A DNA stretch of 53,958 nt from an uncultured Pseudomonadota bacterium (GTDB lineage Bacteria; Myxococcota_A; UBA796; SXON01): assembly GCA_903844155.1 (NCBI GenBank), contig CAIMSU010000164.1:1-53958 (forward strand). Direction: 5' to 3'. How positions within the stretch are numbered: position 1 is the first letter of the stretch; each line of letters begins with the position of its first letter. The notes under the pieces are model-generated. The model was given only the letters and a program-made list of their open reading frames with translations, was not told the DNA's origin and did no database searches. Both the position numbers and the translations under genes were made by a program. Shown here one piece after another: positions 1 through 53,958 of the stretch.

Positions 1-2
1 GT

Positions 3-38
3 GACGACGACCTGATGGCGTGGCTCAAGCGGTTGTAG
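3..38 (+). CDS. Possible 3' end of an upstream gene
   Basis: This frame is open from the window edge and reads DDDLMAWLKRL before a TAG stop. It could be the C-terminus of a gene lying outside the window. There is too little sequence to identify it, and it overlaps the earliest possible start of the next gene. A chance open frame is equally possible. Confidence 0.2.
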   Translation, partial: DDDLMAWLKRL

Positions 39-2371
39 TCCCGCCGCAAGAAGAAATGTGGCGCGGGGAGCGAGAGAACCTTGGTACAAGGACAACATAT
101 TGCTGTCACAGCACAGTTCCCAGATCAGCACATACAAGGCAAGGAACGCGGCTCGAAATCCACGACGTCGACCCCGACCTCGTCCGCTACTGGGACCGCG
201 CCCGCGGCGTCTACGTCGGCATCGAGGACCGGCTGCGCGAGCTGCTCGCCGCCAACGACATCCCCGGCTTCACCTTCCGCTTCAACGGGACCGAGGTGAA
301 GCCGATGTTCAGCCGACGCGGTGGGTCGCGCGTCACGACCGAGGGGTCCTGGGGAGAAGGGACGACGGCGGTGGTCAAGGCGTATCGACGAGCACCCGGC
401 GACCGCGGAGGCGCCTACTACCTGCGTCTGAACGGACTTCTCCAGGTCGTCCTGCCAGCGCAGCGCGGTGGTCTCAAAGCCGATGTCGTTATCGACCTCA
501 GCACCAAGGTCCGCCCAGGACAGCGCGGCTACCCCTTCAACGCCGCCCGCGATGCGCTCCAGGACACCGCGGCGTGGACGTTTTCCGACCTCGTCGATGA
601 GGTCGAGCGCGAGAATGAGTCGCTCGGGGCCAACGAATCCGACGAGTGGATCGACCCCGAGGGCGACGACGACACCGGCGGGGCCGAGATCGCCGACCAG
701 ATGGCCGAGGCGTTCGCCGACGCCGACGTGCAGCGCGCCATCGCCGAGGCAGCGGGAGGGATCCGCGACTTCTACGGGGAGCAGGCCAAGTACGGCGGGA
801 TCGAGGAGGCCGTCGCGTCAGCCGCACCTCGCGGGACGAGAGCCATCGCCGACGGGGACGCGCCCGAGCGGGGCTGGGTGCTGCCCGCCGGGATGGAGGT
901 CGCGGCGTCGGGCAGCGCCGAGCCGGACATCGCCGCGCCGTCGGATGTGCAGTCCGTGCGCGTGATCCGGGCCTTGCTCGCCGATGCGGACGAGCAGGGC
1001 AAGGCGGCGGGCGGGGTGCGCGTCGTCATCGTCACCGATCAGGTGGACCAGGCGCTGCGTCGCGCCGAGGCCGGGCAGACGCTCGACGGCTGGCAGACGC
1101 AAGCAGTGGAGGCCGCGATCGACCGGGCGGCCGAGGCTGCGCTGGCTCCGGGCGGGGGCGGGCTCATCCAGGCCGTCGCGGTGTCGAAGGCGACGAGCGC
1201 CCTCGACGCGATCACGCCGTCCTGGGCGAAGCAGCTCGACAAGGTGGAGCGCCGGATCAAGAACCCGTTCGGCCGGTTCGCCGGGATGCGGATCTCGAAG
1301 AAGACCTACGACCGTGACCGCGCGCGGCGTTTCCGAAAGAACTACGCGAAGTGGGTGCCGTACCTGCTCGCCTGGGACGGCACGCTCCGAATGGTGGCGA
1401 CCGAGGCGCGTATCCGACGCTCGTTCCGGCCGGGGTTCGTGCTCGACGACAACGTCGTCGCCGAGGCCGTCGAACGGCCGGGCGGTCGCCGGTTCGTGTT
1501 CATCCACCCGGATCGGATGGCGCAGGTCGTGAAGGCGCATCGAGAGAGGCCGCTGGCCCTCGCGGCGTTCCTGCACGGGGTCGCGGTCCACGAGCTCACG
1601 CACCTCGATGGCAAGATGGGCGACGGGCATGACGAGGAATTCGTGTCCCGGCGCGAGGACCTCGGGGCCGCGACCGCGCACCTGTTGCCCGCAATCGCCG
1701 TGTTGGCGACGAAGCTGTTGAGGTTGCCGGAGAGGGAGAGCGAGGACGGGAAGCGCGCGGCGAAGTTGAGCAAGGAGCTGGAGAAGGCGCGGGGGACGAT
1801 CGCGGAGCAGCGGGTGAAGATCGCGGAGATGGGGCGGGCGGCGGAGCTGCAGCGGGGGTGGGCGGCTCGGGCTCGCGTCGGGGCGCGCGCGCCAGGGTCC
1901 GTGAACGCGACGCCGGGGACGCGGATCACCTGGTCGGATCTGCGGGGCTGGCTCGATGGGTGGCGGGAGATCTACGGGCGGGCGAGCAGCTCGCGGCGGT
2001 ACGAGACGTTGAGCGCGCACCTCGGGCTGTTGTCGGAGCCGGTGGTCGAGGCGTCCGATGTGCCGGAGCTCGACGAGCTGGAGCGGGTGCTCGTCGAGGG
2101 GCACAACGTGCTGCCGCCGAAGGGGAAGCGGGACGGGCATCCGACGACGGCGCTGCGGGATGCGATCGATAGGACGCGGACTCGGCGGGCGCGAGAGGCG
2201 GCGGGAGCGGGGGCGAGGAGGGGCGTCGATGCGGAGCGGCTGCTCGAGGTGGCGGTCGGGGTGCTGAGGGCGAGGCCCCCGGCGGGGGTCGAGGGCGCGT
2301 ACATCGACGGGTTTCTGGCGCGGAACCGAGGGACGTTGCTCGGGATCGTGCGGGGGGCGTTTGGCGGGTGA
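20..2371 (+). CDS. 5'-truncated GHKL-ATPase/zincin-like protein
   Basis: Codons from about residue 45 onward read like the second (transducer-like) half of a GHKL ATPase: an Arg-Leu-Asn-Gly strand, then a run ending RPGQRGYPF near residue 170. The N-terminal ATP-binding half, with its Asn box and DxGxG motif, is absent. Around residue 523 there is a zinc-protease signature HELTH followed by GHDEEF, then a predicted coiled coil (about residues 570-620) and an Arg-rich tail. The first 45 codons are unlike the rest in base composition (bases about 60-150 are AT-richer), so the gene looks 5'-truncated and joined to other DNA. The frame opens at GTG 20; an ATG at 56 is the next candidate, and neither start is convincing. 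Function unknown; an ATPase or protease role on a mobile element is inference. Confidence 0.6.
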   Translation: MAQAVVVPPQEEMWRGERENLGTRTTYCCHSTVPRSAHTRQGTRLEIHDVDPDLVRYWDRARGVYVGIEDRLRELLAANDIPGFTFRFNGTEVKPMFSRRGGSRVTTEGSWGEGTTAVVKAYRRAPGDRGGAYYLRLNGLLQVVLPAQRGGLKADVVIDLSTKVRPGQRGYPFNAARDALQDTAAWTFSDLVDEVERENESLGANESDEWIDPEGDDDTGGAEIADQMAEAFADADVQRAIAEAAGGIRDFYGEQAKYGGIEEAVASAAPRGTRAIADGDAPERGWVLPAGMEVAASGSAEPDIAAPSDVQSVRVIRALLADADEQGKAAGGVRVVIVTDQVDQALRRAEAGQTLDGWQTQAVEAAIDRAAEAALAPGGGGLIQAVAVSKATSALDAITPSWAKQLDKVERRIKNPFGRFAGMRISKKTYDRDRARRFRKNYAKWVPYLLAWDGTLRMVATEARIRRSFRPGFVLDDNVVAEAVERPGGRRFVFIHPDRMAQVVKAHRERPLALAAFLHGVAVHELTHLDGKMGDGHDEEFVSRREDLGAATAHLLPAIAVLATKLLRLPERESEDGKRAAKLSKELEKARGTIAEQRVKIAEMGRAAELQRGWAARARVGARAPGSVNATPGTRITWSDLRGWLDGWREIYGRASSSRRYETLSAHLGLLSEPVVEASDVPELDELERVLVEGHNVLPPKGKRDGHPTTALRDAIDRTRTRRAREAAGAGARRGVDAERLLEVAVGVLRARPPAGVEGAYIDGFLARNRGTLLGIVRGAFGG

Positions 2372-2442
2372 TTCATGGTCAGCCGGCCGCAGTTGCCGCT
2401 GTCCCGGGGGCGGCGCGTTAGTCGCCGAGGCTGGAGGTGTGC

Positions 2443-3459
2443 TTGATCACATCCGTCACGGTAGAGAACTGGCGCGGCTTCACGCGTGCCTCGTTGAGCG
2501 AATTCACTGCCCTGACCGTGCTGGCCGGCTCCAACGGTTGCGGGAAGAGTTCGGTTCTTGAGGCGATCTTGATCGCCGGGGGTCGCTCACCAGGTGACGC
2601 CATAGGTCGGGCGGTGCTTCGCCGCGCCGACGCGTGGAACGCCTCCCGCTGGCTTTTTCATGACCACGACGACGCTGACGTCACGGCGGCGCTTTCCGTG
2701 GAGCGGACCAGAGGCACGCGCGCCGTTAAGCTCACATGGAACGAAGGCGCGCACGCACTACACATGCCATGGACCTATGCCGAACCAGCGAGCTGGATTC
2801 GGGCTGAGGGCCTCGGCCCCGACGAGTTCGTCTCAGAAACTGCGTTTTCAGCCGACAATCAGTACCGGTTCCAAAATAGAGGCGGCCCGAGCGCCGGCGA
2901 GATGATTCGACTCGTAGATCCTGTGAATCGCACACGCGACGCGCTGCACCGGGTGGTCTCGCGGGCCATCGACGGAAACCGGATTGAGCGGGTCGAGACC
3001 ATGCTGGAGCGTCTCACACATGGGGAGCTGTCAGGCGTGCGAATTGCGACCGAGGACCCCGCGGTCCCAGTCGTCAGAGTTCGTCAGGGGAATCGGAACG
3101 TGCCGGTTGCCGTGGCAGGCGACGGAGTCGCATCGCTGATCCGGGTGGCCTGCGAACTCGCTGCCCCGGCTGGCTCCGTGGTCCTGCTCGAAGAGCCAGA
3201 GGTTCATCTGCACGCGAAGGCCCTTTGGGAGCTCTCCGAGGCCATTAGCGAGACCGTGGGGACCGGTGTTCAAGTGATCATGACCACCCACAGCGACCAA
3301 TTGCTGGAGTTTCTGGATCAGCACACGGAAACGCGTCCCCAAATGACCTTGGTCGGGATGTCGCGACTGGCCGATGGCACCTTGAACTCGTTCCAGGGCC
3401 GGGGTGAGGATGTGGCCGATGTCCGCGAGCGAGCGTTTCGGGTCATGCACACGGAGTAG
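2443..3459 (+). CDS. RecF/OLD-like AAA ATPase
   Basis: SMC/RecF-type ATPase of the AAA_15/AAA_21 group. The sequence shows an N-terminal strand followed by NWRGF, a Walker A GSNGCGKS at about residues 29-36, a GDGVASLIR signature-like helix, a Walker B ending LLEEPEVHLH, and a TTHSDQLLEFL switch. No TOPRIM or nuclease domain follows, unlike full OLD proteins. At 338 residues it is the size of single-domain defence ATPases. The frame opens at GTG 2437, but GGAGG at 2433-2437 sits five bases before TTG 2443, so TTG is the better start. Such ATPases usually act with a separately encoded effector; the nearest candidate is the HEPN-type gene downstream, about 300 bases away, so a partnership is only inferred. 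Confidence 0.85.
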   Translation: MITSVTVENWRGFTRASLSEFTALTVLAGSNGCGKSSVLEAILIAGGRSPGDAIGRAVLRRADAWNASRWLFHDHDDADVTAALSVERTRGTRAVKLTWNEGAHALHMPWTYAEPASWIRAEGLGPDEFVSETAFSADNQYRFQNRGGPSAGEMIRLVDPVNRTRDALHRVVSRAIDGNRIERVETMLERLTHGELSGVRIATEDPAVPVVRVRQGNRNVPVAVAGDGVASLIRVACELAAPAGSVVLLEEPEVHLHAKALWELSEAISETVGTGVQVIMTTHSDQLLEFLDQHTETRPQMTLVGMSRLADGTLNSFQGRGEDVADVRERAFRVMHTE

Positions 3460-3755
3460 CGGCCCCGACTCCTCAGGGCGGCGGCTCGGGCTCTGGCGGC
3501 GGCGGGTGGGATGTGAAAAATGCGGAATTTTGATGTCCTACGGCCCTCCAAAAGGGTGTTCGCGTGTGCGGGAGGGCACGCGGAGGGTCTGGAGCCGCAC
3601 ATAGCGTTAGTCGACGTTTTACCTTGGTATCCAGCGGACGCCGGGATTCGGGGAGGGCGGCGCAAACGGCAGGCCCACGGGACCTGGTCGTCAGCAATCA
3701 CCGCGCGCGCTCTCACCCTCGCTTCCCCGACATCGGGTCCGGTTACGGCAGCACG
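3460..3755. other. Gap between ATPase and HEPN gene, no gene seen
   Basis: About 300 bases with no convincing gene. A 79-codon open frame starting at 3520 has no ribosome binding site and looks like chance. The stretch is locally less GC-rich around 3510-3560. No clear hairpin with a T-run was found, so any terminator of the ATPase gene or promoter of the next gene is not obvious. Confidence 0.5.
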
Positions 3756-4415
3756 ATGAAAGCCGATCAGCGCGTGATCACCCGCCTCCGCGAACTGATC
3801 GAGGAAGGGCACGGCGTCGCCGCCAGCCCCATCAAGGTCACGGGCGTGATCCGGGCCACCTGGGTGGACAGCGGGCGAACCAGCGAGTGGAGGACCAAGG
3901 CGTCGAGCCTGCTGGGCCGGTCGTTCGGGGAGGACAGTGAGTACCATCTCGGTTTTGCTCGCGCGATGACGTCGCTCCCGAACCTGGACGCCGTCGTGCA
4001 GGGCCTCGGCGTGCTGCGCGCTGCCCTGTCCGACTGCGAGGGCGGACACCTGTTCCGAGTTCAGGATTTGGTCCATGCCGATGTCCTCGACGACTTCGGC
4101 ACACCGGCCCGCGCACTGTTCAAGTCCGGATACCCAGCTCCGGCTGCGGTGGTCGCCGGCTGCATCCTGGAAGACGCCCTCCGGACCCTGTGCGGCAAGG
4201 CCGGGATCGCGCTCGACGACCGACCGAAGCTCGACTTCATGAACAGCCAGCTCGCCGCGAGGGCGGTCTACACCAAGCTGGTGCAGAAGAGAATCACCGC
4301 ACTCGCCGACGTCAGAAATCTGGCCGCGCACGGCAAGTGGGATCAAGTGAAGGAAGCGGACGTCGAAGACATGCTCTCCTATGTGGAGCGTTTCGTGGCT
4401 GAGCACCTGACATAG
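3756..4415 (+). CDS. HEPN-like protein beside type I R-M genes
   Basis: A 219-residue protein whose C-terminal half is all-helical and carries R187-N-L-A-A-H192, matching the Rx4-6H motif of HEPN domains, many of which are ribonucleases. It is preceded by a helix ending CILEDALR (about residues 136-143), as in DUF4145/HEPN-type proteins. The N-terminal half (residues 1-115) is not recognised. The open frame continues upstream, but ATG 3756 is the only start that begins plausible protein sequence. It is followed by hsdM in the same direction after 135 bases. HEPN proteins are known companions of restriction systems and act as abortive-infection or guard toxins; that role here is inferred from the motif and position. 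Confidence 0.65.
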   Translation: MKADQRVITRLRELIEEGHGVAASPIKVTGVIRATWVDSGRTSEWRTKASSLLGRSFGEDSEYHLGFARAMTSLPNLDAVVQGLGVLRAALSDCEGGHLFRVQDLVHADVLDDFGTPARALFKSGYPAPAAVVAGCILEDALRTLCGKAGIALDDRPKLDFMNSQLAARAVYTKLVQKRITALADVRNLAAHGKWDQVKEADVEDMLSYVERFVAEHLT

Positions 4416-4437
4416 TGCTTGCGGGGCGGGCATTCGA

Positions 4438-4462
4438 GGGAGCGCGACCCGTAGCCGCTCCC
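4438..4462 (+). terminator. Hairpin between HEPN gene and hsdM
   Basis: GGGAGCG (4438-4444) and CGCTCCC (4456-4462) form a seven-base-pair stem with an 11-base loop, just after the HEPN stop codon. There is no T-run, so it could be an attenuator, a weak terminator or chance. Confidence 0.3.
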
Positions 4463-4550
4463 GCGATACCCTCCACCCCCGCTGATCCCCGGCGTTCCCC
4501 GCGCCGTCGCCGCAATTCCAGACCTCGCCATCTCGCTCGGAGCCCCCTGA

Positions 4551-6983
4551 ATGCCGTTGACCCTCTCCCAGCTCGAACGCCATCTCTTCGGGGCCGCCGA
4601 CATCCTCCGTGGCAAGATGGACGCCTCCGACTTCAAGGAGTACATCTTCGGCCTGCTCTTCCTCAAGCGGTGCTCGGACGAGTTCGAATCGCAGCGCGAG
4701 AAGATCGTCGCAGCGCAGCTCGCGAAGGGCCGCTCAAAGGCCGATGCCGAGGAGCGCGCCGAGTCGGCGACCTCTTACCTCGACAGCTTCTTCGTCCCTG
4801 AGCGTGCCCGCTGGCCCCAGATCCGCGACCACCTCCACCAGAACATCGGCGACGGGCTGAACAAGGCGCTGGCCGCGCTCGAAGAGAACAACACCTCGCT
4901 CGACGGCGTCCTGCACCACATCGACTTCAACCGCACGATCGGCAAGTCGAAGATCCCCGACAAGCGCCTCCGGCAGCTCCTCGACCACTTCAACGAGTAC
5001 CGGCTGCGCAACGAGGACTTCGAGTTCCCCGATCTGCTCGGCGCAGCCTACGAGTACCTGATCGGCGAATTCGCCGACTCCGCCGGCAAGAAGGGCGGCG
5101 AGTTCTACACGCCGCGTACGGTCGTCAGGATGATCGTGCGCATCGCCAGGCCCGAGCAGGGGATGAAGGTCTACGACCCCTGCTGCGGGTCGGGTGGCAT
5201 GCTCATCCACGCTCAGGAGTACGTTCAGGAGCACGGCGGCAACCCTCGCGATCTGGCGCTCTACGGGCAGGAGGACAACGGCGGCGTCTGGTCGATCTCG
5301 AAAATGAACATGATCCTCCACGGCATCCCCGACGCGCGCATGGAGAACGGCGACACACTGGCGAACCCCCTACACAAGGAGGGCGGCGAGCTGATCCGCT
5401 ACCATCGTGTGTTGACCAATCCGCCGTTCAGCCAGAACTACACGCGGGACGGGATCCCCCACGCCGAGCGATTCCAGTACGGCTGGTGCCCCGAGAAGGG
5501 CAAGAAGGCCGACCTGATGTTCGTGCAGCACATGGTCGCAGTCCTGCGCGCCGACGGCATCGCTTTGACAGTCATGCCCCACGGCGTGCTCTTCCGTGGG
5601 GGCGACGAGCGAAAGATCCGCACTGGCTTCCTCGATGATGACGTGCTGGACGCCGTCATCGGCCTCCCCCAGAACCTGTTCTACGGGACGGGCATCCCGG
5701 CTTGCATCCTCGTCCTGCGCGCCAAGGGGAGCAAGCCGCCCGAACGACAGGGCAAGGTGCTGTTCATCAACGCCGACGCCGAATTCCGCGCCGGGCGAGC
5801 GCAGAACTACCTCGACCCCGAGCACGTTGAGCGCACTGTGCGGGCCTACGAAGACTTCCGGGAGATGCCCGGGTTCGCTGCCGTGGTCGATCGCAAGACG
5901 CTCGCCGACAACGACGACAACCTCAACATCCGTCGCTACGCGGACAATGCGCCGCCGCCCGAACCCCACGACGTCCGCGCCCACCTGCTCGGGGGCGTGC
6001 CGCGCGCGGAGGTGACCGCGAAGGCGGCGTTGTTCGCGGCGCACGGCTTCGACCCGGCCGTGATGTTCGTCGATCGGGACGCCCGCTATCTGGATTTCGC
6101 GCCGAGCGTGAACGACCGCGCCGAGATCCGCAGGCTGATCGAGACAGACTCCGGCGTGCTCGCGCGCGAGCAGGACGCACGGGATGCCTTCGCGAAGTGG
6201 TGGGCGACGAACCGTGGTCGCATCGTCGAATTGCCGAAGACGCGCAACCTGATGGCGCTGCGTGGGGAGGTGCTGGCGTCGTTCGTTCGCGCGCTTGGGC
6301 CGGTCGCCCTGTTGGACGAATTCCGCGTGGTGGGTGCTGTCGCGGCGGGCTGGGCCGACTCGGTCTACGACCTGAAGGCCCTGATGGTGCGCGACTTCGC
6401 GGGGGTGGTGGACGGCTGGATCGCGTCGATCCTCGCCGCACTGAAGGACGACGAGGAGCGGGCGGAGAAGAAGCTCCCGAAGATGCGCGGGAACCCGCTC
6501 GACCACAAGCTGGTCAAGAAGTTGCTCGGGAAGTACCTCGACGAGATCAACCTCGTCGAGGCGCAAGTCGCCGATTTGGACGCTCAGATCAAGGCCGCCG
6601 AGGCCGAGCCGGAGGAGGACGGCGAGGAGGAAGCGAACGGCGACGAGGGGATGTCACCGGACGAGTTGAAGCAAGCGAAGGTGAAGCGGGCGGACGCGCG
6701 GAAGCGGCTCAAGAAGCTCCAGGCGGCGTTCGCGCAGCGGTTGGAGCACGCGAGGGTGGAGTTGACCGCAGATCTGGCGCGGGACCTTGTGTTGGATCTG
6801 CTTCGGGCGGATCTTTCGTACCAGTTGGAGCTTCGCGTCGCGTCGCACCGGGACGGGGTAGTCGAGGCGGTCGAGAATTGGTGGGACAAGTATCGGGTGA
6901 CGTTGCGGACGATCGAAAGGGAGAGGGGCCGGGCGAAAACGAGGTTGGACGGGTTCCTTGGGGAGCTTGGGTATGGGGCCTGA
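4551..6983 (+). CDS. hsdM: Type I restriction system DNA methyltransferase HsdM
   Basis: N6-adenine methyltransferase subunit that forms an M2S complex with HsdS and R2M2S with HsdR. The N-terminal HsdM helical domain (residues about 5-150) leads into GEFYTPR (183-189), the SAM-binding motif DPCCGSGG (209-216) and the catalytic NPPF (290-293). At 810 residues it is much longer than the usual 480-550. The extra C-terminal 250 residues contain an acidic Glu/Asp run near 683-700 and predicted coiled coils on both sides. The start is supported by CGGAG eight bases upstream. The gene opens the operon hsdM-hsdS-AlbA_2-hsdR-ygjP-like, in which every following gene overlaps its predecessor. Confidence 0.95.
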
Positions 6984-8259
6984 CATCACTGGAGCGTGGA
7001 CCCCATCGACGCTGGGGCAAGTCGCCACCTGGCTCTCTGGCGGCACGCCGTCGAAGGCCAACCCCGCGTTTTGGGCTGGGGCGCTTCCGTGGGTGAGCCC
7101 AAAGGACATGAAGGTGTTTCGGCTGGGTGACACCGAGGACCACATCTCGGATCGTGGTGCGGAGTCAGGGTCGCGGACCGTGCCCGGCGGCGCCGTATTC
7201 GTCGTCGTTCGCGGCATGATTCTGGCGCACACCTTCCCGGTCTGTCTCGCGGGACGAGAGATGGCCTTCAACCAGGACGTGAAGGCCGGAATCCCCGGGC
7301 CCGGACTGTCGGGCGGGTTCCTCGGTCACTGGCTGGTCGGCAACTCCCACGGGCTTCTCGGGATCGTCACCGAGGCGACCCACGGCACGAAGCGGATCGA
7401 ATTGCGCGACTTTACCTCGTTCAAGATCCGAGTGCCAACGCCCCCGGAGCAAGCCCGGATCGCCGAGGTCCTCGACACTCTCGACGACGCCATCCGCACG
7501 ACCGAGCAGGTCATCGCCAAGCTGGAGATGGTCAAGCGCGGTCTGATGCACGACCTGCTCACCAACGGGATCGATGAGAATGGGGAGCTCCGGGATCCGG
7601 TGCGGCACCCGGAGCGGTTCAAGGACTCGCCTCTCGGCCGAGTCCCGAGTGAATGGGAGCCAGCACCTCTCCGCGACCTGTGTGAGCGCATTACTGACGG
7701 AACCCATCAGACCGTCCACACGACCGAACGCATGGCGGGCACGGTTCCCTTTCTCTACGTGTCCTCCGTGCGGGACGGGCGAGTCCGATGGGACGACGCG
7801 GGGCGAATCGATGCCAGCGTATTTCGGCAAATCAGTCTCGGTCGCGAGCCGCGAGCTGGTATGGTGTTGTACACGGCGGTGGGGTCATATGGGCACGCCG
7901 CCGTTGTTGAGGCCTTCCGAGAATTTAGTTTCCAGCGCCACTTGGCTTGTTTGTACCCGCGGCCAGCCCTGAACGGTCGATTTCTCGCTGAGTGGCTGAA
8001 CAGTGCCGCAGGCAGGTCGTTTGCCAACAAAGCGGCGATCGGGAACGCACAGAAGACTGTCACGCTAACCGCGCTGAAGTCGTGTGTCGTGCCTCTACCC
8101 CCGCTCGCAGAGCAACTGCTCATCGGGGCGCGCGCGGCCGGCCTCAGCCGCCTTCTGGACGCCCAGGCCAGCACGTTGGCCAAACTCCGCCTCCTAAAAA
8201 AAGGCCTCGCCGACGACCTCCTCACCGGCCGCGTCCGTGTCGCGGTAGCCTCGCCCTGA
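6973..8259 (+). CDS. hsdS: Type I restriction system specificity subunit HsdS
   Basis: Sequence-recognition subunit of the M2S complex. Two target-recognition domains are visible, each starting with a W-x-P-x-x-L-type strand (near residues 5 and 230) and each followed by a central helix: [17 protein letters not shown] at about 160-180, and [17 protein letters not shown] near the C-terminus. The two helices carry the conserved repeat ending [20 protein letters not shown] 6973 overlaps the hsdM stop by 11 bases, which implies translational coupling. The total of 428 residues is normal for a two-TRD HsdS. The recognised DNA sequence cannot be predicted from here. Confidence 0.93.
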
Positions 8260-10130
8260 TGCCTGCCGCTTTCGCCCCACCCACAACCCTCGCCGAGCTC
8301 GAAGCCCTGCGCGAAAGCTGGGACTTCGAGGCGAAGCTCGCACGCGGCAGGGACCAGCAAGGCGAGGTCCCACGAACGTTCTGGGAGACGTACAGCGCCT
8401 TCGCGAACACCGAGGGCGGCTGGGTGATCCTGGGCGCGAAGGAGCGGGCGGACCACACGCTGACGCTCGCCGGCGTCGGCGATGCGGTCAAGGTAGAGAA
8501 GGAGCTGTGGGACAACCTGAGCAACCGCCAGAAGGTGAGCGCCAACCTGCTCGGCCAGGGCGACGTGACCGCCGTCACCATCGACGGCCACACGATCCTC
8601 GTCGTTCGCGTCCCGAAGGCGGGACGGTCCGAACGCCCGGTGTTCATCAACGGGAGCTGGGAGACGGGCACCTTCGTCCGGGTGCACGAGGGCGACCACC
8701 GCGTCGAACGCGACGTCGCTCGCCGGATGCTCGCGGACGCACAGCCCAACCGGGACTCAGAGGTTCTCGCTCACACGTCGATGGACGACCTCGATTTGAA
8801 CGGCGTGCGCGTCTACCGGGAGATGTTCGCCACGCTTCGCCGTGAACACCCCTTTGTCGCGAAGTCAGACGCGGGCTTCCTGGAAGCCGTCGGGGCGTTG
8901 CGGTCCACGCCCGCGCGGTCCGGCCTGACTGTCGCTGGGCTGGTGATGTTCGGGCTCGAACAGGCGATCCGGGATCGCTACCCGCACTGGCACCTGTCCT
9001 ACCGTGAGGAGCCGGCCGACCGTTCCCTCGGGGTTCGCTGGCTCGACAGGGTCGTGGAAGATGGAACATGGGAAGCCAACATCTTCAACTTCTACCTTCG
9101 GGTCATGCCGAAGCTCCTCGCCCACGTGAAGACGCGCTTTGCGCTGGACCGCGACATGTTCCGCGTCGATGAGGGCCCCGTGCACGAGGCGGTCCGCGAG
9201 GCGTTCGTGAACACCCTCGTCCATGCCGACTACGAAGGGACGATGGGCGTGCGGGCGATCCGTCACCCGAACAGCTTCGAGTTCGTGAATCCGGGGCTCC
9301 CGTTGGTGTCCGTCGAACAGCTCTGGCGCGGTGGAACGAGCGATCCTCGCAACCCGGCCCTCCAGCAGCTCTTTCGACACGTCCTGCTCGGCGAACGAGA
9401 GGGATCGGGCGGGCCTGCGATCCTCCAGGCCTGGGCGCGAGAGCAATGGCAGAGGCCGGTGTTCCGCTTGGACCCCGACATCGGGCAGACGACCCTGGAG
9501 CTGAGCCAGGAGAGCCTCCTTCCTGCGTCGGTGGTCGAGGCGCTGGAGGCGCGCTGGGGGCGAGCCTTTCGGGAGTTGGACAGTCTCGGGAGGTCCATCC
9601 TTGTCTTCTCCTCCGTCGAGGGGGAGCTCAGTCACGCCCGCATCATGGAGGTCACCAGCGCGCATTCCCGCGACGTCACGCTCAAGCTTCAGGAGCTTGT
9701 CCGCCGCAAGTGGATGGTCGCCCTTGGCGATGCCAAGACGAAGCGGTACGCGCTGGCGGGGGTGGAACGCCCCGCGCGGACGTCGCTCCTTGATCCACCG
9801 TCCGCGATAGGTGCTACAAGCTCGCTGATTGCTACAAGCTCGGCCTCAACTGCTACAAGCTCGCCGACTGCTACAAGCTCGGCCTCGACTGCTACAAGCT
9901 CGGCTGCCGCCGGCCCCGAGCTGGCGGGGAGGGTCGTGTCCGCGATCTTACTCGGCTGCAACGAGGACTTCTTGACCGCCGCCGAAATCGCGACGCGCGT
10001 CGGTCGGTCCGTTGAGACGGTTCGACAGAACTACCTACCGGGACTGACAGCCAGCGGGCAACTCGAGCTTCGGTACCCAGACACCCCACGCCACCCCCAG
10101 CAGGCGTACCGCACCCGAGGTGACCCCTGA
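8259..10130 (+). CDS. AlbA_2/Schlafen-like putative ATP-binding protein
   Basis: The N-terminus has the AlbA_2 (Schlafen-like) pattern: ESWDFEAKL at about 19-27, then SAFANTEGGWVILG at 46-59. The middle shows VREAFVNTLVHADY near residue 312, the hallmark of the RecG-related ATP-binding domain (HATPase_c_4). Residues 425-515 include a winged-helix-like segment, and residues 520-550 are a Ser/Thr/Ala linker from a DNA tandem repeat. The last 60 residues contain another helix-turn-helix (AAEIATRVGRSVETV). ATG 8259 shares one base with the hsdS stop; the longer open frame upstream is hsdS read in another frame. Genes of this class often sit inside type I R-M operons; a regulatory or anti-invader role is suspected but not established. 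Confidence 0.85.
   Translation: MPAAFAPPTTLAELEALRESWDFEAKLARGRDQQGEVPRTFWETYSAFANTEGGWVILGAKERADHTLTLAGVGDAVKVEKELWDNLSNRQKVSANLLGQGDVTAVTIDGHTILVVRVPKAGRSERPVFINGSWETGTFVRVHEGDHRVERDVARRMLADAQPNRDSEVLAHTSMDDLDLNGVRVYREMFATLRREHPFVAKSDAGFLEAVGALRSTPARSGLTVAGLVMFGLEQAIRDRYPHWHLSYREEPADRSLGVRWLDRVVEDGTWEANIFNFYLRVMPKLLAHVKTRFALDRDMFRVDEGPVHEAVREAFVNTLVHADYEGTMGVRAIRHPNSFEFVNPGLPLVSVEQLWRGGTSDPRNPALQQLFRHVLLGEREGSGGPAILQAWAREQWQRPVFRLDPDIGQTTLELSQESLLPASVVEALEARWGRAFRELDSLGRSILVFSSVEGELSHARIMEVTSAHSRDVTLKLQELVRRKWMVALGDAKTKRYALAGVERPARTSLLDPPSAIGATSSLIATSSASTATSSPTATSSASTATSSAAAGPELAGRVVSAILLGCNEDFLTAAEIATRVGRSVETVRQNYLPGLTASGQLELRYPDTPRHPQQAYRTRGDP
9813..9902 (+). repeat. In-frame tandem repeat, five copies
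   Basis: GCTACAAGCTCG occurs five times (9813, 9831, 9852, 9870, 9891), with spacings alternating exactly 18, 21, 18, 21. It encodes a low-complexity Ala-Thr-Ser-Ser linker between the core and the C-terminal helix-turn-helix of the AlbA_2 protein. All spacings are multiples of three, so copy-number change would keep the reading frame. Confidence 0.95.
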
Positions 10131-13100
10131 GCGGTCCTGAGAAGGCGAAGGTCGAAGACCCGTTCATCGACCAGCTCGTACGGATGGGTTGGGAGCATGT
10201 CACGGGCAACATCGACTACCCGTCGGCCACTGGGCGAGCGTCGTTCCGCGAGGTGCTGCTCCTCGACGACCTCCGTCGGGCGCTGCGGACCATCAACAGG
10301 ACCGCCGACGGCAAAGAATGGCTCGACGCCGCGCGAATCTCGACCGCCGTCTCCGCTTTGGAGCGCCTCGACGCCTCCAAGCTGATGGAGGCCAACGAGG
10401 CTGTCCACAACCTGCTCCTGACCGGCGTCTCCGTGGAAGGTGTCGCGGATCGGGAGGGTGGACGGATGCCGACCGTCCACTTCATCGACTGGCAGAACCC
10501 CGGCCGCAACCGGTTCACGGTCGTCAGCCAGTTCCGCGTCGACGAGCCCTCGGGCCAGACCCACGGCTTCATCACGCCGGACCTCGTGTTGTTCGTCAAC
10601 GGCATCCCGCTCGTCGTCGTGGAGTGCAAGGCACCCGGGATCTGCGAGCCGATGGCCTCGGCTGTGGATCAGCTCCAGCGGTACGCGAACCAACGCGACA
10701 TCGACAACCCCAGCCGCAAGAACGAAGGCAACGAGCGGCTGTTCCACTACAACGCCTTCACCGTCGCCACCTGCTTCGACTGGGCTCGGGTCGGGACTGT
10801 CGGCGCACAGTCGGTCCACTTCCTGCAATGGAAGGACGTAGCGCCCATTCCGGCCGAGGCCTTCTCCAAGGAATCCGTCGCCGCGCAGCTCGGCAAGGGG
10901 AAGCTCTCCAACCAGGAGCTGCTCGTGGCCGGGATGCTCCGCAAAGAGCACCTGATCGACCTGTTGCGACACTTCATCGTCTTCGAGGTCGACCAGGGCC
11001 GGACGATCAAGAAAGTCGCCCGCTACCAGCAATTCCGGGCCGTTCTCGCCGCCGCCGCGCGCCTGGAGACAGGGAAGACCCTCGCCCAGGACGGCGAGTT
11101 TGACCGACGTGGCGGCATCATCTGGCACACCCAGGGGAGCGGGAAGAGCCTGTCGATGGTGTTCCTCGCCCGGAAGATGCGGTCCCATCCGACGTTGCGC
11201 CGGTTCAAGATCGTCATCGTCACTGATCGGCGGGACCTCCAGAAGCAGCTCTCCCAGACCGCCGAGCTGACGGGCGACGTGATCACGACGCCGAACAGCA
11301 CGGCATCCCTCCAGCGGGCGCTCAAGAAGCCCGGCCCTGGGCTCGTGTTCGCGATGATCCAGAAGTACCAAGGGGACATCGTGACGGGCCCGCAGAAAAT
11401 CGCGCCGTTCCCGGTCCTGAATGAATCGGAAGCGATCGTCGTCATTGTGGACGAGGCGCACCGCTCCCACGCAAAGGGGCTCCACGCGAACCTGACCAAA
11501 GCCCTGCCGCGGTGCGCACAGATCGGGTTCACGGGCACCCCGATCATCATGGGAGCGAAGAAGAAGACCCACGAGATTTTCGGCGACTGGATCGATCGGT
11601 ACACGATCGCGCAGTCCGAGGCCGACGGCAGCACGTTGCCCATCCTCTACGAGGGGCGGACCACGCAGGCGAAAGTGGCCGACGGGCGGGACCTCGACGA
11701 GGTCTTCGAGGACATGTTCCAGGACCGCTCCAAGGAGGAGCTGGAGGCGATCAAGGCCAAGTACGCCACGGCCGGGGATGTGCTCGAAGCGGAGAAGCTC
11801 ATCGCCGCCAAGGCGAAGAACATGCTCCGCCACTACGTCGACAACATCCTGCCGAACGGATTCAAGGCCCAGGTCGTGGCCGTCAGCCGGCTGGCTGCGA
11901 TGCGGTATCAGAAGGCGCTGGTCGCGGCGCGCGACGAGCTGTTGAAGGACATCGCCGGCCTCTCGTCGAAAGCAATCAACGCCACGCCGGAGGAGGCGTC
12001 GCACCTACCGGAGAGGACGCAATTCTTGCTGCGCGCGCGCGGGCAGCTTGGCCGCCTCCAGCAGATCGAGTTTGCGGCCGTCTACTCGCGCGCCCACAAC
12101 GACCCCGCCATGCTGGACGAGTGGAGCGAACCGGAGAAGGTCCCGAAGCGGATTGAGGACTTCAAGAAGCCGTTTGAGCACAAGGACCCAGAGAAGCGGT
12201 CAAATCTGGCCTTCCTCATCGTCAAGTCGATGCTGATCACGGGCTTCGACGCCCCGATCGCTCAGGTGCAGTATCTGGACCGCAGCATCCAGGAGGCGGA
12301 ACTCCTCCAGGCGATCGCCCGGGTGAACCGGACCTACACCAAGAAGCATGCCGGAATCGTCGTCGACTACTGCGGGGTCGGGAACCACCTGAAGAAGGCG
12401 CTCAAGGAGTATTCCAAGGAGGACATCGCCGATATCGAAGGCGGGTTTCGGTCCATCGCCGACGAGCTGCCCAACCTGCGCGACCGTCACCTTCGTGTAG
12501 TGGCGGTGTTCACGGACCGCGACGTCTCCCTGATCGACGAGCAGGGCTGTGTCGACCTGCTCCGCGATGAGCAGCTCCGGGCCGAGTTCACGGTCAAGCT
12601 TCAGGACTTCCTCAAGTCGCTCGACACCGTGCTGCCGCGACCCGAGGGGCTGGAATTCGTCGCTGACGCTCGTGCGCTCGGCATCATCGCCTACCGAGCG
12701 CGCCAGCTCTATCGGGACCATACCTTCGTCCTCGGGAAGGACGTCGGCGAGAAGGTGCGGGCACTGATCGACCAGCACATCATCTCGCTCGGCATCGACC
12801 CCCGCATCCCCCCGGTCTCCATCCTCGACGCGACGTTCGAGGACAAGGTCAAGGCGCTCCCCACGCCGAAGGCCCGGGCGTCCGAGATGGAACACGCCCT
12901 GCGCTACCACATCGGCGAGCACGAGAACGAGGACCCCGAGCACTTCCAGAAGCTCTCTGAGCGCCTTGAGGGGATCCTCACTCAGTTCAAGGATCGCTGG
13001 GACGAGATCGAGAAGGAGCTCAAGGAGCTGCTTGATGCGGCCATTGCTGGGAGAGCGCGGGTGATTCCTGGCCTGGATCCCCAGATCCACGCGCCATTCT

Positions 13101-13375
13101 TCGGCGTCCTCCAACTGGCGGTCGGCGGCAAGGGGGAGATCTCGGCCGAGCAGCAGGAGCAGCTCGCTGAAGTCGCCGTGGCGCTCGTCGATCACATCCG
13201 GGCTGAGATCCGTCTCGTCGGGTTCTGGACGAACGCCCACGCCCAGGAGGTACTCCGCAAGTGGATCGTCCAACGCCTCGACGAGCAGGACATCCTGCCG
13301 TTTGGCAAGCTGCCGGAGGTCGCCGACCGCCTGCTTGAGGTCGCGAAGGCCAACCAACAACGGCTCGCGCGATGA
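10127..13375 (+). CDS. hsdR: Type I restriction system endonuclease/translocase HsdR
   Basis: ATP-dependent DNA translocase and endonuclease of the R2M2S complex. The N-terminal PD-(D/E)XK nuclease is seen as TPDLVLFV then VVVECK (about residues 150-168). The SF2 helicase motor shows QGSGKS (motif I), VDEAH (motif II) and FTGTP (motif III). A long helical C-terminal domain follows. The first ATG (10184) would cut off PFIDQLVRMGWEH, the conserved start of HsdR proteins. The frame is open back to TGA 10121, and the only fitting start is CTG 10127, which overlaps the previous stop as CTGA and follows GAGGTGA at 10117-10123. That gives 1082 residues. The next gene overlaps by ATGA. Confidence 0.93.
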   Translation: MSGPEKAKVEDPFIDQLVRMGWEHVTGNIDYPSATGRASFREVLLLDDLRRALRTINRTADGKEWLDAARISTAVSALERLDASKLMEANEAVHNLLLTGVSVEGVADREGGRMPTVHFIDWQNPGRNRFTVVSQFRVDEPSGQTHGFITPDLVLFVNGIPLVVVECKAPGICEPMASAVDQLQRYANQRDIDNPSRKNEGNERLFHYNAFTVATCFDWARVGTVGAQSVHFLQWKDVAPIPAEAFSKESVAAQLGKGKLSNQELLVAGMLRKEHLIDLLRHFIVFEVDQGRTIKKVARYQQFRAVLAAAARLETGKTLAQDGEFDRRGGIIWHTQGSGKSLSMVFLARKMRSHPTLRRFKIVIVTDRRDLQKQLSQTAELTGDVITTPNSTASLQRALKKPGPGLVFAMIQKYQGDIVTGPQKIAPFPVLNESEAIVVIVDEAHRSHAKGLHANLTKALPRCAQIGFTGTPIIMGAKKKTHEIFGDWIDRYTIAQSEADGSTLPILYEGRTTQAKVADGRDLDEVFEDMFQDRSKEELEAIKAKYATAGDVLEAEKLIAAKAKNMLRHYVDNILPNGFKAQVVAVSRLAAMRYQKALVAARDELLKDIAGLSSKAINATPEEASHLPERTQFLLRARGQLGRLQQIEFAAVYSRAHNDPAMLDEWSEPEKVPKRIEDFKKPFEHKDPEKRSNLAFLIVKSMLITGFDAPIAQVQYLDRSIQEAELLQAIARVNRTYTKKHAGIVVDYCGVGNHLKKALKEYSKEDIADIEGGFRSIADELPNLRDRHLRVVAVFTDRDVSLIDEQGCVDLLRDEQLRAEFTVKLQDFLKSLDTVLPRPEGLEFVADARALGIIAYRARQLYRDHTFVLGKDVGEKVRALIDQHIISLGIDPRIPPVSILDATFEDKVKALPTPKARASEMEHALRYHIGEHENEDPEHFQKLSERLEGILTQFKDRWDEIEKELKELLDAAIAGRARVIPGLDPQIHAPFFGVLQLAVGGKGEISAEQQEQLAEVAVALVDHIRAEIRLVGFWTNAHAQEVLRKWIVQRLDEQDILPFGKLPEVADRLLEVAKANQQRLAR

Positions 13376-14067
13376 CCGCCAGCGTGAAGGTTGGCGACCT
13401 GACGTTCGACGTCGTGCGCTCCGCCCGCCGGAAGAAGGTCGAGATCAGCATCGAGCGTGACGGCAGCCTGGTGTTGCGCGCTCCCGAGGCGGCAGACGAC
13501 GCTCGACTCCTTCGATTTGCGACCCGGAAACGTGGCTGGGTTTATGAAAAGCTTGCTCGAAGGGCGCTCCTCGCTCCGATCGTTCCACGCCGCGAATTCG
13601 TCACCGGAGAGAGCTTTCGGTACCTCGGCCGGTCGTACCGCCTGCTCCTCGTAGATGATCAGGCCCAACCGCTAAAGTTGGTCGAAGGGCGGTTTCGCCT
13701 CACCCGGTCCGCCGCGACGGAAGGCAGGCTGCATTTCGTCGCCTGGTACACCGAGCACGCGACGCCCTGGCTCAAACGCCGGGTGGCGGAGTGGGCGAGC
13801 CGGCTGGGCGCGGGCGAGCCCACGCTGGATGTCACGGACCTCGGCTTCCGGTGGGGGTCCTGCGGACCCGGCGGCCGACTTTCCTTCAACTGGTCCACGA
13901 TCACACTGCCTCCGCCGATGATCGACTACGTCGTGGTGCACGAGCTCGCGCACGTCCGGCATGCCCATCACGGTGCCGAGTTCTGGGCGGCGGTGGCCCG
14001 GGCAATGCCGGACCATGAGGCGCGGAAGCGGTGGTTGGCGGAGAATGGGGCGGGATATGTAGTTTGA
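13372..14067 (+). CDS. YgjP-like (SprT/WLM-type) metallopeptidase
   Basis: Zinc-dependent peptidase of the YgjP/DUF45 family. The zinc site is HELAH (190-194) with a further ligand in HHGAEFW (199-205). The conserved LGFRWGSC (158-164) precedes it, as in the family. Its 231 residues match family length. ATG overlaps the hsdR stop by four bases, so it is the last gene of the R-M operon. Such peptidases are frequent companions of type I R-M genes, but their substrate there is not known; a role in turnover of the restriction complex is speculation. Confidence 0.9.
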   Translation: MTASVKVGDLTFDVVRSARRKKVEISIERDGSLVLRAPEAADDARLLRFATRKRGWVYEKLARRALLAPIVPRREFVTGESFRYLGRSYRLLLVDDQAQPLKLVEGRFRLTRSAATEGRLHFVAWYTEHATPWLKRRVAEWASRLGAGEPTLDVTDLGFRWGSCGPGGRLSFNWSTITLPPPMIDYVVVHELAHVRHAHHGAEFWAAVARAMPDHEARKRWLAENGAGYVV

Positions 14068-14143
14068 TCCGGATAGATTCCGTCTCGACCGGACCAGTCG
14101 GCCGGGGCCGTCGTCGCAAATCATAGGCCGCGCGACGCAACGG

Positions 14144-16495
14144 CTATCGTTGTTCAACGTCCAGCTTCATTACGAAGGCGATGTCCAAATTCAGTCGATG
14201 GACGACATCGGCCGCATCGCTTCCACTTTTACCCAGTCCGACATCCACCCGACGGGTCAGATGCTGAACGACCCGCTGCTTCCGGGTGCTCGATCCAGGA
14301 GCACCCCAAAGGGCACGAGTGCCGACGCACAAAGGAACATGTGCCTTTGACACAAAGTCAGCAAGAAACTCCGCACGCTCCGAATTCCCCATGCGCGCCA
14401 CGGCGTAACCGAAGAGCGCGAGTGGGCTCGCGCCATCACCGCGGGAGCTATCGATGAGCCGGCTCAGAACGCGTTCATCGACAACCGCGTGGCGGATCTT
14501 TGCAGCTTCGCGATGCACGCCCCGCTCGACATCCGAAAGCGGGACTTCGCTTCTCGTCGTGCCGCGGTCGAGTTTGCGGTCCTTCCCGCGCCGCTTCTCG
14601 GCCAACTTCGCAGTCCGGGCGTCGTCGCGCCGGCCCTCGGGTTCTGAGAGGGTATGAAGCCCGGCCGAAGCGACTGAGAGGTTCTCCAGTATTCCGGGGC
14701 TGCCCGGACTCTCAGAATCGAGAATGGTGCCTATTCTGAATGCCTCCTCGAAGCTGCTGTGAGCCAGAGGCAAGTTCCCTGCTGCTCTATTTAGGGCACC
14801 GAAGCTGTTGTAGGCAACGAAAAGCCTGTATGCGAAATGGTACTGGCCGAAGTCGAGCCTATCGGAGATGCGCGTGAGCTCCTCGATTTTTGCTTGGGAG
14901 TACCGGATAGCCTCATCAAGGCGGTCCAGGCACTCGGTGAGACGAATTAGACTATCGTAGGAATGAAGCAGACTGAGCATCAGCGCGAAATCGAACCCAC
15001 CGGCCGAGGCCTCGGCGAGGTGCTTTTCGATGGCGAGCTTGGCCTCGAAGTTTCGCCGGGCCCCTTCCAGATCGTCTTGTCTCTCGGCACAGCCTCCGGC
15101 CCACCCGTGCGCGTCAGACAGGCGGCGCGCCAGCTTTGTGGAGCCAGGGTTCGATTCAAGAAGGCGCCTGCCAATCGCCAGCGCGCCCTCGAAACAACGG
15201 CGCGCCTCGGAGACATCCCCTTCGTTACACGCGAGTTGCCCGAGTCGTTGATAATACTCCGAGGTGGCCTCCGCGAGTCGACCAAATCCATTCTCCGCTT
15301 GGCCAGCGCGTTCCGAGATGGCGATTGCGTCCTCGTAATGCCGCCGAAATTCGGAGTAACAACCTTCGGCATTGGCAAGGTCGCCGAGGCGTGCCAGCAA
15401 TGCGGAGAGTTCAAACGCCAGGTCGGCGCTTGCGGGGTCGTTACGGGCGAGTCGGCGTGCGACAACGACCGCGTCGTCGAAGTAGCGACGGGCCTCGACG
15501 CGGCGGCCCTGGGCAAAAGCGACGTCACCGAGGCGGCCGTGGACGATGGACAGTTCACGTGCGTAGTCTGCACGGCCCGGGTCCTCATTCGAGTACCGCT
15601 GAACGATGACCAGCACATCTTTGAAATAGCCGAGGGCATCATCAAGCCGGCCATCATCCTCGGCGACCTGGCCGAGGTGGTCTTGACGGCTGGCTAGTTC
15701 GCGCGCGAGGTCCAGGCGGTCTGGCTCGGCCCTCGCCAGGCGAGTCGCGACTTCGAGGGCTGCTTCAAGATAGTGACGGGCTTCGTCCCCCGCCCCTTCG
15801 TCAAACTCAAGGCGGCCGAGAGTGGCGTAGGAGGCGACGAGTTCCCGCGCGAGGTCGACATCGTCGGGTGCGCCCCCCGAGATGCGCCGCGTGATGGCAA
15901 GATAGGCCTCGAAGCAGTGTCGCGCCTCGGCCACGTCGCCCGCCGCCCCAATCACGCGGCCGAGATTGGCGCAGGAGATTGCGAGTTCCCGCGCGAGACC
16001 CGCGTCGTCAGGTTCGGCGTCAGCCAGACGTCTCGAGATCGCGAGATCCGCCTCGAAGCAGCGCCGCGCCTCGCCCACGTCGCCCGCCGCCTCAAGCACG
16101 CAGCCGAGATTGGAGTAGGAGATCGCGAGCTCCCGCGCGAGATCTGCGTCGTCAGGTTCCGCGTCGGCCAGGCGTTTCGAGATCGCGAGGTCCGCCTCGA
16201 AGTAGTGTCGCGCCTCGTCGCGGCGGCCGGCGGCGTCGGCGAAACGACCAAGAGTGTTGTTCACCAATGAAACGGCGCGCGCGCGGACGACGCTGCGGGG
16301 CTCGGTTTCGGCGAGATGCCTTCGTATGGTGAGCGCGGCCTCGAAGTGTCGCTGGGCCTCGAGTAGCTCCTCCGCGGCTTCTGCTTGGTCGCCGAGTTCT
16401 TCGCGCTCTCCGGCCAGTTGCTCGCAGCGCGAGCAACTCCGGTCTTCGTTAGTCTGTCCGGGGCGTACCTCGGGATGGAACGGACAGTTCGGCAT
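14144..16495 (-). CDS. TPR-repeat protein with N-terminal zinc-ligand cluster
   Basis: A 783-residue soluble protein. The first residues hold C4-x2-H7 and C21-x2-C24, a possible zinc ribbon. From about residue 40 to 600 there are successive tetratricopeptide units of about 48 residues, with recurring ELAISYSNLG, EARRCFE and AISRRLADAEP blocks. The last 180 residues are not recognised. Several repeats are nearly identical at DNA level. It lies 63 bases downstream of the primase-helicase gene in the same direction and may be co-transcribed with it. ATG 16495 is chosen because the Cys/His cluster begins there; no clear ribosome binding site precedes it. TPR arrays mediate protein-protein contact; the partner is unknown. 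Confidence 0.8.
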   Translation of the reverse strand: MPNCPFHPEVRPGQTNEDRSCSRCEQLAGEREELGDQAEAAEELLEAQRHFEAALTIRRHLAETEPRSVVRARAVSLVNNTLGRFADAAGRRDEARHYFEADLAISKRLADAEPDDADLARELAISYSNLGCVLEAAGDVGEARRCFEADLAISRRLADAEPDDAGLARELAISCANLGRVIGAAGDVAEARHCFEAYLAITRRISGGAPDDVDLARELVASYATLGRLEFDEGAGDEARHYLEAALEVATRLARAEPDRLDLARELASRQDHLGQVAEDDGRLDDALGYFKDVLVIVQRYSNEDPGRADYARELSIVHGRLGDVAFAQGRRVEARRYFDDAVVVARRLARNDPASADLAFELSALLARLGDLANAEGCYSEFRRHYEDAIAISERAGQAENGFGRLAEATSEYYQRLGQLACNEGDVSEARRCFEGALAIGRRLLESNPGSTKLARRLSDAHGWAGGCAERQDDLEGARRNFEAKLAIEKHLAEASAGGFDFALMLSLLHSYDSLIRLTECLDRLDEAIRYSQAKIEELTRISDRLDFGQYHFAYRLFVAYNSFGALNRAAGNLPLAHSSFEEAFRIGTILDSESPGSPGILENLSVASAGLHTLSEPEGRRDDARTAKLAEKRRGKDRKLDRGTTRSEVPLSDVERGVHREAAKIRHAVVDERVLSRLIDSSRGDGASPLALFGYAVARMGNSERAEFLADFVSKAHVPLCVGTRALWGAPGSSTRKQRVVQHLTRRVDVGLGKSGSDAADVVHRLNLDIAFVMKLDVEQR
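15817..16248 (-). repeat. 144-bp tandem repeats inside the TPR gene
   Basis: Blocks beginning CGAGA(T/G)TGG start at 15817, 15961 and 16105, exactly 144 bases (48 codons) apart, and remain similar along their length. They encode consecutive TPR units. The high nucleotide similarity points to recent duplication or gene conversion. Confidence 0.85.
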
Positions 16496-16558
16496 GCAGG
16501 TAAGGTAACGCCCCGCCACCGCCACATCTTCGCGCCGGCCCGCGCTGCTCAATGTCAG

Positions 16559-19492
16559 TCAGCCCGGCCCGATCCCCCACACCGCCGGCCTCCCCACCCC
16601 CTCCGGCCAGTCCCTGCTCAGCCCGTAGCTCACCCCCTCGACCTCAAACCGCGCATCCGCGTACTCGCTGAACAGCGCCCCGACGATCGTCGCCCGCGCC
16701 CGCTCGGACTTCAACTGCCCGTTCCGGTCCTTGAACCTGTCCTCCAGCACGCCGCCCAGGACCGCGGCCCACTCGCTGGGCGTCATCGGCTCGCGGTCAG
16801 CGAACCCGCGCACGATGTCGAGCATCACGGCGTACTTCGGGTCAAAGGCGTGCTCGCTGGCCTCGAAGTTCGACAGAAACCCCTCCAGCCCTGCCGCGGT
16901 CAAGATCCCGTCGATGGACGCCGCCCAGCGGTGCCCGGTGCTGTGTCGCGCGGGGACGACGGCGAGCGGCCGGTCCGCGTCGAGCCAGCGCTGGACCAGG
17001 CCGAGCAGCTCGGCGATCGCGGCCTCGCGGTGCTCCTGCGCCCAGCCCAGCACGTCGTCGTGGGTGAACTGCGCATTTCGCACGTCGGCCGAGAGCTCCA
17101 GGTTGACGGGCAGGGCGCGACGGCGGAGGTCCGCGCCCATCTGAACGAGGTTCATCGTGAGACAGAACAGCACGTCATTCTGCGCGCGGCCGATGCTGGT
17201 ATTGGAGCCGAGACGCCGAAAGTTCAGGCGTGTATCAGTGATACATCGCTCCAGGACCGGACTTTCGATGGGCTTCGCCGTCTTCGCGTTGTCGACGATG
17301 ATCACGCGGTCCCCGGCCTCGACGCGCGTGGCGAGCTGCTTCTCGAACTCGCCCTCGTCGGGGCACCAGGACACGGTGGACGGCTCGGTCCCGCCCTCGG
17401 ACAGCAGCCCGATGAGCCGAGCGAGCGTGCTCTTGCCCACGCCCGGCTTGTTGCCGTTGATGGCGACAAACGGGTGACCGCGCGTCCAGAGCGGCATCGT
17501 GACGGTGGTGAGCAGCGCGCCGAGGACGTTGATGCGGTCGGCGGGCTCTTTCCAGCAGAAGCCGGAGAGCGCCGCGTCGAGCGTGGCGGTGCCCTCGGTG
17601 GGCTCGATGGCGACGCCGTCGTAGAAGACGCCGGAGTCCTCGTGGAAGCCGGGGCGGGCGATCATGCGCCACGACGTGTCGAACAGCGGCGTACGCGTGT
17701 AGGCGACGAGCACGGGCAGCGCGGCAGACACCCGCGGCGAGTAGACGAACGCGCGGGCGAGGTCGCTGGGCAGCACATCGTAGCGGACCAGCTCCTGCCC
17801 GTCCTCGCTCTCGAACAGGAAGCGGATCTCGACCAACGCGGAGAGCAGCCCGGCGACGTTGCGCTCGGTGATGAGGATGGGGCCGATGCCGCGTCGGACG
17901 AAGACGAGGTCACGGTCCTGGCGGAAGAAGCGGGTGACGGGCTTCACGGCGTTGACCAGCGCGTCGAAGAGCGAGTCCACCGTGTCGCGGTTCTGGACGT
18001 AGTCGACGACGACGCGACCGCGCGGGACGGCCTGCACGCGGGCGTGTTCGCTCGCCCGTCGTCCGGCCCTGCGGACCTCGTTCAGCGTGCGCTGTAGGAG
18101 CGCGGCGGACAATCCGGTGACGTCGCCGATGGCGTCGAAGGCCTGACGCTGCTCGATGGCGGGGAGGTGGGCAGTCGCGGTCACGGCCTCGCGGACGGCG
18201 ACATGGCGCTGGCCTTCGTCCTCGGTGCAGTCCCAGGTCGCTCGCAGGCGATCCACCGGGCCCTCCCCAGCGCGGCCGTTCGGGAGCGGGAGGCCGACGA
18301 GGTCGGCGATCCGGGCGCAGGCCGCCTGAAAGTCCGGAGCCTGTCCCTGCGCGACCAGGAAGTCGAAGACCGACAGGGTGCGCCCGTCGCGGAAGGAGTG
18401 GAAGGAGCCGCGCTCGGCGTCGTTCGTGGCGTCGGCGACGCCGGCCGACGGGTTGTGGTCGCCGGACGGGGACTCGGGATCGCGGCATTGCGCCCAGCCG
18501 TTCGTCGATCTGCCGGTCAGGAGGTCGCCGTAGACGGCATCGAGGCGCAGCGCGGCGAGGGCCTGCGCGCGCCAGGCGGACCACGACGCGGTCGGGCGGG
18601 ACGACGGGCTGGCAAGCCGAGCTGCCGGGGCAGGGCCGGTCGTCCCGATCAGCGGTGCTGACGGTGGCGCGGCCGCAACTGAGGAGCCCGACGAAGCGGT
18701 GCCCGACCGAGCGGCGTGGGCGCGTGCCGCCAACCGGGAGACGACATCAACGTCTCGCGAGATCGCGGACAGGTCGATCGACGCGACCCGATGCGGAAAT
18801 TCCGGGCGGTCCTCGCCCTTCATCGCCAGCGACCCGTACAGCTTGAGGATGCGCGAGGGGTTGTAGACGGAGGTGTCGACGCATGCGCCCTTCGTCGAGA
18901 AGCGCCCGGCGAACGCGCGGAGCAGGGACCGGACCTCACGCGCGGCCGTCGTGACCTTGTCCCCGAGAACGGGGATCAGCGGGACCAGCAGGTGGTAGCC
19001 GTTCCCGCTGTCAGCGAGCATCGGGGCGACCCCCGCGCCCTCCAGCTCGGCGCGGATCGCGGTTGCGACAACGAGCGCCTCGGCCTTCTCCGCGTCGGTC
19101 GCCGCCCGGTCGTGCGGCATGCGCTCCGGATCGACGTCCACGACGAACATCGAGTAGGCGAGCACGTCGCGGTCCCGGGTCGTCCGGTTGACGCGGGAGA
19201 AGAGCCATGGGCCGCGGTGGGGTAACTCCTCGCGTTTCACGGGGTTCAACCCGAAGTAGAGGTTCGCCTCGCCCGACCGGGGCCAGTCGGGGATGACCGG
19301 GCGGGGACTTCCCGGGAGCGGGGCGAGGGCCTTCAAGATGGCGTCGAGATCGTCGGGGCCGACGAACGCCGACCAGACCCCGCCTCGCGGGGCGCGCCCG
19401 AGCGCACGCAGCTCGGTGACGCCGCCGATGGCGGCGTGCCGGGCGAGGATCCACGCGAGGAAGGCGCGGGCCTGGTCAGCGTTCCAGCGCAT
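16559..19492 (-). CDS. AEP-type primase fused to helicase
   Basis: Replication protein of 977 residues. The N-terminal domain has the archaeo-eukaryotic primase signature: acidic DVD (119-121) and SGNGYH (161-166). A possible zinc-binding segment follows, C335 with DHNPSAG (344-350), resembling the CxxH/PS pattern of DnaG-type zinc domains. The C-terminal ATPase has Walker A GNKPGVGKST (679-688) and Walker B VIIVDNAK. The longer open frame upstream is rejected because ATG 19492 overlaps the antirepressor gene's stop as TGATG. This architecture is typical of phage, plasmid and integrative-element replication initiators. It shows that the island carries, or once carried, its own replication functions. 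Confidence 0.85.
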   Translation of the reverse strand: MRWNADQARAFLAWILARHAAIGGVTELRALGRAPRGGVWSAFVGPDDLDAILKALAPLPGSPRPVIPDWPRSGEANLYFGLNPVKREELPHRGPWLFSRVNRTTRDRDVLAYSMFVVDVDPERMPHDRAATDAEKAEALVVATAIRAELEGAGVAPMLADSGNGYHLLVPLIPVLGDKVTTAAREVRSLLRAFAGRFSTKGACVDTSVYNPSRILKLYGSLAMKGEDRPEFPHRVASIDLSAISRDVDVVSRLAARAHAARSGTASSGSSVAAAPPSAPLIGTTGPAPAARLASPSSRPTASWSAWRAQALAALRLDAVYGDLLTGRSTNGWAQCRDPESPSGDHNPSAGVADATNDAERGSFHSFRDGRTLSVFDFLVAQGQAPDFQAACARIADLVGLPLPNGRAGEGPVDRLRATWDCTEDEGQRHVAVREAVTATAHLPAIEQRQAFDAIGDVTGLSAALLQRTLNEVRRAGRRASEHARVQAVPRGRVVVDYVQNRDTVDSLFDALVNAVKPVTRFFRQDRDLVFVRRGIGPILITERNVAGLLSALVEIRFLFESEDGQELVRYDVLPSDLARAFVYSPRVSAALPVLVAYTRTPLFDTSWRMIARPGFHEDSGVFYDGVAIEPTEGTATLDAALSGFCWKEPADRINVLGALLTTVTMPLWTRGHPFVAINGNKPGVGKSTLARLIGLLSEGGTEPSTVSWCPDEGEFEKQLATRVEAGDRVIIVDNAKTAKPIESPVLERCITDTRLNFRRLGSNTSIGRAQNDVLFCLTMNLVQMGADLRRRALPVNLELSADVRNAQFTHDDVLGWAQEHREAAIAELLGLVQRWLDADRPLAVVPARHSTGHRWAASIDGILTAAGLEGFLSNFEASEHAFDPKYAVMLDIVRGFADREPMTPSEWAAVLGGVLEDRFKDRNGQLKSERARATIVGALFSEYADARFEVEGVSYGLSRDWPEGVGRPAVWGIGPG

Positions 19493-20283
19493 CAGGCCAC
19501 GAGAGTGGCGTCGGAGGTGTCGTCGAACCGGGGCAGCCGGGTGCGGAGGGGGCGGTCGAGGTACAGCTCGACGGCCTCGACCTCCAACGCCGCCCACTGC
19601 TCGTTGCTCACCAGCTCCAGCGTGCGGAGGTTGAAGGCCAGATTGCGCAGGACCTCGAACGCGAACAGGCGGCGGTGCTGGTCGGCCTGCACCTCGGCCT
19701 CCTCGTAGTGTCGCTCAAGGAGGTCGGCGAGGTCAGCGAGCATCCCCCGCATGTCGCCCGTCAGCCCGCGCATCTGCTCGATCGTCGGCAGGAGGATGGA
19801 CGTCGCAGGCGTGGGCGGTGCGGGGATCTCCGGGGACGGCACGGGCTGCGGGGCGAGTGGTGCCCCGCCCTGATCATCGCCGCCGGTGTCGCCCGGGAAG
19901 GGCTCGCCAGCAGCGTAGGCCTCGGCTCGCGCGAAGACCGTGCGGACGAGGAAGCCAATGAGCTTCTTGGCGTTTCTGGCGTTCGAACGAAGCAGCGTGA
20001 GCATCGCGCCCAGCGGGAACAGGACGATGAGCTCGGTCGTCCCCTCGGGCAGCTCGACCTCGCGCTTGATCGCGGCGAGTTCCTTCCCGGTGACAGTCGC
20101 GATGTGCTCGTCGTCTTCAAGGGATGCAGGCCACTCCTTGCAGATGAGGTCGATGAACGGCTGCCCGGCATCGGAGTAGCCGGCGGCGGCCCCGAGCTCC
20201 CGCGCGATGAACGCGGTGCGTCCGCGAAGGTAGAGGACGTGGATCGGGATGTCGAGGAAGGGGATGACGAAGAGGACGGACAT
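19492..20283 (-). CDS. BRO-N-like phage antirepressor
   Basis: Residues 1-120 read like the BRO-N/P22-antirepressor domain: a short strand, FIARELGAAAGYSD near residues 25-38, a helix around FIDLICKEW, VTGKELAAIKRE, and a final LTLLRSNARNAKKLIGFLV helix. A Pro-rich linker follows (about 145-165). The C-terminal 95 residues are a helical unit without a recognised family. AGGAG seven bases before ATG 20283 fixes the start, so the upstream extension is discarded. It is translationally coupled to the primase-helicase. In phages such proteins inactivate repressors or bind DNA; control of this element's replication genes is a reasonable inference. Confidence 0.7.
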   Translation of the reverse strand: MSVLFVIPFLDIPIHVLYLRGRTAFIARELGAAAGYSDAGQPFIDLICKEWPASLEDDEHIATVTGKELAAIKREVELPEGTTELIVLFPLGAMLTLLRSNARNAKKLIGFLVRTVFARAEAYAAGEPFPGDTGGDDQGGAPLAPQPVPSPEIPAPPTPATSILLPTIEQMRGLTGDMRGMLADLADLLERHYEEAEVQADQHRRLFAFEVLRNLAFNLRTLELVSNEQWAALEVEAVELYLDRPLRTRLPRFDDTSDATLVA

Positions 20284-20287
20284 GGGC

Positions 20288-20590
20288 TTACTCCTGTTTG
20301 ATCGAGGGCTTGACGGACGGACGCCGACGAGTCGTGACGACCGCCGGACTCGGGGGAACGGGTGCGGGAGCCGACGCCGCCGCGTGCCGTTGGGCATCGC
20401 GTCGTTGCGCCATCTCGCGCAGGACCGTGAACGCCCCGAGGACGTTCGTCGCCATGTCCAGGCCGTCGTCGTCCGTCAGGGGCTTGACGTAGAGGTGCTG
20501 GAAGAAGTCGCGGGCAGAGCGCGCGAGTTCAGGGCTGACGTGGGGAATTGCGGGTGCTGGCATCGGGACGGGCTCGTCGGGAGACGCCAT
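20288..20590 (-). CDS. Small hypothetical protein, first gene of primase operon
   Basis: A 100-residue protein with a Pro-rich start (about 1-20), a helical centre (HVSPELARSARDFFQHLY and following) and a basic Arg/Lys-rich end. It ends four bases before the antirepressor start, so the three genes form one minus-strand operon. No family recognised. The basic tail would suit nucleic-acid binding, but that is a guess. Confidence 0.6.
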   Translation of the reverse strand: MASPDEPVPMPAPAIPHVSPELARSARDFFQHLYVKPLTDDDGLDMATNVLGAFTVLREMAQRRDAQRHAAASAPAPVPPSPAVVTTRRRPSVKPSIKQE

Positions 20591-20953
20591 TCCGGTACGC
20601 CGGGCGGGTTTTTCGGTCCGTTAGTTGACCGTTAGTTGGAGAGGGTGAAAACCGGGTGAACGGGAGCGAATGAATCGCCGTTCAGCAGGGGGATCGGTGG
20701 GGTGTTGGTGTTGGGAGCGGGGAAGATGGGGATGGGATTCTGTGCTGAGCGTTAGTTGGCGGAGGTGAGGGCCCGTCGGCGGGGAGCGGGGTCGTAGCCG
20801 CTGACCCTGCCCTTCGCCCCGCAGCCGGTCTGGCGCTCACGGCGACCGGCTCGGTGCCGTATGCCGTGCCCGCCGTCCGCCCCCTCACGGCAACGGTAGT
20901 CCCCGGCGCACTTCGCGGACATCGCGTTAGATGCAGGTCATTCTGGAGTCGCC
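20591..20953. promoter_or_regulatory. Divergent control region of primase and nuclease operons
   Basis: This 363-base gap separates the minus-strand primase operon from the plus-strand nuclease operon and must contain both promoters. On the primase side lie phased repeats (20618-20660). CGTTAG recurs at 20750 (followed by TTG, like the phased copies) and at 20925. CTGGAG at 20943-20948 is the ribosome binding site of the nuclease operon. No clear -35/-10 pair was identified. Confidence 0.5.
20618..20660. repeat. 11-bp-phased operator-like repeats
   Basis: CCGTTAGTTG occurs at 20618 and 20629, and GGGTGAA at 20643 and 20654. Both pairs have a period of 11 bases, about one helical turn, so bound proteins would sit on one face. 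A further CGTTAGTTG lies at 20750. The position just upstream of the small gene/antirepressor/primase operon suggests a repressor or initiator binding site. Confidence 0.55.
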
Positions 20954-22699
20954 ATTAAAGCCCAGCTAAACGTGTTTCGAAACTATGTGCCGCCTCAAAT
21001 AGATGATCAGCGGGCCAAGGTCGAGGAGAACAAGCGGCCGCTCGAAAATGACCTGACGCGGGCGCTGGTCATTGTTCTTGAGCGCCTCCTGATCGATGGG
21101 TTGGCCCCGAGCTTTCTGACGCGCCTCGTCGAGCCCGGCGCGAACGGAGTCGCAGCCGACTTTCGGGTGATCGCCGCGACGGCCGTGCTTCCTGGCACGG
21201 CGTTGTCTCTGCAAGCGTGGCCCGGCGCCCTTTCGCGGGATCCGGCGCGCCGCCGTGTGTTGGTCGGCGTGAGCGGCAAGGGACCCTCGGATGCCTGGAG
21301 CCACGAGCGGCAACTGTTCGCCACTCGCTCGCAACCCGACGCCGGGCTTGAGACGCCGGCCGGAACGCTCGTCTTCGAGGTGAAGCCCTACGAGTTGCCT
21401 CTGGACGCCGCTCAGATGGTTCGGTACGCGAGAGAGATGCGGTTCCCCGGCGCCGACAGCATTCAGGGGGACGCCGTTACCGGCTCGCTCAGCGCCCAGG
21501 AGGCTGCGGCAGCGCGCCAGCAGCTTCAGCCGCACTTGCTTGAGGTGACGTGGAACCAGGTCCTGGAGGCGACGACGGGTGTCCTCGCCGCCCTGAACGA
21601 GGGGGAGCGACCGATCAGCCATTACCTCCTCAGCCAGTTCCGGGACTATCTGGCGATTTACCCGAAGCAATCGCTCCCGTACACCCTGGGCTGGGGTCCG
21701 AAATCCATCGCCGCGCTCTCCGGGATCGCCCACGAAGGCCTGCTCGACGCCCGGATCCGCGTCTTCGCCGCCGACTTTGCCGTGGAGGTGGCAGATGCTT
21801 GGAAGGCACGAGGGGGAACACGCTGGCGCCTTGCAAACATCACGGAGGGGAAGGGCCTCATCAAGCTCGGGGCCTCCGGTGCCCCGTACTTCGTGGCCGC
21901 CCCGCTCGGGAATCCCGGGATGGTCACGCCGTTGGGGCCGCAGCTCGCGGGTCATGCCTCCCGTCGAAGCGGTCGAAAGGCGTCTGGCACGCCTACGATC
22001 CCCGAGTCGGGGAAGGTGACGTTCAGCGTCAGCGTCGCAACGACGATCCTGAAGGGGGAACCGCTCCTGTCGCTCGATCTCTACGCGCAGGCGGTTGGTG
22101 TGGACATCTTCTCGAACAAGTTGCCCGCCGGCGTCACCTCGCTGGGCGTCAAGGCTACGGTGGAGCACGCGGCCGTTTTTAACTGGCCCGAACATTGGAG
22201 GGCGAAGCGCAAGGATCAGATGAAAAAACGCGGCGACTGGTACGACGCGGTGGACGGCTGGCTCCAAAAGCTGGCCAACTCGCCTTCCCTGTCGCCCGAG
22301 GTCGTCGTCCAGGTCGATGCCGTCGGGTTTCGGGGCGGCTATCTAAAGTGGCAGTGCGAGGGCGCTGGCGAGACGAAGCGGTCCGCCGCGCTGACTACGG
22401 AGCGTTGGCCCGATGAGCCGCCGGCTACGCGCCTCAAGAACCTCGCCGCAGCCCTGGGAGAGCAGCGGGCGAGTTCGCTCGCGGACCCGATTTGGGCCTT
22501 CCCGTACTGGTCGGAGGAGCCGGGTCGAACGGCGACGGAGGTCGGTCGGGGTCTCGCACGCCAGGTCCGAAAGCCGGCGATCAGTGTTCAGGTCCCTTTG
22601 ACGGTGCCGGTGGACTCGTCCTCGAAGGGAGCCGCCGACTTGATCGCGCTTGCGCTCGATCAGCTCTACGCGACCGTCGCGGCGCCGTCCAGGAGCTGA
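20954..22699 (+). CDS. Putative PD-(D/E)XK nuclease-like protein
   Basis: A 581-residue protein of no recognised family. The N-terminus has an ENDLTRAL helix (about 31-38), common in restriction-like folds of defence proteins. It is followed by a candidate catalytic set: D129 in QPDAG, then E142-V-K144 in VFEVKP. The last 430 residues are unassigned. The first GTG (20972) has no ribosome binding site. ATT 20954 lies five bases after CTGGAG and gives the natural-looking start (M)KAQLNVF; a TAG closes the frame upstream and no ATG, GTG or TTG lies between. The next gene follows after three bases. Role inferred as the nuclease component of a two-gene module; confirming the fold needs structural comparison. 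Confidence 0.6.
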   Translation: MKAQLNVFRNYVPPQIDDQRAKVEENKRPLENDLTRALVIVLERLLIDGLAPSFLTRLVEPGANGVAADFRVIAATAVLPGTALSLQAWPGALSRDPARRRVLVGVSGKGPSDAWSHERQLFATRSQPDAGLETPAGTLVFEVKPYELPLDAAQMVRYAREMRFPGADSIQGDAVTGSLSAQEAAAARQQLQPHLLEVTWNQVLEATTGVLAALNEGERPISHYLLSQFRDYLAIYPKQSLPYTLGWGPKSIAALSGIAHEGLLDARIRVFAADFAVEVADAWKARGGTRWRLANITEGKGLIKLGASGAPYFVAAPLGNPGMVTPLGPQLAGHASRRSGRKASGTPTIPESGKVTFSVSVATTILKGEPLLSLDLYAQAVGVDIFSNKLPAGVTSLGVKATVEHAAVFNWPEHWRAKRKDQMKKRGDWYDAVDGWLQKLANSPSLSPEVVVQVDAVGFRGGYLKWQCEGAGETKRSAALTTERWPDEPPATRLKNLAAALGEQRASSLADPIWAFPYWSEEPGRTATEVGRGLARQVRKPAISVQVPLTVPVDSSSKGAADLIALALDQLYATVAAPSRS

Positions 22700-22702
22700 G
22701 CG

Positions 22703-24187
22703 ATGGCCGTTGGGGCCTCCCCCCTCTCAAAATCCCGCTACCTTTCCGGCCTCCAATGCTGGAAGCGGCTGTACTGGGAGGTTCACCGCCGGGACCTTCT
22801 CCCCGAGGCCGATGACCCCGGCCTTCAGGCCATCTTCGACGCGGGGCACGAGGTCGGCAGCCTCGCCTGCGAGCGACACCCGGGCGGGGTTCTGATCGAG
22901 GGCGACCACTTCCATCACGCGGAGGCCGTCGAGGCCACCAGGCTTGCGATGGACGAGCCGAGCGTGCCCGCCATCTTCGAGGCAGCCTTCACCTTTCAGG
23001 GCGTAAAGGTCCGGGCCGACATCCTGATCAGGCACGCCGACGGCACCTGGGATCTTCAGGAGGTCAAGAGCACCACCAGGGTCAAGGACGTCCATTTGCC
23101 CGACGTCGCCGTGCAGGTGTTCGTCATCACTGGATGCGGCGTGAAGCTCCGGCGGGCCGGAATCCTGCACCTGAACCGGGACTACGTGCTCGGCGACGGA
23201 GGGCTCAACGTCGCGGCGTTGTTCAGGTTCGTCGACCTCGCGACCGTGCTCGACACTCACCTCGCCGCCGTCAAAGCCAACGTGCCCGCCCTCATCGCGA
23301 TGCTCGGGCTGCCCGGCGTGCCCGCAATCGCTGCGGGTGACCACTGCTTTACGCCCTACGAATGCCCGTTCACCTCAATCTGCTGCGTGCCCGCAGGCCC
23401 CTACGATCTCGCTCAAGTGCCGCGAGGAGGCAAGCTCGCTGCGTCGATGACCGCGCTCGGCGTGAGCGACGTTCGCCAGATCCCAGCCGGCACCAAGCTG
23501 TCGGCCCTCCAGAAGCGGGTCATCGACGCCGCGGTCGGCGGCAAGGAGCAGGTCGGCCGAGGGCTCCGCGCCGCGCTCGACGCCGTGGCGGCTCCGCTCA
23601 TGTTCATGGACTTCGAGACGTTCGCTCCCGCGATCCCGCGGTACGTCGGCACTCGCGTCTATCAGGCCCTGCCCACGCAGTGGAGCCTCCATGCGCTGCG
23701 GCCCGACGGGAGCCTGACGCACGACGAGTTCCTGCACCAGACCGACACGGACCCGCGTCTGGCGTTCGCCGAGAGCTTGCTCGCCGCCCTCGGGGACGCT
23801 GGCTCGGTCGTGGTCTACTCGTCCTACGAAGCGAGCCAGATTCGGCGTCTGGCCACCGACCTGCCGGAGCTCGCGGCGCGGCTCCTGGCGCTGATCCCCC
23901 GCCTCGTCGATCTGCTGCGGATCGTGCAACGCCACTACTACCACCCCGATTTCGGAGGTTCGTTCTCGATCAAGCGTGTCCTCCCCACCCTCGCGCCCGA
24001 CCTGGGCTACGGTGACCTCACCATCGCTGACGGCAGCACCGCCGCGATGATGTACGGCCGCATGATCGACACCGACACGCCCAAAGCTGAGAGTGCCGCG
24101 ATCCGGGAGAGCCTCCTCCGCTACTGCGAGCGGGACACGCTCGCGATGGTCCGCGTCCGCGAGGCCCTGCTGGCCCGTTGCCCCTGA
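22703..24187 (+). CDS. DUF2779-type nuclease/exonuclease
   Basis: A 494-residue protein with three visible parts. The N-terminal RecB/Cas4-like PD-(D/E)XK nuclease has D106 in RADILI and E120-V-K122. Cysteines at 19, 215, 221 and 227/228 are placed like the four iron-sulfur ligands of Cas4/AddB-type nucleases. The C-terminal half is DnaQ-like: DFE (303-305) and a final YCERD (474-478), as in DEDDy exonucleases. This order is characteristic of DUF2779 proteins. AGGAG eight bases before ATG and a three-base gap show coupling to the preceding nuclease-like gene. DUF2779 function is not established; DNA or RNA degradation is inferred from the catalytic residues. Confidence 0.75.
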   Translation: MAVGASPLSKSRYLSGLQCWKRLYWEVHRRDLLPEADDPGLQAIFDAGHEVGSLACERHPGGVLIEGDHFHHAEAVEATRLAMDEPSVPAIFEAAFTFQGVKVRADILIRHADGTWDLQEVKSTTRVKDVHLPDVAVQVFVITGCGVKLRRAGILHLNRDYVLGDGGLNVAALFRFVDLATVLDTHLAAVKANVPALIAMLGLPGVPAIAAGDHCFTPYECPFTSICCVPAGPYDLAQVPRGGKLAASMTALGVSDVRQIPAGTKLSALQKRVIDAAVGGKEQVGRGLRAALDAVAAPLMFMDFETFAPAIPRYVGTRVYQALPTQWSLHALRPDGSLTHDEFLHQTDTDPRLAFAESLLAALGDAGSVVVYSSYEASQIRRLATDLPELAARLLALIPRLVDLLRIVQRHYYHPDFGGSFSIKRVLPTLAPDLGYGDLTIADGSTAAMMYGRMIDTDTPKAESAAIRESLLRYCERDTLAMVRVREALLARCP

Positions 24188-24209
24188 CGGCGGGGTGTCC
24201 GAGGTGCAG

Positions 24210-25367
24210 CTACAACGCGTCGAACAGCTCCACCACCCCCGCGAGCCCGACGCCGGGAAGCCGTCGCCACTCGACGGCGTGTGCGAGCAGGTTGTCGGCC
24301 CTCGTCGGCGTGAGCGCGGCGATGCGGGCACCAACGGCCGCCCGCACCAGGTCGCGCTCGATGACCTCGACCGGGTCCCCCGGATCGGTGACCCAGCCCG
24401 GCGGGTAGTCCTCCATCTCGGAGAGCAGGTTCACGCCCCGCCGAACTGCCTTCATGGCGGGGTGCGGCTTGCCGAAGGGGCGGAGCGTCTCCTCGAGGGC
24501 GATGCGGGCGAGCACAAGCGCGGGCGCAAGCAGCTCGCTCATCTGCTGGACGTTGCCGCCGATGACGTCGTCGGCCGGCCACCGCCAAATCAAGGACACC
24601 TGCGGCTGGACCGTCGTGTCCGCGAGGTCGAACGCGCCCAACTCCGCGAGTAGATCGTCCCAGGTGAGATGGTCGAGGGCATCTCCGGCGCCCCGTTCGA
24701 AGGCGGTGCACTCGAACACGGTCGCCGCTTGTTGGTCCGGTTGGCGGGCATCCACCCTGCTCAGCACCCAGCATGGCTCGCCACCAGGGAGTCCTTCGGC
24801 CCGCGCGGCTGAGGTAACGGCCATCGCGCGATCAAGCGCCTGCCGACGGCGGGAGGTAGCCGCCACGGATCCGATCGCGCCTACGAGCCTCCTGACGGCG
24901 CTCGGTGAGGCCCAGTCGGCGGCAACGTAGAGCCAGCGGTCCTCGAAGCCCGGCAGCCCAGGATGGTGGCCCATGCCGACTCGCACGATCGGACTGTGGC
25001 CGTCGCGTCGGGCACCACGCCCCCCTCTCGGGCGAGGCCACCAGACGCTCTCCGGCGACGGCGGGAACGGGGCCATGTCGTCCAGTTCCAGCCCCGTCCC
25101 CGCCCACAGGTCGAGGTTTCGCGCCAGAGCGTGCATCCTCCAGATGGTGTCGGAGCGCACGTCGCCCGCATCGTCCACCGTGAAGTCGCGCGAATCGAAC
25201 AGAGGGGCGAGCACATCGAAGTCGTCGGGGAGCGAGCGGGCCAGGCCCTGGCGGGCTGGTAGTCGACTCAACTCGGCGAGATCGTGTAGCAGGCGGGCGC
25301 GCACTTCCGCGGGTCGAAGGGCCTCGGACGGGATCGCCTGCGGCGGGATGGCTCTCGGTCTGGTCAT
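24210..25367 (-). CDS. Unrecognised protein
   Basis: A 385-residue protein of no family I recognise. It looks globular and soluble, with Trp-rich segments (SVWWPRPRGGRGARR, about 95-110), WLYVAADWASPSAVRRL near 135, and SLIWRWPADDVIGGN near 255. There are no membrane segments and no clear catalytic motif. ATG 25367 is preceded by GAGAG. The 39 bases ending at its second codon closely match the leader of the next minus-strand gene upstream (25844-25882). The last codons face the convergent DUF2779 gene across a 22-base gap. Confidence 0.65.
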   Translation of the reverse strand: MTRPRAIPPQAIPSEALRPAEVRARLLHDLAELSRLPARQGLARSLPDDFDVLAPLFDSRDFTVDDAGDVRSDTIWRMHALARNLDLWAGTGLELDDMAPFPPSPESVWWPRPRGGRGARRDGHSPIVRVGMGHHPGLPGFEDRWLYVAADWASPSAVRRLVGAIGSVAATSRRRQALDRAMAVTSAARAEGLPGGEPCWVLSRVDARQPDQQAATVFECTAFERGAGDALDHLTWDDLLAELGAFDLADTTVQPQVSLIWRWPADDVIGGNVQQMSELLAPALVLARIALEETLRPFGKPHPAMKAVRRGVNLLSEMEDYPPGWVTDPGDPVEVIERDLVRAAVGARIAALTPTRADNLLAHAVEWRRLPGVGLAGVVELFDAL

Positions 25368-25400
25368 GATGATGCTCTCGGGTTGACCCTCATCAACGAT
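25362..25400 (-). promoter_or_regulatory. Leader shared with the neighbouring gene, copy 1
   Basis: Reads ATCGTT, seven bases, GTCAACCC, twelve bases, ATGACC, where ATG is the start codon of the 385-residue gene. The same pattern with identical spacings occurs before the 136-residue gene (25844-25882). It may be a shared operator or translation-control element, or a short conserved reading frame (IV..(G/S)QP....MT.PR). Confidence 0.5.
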
Positions 25401-25438
25401 CGCCGGCGGCCGAACATCCAAGGAAATCTGGTGGTGAG

Positions 25439-25849
25439 CTACGATCGCAGCAGCTTGACGAGGGAGCGCCATGCCCGCCTCGCATCGTCGAGCTGCGCCG
25501 GGGTTGTGGGGGCGAAGCCGTCGTCGAAGTCGCGAACAGCCCGTTCCGTGAGCAGGAAACCCGTGCCCCCAGCGCCGTTCCGCAGCTCCCGGAGAGCGGC
25601 GTTGGCCGCCTCGGTGTCATCGCGGTCGATGGCAAGGGCTGCGGTCTCCATGACGCCCAAAAGCCATAGGCTGTTGCTCTGGAGCGGGTCCCAGTGCGTC
25701 GTCCCGGCGACGATGTTGATGGCGTCCATGGCCGTTCGGAGGGACGCTCGGAGATCGGCGAGCAGGGGGCCGAACCTGGGCTCGTGGGACGATGCGGCGG
25801 TGCCGGGGTTCGGACGGGAGGTAGCGGACGGTTCGCGGGGGATGGTCAT
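25439..25849 (-). CDS. Unrecognised small helical protein
   Basis: A 136-residue protein with a polar, Pro/Ser-rich N-terminus (1-28) and a helical body containing LLADLRASLRTAMDAI and ARRAWRSLVKLL. No family recognised. The open frame continues upstream through the 9-bp repeat array, where it would read Gly-Pro-Gly repeats; I take ATG 25849 as the start because the leader pattern shared with the next gene ends there. It is followed after 71 bases by the 385-residue gene, so the two are probably expressed together. Confidence 0.6.
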   Translation of the reverse strand: MTIPREPSATSRPNPGTAASSHEPRFGPLLADLRASLRTAMDAINIVAGTTHWDPLQSNSLWLLGVMETAALAIDRDDTEAANAALRELRNGAGGTGFLLTERAVRDFDDGFAPTTPAQLDDARRAWRSLVKLLRS

Positions 25850-25882
25850 GTCGTGGTCCTGGGGTTGACTAACTTGAACGAT
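25844..25882 (-). promoter_or_regulatory. Leader shared with the neighbouring gene, copy 2
   Basis: Second copy of the pattern ATCGTT, seven bases, GTCAACCC, twelve bases, ATGACC. The spacer bases differ from copy 1 while spacing and blocks are identical. That argues for selection on the element or for coding. Confidence 0.5.
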
Positions 25883-25961
25883 GGTCGCGGATCGAAAGTT
25901 AGAGACGGTGCCTTGGACCTTGGAGCGGCTGGAGACGAGATCCTGGCGGGGCTCTTTCCCG

Positions 25962-26274
25962 CCCGGACCTCCCGGACCTCCCGGACCTACGGGTTTGAGG
26001 TAGGTACCGCAAAACAATCCGCCTTCTCGGATGTCTTTGTACCTCTCCCGGACCTCCCGGACCTGTTCTTAGCCCCATAAGGGCGAGACTCTCTTTTTTT
26101 CCTCTTCTCCGATCTGCTCAGGGAAGCCGAGCTGAAAATCATGATCGCAATTCCTATAGAGGGCGGGGGAGAGGTCAGGAGGTCCGGGAAGGTACCGAAC
26201 ATCGGCCTACGACCGACGTAATCTTTGCAGACCTAGGTCCGGGAGCCAGGTCCGGGAGGTCCGGCAGGTCCGGG
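25962..26274. repeat. Symmetric 9-bp repeat array, five copies per orientation
   Basis: CCCGGACCT occurs in direct tandem at 25962, 25971 and 25980, and again at 26047 and 26056. The inverted form AGGTCCGGG occurs at 26180, 26235, 26248, 26257 (one mismatch) and 26266, the last three in exact 9-base tandem. The inner groups are each flanked by GTACC/GGTAC, so the arrangement is a nested imperfect dyad around about 26120. The array ends directly at the stop codon of the gene at 26275. Confidence 0.95.
26072..26100 (+). terminator. Hairpin with T-run in the repeat-array centre
   Basis: GCCC/GGGC stem (26072-26075, 26081-26084), then a short GAG/CTC stem (26085-26093), directly followed by seven T. 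It resembles an intrinsic terminator for plus-strand transcription, though no plus-strand gene ends nearby. It could instead end an antisense or small RNA, or form part of an origin. Confidence 0.35.
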
Positions 26275-27270
26275 CTACCCGTCGATGCGGATCTGTCCCG
26301 GCTCCAGGTTGAGCCGGTACCCGACCTTTCGCTTGTTCTCGACTACATTTTCGACGCCGGTCACCGCCAATGCCGCCCGGACCTCGCACACGACCTGCCG
26401 GAGCCCGTCATCCAGGTCGGTCGTCTTCACGCCCTTCGCCAGCCCGCCTTTCGCGGTGTGTTCCGACGGCCTGACCGCACGCCAGAGCTCGCGCATGGTC
26501 ACGATCTCGCCCGGACGTCTGGACAGCACGCGGACAAGCGCCAGCGCCTGCACCAGCTCCGCCTCGATGACCCGTTGTCCCGCCCACCAGGCGCCGTCCG
26601 AGCCCACCACGAGTCCGGCGAACGGAACCAAGGTCACGAGGCCCCGGAAGCGACGCCGGGCGTAGACCGGGGTGAGGTCCACCCCCAGCGCCCCGTCGAG
26701 CGTGAGCACCTCGTCCAGCCCCGCCCACACCACCTCGACGTCCCCGACCTCGCGCGGAAGGTCCGCCTGCAGCCGCCCCGAGTCCGGTACAAGCACGACG
26801 TGCACGGCCGGCCCGTGGCGAACGATACGGCTAAGCTCGGCGACGGCCTGCGCTGTCGGATGCGGGCAGAGCTCGACAGCGACAGACTCATCCCCGATCC
26901 GTCGTGTGCCCAGCGGCACGACCGCGCCGCCGACCCCAGGCAGCCCGTCGAGCCCCAGGGCGGCAGCCAGCCGCCGCGCGAAATCCTCGGCGTTCATCGC
27001 CGCCCACGAAGGCGCGGGTCCAAGGTCCTCGTCCGGGCAGCCCTTGGGGCCGGAGCAGATCGCAAACGTGCTTCCTCGCTGGTAGATCACCTCGGCTCGC
27101 CGGCGGCAGGCGGAGCAGGGCACGGTGTCGTGCGGCCGGACCGCCTCCTCGCGCAAAACGCCGGTCCCGAGCAACGCGGCCAGGGCGACCGGCCCGATGT
27201 CGTGGACGAGCTGATGGGTAGGATACCTCGGCGGCCAGTCCCGCCCGGCCAGCGCCCAGAAGGCGCTCAC
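26275..27270 (-). CDS. Zinc-ribbon and winged-helix protein
   Basis: A 331-residue protein. Residues 52-78 hold C52-x2-C55 and C72-x5-C78, a likely zinc ribbon. The last 100 residues resemble the winged-helix DNA-binding domain of OmpR-type regulators: a helix at VTMRELWRAV and the wing motif NKRKVGYRLNL at the very end. The middle is unassigned. GTG 27270 overlaps the stop of the preceding gene as GTGA and follows GGGGGAG, so the long upstream extension is rejected. It borders the 9-bp repeat array and is a candidate to bind it, as repressor or as initiator. No receiver or kinase domain is present. Confidence 0.65.
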   Translation of the reverse strand: MSAFWALAGRDWPPRYPTHQLVHDIGPVALAALLGTGVLREEAVRPHDTVPCSACRRRAEVIYQRGSTFAICSGPKGCPDEDLGPAPSWAAMNAEDFARRLAAALGLDGLPGVGGAVVPLGTRRIGDESVAVELCPHPTAQAVAELSRIVRHGPAVHVVLVPDSGRLQADLPREVGDVEVVWAGLDEVLTLDGALGVDLTPVYARRRFRGLVTLVPFAGLVVGSDGAWWAGQRVIEAELVQALALVRVLSRRPGEIVTMRELWRAVRPSEHTAKGGLAKGVKTTDLDDGLRQVVCEVRAALAVTGVENVVENKRKVGYRLNLEPGQIRIDG

Positions 27271-28430
27271 TGGAAAGCTCCCCCAGCGGTCGCGAGGAAG
27301 CCGCGCGCTTCGAGGTAGGGCCGGATCAGATCCCCACTCAACCTGCGGTATTCGACATCTCCCGGAGCGCGCAGCTTGACCCGGAACACCGTGTCGTCGC
27401 CGATCGCCCTCACCCGGAGCGTGGCCTCGATGAGCTCGATCCCGCCCAGCCCGCGGGGGCCGAGCCGGTCCACGCTGGACCACAGCTCGTCCGCTTCAAG
27501 CGCGTGGGTCACGCCGGTCGCTGCCTCCCAGATGATGAGGCCCACCAGGCAGACGCTCTGCAGCCCGGCGGTCGGTCTCTCGACCGCGCGCCCCAGTCGG
27601 AGGAGCGGCTGCAGGCTGACGATCGGCTCGGTGCCGAACCAGTCGCCGTCGTTGAACAGGAGCCGACCGAAGCTGCGCCGGTACGCCTCGATGGCGGTCG
27701 CGTCGGTCGCGCGAACGCGAAGTCGCCCTGCCTTGCCCTCGTAGACGACGACATCCCGCCTTTGCGGCCGGTATCGGACAGTCCGCTCCCCATGGTAGAC
27801 CGGCCCGTCATCCACGCCAAGGTCATGCGGCGGGGCGTCCAACGCCTCGTCGACGCGCATCAGGTCGCCGTGGGCGACCGTGAAGATCAGTTTGTCGCTG
27901 CTCCGCACAGCACTCACGCGGCAGTGGTCGGACCAGAGCCGGGCGCCGAACTCGCGACCGAGCTCGGCCTCGAGCTGGCGCACCCTGTCAAGCGCGACCG
28001 GGTTGAGGATCTCCGCTTGCCTACCTGCGAATTCCGTGGTGGCGCGCAGCTCCTCCAGCATGCGCCGCCCGTGCGCATCGTCGAACAGCTCCGGATGGTC
28101 GAGCAGGGCGTTCACCGCGAAATCGAGGGGGTCCAGCCCCAGCCAATGAGGCTCTGCGCCGATGTGCGGCGCGAGCTTCAGCAGCGAGGCGACGCCGCGA
28201 TCATCCGCGAGCTCGCCAACGCGGGCCAGGTCCTCGGCCAGCCCCCACGGCAGCCTCCCCGCACCCCGCAACCAACGCTGGACCGCCGCGTCGTCCTCTG
28301 CGGCAAGGGCGTTGACGTCGAGGCCCGCCGACTCGCAGGCCACGCGGTGCCGGAGCAGGAGTCGGTGAAGCGCGGGGGCGGAGAAAATCCTGATTGTCCG
28401 GGGTAAGTCCGGGTAGGCAGCGAGGGGCAT
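27267..28430 (-). CDS. Unrecognised protein coupled to winged-helix gene
   Basis: A 387-residue soluble protein of no recognised family. The first 120 residues are helical. The centre contains strand-rich segments (SSDKLIFTVAHGDL, RRDVVVYEGKAGRLRV). The C-terminus has mixed helices and strands ending in VEYRRLSGDLIRPYLEARGF. There are no membrane segments, cysteine clusters or nucleotide-binding motifs. ATG 28430 is the first plausible start. The four-base overlap with the zinc-ribbon/winged-helix gene shows that the two proteins are made together and probably act together. It is transcribed divergently from the recombinase. Confidence 0.6.
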   Translation of the reverse strand: MPLAAYPDLPRTIRIFSAPALHRLLLRHRVACESAGLDVNALAAEDDAAVQRWLRGAGRLPWGLAEDLARVGELADDRGVASLLKLAPHIGAEPHWLGLDPLDFAVNALLDHPELFDDAHGRRMLEELRATTEFAGRQAEILNPVALDRVRQLEAELGREFGARLWSDHCRVSAVRSSDKLIFTVAHGDLMRVDEALDAPPHDLGVDDGPVYHGERTVRYRPQRRDVVVYEGKAGRLRVRATDATAIEAYRRSFGRLLFNDGDWFGTEPIVSLQPLLRLGRAVERPTAGLQSVCLVGLIIWEAATGVTHALEADELWSSVDRLGPRGLGGIELIEATLRVRAIGDDTVFRVKLRAPGDVEYRRLSGDLIRPYLEARGFLATAGGAFQ

Positions 28431-28625
28431 GGGGTTCGACCTTGTGTGGCTGAGAGGTAGCGTGAGTGGCCGCGCAGCGGAAGGCTGAACATGAGATAAA
28501 AAGTTCAGTAGAGATACCAAAAAATGTCCTCATCTCGCGTTAGCCCTTTCCCTTGCCAACCGCCTGAAAACTATGTCAAGTACAACCAGCACTTCCCACG
28601 CCACCCCCGTCCCCTTGGAGTCCCC
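28431..28625. promoter_or_regulatory. Divergent promoter region of recombinase and 387-residue gene
   Basis: AT-richer than its surroundings around 28485-28530. An inverted repeat CTGAAC (28485-28490) / GTTCAG (28503-28508) with a 12-base, A-rich spacer is a likely operator. TTGGAG six bases before 28626 is the recombinase ribosome binding site. The start of the open frame at 28524 lies inside this region and is not used. Confidence 0.5.
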
Positions 28626-30290
28626 ATGATCAGCCCCACGCCCGTCCGCAAGCCCGGTGCCATCCTCGACCGCGCCCCTGTGCTGCCCCGCCCCAGCTCG
28701 AAGCCCGCCGCAGTCCTGACGAAGGTGCCCGCCGTGCTCTACGCGCGCGTGTCCTCCCGCGATCAAGAGAAGGAGGGCTTCAGCATCCCCGCGCAGGAAA
28801 AGCTGCTTCGCGCCTACGCTGAGGACAGGGGCTTCCGCATCGAGGCCGAGTACGTGGACATCGAGACGGCGAAGAAGGTCGGGCGGCTCAACTTCGGGAA
28901 GATGGTGGCTTGGCTGCGGAAGAACCCCGCGTGCAAGAGCATCCTCGTGGAGAAGACCGACCGCCTGTACCGGAACCTCAAGGACTGGGTCGAGCTCGAC
29001 GGCATGGACCTTGAGATCCACCTCGTGAAGGAGTCGATCATCCTCTCCGACAGCTCCCGGTCGCACGAGAAGTTCATTCATGGAATCAAGGTGTTGATGG
29101 CCAAGAACTACATCGACAACCTCTCCGAGGAGGTCAAGAAGGGGATGCTGGAGAAGGCTGAGCAAGGCATCTTCCCCGGACCGGCCCCGATCGGCTACAT
29201 CAATGCCCCGCGTGGGGATGGCAAGCGGATCATCGAGCCCGATCCGGCCTATTCGCCGTCCGTCGTTCGGATGTTCGAGCTGTACGCGACGGGAACCTAC
29301 ACGCTGAAGTCGCTGCAGCAGAACCTCAAGGACGAGGGCATCCTGAGCCGCCGCTCGAAGACGGCCATCGGCATCCCGAACATCCACATCACCCTGCGAA
29401 ACCCGCTTTACAAGGGCGAGTTCACATGGCGGGGCATCTGGTACCAGGGGTCGCACAAGCCGCTCGTCAGCGTCGAGACCTGGGACCGCGTCCAGGCGAT
29501 CATGGACGGGCGGGGCAGCACGCATCCGGCGGTGCAGCGGCACAACTTCGCGTTCAACGGGCTGGTCGCCTGCGCGACATGTGCTGACTTCGGCGAGCGC
29601 CGCCTGCTGGTCGGGGAGATCCAGAAGAAGACCTACGTCTACTACCACTGCGCCGGCTGCCAGCGCTCCGGGCGAAAGGCGCGCTTCATCAAGGAGGAGC
29701 TGCTCTTCGCGATGGTGGGCCGCCAGCTTGCACGGCTCCAGCTCGACGGGGTCTTGATGGAGTGGCTCAAGACCGGCCTACGCGACTCCCACCTCGACGA
29801 GGTCCGCTTCCACCACGCGGCCGTCGAGCGCCTGAACAAGCAGCAGGCCAGCCTCCAGCGCAAGCTCGACCTGCTGTACGGGGACCGGCTGGACGAGCGG
29901 ATCACGCTCCAGGCCTACGAGGACAAGGCCAACGGCCTGCGCGAGGAGATGGCGCACGTCCGTGCGGAGCTCGCCCGGCACCAGGTCGCCGACCGCTCCT
30001 ACACCGAGGAGGGCATCGGTTTGCTTGAACTCGCAGGAAAGGCGTTCGATCTTTGGGAATCTGAGACAGCCCCCGAAAAGCGTCGGCTGCTGGATTTCAT
30101 GTGTTTGAACTCCGAGTTCCGCGACGGACTGCTCATCATCACATGGAGGAAACCCTTCGATGTACTCGCACAATCCATCGAGGCGGCGAAAGGGACGGGC
30201 TCCGCTTTTGACGAATCTGGCGAAGCCCGTCCTGAATGGTGGGGGCGGCGAGACTTGAACTCGCAAGGACTTTCATCCGGTCGATTTTGA
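28626..30290 (+). CDS. Large serine recombinase (integrase)
   Basis: Site-specific recombinase of 554 residues that integrates and excises the island. The N-terminal resolvase domain shows YARVSSRDQ with catalytic Ser43. The recombinase domain follows (GPAPIGYIN, about 190-300), then a zinc ribbon CATC...CAGC (about 317-345) and a coiled coil (about 395-460), as usual for this family. TTGGAG before ATG 28626 fixes the start. The last 17 residues, starting at the double Trp, are translated from antisense tRNA-Leu sequence, and the stop codon lies in the tRNA anticodon loop. This indicates insertion at the tRNA 3' end. Confidence 0.93.
   Translation: MISPTPVRKPGAILDRAPVLPRPSSKPAAVLTKVPAVLYARVSSRDQEKEGFSIPAQEKLLRAYAEDRGFRIEAEYVDIETAKKVGRLNFGKMVAWLRKNPACKSILVEKTDRLYRNLKDWVELDGMDLEIHLVKESIILSDSSRSHEKFIHGIKVLMAKNYIDNLSEEVKKGMLEKAEQGIFPGPAPIGYINAPRGDGKRIIEPDPAYSPSVVRMFELYATGTYTLKSLQQNLKDEGILSRRSKTAIGIPNIHITLRNPLYKGEFTWRGIWYQGSHKPLVSVETWDRVQAIMDGRGSTHPAVQRHNFAFNGLVACATCADFGERRLLVGEIQKKTYVYYHCAGCQRSGRKARFIKEELLFAMVGRQLARLQLDGVLMEWLKTGLRDSHLDEVRFHHAAVERLNKQQASLQRKLDLLYGDRLDERITLQAYEDKANGLREEMAHVRAELARHQVADRSYTEEGIGLLELAGKAFDLWESETAPEKRRLLDFMCLNSEFRDGLLIITWRKPFDVLAQSIEAAKGTGSAFDESGEARPEWWGRRDLNSQGLSSGRF
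30237..30290. other. Putative attachment site within tRNA-Leu
   Basis: The 3' 54 bases of the tRNA gene, including the encoded CCA, overlap the recombinase 3' end. This is the expected chromosome-island junction. The exact core cannot be set because the partner site was not found in the window. Confidence 0.45.
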
Positions 30291-30322
30291 GCCGACTGCG
30301 TCTACCATTCCGCCACGCCCCC
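30237..30322 (-). tRNA. tRNA-Leu(CAA)
   Basis: Acceptor stem GGGGGCG/CGCCCCC, D-arm GGCGGAATGGTAGAC, anticodon stem GTCGG/TCGAC around the loop CTCAAAA (anticodon CAA), a long class II variable arm, T-arm GCGAG-TTCAAGT-CTCGC, discriminator A and an encoded CCA. The total of 86 bases is normal for leucine tRNA. It reads UUG codons. It is intact despite serving as the insertion site. Confidence 0.95.
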
Positions 30323-30334
30323 GTGGCTCGCTCC

Positions 30335-30362
30335 TTCTTACGCGCGCGGCCCGAGGCGGCAA
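30335..30362 (-). promoter_or_regulatory. Likely tRNA-Leu promoter
   Basis: On the minus strand, TTGCCG (30362-30357), 16 bases, TAAGAA (30340-30335), placing a start point about six bases before the mature tRNA 5' end. Confidence 0.45.
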
Positions 30363-30422
30363 GCCCACCGGCTCGCCCCTCGCCCCAGCGCCCCGGCTCG
30401 CCCGAAGCGGCTATCTGGGAGG

Positions 30423-31604
30423 ATGCTCACTTCCTTCCTGCTGCTCTGGCCGCTCGCGTGCGTCTCGAGCGCGGGCCCAACGCGGCAATCCAGGCACGAC
30501 ACGCCTGTCGCCTCAGATGGGGACTCCACAAGCGACTCGGGTTCGGGCGCCGACTCGCGATCGGACTCGGCCGGCGACTCCGGCGACACCCCGACCCTCG
30601 CCCCCTGGCTCTCCGTCGACGGAAACGCCCTGATCGACGCCGACGGCAACGTCGCTCTGCAACTGCTGAACCCCACGCTGATCGCCTCGTCTGGCGCCGG
30701 CTGGGTCCGCCTCAACTTCACGCTCGGCCCCTGGTCCTCGCCCGAGGACGAGACCCCTCACGGCTCGCTCGGCCTCGGCTGGACCGAGACCTACCGCACC
30801 ATCGTCGACAACCTGAGTGGTCAGGGCCTGCAGGTCTACGGGCTGATCGGTGGAGAGTCCGTCCAAAGCGCCGAACCCGTCGGATCGGACGCATGGTTGA
30901 CGGCGTACGTCTACAACTTTGTCGCGATCGTTGATCGCTACAAGGACACGGTCCGCGTCTAGGAGTCCTACAACGAGCCGAACAACTGGGACGCCAACTC
31001 CGAGCCAGTACTCTCCAGCTATGAATACGCGAATCTCCTCCAGAGCGTGTACCTGGCGACCAAGCACGACGCCGGCCACGACAGCGACCCGGCCTGGCAG
31101 GTCACGCTCGTGTCTGGCCCGTTGTTGTCCCTCGACGACAACCCAGCCGACACCTACCTTTCAGACACCTGGTGGTATGGCCGGAACCAGCTCGCGTGGG
31201 ACTGGACCCACCAGACCACGGGCAGCTACCCGCTGGACGGCGTTGGCTACCACGTCTACGTCGCGCAAGGCAGCACGGACGCGGCCACCGTGACCTCCGG
31301 GATCGCGGCGAACCTGGAAGCCGTGGAGTCGGTGATGGACGCGGAGGATCCTGGGAACCCGCGCCAGGTCTGGATCTCGGAGCTGGGGTGGACGTCCGAC
31401 TACGTGGGCATGGACGGCCAGGCTGACGATCTGGAGGCCGGCCTCACCTACGTGAAGGGCGAGACGCGCGTCGCGCTGACGTCGTGGTTCTGCCTGCTCG
31501 ACTGGCCCGGCGCGAGCTACGGCCTGCTCACGGCCGCGAACGACGACCCGGCGTCCGAAAAGCCCGCGTGGTCACGCTTCCAGGCGGTCGCAGCGGAGCC
31601 GTGA
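30423..31604 (+). pseudogene. Glycoside-hydrolase-like secreted protein, broken by one TAG
   Basis: A single frame encodes a hydrophobic N-terminus with a lipobox-like Cys (LLLWPLAC), a Ser/Asp/Gly spacer, and a TIM-barrel glycosidase of the GH-A clan. The acid/base Glu is in SYNEPNNW and the nucleophile Glu in SELGW (about residues 180 and 318). The frame is interrupted by TAG at 30960-30962, directly before the ESYNEP motif. A TGG-to-TAG change would account for it. Both sides stay in frame and look well conserved, so the mutation is recent, a sequencing error, or read through. GGGAGG touches the ATG with no spacing, so the start is uncertain. A related intact gene lies at 48819. Confidence 0.8.
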
Positions 31605-31611
31605 TCCCGGG

Positions 31612-32673
31612 TCAATCCGGGTCTTCGTCCTGCTCGATGTTCTGCTGCCGTCGCGTGCGCCGCTCGTTGACCTCCTGCTCGGCGGCCCGTGTCATCCGGA
31701 CACCGCCTTCGTTGTCGACCAGCACGAGCTGCCCGGACGAGTCCCAGAGCTGGATCGCGCCCTCGGCCGACACCACGACGACGGACGGGTCGATGACCGG
31801 TCCGCCATCCCGCCAGTCGCTGAGATGCCGGCGTGCAACGGGGCGTCCTCCCTCGTCGCCCGGAACGATCCAAAGCTCCCGCTTCGGCCCGGGCGAGGCG
31901 AGCACGTAGACGTTGCCGGCGCCGTCTACCGCGGGGCGACGATTGTCCACATTCGGCACCTTCGCCGACCAGAACAGGCTGCCGTCGGGCCCGACCTTTC
32001 CGACGACATCCTCATCGCCGCTGTTGCTCGACACAAGGTAGACGCCCTTTCCTCGGGCCAAGGCCCGAACTTCGTCGCTATTGACGATCAACGGGCGGTT
32101 TCCCCAGTACACGGCCGCGTCGTCGTCCGGCGAGATGGTGCTGCGTCGGGTCTCGTCCGTATGCTCGTACAGTGGCGTCGGCGTTTCGGGAAAAAACGAC
32201 CGCCAGAGCCCGTTTTGTGGCCAGGTCGGGAGTGGGACGAAGTCGGCGCCGTACCGGATGATGCGGTTGCAGACGACCACCAGGAAGGTGCCGTCCGCGC
32301 AGACCACAAGCTCCTGTGCGTCGTGCAGATCGAAGCCTGGGAGCTTGGAATTCGGGCGCTCACGCTCGCCGATGCGGCCGGCGTCCTGCCCGTCCGCGTC
32401 GAACACCGTGGCGCTGTGGCGCCCTTCCTGCCAAAGAAGGATGCGCCCGTCCGGATGCGCTGCGAGCCGCGCGTTGCTGTCCGAAAAGGAAAGCCCGGTG
32501 CGGATCCATACGAGCTTCAACTCGGCGTCGAAGCACGCGATTACAAACTCGCCGTTGTCATCCTCCTCCCCCGCGAAGATCGTCCGCCCAGCAGCGTCGA
32601 TGACGACGTCGGCCACGCTCCCCCAGCGAAACCCGCCGTCGAAGATCGACTGGCCGATGCGCGGCTTCTTCAT
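31612..32673 (-). CDS. Predicted beta-propeller protein
   Basis: A 353-residue protein with repeated strand-turn units such as VVIDAAGRTIFAG, LAAHPDGRILLWQ, VDGAGNVYVLASPG and VVSAEGAIQLWDSSG. This is typical of WD40/PQQ-like or delta-60 propellers. There is no signal peptide and no transmembrane segment, so it is probably cytoplasmic. The C-terminus is highly charged (Arg then Gln/Glu/Asp). AAGGAG six bases before ATG confirms the start. It follows the ParA-like gene by 57 bases in the same direction and may be co-transcribed. No enzymatic motif seen; a binding or scaffold role is likely. Confidence 0.7.
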   Translation of the reverse strand: MKKPRIGQSIFDGGFRWGSVADVVIDAAGRTIFAGEEDDNGEFVIACFDAELKLVWIRTGLSFSDSNARLAAHPDGRILLWQEGRHSATVFDADGQDAGRIGERERPNSKLPGFDLHDAQELVVCADGTFLVVVCNRIIRYGADFVPLPTWPQNGLWRSFFPETPTPLYEHTDETRRSTISPDDDAAVYWGNRPLIVNSDEVRALARGKGVYLVSSNSGDEDVVGKVGPDGSLFWSAKVPNVDNRRPAVDGAGNVYVLASPGPKRELWIVPGDEGGRPVARRHLSDWRDGGPVIDPSVVVVSAEGAIQLWDSSGQLVLVDNEGGVRMTRAAEQEVNERRTRRQQNIEQDEDPD

Positions 32674-32730
32674 GGATGCTCCTTGCGCTTCGGACGGATG
32701 TATCCGACCGGTCCCCCGCGCGATGCGCGC

Positions 32731-33585
32731 CTATGCGATCCGAGCCAGCACCCACTCCGCGAGCTCGCAGTATTGCGTCGCGGCGCGCCCGTGCGCGTCG
32801 TAGCCGTGCACGTCGACCCCCTCGATCTGGGCCTTCTGGACGCCGACATCCGCGCTGATCTGCACCGGCGCCAGCAGCTCCCCCCAGTTCTCAACCAGCA
32901 TGTCGACGATGAGGGCGTTGGTCGAGGCGTTTCGCTGGTCAACGCGCGTGAGCAGCAGGCCGAGCACGTCGAGCTTCGGGTTGAGCGCCTTCTTGATCTG
33001 CTCGACGGCGCCAAGCAGGCCTTCGACGCCCGAGACGGCGAGCAGGGCGGGATTGCAGGGGACGAGGACGGAGTCGGCGGCGACGAGGCCGTTCAGCGTG
33101 AGGTTTCCGAGGTTGGGCGGGCAGTCCAGGAGGATGACGTCGTAATGGGTCCGGGTGACGTCGATGAGCTCCCGCAGGACCAGCTCTTTGCCGATGCGCG
33201 TCGAAAGCCTGTTCTCGGCGCGCGAGAGGTCCTGACTGCCCGGCATGACGTCGAGGAGCGGAATTCGGGTGCCGACAGCGATCTCGCCCACCTCCATCAT
33301 CGTCGGCTCTTCCAAAAGCTCGGCGAGCGAGCCAGCGCCCGCGTTGACCATGTCGCGGAGCGCCAGCTCGACGTGCGATTGCGCGTCGAGGTCAATGATG
33401 AGCACCTTCTTGTCGTAGTACCGGGCGAGGGCGGCGCCGAGCGAGACCGTCGTCGTGGTCTTGCCGACGCCCCCCTTTTGTGCGGCGACGGCGATGACCG
33501 TGGCCTTCCGGTTGCCGGGCGAAAGGGACTTCGCGGGCTTCTTCGGGGCGAAGGCGAGGGGAGCTGAGGCGAAGCCGAGGCGCAT
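32731..33585 (-). CDS. Orphan ParA-family ATPase
   Basis: A 284-residue Walker-type ATPase of the ParA/MinD family. The deviant Walker A is K37-GGVGKTT with the signature Lys first. VLIIDLDAQ (the A' motif) and VILLDCPPNLGNL (Walker B) follow. The first 27 residues are a poorly conserved extension. No ParB gene or parS-like palindrome lies next to it, so it is not an ordinary partition locus. Positioning of a protein cluster or cell-pole function is possible. It is transcribed divergently from the diguanylate cyclase, and its promoter overlaps that gene's start. Confidence 0.88.
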   Translation of the reverse strand: MRLGFASAPLAFAPKKPAKSLSPGNRKATVIAVAAQKGGVGKTTTTVSLGAALARYYDKKVLIIDLDAQSHVELALRDMVNAGAGSLAELLEEPTMMEVGEIAVGTRIPLLDVMPGSQDLSRAENRLSTRIGKELVLRELIDVTRTHYDVILLDCPPNLGNLTLNGLVAADSVLVPCNPALLAVSGVEGLLGAVEQIKKALNPKLDVLGLLLTRVDQRNASTNALIVDMLVENWGELLAPVQISADVGVQKAQIEGVDVHGYDAHGRAATQYCELAEWVLARIA

Positions 33586-33606
33586 GGCGGGACCGTGGAT
33601 TGATGT

Positions 33607-33635
33607 AGAATCTCACGTTTCTATTGCCATGTCAA
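33607..33635 (-). promoter_or_regulatory. Likely promoter of the ParA-like gene
   Basis: A perfect -35 TTGACA (33635-33630), a 17-base spacer and GATTCT as -10 (33612-33607), giving a leader of about 15 bases. The -35 overlaps the assumed ATG of the divergent diguanylate cyclase. Confidence 0.5.
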
Positions 33636-34870
33636 GACTCAGCTCGCCGACGCCCGCATCACCGTTCTCCCCCGCGTTATTGACGGATGTGAGCACGCCA
33701 ACTCCTTCCGCCGGCAGCAACCCTCCCCTCGGCGCACGCGCAGGGTCGCTGGGGCTAGGCACGTCCGGCGTACGGATGGGACCCTCGGCGTCGTTGCGAT
33801 CAGGCATCCTTCGCCTGGCGCTGGCGCTCGGCGGCTTCGCTTGCGCGGCGGCGGCGGTACTGAACCGTCCGGCCGGGCTGGAGGGCACCAAGAACCTGCT
33901 TGTTTTCCCACCGCTCGGCGTGTTCGCGGGCGGCATGTTGGCCTGGCTAAGGTTTCGACCCGCGAAGGAGCGTTCGATCGCCGGGATCACGCTCGCCGTG
34001 TTCATGCTGTATGCCCTGTTCGAACTGGCGTTCACCCTGTTCGTGCTTGGCGCGCAGCCCGGCGCGGACCCGCTCCGTCAGCTTTTCCCTCTTGTGCCCT
34101 GGACGCAGGGGATGCTCGTGTTCGCCTTCGTCCTGCTCGACCCTCGCCCGGCGCTTTGGGCAGGAGTGGCGTTCACGACTGGGTCCCTGGCGGTGATCGC
34201 CGCCTACGCGGGGAGCCACTGGGCCGACACCGACGCCGCGCGCCTCAACGCCCTCGGGCAGGCGCTCGTGCTCGCGCCGGTGTTCACGGTGGCGATGCTC
34301 CGCAGCGTCGTCGTCGTTTCGGAGGCCCTCTCGGCGATGCGCGTGGAGACGCGGATGTACGCCAGCCTCGCGCTCACCGATGAGCTGACCGGTCTGCCCA
34401 ACCGGCGCGCTGCCCTCCGAGCGCTCGATCAGGCGCTGGCGCAACAGCATCGCGGCAGCCTTGCGGCCTCGGTCGCCATGGTCGACCTCGACCACTTCAA
34501 GGACGTGAACGACCGGTACGGGCACGACGTCGGCGACGACGCGTTGCGACACGCCGCGCGCCTGCTTCTCAGCCTCACCCGGAGCACGGACACCTTCACC
34601 CGGTGGGGCGGCGAGGAGTTCCTGCTCGTCTGTTCGTCCAAGCCGCCGACCGATCTCGCGGCAGTGTGTGAGCGGTTTCGGGTCGCGTTGGAGACATCCC
34701 CCGTCCCGGGCCATGGGTTTCGGCTGACGGCGAGCCTCGGCGGGGCGCACGCGAAGGTAGACGAGTCGGCCGAGGACCTGCTTCGACGGGCGGACGCGGC
34801 GTTGTACCAGGCCAAACACCTGGGCAGGAACAGGGCGGTGCTGGCGGACGGGGAGCCGGGGTCGACGTGA
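33629..34870 (+). CDS. Membrane-bound diguanylate cyclase
   Basis: Makes cyclic di-GMP from two GTP. The N-terminal half has about five or six hydrophobic helices. The C-terminal GGDEF domain begins at SLALTDELTGLPNRRAAL, has VDLDHFKDVND, and carries the active-site loop as GGEEF (about residue 327). The inhibitory I-site RSTD sits five residues before GGEEF, so product feedback is expected. The frame is open further upstream; ATG 33629 is a provisional start without a ribosome binding site, and a later start just before the first helix is possible. It overlaps argC by GTGA. Confidence 0.88.
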   Translation: MSRLSSPTPASPFSPALLTDVSTPTPSAGSNPPLGARAGSLGLGTSGVRMGPSASLRSGILRLALALGGFACAAAAVLNRPAGLEGTKNLLVFPPLGVFAGGMLAWLRFRPAKERSIAGITLAVFMLYALFELAFTLFVLGAQPGADPLRQLFPLVPWTQGMLVFAFVLLDPRPALWAGVAFTTGSLAVIAAYAGSHWADTDAARLNALGQALVLAPVFTVAMLRSVVVVSEALSAMRVETRMYASLALTDELTGLPNRRAALRALDQALAQQHRGSLAASVAMVDLDHFKDVNDRYGHDVGDDALRHAARLLLSLTRSTDTFTRWGGEEFLLVCSSKPPTDLAAVCERFRVALETSPVPGHGFRLTASLGGAHAKVDESAEDLLRRADAALYQAKHLGRNRAVLADGEPGST

Positions 34871-35865
34871 GCTCGCACGACACGCTCTCCGTCTGCATCC
34901 ACGGCGTCTCAGGGTACACGGGTGCCGAGTGCTTGCGGTGGGTGCTCAACCATCCGCGGCTGCGTCTGGTGGGCGCGACGGCGCAGAAGGCCGCTGGGAA
35001 GCCCGTTTCGGCGCTCTGGCCCCGGCTTGGCGCGGCGCTGGACCTCACGGTCAGCCGGGAGCCGGTCGAGGCAGACGCTCACCTGCTGTGCCTGCCGCAC
35101 GGTCAGGCCGTCGCCCTCGCACCGCAACTATCGGGCTTTATCATCGATCTTTCGGGCGACCATCGCCTCGCCGAGCCCGACCATTCCGCCGCGTACGGCT
35201 ACGCTCGGGCGACAGCCCCGTGGCTCTACGGTCTGCCAGAGTTGGGTCATTCGCGCTACGCCGGCGAAAAGCGGGTCGCCAACCCGGGTTGTTTCGCGAC
35301 CGCCCTTGAGTTGGCCCTGCTCCCGATGGCCGCGCAACTGCCGGACATCCTCCACGCCACCGGCCTGACCGGATCGACCGGCTCCGGCGTCACGCCGACG
35401 GAGACCACGCACCACCCCGCGCGCGACGAAAACCTGCGTCCCTACAAGGTCCTCAACCACCAGCACGTCCCCGAGGTCCTCCGCGCGCTCACGGAAGCCG
35501 GCGCTCGGAGCCTGCCCTCGCTCCAGTTCGTCCCCATCTCCGCACCGTTGCGCCGCGGCATCCTCGTCGCCATCCCGCTCCCGGGCGCCACGATCGAGAA
35601 CTATCAAGCGTTCTACGGTGGTAACCTGCTCGCAGCCGTGTCCGACCAGCCGCCCGACGTCCTCTCCGTCGCTGGCACCCCCCTCGCGCGGATTGGGGTC
35701 GTTCATTCGCCGGTTTCGGGTACCCGGGGCGCGACCGGCACCGTCGTCTTCTGCGCCATCGACAACCTCGCCCGCGGCGCCGGGTCCCAGGCCGTCGCCA
35801 ACCTGAACCTGCTCGCGGGGTGGCCCGTCGACCTCGGCCTCACCGCGTTGGGGCCGCTCGTCTGA
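34867..35865 (+). CDS. argC: N-acyl-gamma-glutamyl-phosphate reductase ArgC
   Basis: NADPH-dependent reduction of N-acyl-glutamyl phosphate to the semialdehyde, the third step of arginine synthesis. The sequence shows the Rossmann motif GVSGYTGAE (13-21), the catalytic Cys142 in NPGCFAT, and a His in VLNHQHVPEV. At 332 residues it is of normal length. GTG 34867 overlaps the stop of the diguanylate cyclase. With argD and an ArgF' downstream it forms an arginine cluster. The acyl group may be succinyl rather than acetyl, given the ArgF' residue discussed there. Confidence 0.92.
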   Translation: MSSHDTLSVCIHGVSGYTGAECLRWVLNHPRLRLVGATAQKAAGKPVSALWPRLGAALDLTVSREPVEADAHLLCLPHGQAVALAPQLSGFIIDLSGDHRLAEPDHSAAYGYARATAPWLYGLPELGHSRYAGEKRVANPGCFATALELALLPMAAQLPDILHATGLTGSTGSGVTPTETTHHPARDENLRPYKVLNHQHVPEVLRALTEAGARSLPSLQFVPISAPLRRGILVAIPLPGATIENYQAFYGGNLLAAVSDQPPDVLSVAGTPLARIGVVHSPVSGTRGATGTVVFCAIDNLARGAGSQAVANLNLLAGWPVDLGLTALGPLV

Positions 35866-35940
35866 CCATGCCATGGCCGACCTGGCCCAACCTTCGACCG
35901 ACTCCCGCGTCACGGGCGGTATTCCTTGATAGACCGCGCG

Positions 35941-37179
35941 ATGCCCGGCCGCAGCCTCAGCGTGGATCCGAAACTCTCCGCGTCTGACCTTGACTCTTTC
36001 GCCGAAGCCCGTCGTCTGCTGGACGCGTGGTCCCTGCCCGGCGCCGAGTCGGCTCAGCTCGCCGTGTTCGACAAGCTCGGCGTCGAGATCGTCGCGGGCG
36101 AGGGCGCGCGCGTGCGCGATCGCGCCGGCCGCTGGTACTGGGACCTCTACGGTGGCCACGCAGTCTCGCTGATCGGGCATTGCCACCCGCTCTGGGCCGC
36201 CGTCGTCGCCGAGCAGGCCCGTCGGCTCGAGTTCTACTCCAACCTCACCCCGCACCCGCTGCGCGCCGCCGCTTGCCAGGCGATCGTCGATCTCGCGCCC
36301 TCCAACCTCACGAACGTCTTTTTGACCAACTCCGGCGCCGAGGCGAACGAGACCGCGCTCAAGCTCGCCCGGCACCACACCGGCCGTACCGAGGTCGTGG
36401 CGTACGAAGGGGCTTTCCACGGGCGCACCGCCGCCACCCTCGCGGTGACGTGGAACGAAAAGTACAGGAACTACGCCGAACCCGGCTTTGGCCACACCCG
36501 GTTCCTTCCCTTCGGCACCGTGCCCGGCCGGAACGGCACCGCGCCCCTCGACACCACCGTCGCCGCGGTGATCATCGAGCCCATCCAGTCGCTCAATGGG
36601 ATGACGACCGCCACCCCCGCCTTCCTCCGCGATCTGCGCCGCGCCTGCGACGACGCCGGTGCCCTGCTGATCCTCGACGAGGTCCAGACCGCCTGGGGCC
36701 GCCTCGGCACCCCCTTCGCCGCCAACTACTACGACGTCCGCGCCGACCTCCTCACCGGCGCCAAGTCCGCCGCCGGCGGTTTTCCGGTCGGCGTCACGCT
36801 CGTCGACGGCGCTATCGCCTCGAAGGTCAAAACCGGCGATCAAGGCTCCACGTTCGGTGCCGGGCCCCTCGCGTGCGCGGCCATCCTCGCCACCCACCAC
36901 ATCGTTCGCAGCGAGGGCCTGATGGCGAACGCCCGCGCCGTCGAGGATCGCGTCCGGCAGCGGATCGAACGCGATCTCGGCTGGCCCATCCGCGGCCACG
37001 GCTGCCTGCTCGGCGTCGTGTGCCCGATGCCCACCAGGATGCTCCTTCCCCGCCTCCGCGAGGCCGGCTTCATGGCAGGCGGCTCCGACGATCCGCACGT
37101 GATGCGGATCATGCCCCCGCTGAACCTCCCGATCGCCGCTGTCGATCAGCTCGCCGACGCCCTCGGGTCTGCGGCTTGA
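35941..37179 (+). CDS. argD: Acylornithine aminotransferase ArgD
   Basis: PLP-dependent class III aminotransferase converting the N-acyl-glutamate semialdehyde to N-acylornithine. It shows LTNSGAEANETALKLAR (PLP phosphate site), EPIQSLNG, LLILDEVQTAWGR with the Asp that binds the pyridine nitrogen, and the PLP Lys275 in LLTGAKSAAGG. Length is 412 residues from ATG 35941; a TTG at 35926 is an in-frame alternative, and neither has a strong ribosome binding site. It stands between argC and the carbamoyltransferase gene. Acetyl versus succinyl preference cannot be read from this sequence. Confidence 0.9.
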   Translation: MPGRSLSVDPKLSASDLDSFAEARRLLDAWSLPGAESAQLAVFDKLGVEIVAGEGARVRDRAGRWYWDLYGGHAVSLIGHCHPLWAAVVAEQARRLEFYSNLTPHPLRAAACQAIVDLAPSNLTNVFLTNSGAEANETALKLARHHTGRTEVVAYEGAFHGRTAATLAVTWNEKYRNYAEPGFGHTRFLPFGTVPGRNGTAPLDTTVAAVIIEPIQSLNGMTTATPAFLRDLRRACDDAGALLILDEVQTAWGRLGTPFAANYYDVRADLLTGAKSAAGGFPVGVTLVDGAIASKVKTGDQGSTFGAGPLACAAILATHHIVRSEGLMANARAVEDRVRQRIERDLGWPIRGHGCLLGVVCPMPTRMLLPRLREAGFMAGGSDDPHVMRIMPPLNLPIAAVDQLADALGSAA

Positions 37180-37285
37180 CGCGGGGCTCTCGGGGTCCTC
37201 GGGGCGGCTCGGTCGGCCCCTCGCCGATCCCGATCCTGCTGTCGAACGCCGCTTTGAATTGGCGTGACTTCCGGCACCCCCCTCC

Positions 37286-37355
37286 GCCGCTGCGCGGCAC
37301 CTCCCCCCGAAGGGGGAGGAGCGACCCGTCCCACGCCGCTCCGCGGCACCTCCCC
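37286..37355 (+). repeat. Direct repeats and hairpin upstream of the ArgF' gene
   Basis: A 21-base unit ending GGCACCTCCCC is present at 37286-37306 and 37335-37355 with one mismatch. Between them CTCCCCC (37301-37307) and GGGGGAG (37312-37318) form a hairpin with a CGAA loop. The second copy ends nine bases before the ATG. It may be a dispersed GC-rich repeat or a regulatory hairpin. Confidence 0.7.
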
Positions 37356-37363
37356 GGTACCCC

Positions 37364-38404
37364 ATGAGCACCCTCGAATCCCGCCTCCACTCCGCCGTCG
37401 CCCGCGTCCGTGAAAACTGGCGTGGCACCCGGCTCATCGACGGCCTTGAGCCCGGTCCTGCCGGCACCGCCGCGCTGCTCGACCTCGCGCGGATCTACCG
37501 GGCGAACCGGCTGGAGATCGGCCGGATGCGCCTGCTTTCGGGTCGCGCGGTTGCCGGCCTGTTCTTTGACCCGTCGTTGCGCACCCACACGTCGATGGAG
37601 GTCGCCACGGGCCGGCTTGGCGCCCACTTTGTCTACCTGCAAGGCGGGCAGGGGACCTGGGGCATGGAGTTCGAGGACGGCGTCGTGATGAACGGCGCCG
37701 CCGCTGAGCACATCCGCGAGGCCGCGCCCGTCCTCTCCACCTACGCCGACGTCCTCGCTGTGCGCGCGTTCCCGAAGGGCCCGAACCGCGATGAGACCGT
37801 CATCCGCGGCTTTGCCGCCCACGCCGGTGCCCCGCTGATGAACCTGGAGTCCGCCCTCTCGCACCCCTGCCAGGGCCTCGCCGATCAGCTCACGCTCTGC
37901 GATCTCGGCGGTGGCGACTTCAAGCGCCGCAAGGTGTGCCTCACCTGGGCGCCGCACCCAAAACCGCTGCCCCAGGCCGTGCCGCTCTCCGTCGTCCGCG
38001 CGGCCGTGCTCGGCGGCGCCGACCTGCACATCGCCAACCCCGAGGGCTACGACCTCGACGGCCACGAGCTGGAGCGGGCCCGCAGCTTCTGCCGCGACAC
38101 CGGCGCCAGCATCACGCTCACCCGCGACCCGGACGCTGCCGCCGACGGCGCGCTCGCGGTCTACGGCAAGGGCTGGGGCGGCGACGACCACGAGGGCCAC
38201 GCCGAGCGCGTCGCCGGGCTGTCGCACTGGACGGTAACCGAGGCCCGAATGGCAAAGGCCACGGCGTTCCTGCATTGTCTGCCGGTGCGTCGCAACGTCA
38301 TCGTCACGGACGGCGTCCTCGACGGGCCCCAGAGCCGCGTGGTGCCGCAGGCGGCGAACCGGGAGCCGGTGCAGGCGGCGGTGCTTTTGAGTTGGATGTT
38401 GTAG
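37364..38404 (+). CDS. argF': N-acylornithine carbamoyltransferase (probably succinyl)
   Basis: Transfers carbamoyl phosphate to N-acyl-ornithine in the alternative arginine pathway. It belongs to the AOTCase/SOTCase branch, not to ordinary ornithine transcarbamylase: DPSLRTHTS carbamoyl-phosphate loop (69-77), LTWAPHPKPLPQAVP, and HCLPVRRNVIVTD near the C-terminus. The position that distinguishes acetyl (Glu92 in Xanthomonas) from succinyl substrates (Pro90 in Bacteroides) aligns with Ala114 here (NGAAAEH). Together with closer overall resemblance, as I recall it, to the Bacteroides enzyme, this favours N-succinylornithine. No good ribosome binding site is visible before ATG. Confidence 0.85.
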   Translation: MSTLESRLHSAVARVRENWRGTRLIDGLEPGPAGTAALLDLARIYRANRLEIGRMRLLSGRAVAGLFFDPSLRTHTSMEVATGRLGAHFVYLQGGQGTWGMEFEDGVVMNGAAAEHIREAAPVLSTYADVLAVRAFPKGPNRDETVIRGFAAHAGAPLMNLESALSHPCQGLADQLTLCDLGGGDFKRRKVCLTWAPHPKPLPQAVPLSVVRAAVLGGADLHIANPEGYDLDGHELERARSFCRDTGASITLTRDPDAAADGALAVYGKGWGGDDHEGHAERVAGLSHWTVTEARMAKATAFLHCLPVRRNVIVTDGVLDGPQSRVVPQAANREPVQAAVLLSWML

Positions 38405-38416
38405 GGGGCTACGCCC

Positions 38417-39838
38417 TCACCGCGCCCCGTGCCCGACAATGACGACCGGCAGGGTCTTCAGCAGCAGCTCGAGATCCAGGAACAAGCTCCACTTGTCGAT
38501 GTACTCCAGGTCGAGCTTCATCCACGTCTCAAAGTCCACCTCGTTCCGGCCGCTCACCTGCCAGATGCACGTGATGCCCGGCTTCATGGACAGGCGCCGC
38601 ATCTGCCAGCGCGCGTAGTGGTCCACCTCGCGCGGGATGGGGGGGCGCGGGCCGACGAGGCTCATCTCGCCGCGCAGGACGTTCCAGAATTGCGGGAACT
38701 CGTCCAGGGAAGTGCGACGGATCCAGTGTCCAACCCTGGTGATCCGCGGGTCCTTGTCCATCTTGAACACCGGCCCGCTCATCTCGTTCAGGTGCTGGAG
38801 CTGCGCCTTTCTGGCCTCCGCATCGACCACCATCGACCGGAACTTCAGCATCCCGAACGTGCGACCGTAGAGCCCGCTGCGCTCCTGCCGGAACAGCACG
38901 GGACCGCCATCTTCCAGCTTGATCGCGAGTGCCACGACCGCCAGGAGCGGTGCCGTCAGACCGAGCGCCAGGAGGCTCCCGACCACGTCCATCACCCGCT
39001 TCACCACGAGCGCATCGCCGTCCCGCGGCGTGGACGTGAACGACAGCACGCCCCACCCGTCGAAGTCGAGCAGGTCCGCCTGGGCAACGGAAAAGCCCAG
39101 GAAGTTCGCGTCCATCGAGAACGTGACGCCCAGCTCCTCGCACACGTCGGCGACGCCGCGCAGCGTGGCCGTGTCCCAGGCCCGGCCCGTCATGAACACC
39201 TGCGCGATCTTGGAATTCATCAGGATCTTCGGCAGGTCCGACACCGTCCCGAGCACGCGGATGCCCCCGACCGGCGAGAGCGTCTCCGCATCGGGTCGCA
39301 CCACGCCCGCGACCCGAAGCCCCCATTCCTGGCGTCGCTCGAGGATTTTCAGGAACGGCAGGACCTCGTCCGCGCTGCCGACGACCACGATGTCGTAGGT
39401 CCCTTCGCTGGGGATGCGGAACAGCCGTGCGAGGAACAGGGTGAACACCGACGCGATCGAAAAGCCAAGGAGAAACGAGCGGGAAGTGGGGATTGCGGGC
39501 TGGAACACGAACTGCACGGCGGTCAGCACGAGCACGGACGCGCCGACCGCCCGCGCGATCCGCAGGAAGAGAACATCGCGCTTTACACGCCGGAGATCCT
39601 CGTACCCGCCGGTGAGATGGAGACAGAGGATCCAGATGGGAAGGATCTGCACGATGAGGTGCATCTGGTTCTGCAACGTGACGATGTGGAGCACCTCCTC
39701 GCCGGGCACCAGATCGACCTTCCAGATGTCGTGGATGTGCTCGCGGCCGAGCGCGACCAGCAGAAACGTCAGGCACAACGTGAGCACATCCACGAGCCGG
39801 ACCGACCATCGGAGTGCGGCCACGGAGGCGCGTTGCAT
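38417..39838 (-). CDS. Polyprenyl glycosylphosphotransferase (WcaJ-like)
   Basis: Initiates exopolysaccharide or O-antigen synthesis by moving a sugar phosphate from a nucleotide sugar to undecaprenyl phosphate. Four N-terminal membrane helices (residues about 10-110) precede a Rossmann-like CoA-binding domain and a fifth membrane segment (GSLLALGLTAPLLAVVAL). The C-terminal catalytic domain has FRQERSG, LKFRSM, RTSLDEFPQ and LVGPRPP. ATG 39838 lies seven bases after a TATAGT box and has no ribosome binding site, suggesting a leaderless mRNA; an alternative start is 14 codons upstream. It is divergent from kdsA, consistent with envelope-sugar metabolism. Confidence 0.9.
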   Translation of the reverse strand: MQRASVAALRWSVRLVDVLTLCLTFLLVALGREHIHDIWKVDLVPGEEVLHIVTLQNQMHLIVQILPIWILCLHLTGGYEDLRRVKRDVLFLRIARAVGASVLVLTAVQFVFQPAIPTSRSFLLGFSIASVFTLFLARLFRIPSEGTYDIVVVGSADEVLPFLKILERRQEWGLRVAGVVRPDAETLSPVGGIRVLGTVSDLPKILMNSKIAQVFMTGRAWDTATLRGVADVCEELGVTFSMDANFLGFSVAQADLLDFDGWGVLSFTSTPRDGDALVVKRVMDVVGSLLALGLTAPLLAVVALAIKLEDGGPVLFRQERSGLYGRTFGMLKFRSMVVDAEARKAQLQHLNEMSGPVFKMDKDPRITRVGHWIRRTSLDEFPQFWNVLRGEMSLVGPRPPIPREVDHYARWQMRRLSMKPGITCIWQVSGRNEVDFETWMKLDLEYIDKWSLFLDLELLLKTLPVVIVGHGAR

Positions 39839-39845
39839 CGCTGGC

Positions 39846-39851
39846 ACTATA
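39846..39851 (-). promoter_or_regulatory. -10 element of the glycosyltransferase gene
   Basis: TATAGT on the minus strand ends eight positions upstream of ATG 39838, so transcription would start at or next to the start codon. No good -35 is visible. Confidence 0.4.
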
Positions 39852-39881
39852 CCCGTTGTCCGACGGAGATAGGACCGCAAC

Positions 39882-40727
39882 GTGCCCGCGCTGATCCCAC
39901 CCGCAGCCCCCTACGCAGCGTTCGCGCCGCTCGCCGCACCCGTCGCCGTGGGAGATCTTTGGCTCGGGGACGGCGGTCTGGTCGCGATCCTGGGGCCATG
40001 CGTGCTGGAGAGCGAGGAGCGTGCGAGCTTCATCGCCGATGGCATCGCGGAGGTCTGCCGCCGGCTTGGGCTGAAGTGGATCTTCAAGGCCAGCTTTGAC
40101 AAGGCGAATCGTACGTCCCAGGCCAGTTTTCGCGGGCCAGGGTTGCACGAGGGATTGGAGAGCCTCGCGCGCATCGGTCGGCGCGTTGGCGTGCCGCTGA
40201 CGACGGACGTGCACCTCCCCGAACAGGCGCGTGCGTGTGCGGACGCCGTTGATCTGTTGCAAGTACCGGCGTTTTTGTCGCGGCAGACGGATCTGCTGGA
40301 GGCCTGCGGGGCCACCGGCCGACCGGTGAACGTGAAGAAGGGCCAGTTTTCGGCGCCGGGCGACATGGCGGCGGTTCTCGGAAAGTTGCCGGCTGGCCGG
40401 GTCATGCTGACGGAGCGGGGTGCCAGCTTCGGGTACAACGCGTTGGTCGTGGATTATCGGTCGCTGCCGACGATGCGCGGGTTTGGCGTGCCGGTGTGTT
40501 TTGACGCGACGCACTCGGTGCAGGCGCCCGGCGGCGGCGCGACGTCGGGGGGCGACAGGCGCTGGGTGCCAACGCTCGCCCGGGCCGCGGCTGCGGTCGG
40601 CATCGACGCTTTGTTCGCGGAGGTCCACGATAATCCCGACGAGGCGATGTCCGACGGCCCGAACATGGTGCGGCTGTCGGACCTCGAAGCGCTCCTTCGC
40701 GGTGTGTTGGCGGTCCGAAATGGCTGA
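39882..40727 (+). CDS. kdsA: 3-deoxy-8-phosphooctulonate synthase KdsA
   Basis: Condenses phosphoenolpyruvate and arabinose 5-phosphate to KDO 8-phosphate for the lipopolysaccharide core. Visible motifs are GPCVLESEE (38-46), [45 protein letters not shown] and [10 protein letters not shown]. Cys40 in GPC marks the metal-dependent class; metal-independent enzymes have Asn there. The 281 residues include a short N-terminal extension. GTG 39882 has GGAG 13 bases upstream, rather far. The presence of kdsA implies a Gram-negative envelope with KDO. Confidence 0.95.
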
Positions 40728-40812
40728 ATTTCCCGGCGGGACATTCAACCATTCTTCGTGGGAGCGGGCAATGCGTTAGCGGCGCCCGCCTCCTTTGCGG
40801 GGGGCCACCGCC

Positions 40813-43365
40813 GTGGAGCCCGACGTGTCCAGCCATTTCCTGACCGACAAGAGCCTCTCCCTCGAAAGCCAGTTTGGCGGCTGGGCGCTCGCCCGTCGGC
40901 GGGCGTTTGCCGAGCCCGGCGTCACCCCCCACTACGCGCCCGATCGCGGCTACCAGATCGAGCACATCGCGCTCGATCTGCGGCTCGACCCCGTCGCCCG
41001 CACCTTCGCAGGCTCCGCGCGCATCCGTTTCCACGCGCTCCCCGGCGGCCCGTCCACGTATGCGCTCGATCTTGACGAATTGACCGTCGACAGCGTCACC
41101 GACGGCGCCGGCGCGCCGCTCCGCTACACCTACGGCGACGGCAAACTTGTGGTCCCGGCCGTCGCAGAGGTCATCGTCGCGTGGCACGGATCGCCGCGTC
41201 GCGGCCTGTACTTTGTGGGTCCCAACCCTTCGGAGCCCGCGCGACTCCCCGAGGTCTGGAGCCAGTGCCAGGACGAAGACGCGCACTTCATTTTCCCGTG
41301 CTTCGATCATCCGGCGATGAAGCACGCGTTCACCACGACCGTCACGGTGCCGGCTGGGTACACCTGCGTCGGCAACGGGCGGCTCTCGCAGCGCGACGGC
41401 GACCGGTGGACCTGGGAGCAGGTCGAGCCGATGCCAGCGTACCTTTGGACGTGCGTGGTCATGCGCGCGGAGGTGGTGACCGAGGAGTGGGACGGCATCC
41501 CGCTCCGCTACGTGGTGCCCGAGGGTGAGCCCGAGGCGCTGGTCCGCAAGGCGTTCGCACGTACGCCGCAGATGATCGCGTTCCTTTCTGGCCTTTACGG
41601 GCGCTACGCCTGGCCGCGGTACGACCAGGTCGTCGTCCACGACTTCATCTTCGGCGGCATGGAGAACACCGCGGCGACCACGCTCCTTGACCTCGTGCTC
41701 ACCGATATTCCCGAGCTTGAATGGGATCCAGACGAGCTCATCGTGCACGAGATGGCGCACCAGTGGTTCGGGGATCTGCTCACGTGCCAGGACTGGTCGC
41801 AGGGCTGGCTGAACGAGGGCTGGGCGACCTACACCGAGTACCTCTGGAACGCGCACGCGGTGGGCGCCGACCACGCCGCCTACGCCCTCTACGAGCAGCT
41901 TGGCAGCTACCTGTCCGAGGACGGCGGGCGCTACCGTCGCCCCATCGTCAGCTACATGTTCCGCGAGCCGATCGACGTCTTTGACCGGCACCTCTACGAG
42001 AAGGGCGCCCTCGTACTGCACACGCTTCGTGCGGAGCTGGGCGAGGACGCTTTCTGGGCGGGCGTCCGGCTTTATCTCGCGCGCCACCGCTACCAGACCG
42101 TCCACACGCGCCACTTCCAACGCGCGATGGAGGACGCGACCGGTCGCACGCTCGATCGTTTCTTCGACCAGTTTGTGTACAGCCCCGGACATCCGGCGTT
42201 GGAGGTAGCAGTTTCGCACGACGCCGGGATGGTCTCGGTGCATGTGAAGCAAACGCAGGAGGGCGACGGCGTCCCCAGCGCCTACGCGTTCCCGTTGCTC
42301 ATCGGCGTTGGCGGCCAGGAACACCGGGTCACGGTCGACCAGCGGGAGCGCGGCTTTACGTTCCCGAGCATCGAGGCCCCGGCTTTCGTCCGGATCGACG
42401 GGGACTTCCGCATGCTCGCGGAGATCAAGCTCAAGGCACCCCGGAGCTGGCTGATCGCCGCTCTGAAGGGTGACTCAGGCGCCATCGGGCGTATCCGCGC
42501 CGCCAAGGCGCTCGCGGAAGAAGGCTCGTTGGAGGCGGTGGATGCGCTGTGCTCCCGCCTCTCCGGCGAGGTGGCGGAGGCGTTCTGGGGCGTGCGTGGC
42601 GAGATCGCCGACCTGCTCGGCGAGCGCGGCGGCGAACGGGCGACGGCTGCGCTGATCGTGGCGTTGGACGATGGCAGTGCCCGGGTACGGCGCCGGGTCG
42701 TGAGCGCACTGGGTGGCATCCGTCGACCGGAGGCTGCGGCGGCGTTGGCCGCCCGGAAATCGGACGTCAGCATCCTCGTCGAGGGGGAGATCGCCAAGGC
42801 GCTCGGCAAGCTGCGGGATTCGTCGGCGCGTGCGCGATGCGAGGCCCTGCTCCCGCGCGAGAGTTGGAGCGAGATCCTACGCTGTCGCGCGATCGAGGGC
42901 CTGAGCCTGCTCCGTGACGCTGCGGTGCTGCCGACGTTGTTGGACTGGACGCGCACGGACAAGCCCGTCCGCGCTCGGGCCGCCGCCTGTGGTGCGCTGG
43001 CGCGGATCGGCGACGAGGTCGAGGTCACGCGAACCGGTGCCGTCGAGCGGCTGATCGAGTTGGCCGAAGACGACAATTTCCGGGTCCAGGTCTCGGCGAT
43101 CAACGCGCTGGGAACGCTGCGAGACGGGCGCGCGGTGCCGGTGCTCGAGCGGGCGCACGGGAGCGCGGGCGATGGCCGCTGTCGGCGATTGGCCTGGGAG
43201 GCGCTCGCGAACATCCGGGAGGGGCGGACGACGGCGGAGGGTCTCGCAGCCCTTCGTGGCCAGGTCGACGGGCTCGCGGACGAGAACCGTCGCCTGCGGG
43301 ACCGCGTCGAGAAGGTCGAGGGCCGGCCCGCAACGCCCGCACCCCTCGCCGGCGGCAAGAGCTAA
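40813..43365 (+). CDS. M1-family aminopeptidase with HEAT-repeat tail
   Basis: Zinc aminopeptidase removing N-terminal residues from peptides. Domains in order: N-terminal beta domain (about 30-190), catalytic domain with GGMENT, H312-EMAHQWFGD and the third zinc ligand Glu in LNEGWATY, then HEAT-type helical repeats from about 545 to 790 (GDSGAIGRIRAAKALAE onward). A short terminal coiled coil (GQVDGLADENRRLRDRVEKV) follows, then a Pro/Gly end. No signal peptide is evident, so it is probably cytosolic. GTG 40813 has GGGGG eight bases upstream; TTG 40795 is possible. Confidence 0.9.
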   Translation: MEPDVSSHFLTDKSLSLESQFGGWALARRRAFAEPGVTPHYAPDRGYQIEHIALDLRLDPVARTFAGSARIRFHALPGGPSTYALDLDELTVDSVTDGAGAPLRYTYGDGKLVVPAVAEVIVAWHGSPRRGLYFVGPNPSEPARLPEVWSQCQDEDAHFIFPCFDHPAMKHAFTTTVTVPAGYTCVGNGRLSQRDGDRWTWEQVEPMPAYLWTCVVMRAEVVTEEWDGIPLRYVVPEGEPEALVRKAFARTPQMIAFLSGLYGRYAWPRYDQVVVHDFIFGGMENTAATTLLDLVLTDIPELEWDPDELIVHEMAHQWFGDLLTCQDWSQGWLNEGWATYTEYLWNAHAVGADHAAYALYEQLGSYLSEDGGRYRRPIVSYMFREPIDVFDRHLYEKGALVLHTLRAELGEDAFWAGVRLYLARHRYQTVHTRHFQRAMEDATGRTLDRFFDQFVYSPGHPALEVAVSHDAGMVSVHVKQTQEGDGVPSAYAFPLLIGVGGQEHRVTVDQRERGFTFPSIEAPAFVRIDGDFRMLAEIKLKAPRSWLIAALKGDSGAIGRIRAAKALAEEGSLEAVDALCSRLSGEVAEAFWGVRGEIADLLGERGGERATAALIVALDDGSARVRRRVVSALGGIRRPEAAAALAARKSDVSILVEGEIAKALGKLRDSSARARCEALLPRESWSEILRCRAIEGLSLLRDAAVLPTLLDWTRTDKPVRARAAACGALARIGDEVEVTRTGAVERLIELAEDDNFRVQVSAINALGTLRDGRAVPVLERAHGSAGDGRCRRLAWEALANIREGRTTAEGLAALRGQVDGLADENRRLRDRVEKVEGRPATPAPLAGGKS

Positions 43366-43368
43366 GCC

Positions 43369-44229
43369 ATGTACAACCTCGCGATTGCGCTTGGTGGAAG
43401 CATCGTCCTGTTCGTCGCCGGCTGGGCGTTGGACGGCTGGGTCGCCGGGATCGTGCCTGCGTTGCTCGCGCTCATCGGGGTCTACATCTACCTGGCGCGT
43501 CGCACGGGAAAGCAGGTCGAAGCCATCTTCCTGCGTGCGATGGCGAGCTTGCAGGCGGGCGATGTGGACACTGGCCGGGCCGCGTTCCTGGAGGCGCTGC
43601 CGCTCGGGAAGTGGCAGTTCCTGGTCGCCGAGCAGGTGCACGGTCAGATCGGCCAGCTCATCTACCAGCAGGCGTGCGGAAACCTGATCGAGCACAAGTA
43701 CACGCGCGACGCGGCCAAGAAGGCGCTCGGCGAGGAGAAGCTGCGAGAGGCGCTGGCGGAGCTGGCGCTGGCGTGGTCGCGCGACTGGCGCTCGCAGATG
43801 GTGCGCGCCCTTTGCTTGCACCGGCTGAACCGCTTCGACGAGCTCCTCCCGGTGATGGACAAGGCCGAAGGCGGCGGTGCGAGCGAGCCACTCTACTGGG
43901 GCATGTGGGCGTGGATGCTGAACGACCAGAAAAAGCGCGACGAAGCCTTGCAGATCGTCGGGCGTGGCCTCGCGGCGAACGCGGGGTCCAAGTCCCTGCT
44001 GGCCGTGCAGGAGGCGTTCACCAACAAGCGTCGGCCGGACATGACGGTATTCGGTGAGCAGTGGTACGCGCTGATGCCCGACGAGATCCCCAAAGAGCGG
44101 CTGATGGAGATGGCGCAGGCGCAGCAGGGGAAGGCCGGCGGCCCCGTCGCCGCGAACCAGCCGATGCCGCAATCCCGGGAACAGCGGCGGGCCGCCTCGC
44201 AAAAGACGTGGCCCCAGCCTCGCCGGTAG
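43369..44229 (+). CDS. Membrane-anchored TPR-like protein
   Basis: A 286-residue protein with two adjacent N-terminal hydrophobic helices (about 4-22 and 25-42), a basic RRTGKQ, then a helical, TPR-like body (LRAMASLQAGDVDTGRAAF, LREALAELALAWSRDW, DEALQIVGRGLAANAG). The tail is rich in Gln, Pro and Arg. It is most likely anchored in the inner membrane with a cytoplasmic helical domain. It follows the M1 peptidase stop after three bases and is probably co-transcribed. Function unknown. Confidence 0.75.
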   Translation: MYNLAIALGGSIVLFVAGWALDGWVAGIVPALLALIGVYIYLARRTGKQVEAIFLRAMASLQAGDVDTGRAAFLEALPLGKWQFLVAEQVHGQIGQLIYQQACGNLIEHKYTRDAAKKALGEEKLREALAELALAWSRDWRSQMVRALCLHRLNRFDELLPVMDKAEGGGASEPLYWGMWAWMLNDQKKRDEALQIVGRGLAANAGSKSLLAVQEAFTNKRRPDMTVFGEQWYALMPDEIPKERLMEMAQAQQGKAGGPVAANQPMPQSREQRRAASQKTWPQPRR

Positions 44230-44295
44230 GCGCCACGCGCGACGCGTCCTCGTAAGAAATCCGCAAGGTCTACGACGGAGAGGCCCGTTTCGCAG

Positions 44296-44324
44296 TTGAC
44301 ACCGGACGCCGCTGGGGGGACACT
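44296..44324 (+). promoter_or_regulatory. Likely promoter of the pseudo-receiver gene
   Basis: TTGACA (44296-44301), 17 bases, GACACT (44319-44324). The box ends eight bases before ATG 44333 and there is no ribosome binding site, so the transcript would be nearly leaderless. Confidence 0.5.
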
Positions 44325-44332
44325 GCCGGCGC

Positions 44333-45115
44333 ATGGCCACTCGCACCGTCCTCGTCGTCGACACCAACCCCTCCACCGCGCAACGCGTGGCGGACGCGGT
44401 GGCCGCCTCGCCCTTCAGCGTGAAGTCGGCGGCGTCACTGCCCGAGGCCGATGCCATCGTCGACCAGTGCGAGATCACGGCGATCATCGCGGCGTTGACC
44501 TTTCCGAAGGGCAACGGCTACGACTTTGCGAAGTCGGTGAAGGCGCGGCAACCCGCGGCGGCCGTGTTCCTGGTCAGCGGCGGGTTTGAGGTCTACCAGG
44601 CGGCGCGCGCCGAGGCCTCGGGGGTCGATGGTCGGATGTCGCGGCCGTTGCAGCCCGATGCGGTTCGCAAGCAGCTTGAGGGCGCGCTCGGGCCGATCAC
44701 GCCCGAGCCGGCTGGCCCTGCGGGTCAGGCCGAGGAGGTCGAGCCGATGTCGATCCCGGGCGACGCGGTCGAGCAGGTTGAGGCGGCTGAGCCGCGAACG
44801 CTCGCAGCGCGCCTTGCGACGCCGATCGGCGACGAGCGGCTTGGCAGCTTCATCCCGCGTGATTGGAGCCAGCTTCCCGTTGTCCGCGTGGACCCGAACG
44901 TGGTCGGTCCGGCGATCGAACGGGCGATCCTCGAGGTGCTCCCCGAGGTTGTCGAGGCGGTGCTTCGCAAGGCGCTGTCGAGCTCGCGCAGCTTCCGGGA
45001 TCTGGTGGAGGTCGCGGTCGACGATGCCGTGCGCGATCAGGTCCCCGACATCGCGCGTCGCGTGATTCGCGAGCGGCTGGCTGAGATGGAAGCGAGCCGG
45101 ACGGGCGAGAGCTGA
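44333..45115 (+). CDS. Degenerate response-regulator receiver protein
   Basis: Residues 1-120 follow the CheY fold: TVLVVDTNPS with the acidic residue at 10, helix and strand order, and an FLVSGG strand. The phospho-acceptor slot, four residues before the conserved Pro58 in TFPKGNG, is Ala54, and the usual Lys-Pro is replaced by SRPLQP. It therefore cannot be phosphorylated in the normal way. A Pro/Glu-rich linker (125-165) leads to a helical C-terminal domain (IERAILEVLPEVVEAVLRKAL, then DLVEVAVDDAV). Such pseudo-receivers act as protein-binding modules in myxobacteria. It converges on valS with four bases between the stops. Confidence 0.78.
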   Translation: MATRTVLVVDTNPSTAQRVADAVAASPFSVKSAASLPEADAIVDQCEITAIIAALTFPKGNGYDFAKSVKARQPAAAVFLVSGGFEVYQAARAEASGVDGRMSRPLQPDAVRKQLEGALGPITPEPAGPAGQAEEVEPMSIPGDAVEQVEAAEPRTLAARLATPIGDERLGSFIPRDWSQLPVVRVDPNVVGPAIERAILEVLPEVVEAVLRKALSSSRSFRDLVEVAVDDAVRDQVPDIARRVIRERLAEMEASRTGES

Positions 45116-45119
45116 AGCG

Positions 45120-47759
45120 CTATGGAAGCGCTGCCAGCGCGGCGGTGAGGCTCGCGCGTTTGTCCACTTCCCCCGCCAGCTCTCCGCGCGTCTTGGCCAG
45201 GAGCTGCGGCGGCGCCTTGGACACGAAGGCCTCGTTTCCGAGCCGAGCTTCCAGGAACGCGATCGACTTGTCGAGCTTCTCGATCTCGCGGGTCAGCCGT
45301 TCGCGCTCCTTGCCGCTGTCGAGCACGCCGGAGAGGTCCACGTAGACCTCCTCGCCGGCGATGACAAGGACAGCCGCCTGGTCGGGGCGGGCGCCGGGTG
45401 CGATGGTCACGTTGGCGAGGTCCCGGAGCGCCGCTGAGTGGCCAGCGAACAGCGTCGTCAGCGCCCCGGCGTTCGTCGCAGTCAGGGGGATCTTCGCTGC
45501 GAGGCCCTTGTCCGCGCGCAATCGTCGCACCGCTGAGATCGCCTCCTGCAGCGCGGCGATGGCGTCGGGCGCCCCCTGACGGGCGACACCGTCGGCAGCG
45601 CGCGCGTGGTCGAATTCGGCGCGCTTCGGAAAATTCGCGACCATCACGCTGCCGGCCTCGGCATTCCCGGGCAGGTTCCGCCACAGTTCCTCGCCGAAGA
45701 AGGGCATGAACGGGTGGATCAACCGCGACAGGGCGTGAAAGACGGTCCACAGGGTGAATTGCGCGCCGGCCTTCGCCGCCCCGTCCTCGCCGTACAGCGC
45801 GGGCTTGGAGAACTCCAGGTACCAGTCACAAAGCTCGTACCACGTGAATTGGTAGATCGCGGACGCGGCGAGGTCAAAGCGGTAGCCGTCCAGCGCAGCT
45901 CGCACCTCACCAACGCATCGGTCCAGGCAAAGCAGGATCCACCGGTCATACGGCCCGGGAGACGCGGTCGCGGGACGCTCACGCACGTGCATGTGCAGGA
46001 ACCGGTAGGCGTTCCAGACCTTGTTCTGGAACTTGGACCAGGCTTCCACCTGCTTCTCGCTCCAGAGGATGTCGCGTCCGAGGCCGGCCATGCCCGTCAG
46101 CGTCATCCGGAACGCGTCAACGCCGACGCGATCGATCGCCTCCACGGGATCCACGACGTTGCCCTTGGTCTTCGACATCTTGTCGCCGTGCTCGTCGCGC
46201 ACCAGACCGTGGATGTAGACGTCCTTGAAGGGCACGTGCCCCATGTGGTGCAGCCCCATGAACATCATCCGGGCGACCCAGAAGAAGATGATGTCGAAGC
46301 CCGTCAAAAGCACGGCGGTCGGGTAGTATTTCGCCAGATCCGGGGTCTTCTCGGGCCAGCCGAGGGTCGAGAAGGGCCAGAGCGCCGAGCTGAACCAGGT
46401 GTCCAGCACGTCCTCGTCCTGTCGCAGGTCGGCGCTGCCGCACTTCTCGCACGCGGTCGGGTCCACGCGTCCCACGGTCACGTGCTGACAGGTCCCGCAG
46501 TGCCAGGCCGGGATGCGGTGGCCCCACCACAATTGCCGGGAGATGCACCAGTCTTTGACGTCCTTGAGCCAGGCGAAGTAGGTGTTCTTCCACTGGTCGG
46601 GCCAGAACGTGGTGAACCCGTGCTCGACGGCGCCAACTGCCGGCGTTGCAAGCGGCTTCATCTTCATGAACCACTGTGTCGAGATCATCGGCTCGACGAT
46701 CGCGCCAGAGCGTTGGCTCTTCGGGAGCGTCATCACGTGGTCCTTGCGACCGCGGAACAGCCCAAGCGCTTCCAGATCGGCCTTCACACGCTTTCGGGCC
46801 TCGAACCGGTCCAAACCCGCGTAGGAGCCGCCGTTCTCGTTCACCTTCCCGTCCGGCGTGAAGATCGAGATCATCGGCAGCGAATGCCGGATGCCGACCT
46901 CGTGGTCGTTGAAGTCGTGCGCGGGCGTCACCTTGACCGCGCCCGAGCCGAAGGCCATGTCGACGAGGATGCTGTCGCCGACGATGGGGATGGCGCGGTC
47001 GACGAACGGGTGACGCACCGTTTGCCCGATCAGGTGCTTGTAGCGCGGATCGTCGGGGTGGACGGCGACGGCCGTGTCGCCAAGCATCGTCTCCGGTCGC
47101 GTGGTGGCGACGACGATCTCGCCGCTCCCGTCGGACAACGGGTAGGCAAAGCTCCAGATTTCGCCGTTGACGCCCTCCTCCGTCTCGACCTCCAGGTCAG
47201 ACAGCGCGGTCAGCCCCACCGGGTCCCAGTTGATGAGGCGCGTCGCACGGTAGATCAACCCTTCCTCGTACAATCTCACGAAGTTCTCGCGCACCGCGCG
47301 CGACAGGCCCTCGTCCATCGTGAACCGCTCGCGCGACCAGTCGCAGCTCACGCCCAACCGCCGCAACTGTCGCACGATGTTCCCGCCCGAAGACTCCTTC
47401 CACTCCCACACGCACCCGAGAAACTTCTCGCGACCAAGCTCCTTTCTCTCGATGCCCTGCGCGCGAAGCTGTCGCTCCACCACCCACTGCGTCGCGATGC
47501 CGGCGTGGTCCGTTCCCGGCAACCACAGGACGTTGTACCCGTCCATGCGCTTGTACCGGATCAGCACGTCCTGCAGCGTGTTGTTGAGGGCGTGGCCCAT
47601 GTGCAGGTTGCCGGTCACGTTCGGCGGCGGGATGACGATGCAGTACGCCTCGCCCGGAGCGCTCGGGTCCGCCGAAAACACGCCTGAGGCCTCCCATTCC
47701 GGGTAGTAGCGGGCCGCGGCGGCGTTGGAGTCGTAGTACTGGGGGAGTTCCGTGGGCAT
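45120..47759 (-). CDS. valS: Valyl-tRNA synthetase
   Basis: Charges tRNA-Val. Class I synthetase of 879 residues with NLHMGH (HIGH motif, 51-56), the CP1 editing domain (TTRPETMLGDTAVAVHP), a zinc-ribbon-like CGTC...CEKCG, and KMSKTKGN (KMSKS motif, about 545). A C-terminal coiled coil (KERERLTREIEKLDKSIAFL) contacts the tRNA. Length and domain order are typical of ValRS. ATG 47759 begins MPTELPQYYD; the longer frame upstream runs into the divergent lipoprotein promoter region. Confidence 0.97.
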   Translation of the reverse strand: MPTELPQYYDSNAAAARYYPEWEASGVFSADPSAPGEAYCIVIPPPNVTGNLHMGHALNNTLQDVLIRYKRMDGYNVLWLPGTDHAGIATQWVVERQLRAQGIERKELGREKFLGCVWEWKESSGGNIVRQLRRLGVSCDWSRERFTMDEGLSRAVRENFVRLYEEGLIYRATRLINWDPVGLTALSDLEVETEEGVNGEIWSFAYPLSDGSGEIVVATTRPETMLGDTAVAVHPDDPRYKHLIGQTVRHPFVDRAIPIVGDSILVDMAFGSGAVKVTPAHDFNDHEVGIRHSLPMISIFTPDGKVNENGGSYAGLDRFEARKRVKADLEALGLFRGRKDHVMTLPKSQRSGAIVEPMISTQWFMKMKPLATPAVGAVEHGFTTFWPDQWKNTYFAWLKDVKDWCISRQLWWGHRIPAWHCGTCQHVTVGRVDPTACEKCGSADLRQDEDVLDTWFSSALWPFSTLGWPEKTPDLAKYYPTAVLLTGFDIIFFWVARMMFMGLHHMGHVPFKDVYIHGLVRDEHGDKMSKTKGNVVDPVEAIDRVGVDAFRMTLTGMAGLGRDILWSEKQVEAWSKFQNKVWNAYRFLHMHVRERPATASPGPYDRWILLCLDRCVGEVRAALDGYRFDLAASAIYQFTWYELCDWYLEFSKPALYGEDGAAKAGAQFTLWTVFHALSRLIHPFMPFFGEELWRNLPGNAEAGSVMVANFPKRAEFDHARAADGVARQGAPDAIAALQEAISAVRRLRADKGLAAKIPLTATNAGALTTLFAGHSAALRDLANVTIAPGARPDQAAVLVIAGEEVYVDLSGVLDSGKERERLTREIEKLDKSIAFLEARLGNEAFVSKAPPQLLAKTRGELAGEVDKRASLTAALAALP

Positions 47760-47824
47760 CGGCGCGGCTAACGCAGCCCCACCCCCCTCGCCGCCCGGAT
47801 ACACGGGCCACGTCCGGAGCCTCG

Positions 47825-48817
47825 ATGCCCTCACCCGCCCGTCTGCTTCCCCTCCTCGGCCTCCTCGTCGCCTGCAGCGGAAAACCCGCCTCGGACGCCG
47901 CAGCGGACAGCGGAGCCGGCGACACCGCCCCCGCCGGTCCCGCAGCGCTCGCGACCCTGTCGGACGGCGCCTGCCCCGACATGACGACGTCCGGCACCTC
48001 CACGTTCCAGTCCAGCGGCGAGGACCGGCAGGTCACCGTGATCATCCCCTCGTCGCCCCAGCCAAAGATGGCGGTCGACTTCTTCTTTCACGGCGTGACC
48101 GACCCGAGCACCACGTCCAACCCCGGCGGCGACACCGCAACGGGCCTTGGCCTCCAGGCTTTGGCCGATTCAACCAACACCGTCTGGATCGTCCCCGACG
48201 CGCCCGTCCAGAACCTGTTGGGCGTCATGAACGTCTACCTCTGGGACCTCGCGCAGACCGACGACCACGACCTCGTCCTCTACGACGACCTGCGCACCTG
48301 CGTCGGCCAGAACCTCGACGTCGACCTTTCCCGGCTGTCTACCGTCGGATTCTCCGGCGGCGCGCTCTGGAACACCGTCGTCCTCGGCAACCGCGCGGAC
48401 ACGATCGCCACCGCGGTTGAACTCTCCGGTGGCAGTGACGTCGTCGTCTCCGGGTACAACAACAACGCCCCGATCTCCGTCTACAATTCGCCCGTCACCA
48501 ACATCCCCGTGCTCCTCACGACCGGCGCGGATGGCGAGGATGTGTGGCCGAGCAAGTCGATGGTGGTGGTGGACTTCTGGGCCGCGTCCAACACGCTGCA
48601 GGGAAAACTGTACGATGACAGCCACTTTGTCGTGCGATGCGCGGACAGCAACGGGCACGTGATGGGCAACAAGGACTGGAACATCGCGCAGGCGTGGATC
48701 GCCAACCAGACCTACGGCGGCGCGTCGGAATTCCAGGCGAACGGCCTCGGTTCTGACGCGAGCTGGTGCGCGGATGTGACGTCCGACACGGTCGACACGG
48801 GCACGAGCGGGTCCTGA
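47825..48817 (+). CDS. Secreted lipoprotein, esterase-like
   Basis: A 330-residue protein with a type II signal peptide: MPSPARLLPLLGLLVAC, lipidated at Cys17, then an Asp/Ala/Gly/Thr spacer. The mature part resembles an alpha/beta hydrolase of the PHB-depolymerase/feruloyl-esterase kind: VDFFFHG, the nucleophile elbow GFSGGA (about 178-183), LLTTGADGEDVWP, and a late His in DSNGHVMG. CCGGAG six bases upstream supports the ATG. It is followed at once by another lipoprotein gene with glycosidase motifs, suggesting joint polysaccharide breakdown. The substrate is unknown. Confidence 0.75.
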   Translation: MPSPARLLPLLGLLVACSGKPASDAAADSGAGDTAPAGPAALATLSDGACPDMTTSGTSTFQSSGEDRQVTVIIPSSPQPKMAVDFFFHGVTDPSTTSNPGGDTATGLGLQALADSTNTVWIVPDAPVQNLLGVMNVYLWDLAQTDDHDLVLYDDLRTCVGQNLDVDLSRLSTVGFSGGALWNTVVLGNRADTIATAVELSGGSDVVVSGYNNNAPISVYNSPVTNIPVLLTTGADGEDVWPSKSMVVVDFWAASNTLQGKLYDDSHFVVRCADSNGHVMGNKDWNIAQAWIANQTYGGASEFQANGLGSDASWCADVTSDTVDTGTSGS

Positions 48818-48818
48818 C

Positions 48819-50150
48819 GTGACGCGGGTTCGATTTGCTACGGCGTTCGCCCTCGGCCTGGTTGCGGGTTGCAAGCCGGCGGAGACGAGCGTAGCCCCGG
48901 ACCTCGGGCAGGGCGTCGTCGTTGCGGACGCGGCGGGCGGTGTGTGCGTGTCCGTGCAACTGGACAGGTATGACGCGGATCATCGCGCGGCGATGGTGGC
49001 GGCGCTGCAGGGGATGGGGGTCGCGGAGATCCGCAACGATCTGCTGTGGTCGAACGTTGAGTCGGCGCGCGACGTCTGGGACTGGACGACCGAGGACGCC
49101 TGGGTGAACGCCGCTTCGAACGCTGGCTTTGGCATCATCGCAATGACTGCCTACGGCAACGCCTGGGCGTCGTCCGATCCGCAGGCCGATTCGTACTATC
49201 CTCCGGATGATCCGGCCGATTTTGCGACGTTCGCGGGAATGGCGGCTGACCGATACGCGGGGAAGGTGGTCCGCTTTGAGATCTGGAACGAGCCGAACTC
49301 CGGGTTCCGGTTCTGGAAGGTCGGGGATCCACCAGCAGTTTCGGGCGATCCGGTCGGGTACGCGAACCTGTTCGTGCCCGCCTCAGCGGCGATTCACGCT
49401 GCGAACCCGGGCGCCGAAGTGCAGGTCGGCGGCACGTTCTTCTTGCCGACCGGGATCATCGGCGGTGCGGACTTTGTGACGCAAGCTGCGGTGGCGAACG
49501 CCGGCTTTCTCTCGTCGGCAGACGCGATCGCGTATCATCCGTACACGAGCTACCCGCCGCGGGTCGGACCCGAGGAGAGCGGCGGAGATGCTGGCGAAGT
49601 CGCGATCTGGGACATGGACAGCGCGATGCGGACGGCGGCGCCCGGGCAGGGGCTTGTCATCACCGAAGCGGGCTGGCCCTCCTGGGGCACGGTCGACGAG
49701 CAGACGCAGGCCGACTTCATGCTGCGCGGGTTCGCGCTGGCGCAGGCGGACGGCGTGCGGGATTATTGCACGTACACGCTGGAGGATTTTGAGGACACGT
49801 CCAACCCGGAGGGCGACTTCGGGCTGTACCACTACGGGACGGCGCTCGACGCTTCACAGCGGAAGCCGGCTGGGGATGCGCTCCAGGAATTGAGCACGAA
49901 CATCTACGGAATGGACTGCAACGGGCGCGCGGAGAAGGCGTTGGGGCTGCCGGATGGGGTGTTCGCGGTGAGGTGGTCGAGCCCGGCTGGGAACACGACG
50001 GCGACGATGCTTTGGACCACGTCGGGGACACAGACGGTGACGGTGCCTGAGGCTGCGGCGCTCTGTCCGGCGATCGGCTCCGCGCTCACCATGTCGGTCT
50101 CCGAGACCCCCCAGTGGCTCGTCGAACAAGACTGCCCCAGGCTCGAATGA
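48819..50150 (+). CDS. Lipoprotein glycoside hydrolase (GH-A clan)
   Basis: A 443-residue protein with lipobox VAGC (Cys18) and a TIM-barrel of the GH-A clan (GH5/GH39-like). The acid/base Glu158 is in FEIWNEPN and the nucleophile Glu283 in ITEAGW; a DAIAYHPY strand lies between. The C-terminal 100 residues look like a small beta domain (VFAVRWSSPAGNTTATMLW). GTG 48819 follows the upstream stop by one base. It is distantly related to the broken gene at 30423. It is probably displayed on the outer membrane and degrades a plant or microbial glycan. Confidence 0.8.
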   Translation: MTRVRFATAFALGLVAGCKPAETSVAPDLGQGVVVADAAGGVCVSVQLDRYDADHRAAMVAALQGMGVAEIRNDLLWSNVESARDVWDWTTEDAWVNAASNAGFGIIAMTAYGNAWASSDPQADSYYPPDDPADFATFAGMAADRYAGKVVRFEIWNEPNSGFRFWKVGDPPAVSGDPVGYANLFVPASAAIHAANPGAEVQVGGTFFLPTGIIGGADFVTQAAVANAGFLSSADAIAYHPYTSYPPRVGPEESGGDAGEVAIWDMDSAMRTAAPGQGLVITEAGWPSWGTVDEQTQADFMLRGFALAQADGVRDYCTYTLEDFEDTSNPEGDFGLYHYGTALDASQRKPAGDALQELSTNIYGMDCNGRAEKALGLPDGVFAVRWSSPAGNTTATMLWTTSGTQTVTVPEAAALCPAIGSALTMSVSETPQWLVEQDCPRLE

Positions 50151-51016
50151 ACTCCGGCTACACCTACCGCTTCGCCGTTCCGCGCGACGCCTCGCTTATC
50201 GACTTCCTGTGCGGCGAATTCCCGCACTCCGATCGCGCGACCTGGCAGGCCCGCCTGACCGCGGGCGAGGTGAAGCCCGACGACGGCGGCAATCGCTCAC
50301 CGAAAACCCGGCGTTTCGCCTGGCGACGGCCCCCGTGGGAGGAGGAGGCTGTCCCGATGACGTTCGAGGTGGTCTACGACGACGCTGACGTCCTCGTCGT
50401 CGACAAGCCCTCCGGACTGCCGACGATGCCCGCGGGCGGGTTCCTGGACCACACACTGCTGGCGTTGGTCCGGCGGAAAGCCCCTGACGCCAGCCCCATG
50501 CATCGGCTCGGCCGGGGGACGTCCGGTCTGGTCGTCTTCGGGAAGACGCCCGGGGTGCGCTCGCTTCTGCAGGCGGCGTGGCGCGAGCATGCTGTCGTCA
50601 AGACGTACCGGGCGCTCGTCGCCGGCGTACTCGCGGAGTCCGTCACGATCAACGCCAGCATCGGCCCGGTTGTCCACCCCCGGTTGGGCACGGTGCACGC
50701 GGCCGTTCCCCACGGATCCCCCGAGGCCCGCACCGCCGTCTCCCACGTCCGCCCCATCGCCCAGAATGATGGATCAACCTGGGTAGACGTGGACATCGAC
50801 ACTGGCCGGCCCCACCAGATCCGCATCCACCTCGCCTCGATCGGTCACCCGCTCGTCGGCGACCCGCTGTACGGGGTGGGCGGAACGCCGAAATCGGACG
50901 CTTTGCCGGGCGATCTTGGGTATACGCTGCGGGCCTGGCGGATCGTGTTTCCGGCGTTGGATGGGGAGATGAAGACGGTGGAGATCGAGCCTACAGCCGC
51001 GCCATCACCAGCGTAG
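50147..51016 (+). CDS. RluA-family pseudouridine synthase, atypical active site
   Basis: RNA uridine isomerase of the RluA type, 289 residues. VVYDDADVLVVDKPSGLP, KTYRALV, DTGRPHQIRIHLASIGHPLVGDPLYG are all family motifs. The active-site segment, normally HRLDxxTSG with the catalytic Asp, reads HRLGRGTSG here (Gly122 in place of Asp). I recall a similar HRLGRGTSG form in some plant and cyanobacterial homologues, so it may define a subclade. The codon is GGC where GAC would restore Asp. ATG 50147 overlaps the previous stop as ATGA. The 3' end overlaps the convergent E1-alpha-like gene by 26 bases. Confidence 0.85.
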   Translation: MNSGYTYRFAVPRDASLIDFLCGEFPHSDRATWQARLTAGEVKPDDGGNRSPKTRRFAWRRPPWEEEAVPMTFEVVYDDADVLVVDKPSGLPTMPAGGFLDHTLLALVRRKAPDASPMHRLGRGTSGLVVFGKTPGVRSLLQAAWREHAVVKTYRALVAGVLAESVTINASIGPVVHPRLGTVHAAVPHGSPEARTAVSHVRPIAQNDGSTWVDVDIDTGRPHQIRIHLASIGHPLVGDPLYGVGGTPKSDALPGDLGYTLRAWRIVFPALDGEMKTVEIEPTAAPSPA

Positions 51017-51569
51017 CGCCGCTCCGGACGGCCTCGTACACCGCGATCGCATCGGTGCCATCGACCTCAGCGACCGTGAGGCCCGCGGCGCGGAACATGC
51101 CGTCGGGGGCGACCGGGCGCACGAAGGGCCCCGGCGCGGTGTACCAGCTCACGACGTACTGCACCGAGCCAGCGGGCAGCGCGACGATATTCCCCAGCAC
51201 CTCCGCCAGCATTCCGTAGGCGAGGCTGCCGGTCCCGAGGAAGCACAACGCCGTCTCCCCGGCCATCGCCAACCCAACGGCCTGTCCCGCGCGCGCGCTC
51301 GGTGATTCGCCAGCCGGAACCACCCGATACGGCCGGGCGCTTTGCAGCGCATCCGCCGACGCACCGCGCAGCAGCGCAGCCCCGATCTCACGTTTTCCCG
51401 CGAGGATCCACGTCTTCTTGGAGACCGCCATCGTCGCACCGGCGATGATCGCCTCCAGCCCGCGCCCGGAGACCACGGGACCGTCCGCGTGCAGCGCTCG
51501 CAGCCGCTCCACCGCCGCGCCAAGATCGGGGTTTGTCGAAGCCGTTCTCGTCATCGGAGCGCTCGTCAC
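50991..51569 (-). CDS. Short E1-alpha-like protein of the E2 operon
   Basis: A 192-residue protein resembling part of the alpha subunit of 2-oxoacid dehydrogenase E1: AGQAVGLAMAGETALCFLGTGSLAYGML corresponds to the region before and around the thiamine-diphosphate motif. The motif itself, GDG followed by about 25 residues and NN, is replaced by GTG and no Asn pair. Full E1-alpha chains have 320-370 residues. GTG 51569 overlaps the E2 stop as GTGA. It is probably a non-catalytic or structurally reduced subunit. Its membership of the complex is inferred from operon position. Confidence 0.55.
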   Translation of the reverse strand: MTSAPMTRTASTNPDLGAAVERLRALHADGPVVSGRGLEAIIAGATMAVSKKTWILAGKREIGAALLRGASADALQSARPYRVVPAGESPSARAGQAVGLAMAGETALCFLGTGSLAYGMLAEVLGNIVALPAGSVQYVVSWYTAPGPFVRPVAPDGMFRAAGLTVAEVDGTDAIAVYEAVRSGATLVMARL

Positions 51570-52915
51570 CGCAGGTCCAGCATCAGGCTCTCGGGGTTCT
51601 CAAGGATCGCCTTCAGCGCGCTCACAAAGCGTGCGGCGACGGCGCCGTCGATCACGCGATGGTCGAAGCTGGGGGAGAGGTACATCATCGGGCGAACCTC
51701 GACTTTGCCGTCAATGGCGACGGGACGGTCGTGGATCTGGTTCACGCCGAGGATGGCGACCTCGGGGTGGTTGAGGATCGGCGTGGCGAACCGGCCGCCG
51801 ATGTTGCCGACCGACGTGATGGTGAAGGTGCCGCCGCTCAGCTCGTCCGCGCGCGCCTTGTTCTCGCGTACGCGCTGCGTGAGATCGGCGATCTCTGCGC
51901 CCAATTCGGCGAGGCTCTTCTGGTCGACGTGCTTGATGACCGGCACGTAGAGCCCGGCCGGCGTGTCCGTCGCGAGGCCGATGTGGATGTCCTTCCGGAC
52001 GACGAGCGTGAACGCCTCCTCGTCCATCACGGCGTTGACGGTCGGGAATTCACGGAAGACCTGCGCGCACGCCTTCATCACGAACGGCAGGTACGACAGC
52101 TTGATGCCGCGCGAGGCGCCGGCCTCGTTCAGCCGCGCGCGCAGGGCGACGAGGCGGGAGCAGTCGACCTCGTCCACGTAGGTGAAGTGCGGGGCGGTGC
52201 GGTAGGCCTGCACCATCTTCTCGGCGATCTTGCGGCGCAAACCGATGATCTTGATGCGCTCGTCGCCGGTCGCGGGCGTAGGGGTAGCCGAGGAGGCGAC
52301 GAGAGCGGGCGGGGCGACGGGGGCGGGACGGCTGAACTGGTCGACGTCCTCGCGGGTGACACGGCCACCCTTCCCGGTGCCGCCGACGGCCTGGATGTCG
52401 ACGTCGTTTTCGCGGGCGTAGGCGCGAACTGCCGGCGAGGCAGCGGCTTTTTGGCCGGGCGGGGGCGGGACGCGCGCGGCGACGGCAGCGGGGAGGGCGT
52501 CTGGAGTCGCTGGCCTCCCAGGGGCAGGCTTCGCCGGGGCAGCTTCAACGGGCGCCGTGTAGAGCGTCGCGGCACCAGCGCGCGCGGGAGGATCGGCCGC
52601 TGGGGCGGGTTTTGGCGCGGGCGTCGGTGCGGCGACCGGCGGTGTGTGGAGGGTCGCCGCGCCGGCTCGCGCTCCCGCGCTCCCGAGGTCGATCTCGACC
52701 AGCGGCGCGTGTACGCGAACGACATCGCCAGGTTGGCCGTGGGTCTTGGTCACCCGACCCGATTTCGGCGACGAGATCTCCACCGTCGCCTTGTCCGTCA
52801 TGATCTCGCACATCGGCTGGTCCATGGCGACAGCGTCGCCCACGTTCACCAGCCAGCGGACGATCTCGCCCTCGACCACACCCTCACCGATCTCCGGCAA
52901 TGGAAAAACATACAT
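51566..52915 (-). CDS. 2-oxoacid dehydrogenase dihydrolipoyl acyltransferase (E2)
   Basis: Core acyltransferase of a pyruvate- or branched-chain-type dehydrogenase complex, 449 residues. The lipoyl domain has Lys42 in TDKATVEI. An Ala/Pro-rich linker (about 80-150) leads to the peripheral-subunit-binding domain (AVRAYARENDVDIQAVGGTG). The catalytic domain ends with DHRVIDGA, which carries the His and Asp of the HxxxDG site. ATG 52915 follows the upstream stop by seven bases. All elements for activity are present. E1-beta-like and E1-alpha-like genes flank it; no E3 gene lies in the window. Confidence 0.93.
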   Translation of the reverse strand: MYVFPLPEIGEGVVEGEIVRWLVNVGDAVAMDQPMCEIMTDKATVEISSPKSGRVTKTHGQPGDVVRVHAPLVEIDLGSAGARAGAATLHTPPVAAPTPAPKPAPAADPPARAGAATLYTAPVEAAPAKPAPGRPATPDALPAAVAARVPPPPGQKAAASPAVRAYARENDVDIQAVGGTGKGGRVTREDVDQFSRPAPVAPPALVASSATPTPATGDERIKIIGLRRKIAEKMVQAYRTAPHFTYVDEVDCSRLVALRARLNEAGASRGIKLSYLPFVMKACAQVFREFPTVNAVMDEEAFTLVVRKDIHIGLATDTPAGLYVPVIKHVDQKSLAELGAEIADLTQRVRENKARADELSGGTFTITSVGNIGGRFATPILNHPEVAILGVNQIHDRPVAIDGKVEVRPMMYLSPSFDHRVIDGAVAARFVSALKAILENPESLMLDLR

Positions 52916-52922
52916 GGAAGCT

Positions 52923-53732
52923 TCAGTCTCCGGCGACAAGGGTGATGGCGTTGCTGATCTCGGTGGCCGTTGCACCGCGCGGCAGGGTCGTCCACGGGGT
53001 TTCAAGCTTCCAGAACACGGCGGCCAACGCCGAGATCCACGGCCCGTCGCCGACGAACACGAGCCGTCCGGCGCGCCCTGCCTCGGCTGCAAGGGATCCG
53101 TTGCCGCGGACCTCGACGACACCGGCCTCGACGCCGTCAGCCGCCGCCTTCTCGGCCCCGGCGAGCGCGGCCGCGAGGTCGCAGCCGGAGGCAAACACGG
53201 CCACGGCGTCGCCATCGCGGAGCCGGACTGGGTCGCCCAACGCCGCACCCTCGCCAGCTACAGGGGCGTCTGGACCGCAGTCGTCCACGAGCACGCAAAC
53301 GCCCCCGTGAGCGAGCGCCTGGTCGAGCTGGTCCGCGGCATCGGCCTCGCGGCCGGAGACGTAGACCGGCACGTCCACGCCGCGGACATCCGTTCCGCCG
53401 GGAGCGCGGACGATGACCGTTGGCGCGAACGCACCGGCCGATCGCCCGGCGAGTCCGGCGAGGTCCGCGAGCGCGTCCCCAGCCCGACGCAGCCCGTGGG
53501 GGTCGACGACCTCCACCACGACGCGCTTTCCGGCGAGCGCCATTCCGGTCGCGAGCGCGACCGTGGCAGCCTCTGAGAGCGGCGAGGGTTCAGCCTTCAA
53601 CGCCGACAGTGCGCCGTGCACGCCGACGGACTCGCCGAGTACCACGCCCCCGGCAACCACGTGCGCGAGGATCCGGGCCACGACTGGCCGGGCCGCGGGT
53701 GCAGTCAGGTAAGCCGGGTCTCCACGGGGCAA
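52923..53732 (-). CDS. Divergent E1-beta-like protein
   Basis: A 269-residue protein similar to the E1 beta subunit (transketolase-type pyrimidine plus C-terminal domains): LGESVGVHG corresponds to GEDVG, and PLSEAATVALATGMALAG to PISE..(G/A)..G.A..G, with the Glu expected to touch thiamine retained. The central region that normally carries FDQ and QHSQ motifs is missing or unrecognisable, and the protein is about 60 residues short. TTG 53732 is supported by CTGGAG five bases upstream. It is the first gene of the operon with E2 and the E1-alpha-like protein. Confidence 0.6.
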   Translation of the reverse strand: MPRGDPAYLTAPAARPVVARILAHVVAGGVVLGESVGVHGALSALKAEPSPLSEAATVALATGMALAGKRVVVEVVDPHGLRRAGDALADLAGLAGRSAGAFAPTVIVRAPGGTDVRGVDVPVYVSGREADAADQLDQALAHGGVCVLVDDCGPDAPVAGEGAALGDPVRLRDGDAVAVFASGCDLAAALAGAEKAAADGVEAGVVEVRGNGSLAAEAGRAGRLVFVGDGPWISALAAVFWKLETPWTTLPRGATATEISNAITLVAGD

Positions 53733-53855
53733 GCGGACTCCAGAGGCGCGAGGGATCTATCAAGAAACTGGGTGTGACGACCCTCGGCCGATCACGTTCA
53801 GATCGAAGCCTTACCGTCTTTTCTGAGGGGAGCGCCTGACCGGCGCCCCACTCAC

Positions 53856-53935
53856 GGTCGGCCTTTGCGGCCGACCTCCGTGGGCGGGCTCCGTCGACTT
53901 CGGCCCTTGCCGGGCCGACCGGCGCCAGCGGCGCC
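53856..53935. repeat. Cluster of GC-rich inverted repeats
   Basis: Perfect hairpins GGTCGGCC-TTTGC-GGCCGACC (53856-53876) and CGGCCC-TTGCC-GGGCCG (53901-53917), then GGCGCC twice (53921, 53930). No T-run. They lie upstream of the E1-beta-like gene or at the end of a gene beyond the window. No gene is seen from 53733 to the window end. Confidence 0.7.
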
Positions 53936-53958
53936 GTCGTCGACTCCGCGTCGGGCGA

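Follow-up and report, generated by a model that had tools for sequence, protein, structure and literature searches.

Proteins of the DUF2779 family (PF11074) have an architecture and a predicted 3'-5' exonuclease activity that have been known since 2014. Majorek et al. 2014 (PMC3985635) places PF11074 in a 3'-5' exonuclease clade, notes a DUF83 (Cas4-type) nuclease domain and presumes a 3'-5' exonuclease activity. The family is rarely mentioned in the open literature, and the papers on it that we read do not treat it as a defence gene. A second point of comparison is the candidate family PDC-M15A, which is represented in PADLOC (model PDLC04455) and of which our searches of the open literature returned no mention. 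In Myxococcota its genes carry the motifs E-D-x-LT and PD...ExK...Q, and the three full-length loci have an adjacent gene of 203-210 aa.

DUF2779 genes also occur on plasmids, where their partners vary. We opened 22 of the 30 plasmid records matching the family (20 of the 22 were annotated). Plasmids of Rhodoferax and Diaphorobacter encode DUF2779 with a tandem-AAA (PF00004) ATPase and a WYL regulator (AAA 55% and WYL 63% identical), and a Sphingobium plasmid has the same set in a rearranged form. In two Arcobacteraceae plasmids (L048 4908-8337 and L060 4806-7491), a PDDEXK_4 (PF14281) nuclease lies directly upstream of DUF2779, from which it is separated by 1 base in one case and 61 bases in the other. 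A WYL protein bearing a DnaA-like ATPase match follows the two genes in L048. Other combinations include HATPase/DEAD helicase/PLD in Planktothrix, and SbcC-type ATPases with a dGTPase in Aliarcobacter and Arcobacter.

Here we analyse a DUF2779 gene, P2, that is preceded by a gene for a predicted nuclease, P1. The window, i.e. the whole stretch of DNA that was studied (53,958 bases), is an entire contig of an 8.1-Mb myxococcotal genome (375 contigs, 67.6% GC). P2 is known in kind; what is new here is its combination with P1. The features are listed in Table 1.

Table 1. Features of the gene pair, its products and its surroundings (window positions unless residues or a plasmid locus are indicated).
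Feature	Position	Strand	Description
Type I R-M locus	4551..13375	+	HsdM 4551-6983, HsdS 7108-8259, Schlafen-AlbA protein 8259-10130, HsdR 10184-13375
Opposite-strand genes, probably mobile-element	16559-20590	-	Immediately upstream of the pair; the two larger genes have no family match
Leader between divergent genes	20591..20953	+	363 bp, three CGTTAGTTGR repeats
CGTTAGTTGR repeats	20618, 20629, 20749 (20618-20640, 20749-20760)		In the P1 leader; three exact copies of SCGTTAGTTGRM
P1	20954..22699	+	ORF; 581 aa if translation starts at the ATT (the GTG codons at 20972/20987 would give 575/570 aa)
P1 N-terminal domain	about residues 19-200		Predicted PD-(D/E)XK nuclease (motifs, low-confidence AF2 model, PDC-M15A likeness)
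P1 C-terminal part	about 350 residues		No fold assigned
P2	22703..24187	+	ORF; 494 aa, DUF2779 protein
P2 Cas4/RecB-like PD-(D/E)XK half	D106, E120, K122, Q138; cysteines C19, C215, C221, C227		Predicted nuclease
P2 DEDDy half	D303, E305, D403, Y474, D478		Predicted exonuclease
Large serine recombinase (integrase)	28524..30290	+	Pfam Resolvase 2.4e-19, Recombinase 4.7e-13
tRNA-Leu (CAA)	30237..30322	-	ARAGORN; overlapped by the end of the recombinase ORF
Tandem-AAA/DUF2779/WYL clusters (plasmids)	L046 3848-8462, L059 3733-8467, L045 3516-7497

Organization of the gene pair

The original prediction described a tightly coupled pair of nuclease genes with neither an ATPase nor a helicase, and we found the pair to be organized in this way. 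The stop codon of P1 (22697-22699) is separated by three bases from the ATG of P2 (22703), and neither gene encodes an ATPase or a helicase. The two proteins are probably co-translated, or translationally coupled, because an AGGAG motif precedes the P2 ATG by 7 bases, within the 3' end of the P1 gene. Both genes score as coding (87 and 118) in a codon model for which the window served as training set, and their GC3 values are 0.80 and 0.87. P1 lacks an ATG. A start at or near its ATT is a better candidate than either of the two available GTG codons, because N6 and the NVF motif, which are shared with the only homologue of P1, begin before the first GTG, and because GGAG lies 5 bases upstream of the ATT.

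P2 is an ordinary DUF2779 protein

P2 matches the Pfam model of DUF2779 with E = 4.7e-37 (127.5 bits for a cut-off of 23.3), and RNase_H_2 with E = 4.5e-6. The residues expected for both activities are conserved among 40 DUF2779 homologues. In the nuclease half, D106 is found in 38/40, E120 in 34/40 and K122 in 33/40, while the cysteines C215, C221 and C227 are present in all 40 and C19 in 37. In the exonuclease half, D303 (39/40) and E305 (40/40) are accompanied by D403, Y474 and D478, which complete the DEDDy site and are conserved in the same set. Measured against the RNase H-like family F.17 of PMC3985635, P2 has the full architecture (DUF83/Cas4-like PD-(D/E)XK followed by DEDDy) with all catalytic residues and cysteines. 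The earlier reading of P2 as a DUF2779 protein joining a RecB-like nuclease, Cas4-like cysteines and a DEDDy exonuclease was therefore accurate. P2 is an ordinary member of its family, i.e. a predicted Cas4-like nuclease fused to a predicted DEDDy exonuclease; it shows no departure from the family, and only its partner is unusual.

P1 is a rare predicted nuclease

P1 has no match in Pfam, NCBIfam, PHROGs, PADLOC or the PDB, and no relative was found in plasmids, phages or viral contigs (IMG/VR). Its sole homologue in 379 Myxococcota genomes (27% identity) is encoded by a Myxococcales MAG, hereafter G060, and the same protein was the only one returned from the contigs of 85k species, which were searched with two narrow patterns. 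Weak matches to the N-terminal domain in 141 genomes were attributed to chance; the EN..T motif was absent where the locus was fetched.

The motifs that had singled out P1 as a candidate nuclease, ENDLTRAL and QPDAG...FEVK, are present as described and conserved in the G060 homologue. They correspond to E31-N32-x-L34-T35-R36, Q127-x-D129 and E142-x-K144. The first of these motifs, D129, E142-x-K144, Q154 and Y158 are invariant between the two proteins, and the helix-borne E31, D129, E142/K144 and Q154 follow one another as is usual in a PD-(D/E)XK site. From its motifs and from structure modelling, we regard P1 as quite likely to be a PD-(D/E)XK nuclease.

The AF2 model of residues 1-235 (mean pLDDT 62.5, pTM 0.65) contains a long helix, strands at 101-107, 130-134 and 137-143, a helix at 152-161 and a strand at 195-199. 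At low confidence, this order would fit the alpha-beta3-alpha-beta core of PD-(D/E)XK enzymes. A Foldseek search with this model against the PDB and BFVD gave no match at E ≤ 0.001. In a VIA-align comparison of the domain, EcoT38I came at rank 4 with a Z of 2.1, which is at noise level. The full-length model (pLDDT 31.7) was unusable. A relation of P1 to PDDEXK_4 (PF14281) is not supported, with no Pfam match and an hhalign P of 0.18 against PDDEXK_4 proteins.

P1 and PDC-M15A share the sequence of an E(N/D)xLT helix and then a D...ExK...Q core. The G060 homologue matches PDLC04455 across the D...ExK core (E = 2.3e-4), whereas P1 itself has no match to this model at E ≤ 10. An hhalign comparison of P1 with PDC-M15A places D129/E142/K144 on D99/E112/K114, with a P of 0.03 and a probability of only 1.6%. 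The pattern E[ND]x[LIV]T...D...ExK...Q selects from 690 called proteins only P1, its G060 homologue and the three full-length PDC-M15A proteins; it was composed after these proteins had been seen and is a check of specificity, not an independent proof. P1 differs from PDC-M15A in having double the length and in its partner: no M15B-like protein of roughly 205 aa is encoded beside P1, where the downstream gene is DUF2779. P1 is probably a very rare, unannotated lineage of predicted nucleases, kin of the candidate PDC-M15A family. The genome of P1 also encodes a genuine PDC-M15A gene with a partner of roughly 210 aa (738-2223 of locus L120, contig C375); Pfam gives a family for neither of them.

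The pair lies on a mobile island

The region is mobile, because the large serine recombinase adjoins a tRNA-Leu. This tRNA is the probable insertion site of the island, and the recombinase marks its right edge. No direct repeat of at least 13 bases of the tRNA-Leu occurs elsewhere in the window, which leaves the window without a long att repeat derived from this tRNA. To the left of the pair, at 7-18 kb, are the type I R-M genes, the Schlafen-AlbA protein and a fragment of an AAA_21 ATPase. To call the island full of defence genes, as the original prediction did, is fair but overstates the case. The genes immediately upstream of the pair probably belong to a mobile element. One of them (16559-19597, minus strand) encodes about 1000 aa with a P-loop-like motif, NKPGVGKST, has no family match and lies beside an antirepressor-like gene; the two are probably mobile-element replication genes.

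In the P1 leader no sigma-70-like promoter was found. The CGTTAGTTGR repeats may serve as operators or as sites of the element. When one mismatch is allowed, the window holds four matches, a number that one of 100 whole-window shuffles reaches.

This location raises the question of whether the pair serves the island itself, by processing ends in excision, replication or transfer, or by excluding related elements. The position of the pair between the probable mobile-element genes (including the one of about 1000 aa) and the serine recombinase at the tRNA speaks for such a role. Yet DUF2779 is often chromosomal in places that have no mobile element, and to our knowledge serine recombinases need no accessory nucleases. 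We consider this explanation unlikely.

The pairing is not conserved

DUF2779 is encoded by 36/284 Myxococcota genomes. A P1-like gene lies near none of the 31 Myxococcota loci that could be located in gene calls and near none of the 22 plasmid loci. Conversely, the G060 genome has no DUF2779; its P1 is followed by 17 kb without this gene on a contig that begins 169 bp upstream, leaving one side unseen. The closest relatives of P2, one in another genome (G147, locus L110, 61% identity) and one encoded by a second copy in the same genome (L025, 58%), both lack P1. This second copy (L025 9559-18999, contig C199) closely precedes a type I R-M locus, one gene of which encodes a YhcG/DUF1016 nuclease.

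The original prediction was that the pairing of P1 with DUF2779 defines a conserved, undescribed two-gene defence system. The tight coupling, the nuclease motifs and the type I R-M genes of the island speak for it. Against it, no second instance was found in the 379 Myxococcota genomes, in contigs of 85k species (searched with limited patterns), in IMG/VR, or among plasmids and phages. We now hold it to be very improbable: the parts and the location suit a defence module, but the pairing is not conserved as far as our searches reach, an outcome that the prediction itself had named as refuting it. Within the same scope, the pair is a one-off assembly of modules of known type, not a conserved named system.

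A different possibility is that the two genes have no joint function, P2 being a housekeeping DUF2779 protein of DNA repair or end processing that was carried along and P1 an unrelated selfish nuclease. In several genomes of a sister genus (L099, L103, L104, L105, L106, L032), DUF2779 is fixed between sulfotransferase-like and FHA-like genes (labels that are impressions from the sequence, with no profile search). Because its position is fixed, these genes suggest vertical inheritance and a resident cellular role. DUF2779 also adjoins ordinary genes in other genomes, and this separate-function reading agrees with the absence of P1 beside the closest relatives of P2 and of DUF2779 from the genome with the P1 homologue. 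It is harder to reconcile with the three-base gap and the internal ribosome-binding site, by which P1 and P2 are probably made together, and with plasmids, where DUF2779 repeatedly adjoins nucleases, ATPases and WYL regulators. We regard the absence of a joint function as doubtful, though it deserves to be taken seriously.

The plasmid loci resemble the pair to different degrees. The Arcobacteraceae loci are like it in having a PD-(D/E)XK nuclease immediately upstream of DUF2779. However, this nuclease is of another family and its sequence shows no detectable relation to P1, and in one of the two loci a WYL regulator follows. 'Nuclease + DUF2779' thus recurs with differing nucleases, and the pair of the window is one instance of this looser pattern. 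The clusters of Rhodoferax, Diaphorobacter and Sphingobium also place DUF2779 within a compact, mobile, defence-like gene set; unlike the pair, they also encode an ATPase and a regulator. They are better candidates than the pair for a conserved DUF2779 defence module.

Proposed role and implications

We see about an even chance that P1 and P2 form a co-translated, ATP-independent, DNA-degrading cassette, carried as cargo by the serine-recombinase island of this myxococcotal genome. The Arcobacteraceae analogues and the second DUF2779 copy near type I R-M count in favour of this cargo reading. The sister-genus DUF2779 between non-defence genes counts against it, since the protein can be housekeeping. 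A role in defence is kept plausible because the pair sits on a mobile, restriction-rich island.

If the pair is such a cassette, we infer that its two products would act in succession. P1, as a metal-dependent PD-(D/E)XK nuclease with an N-terminal module resembling PDC-M15A, would nick or cut incoming DNA. Its C-terminal half would probably bind DNA or choose the target, and is a natural candidate for sparing self DNA. The Cas4-like Fe-S PD-(D/E)XK domain of P2 would then open or trim DNA ends, and its DEDDy 3'-5' exonuclease would resect the ends exposed by P1, without ATP. The expected outcome would be the degradation of phage or competing mobile DNA.

DUF2779 is widespread. It occurs at a fixed place on chromosomes, and on plasmids it accompanies nucleases, ATPases and WYL regulators that differ from case to case. 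The double occurrence leads to a testable hypothesis, that of a resection module recruited by different immune systems. We put it forward tentatively and with rather low confidence: DUF2779 would be a portable immunity module served by varied initiating nucleases (P1/PDC-M15A-like or PDDEXK_4) or by AAA+/WYL proteins, and the pair of the window its minimal ATP-independent form, an endonuclease with an Fe-S end-resecting exonuclease. To such a repertoire P1 would add a rare, unannotated lineage of predicted nucleases linked to the candidate PDC-M15.
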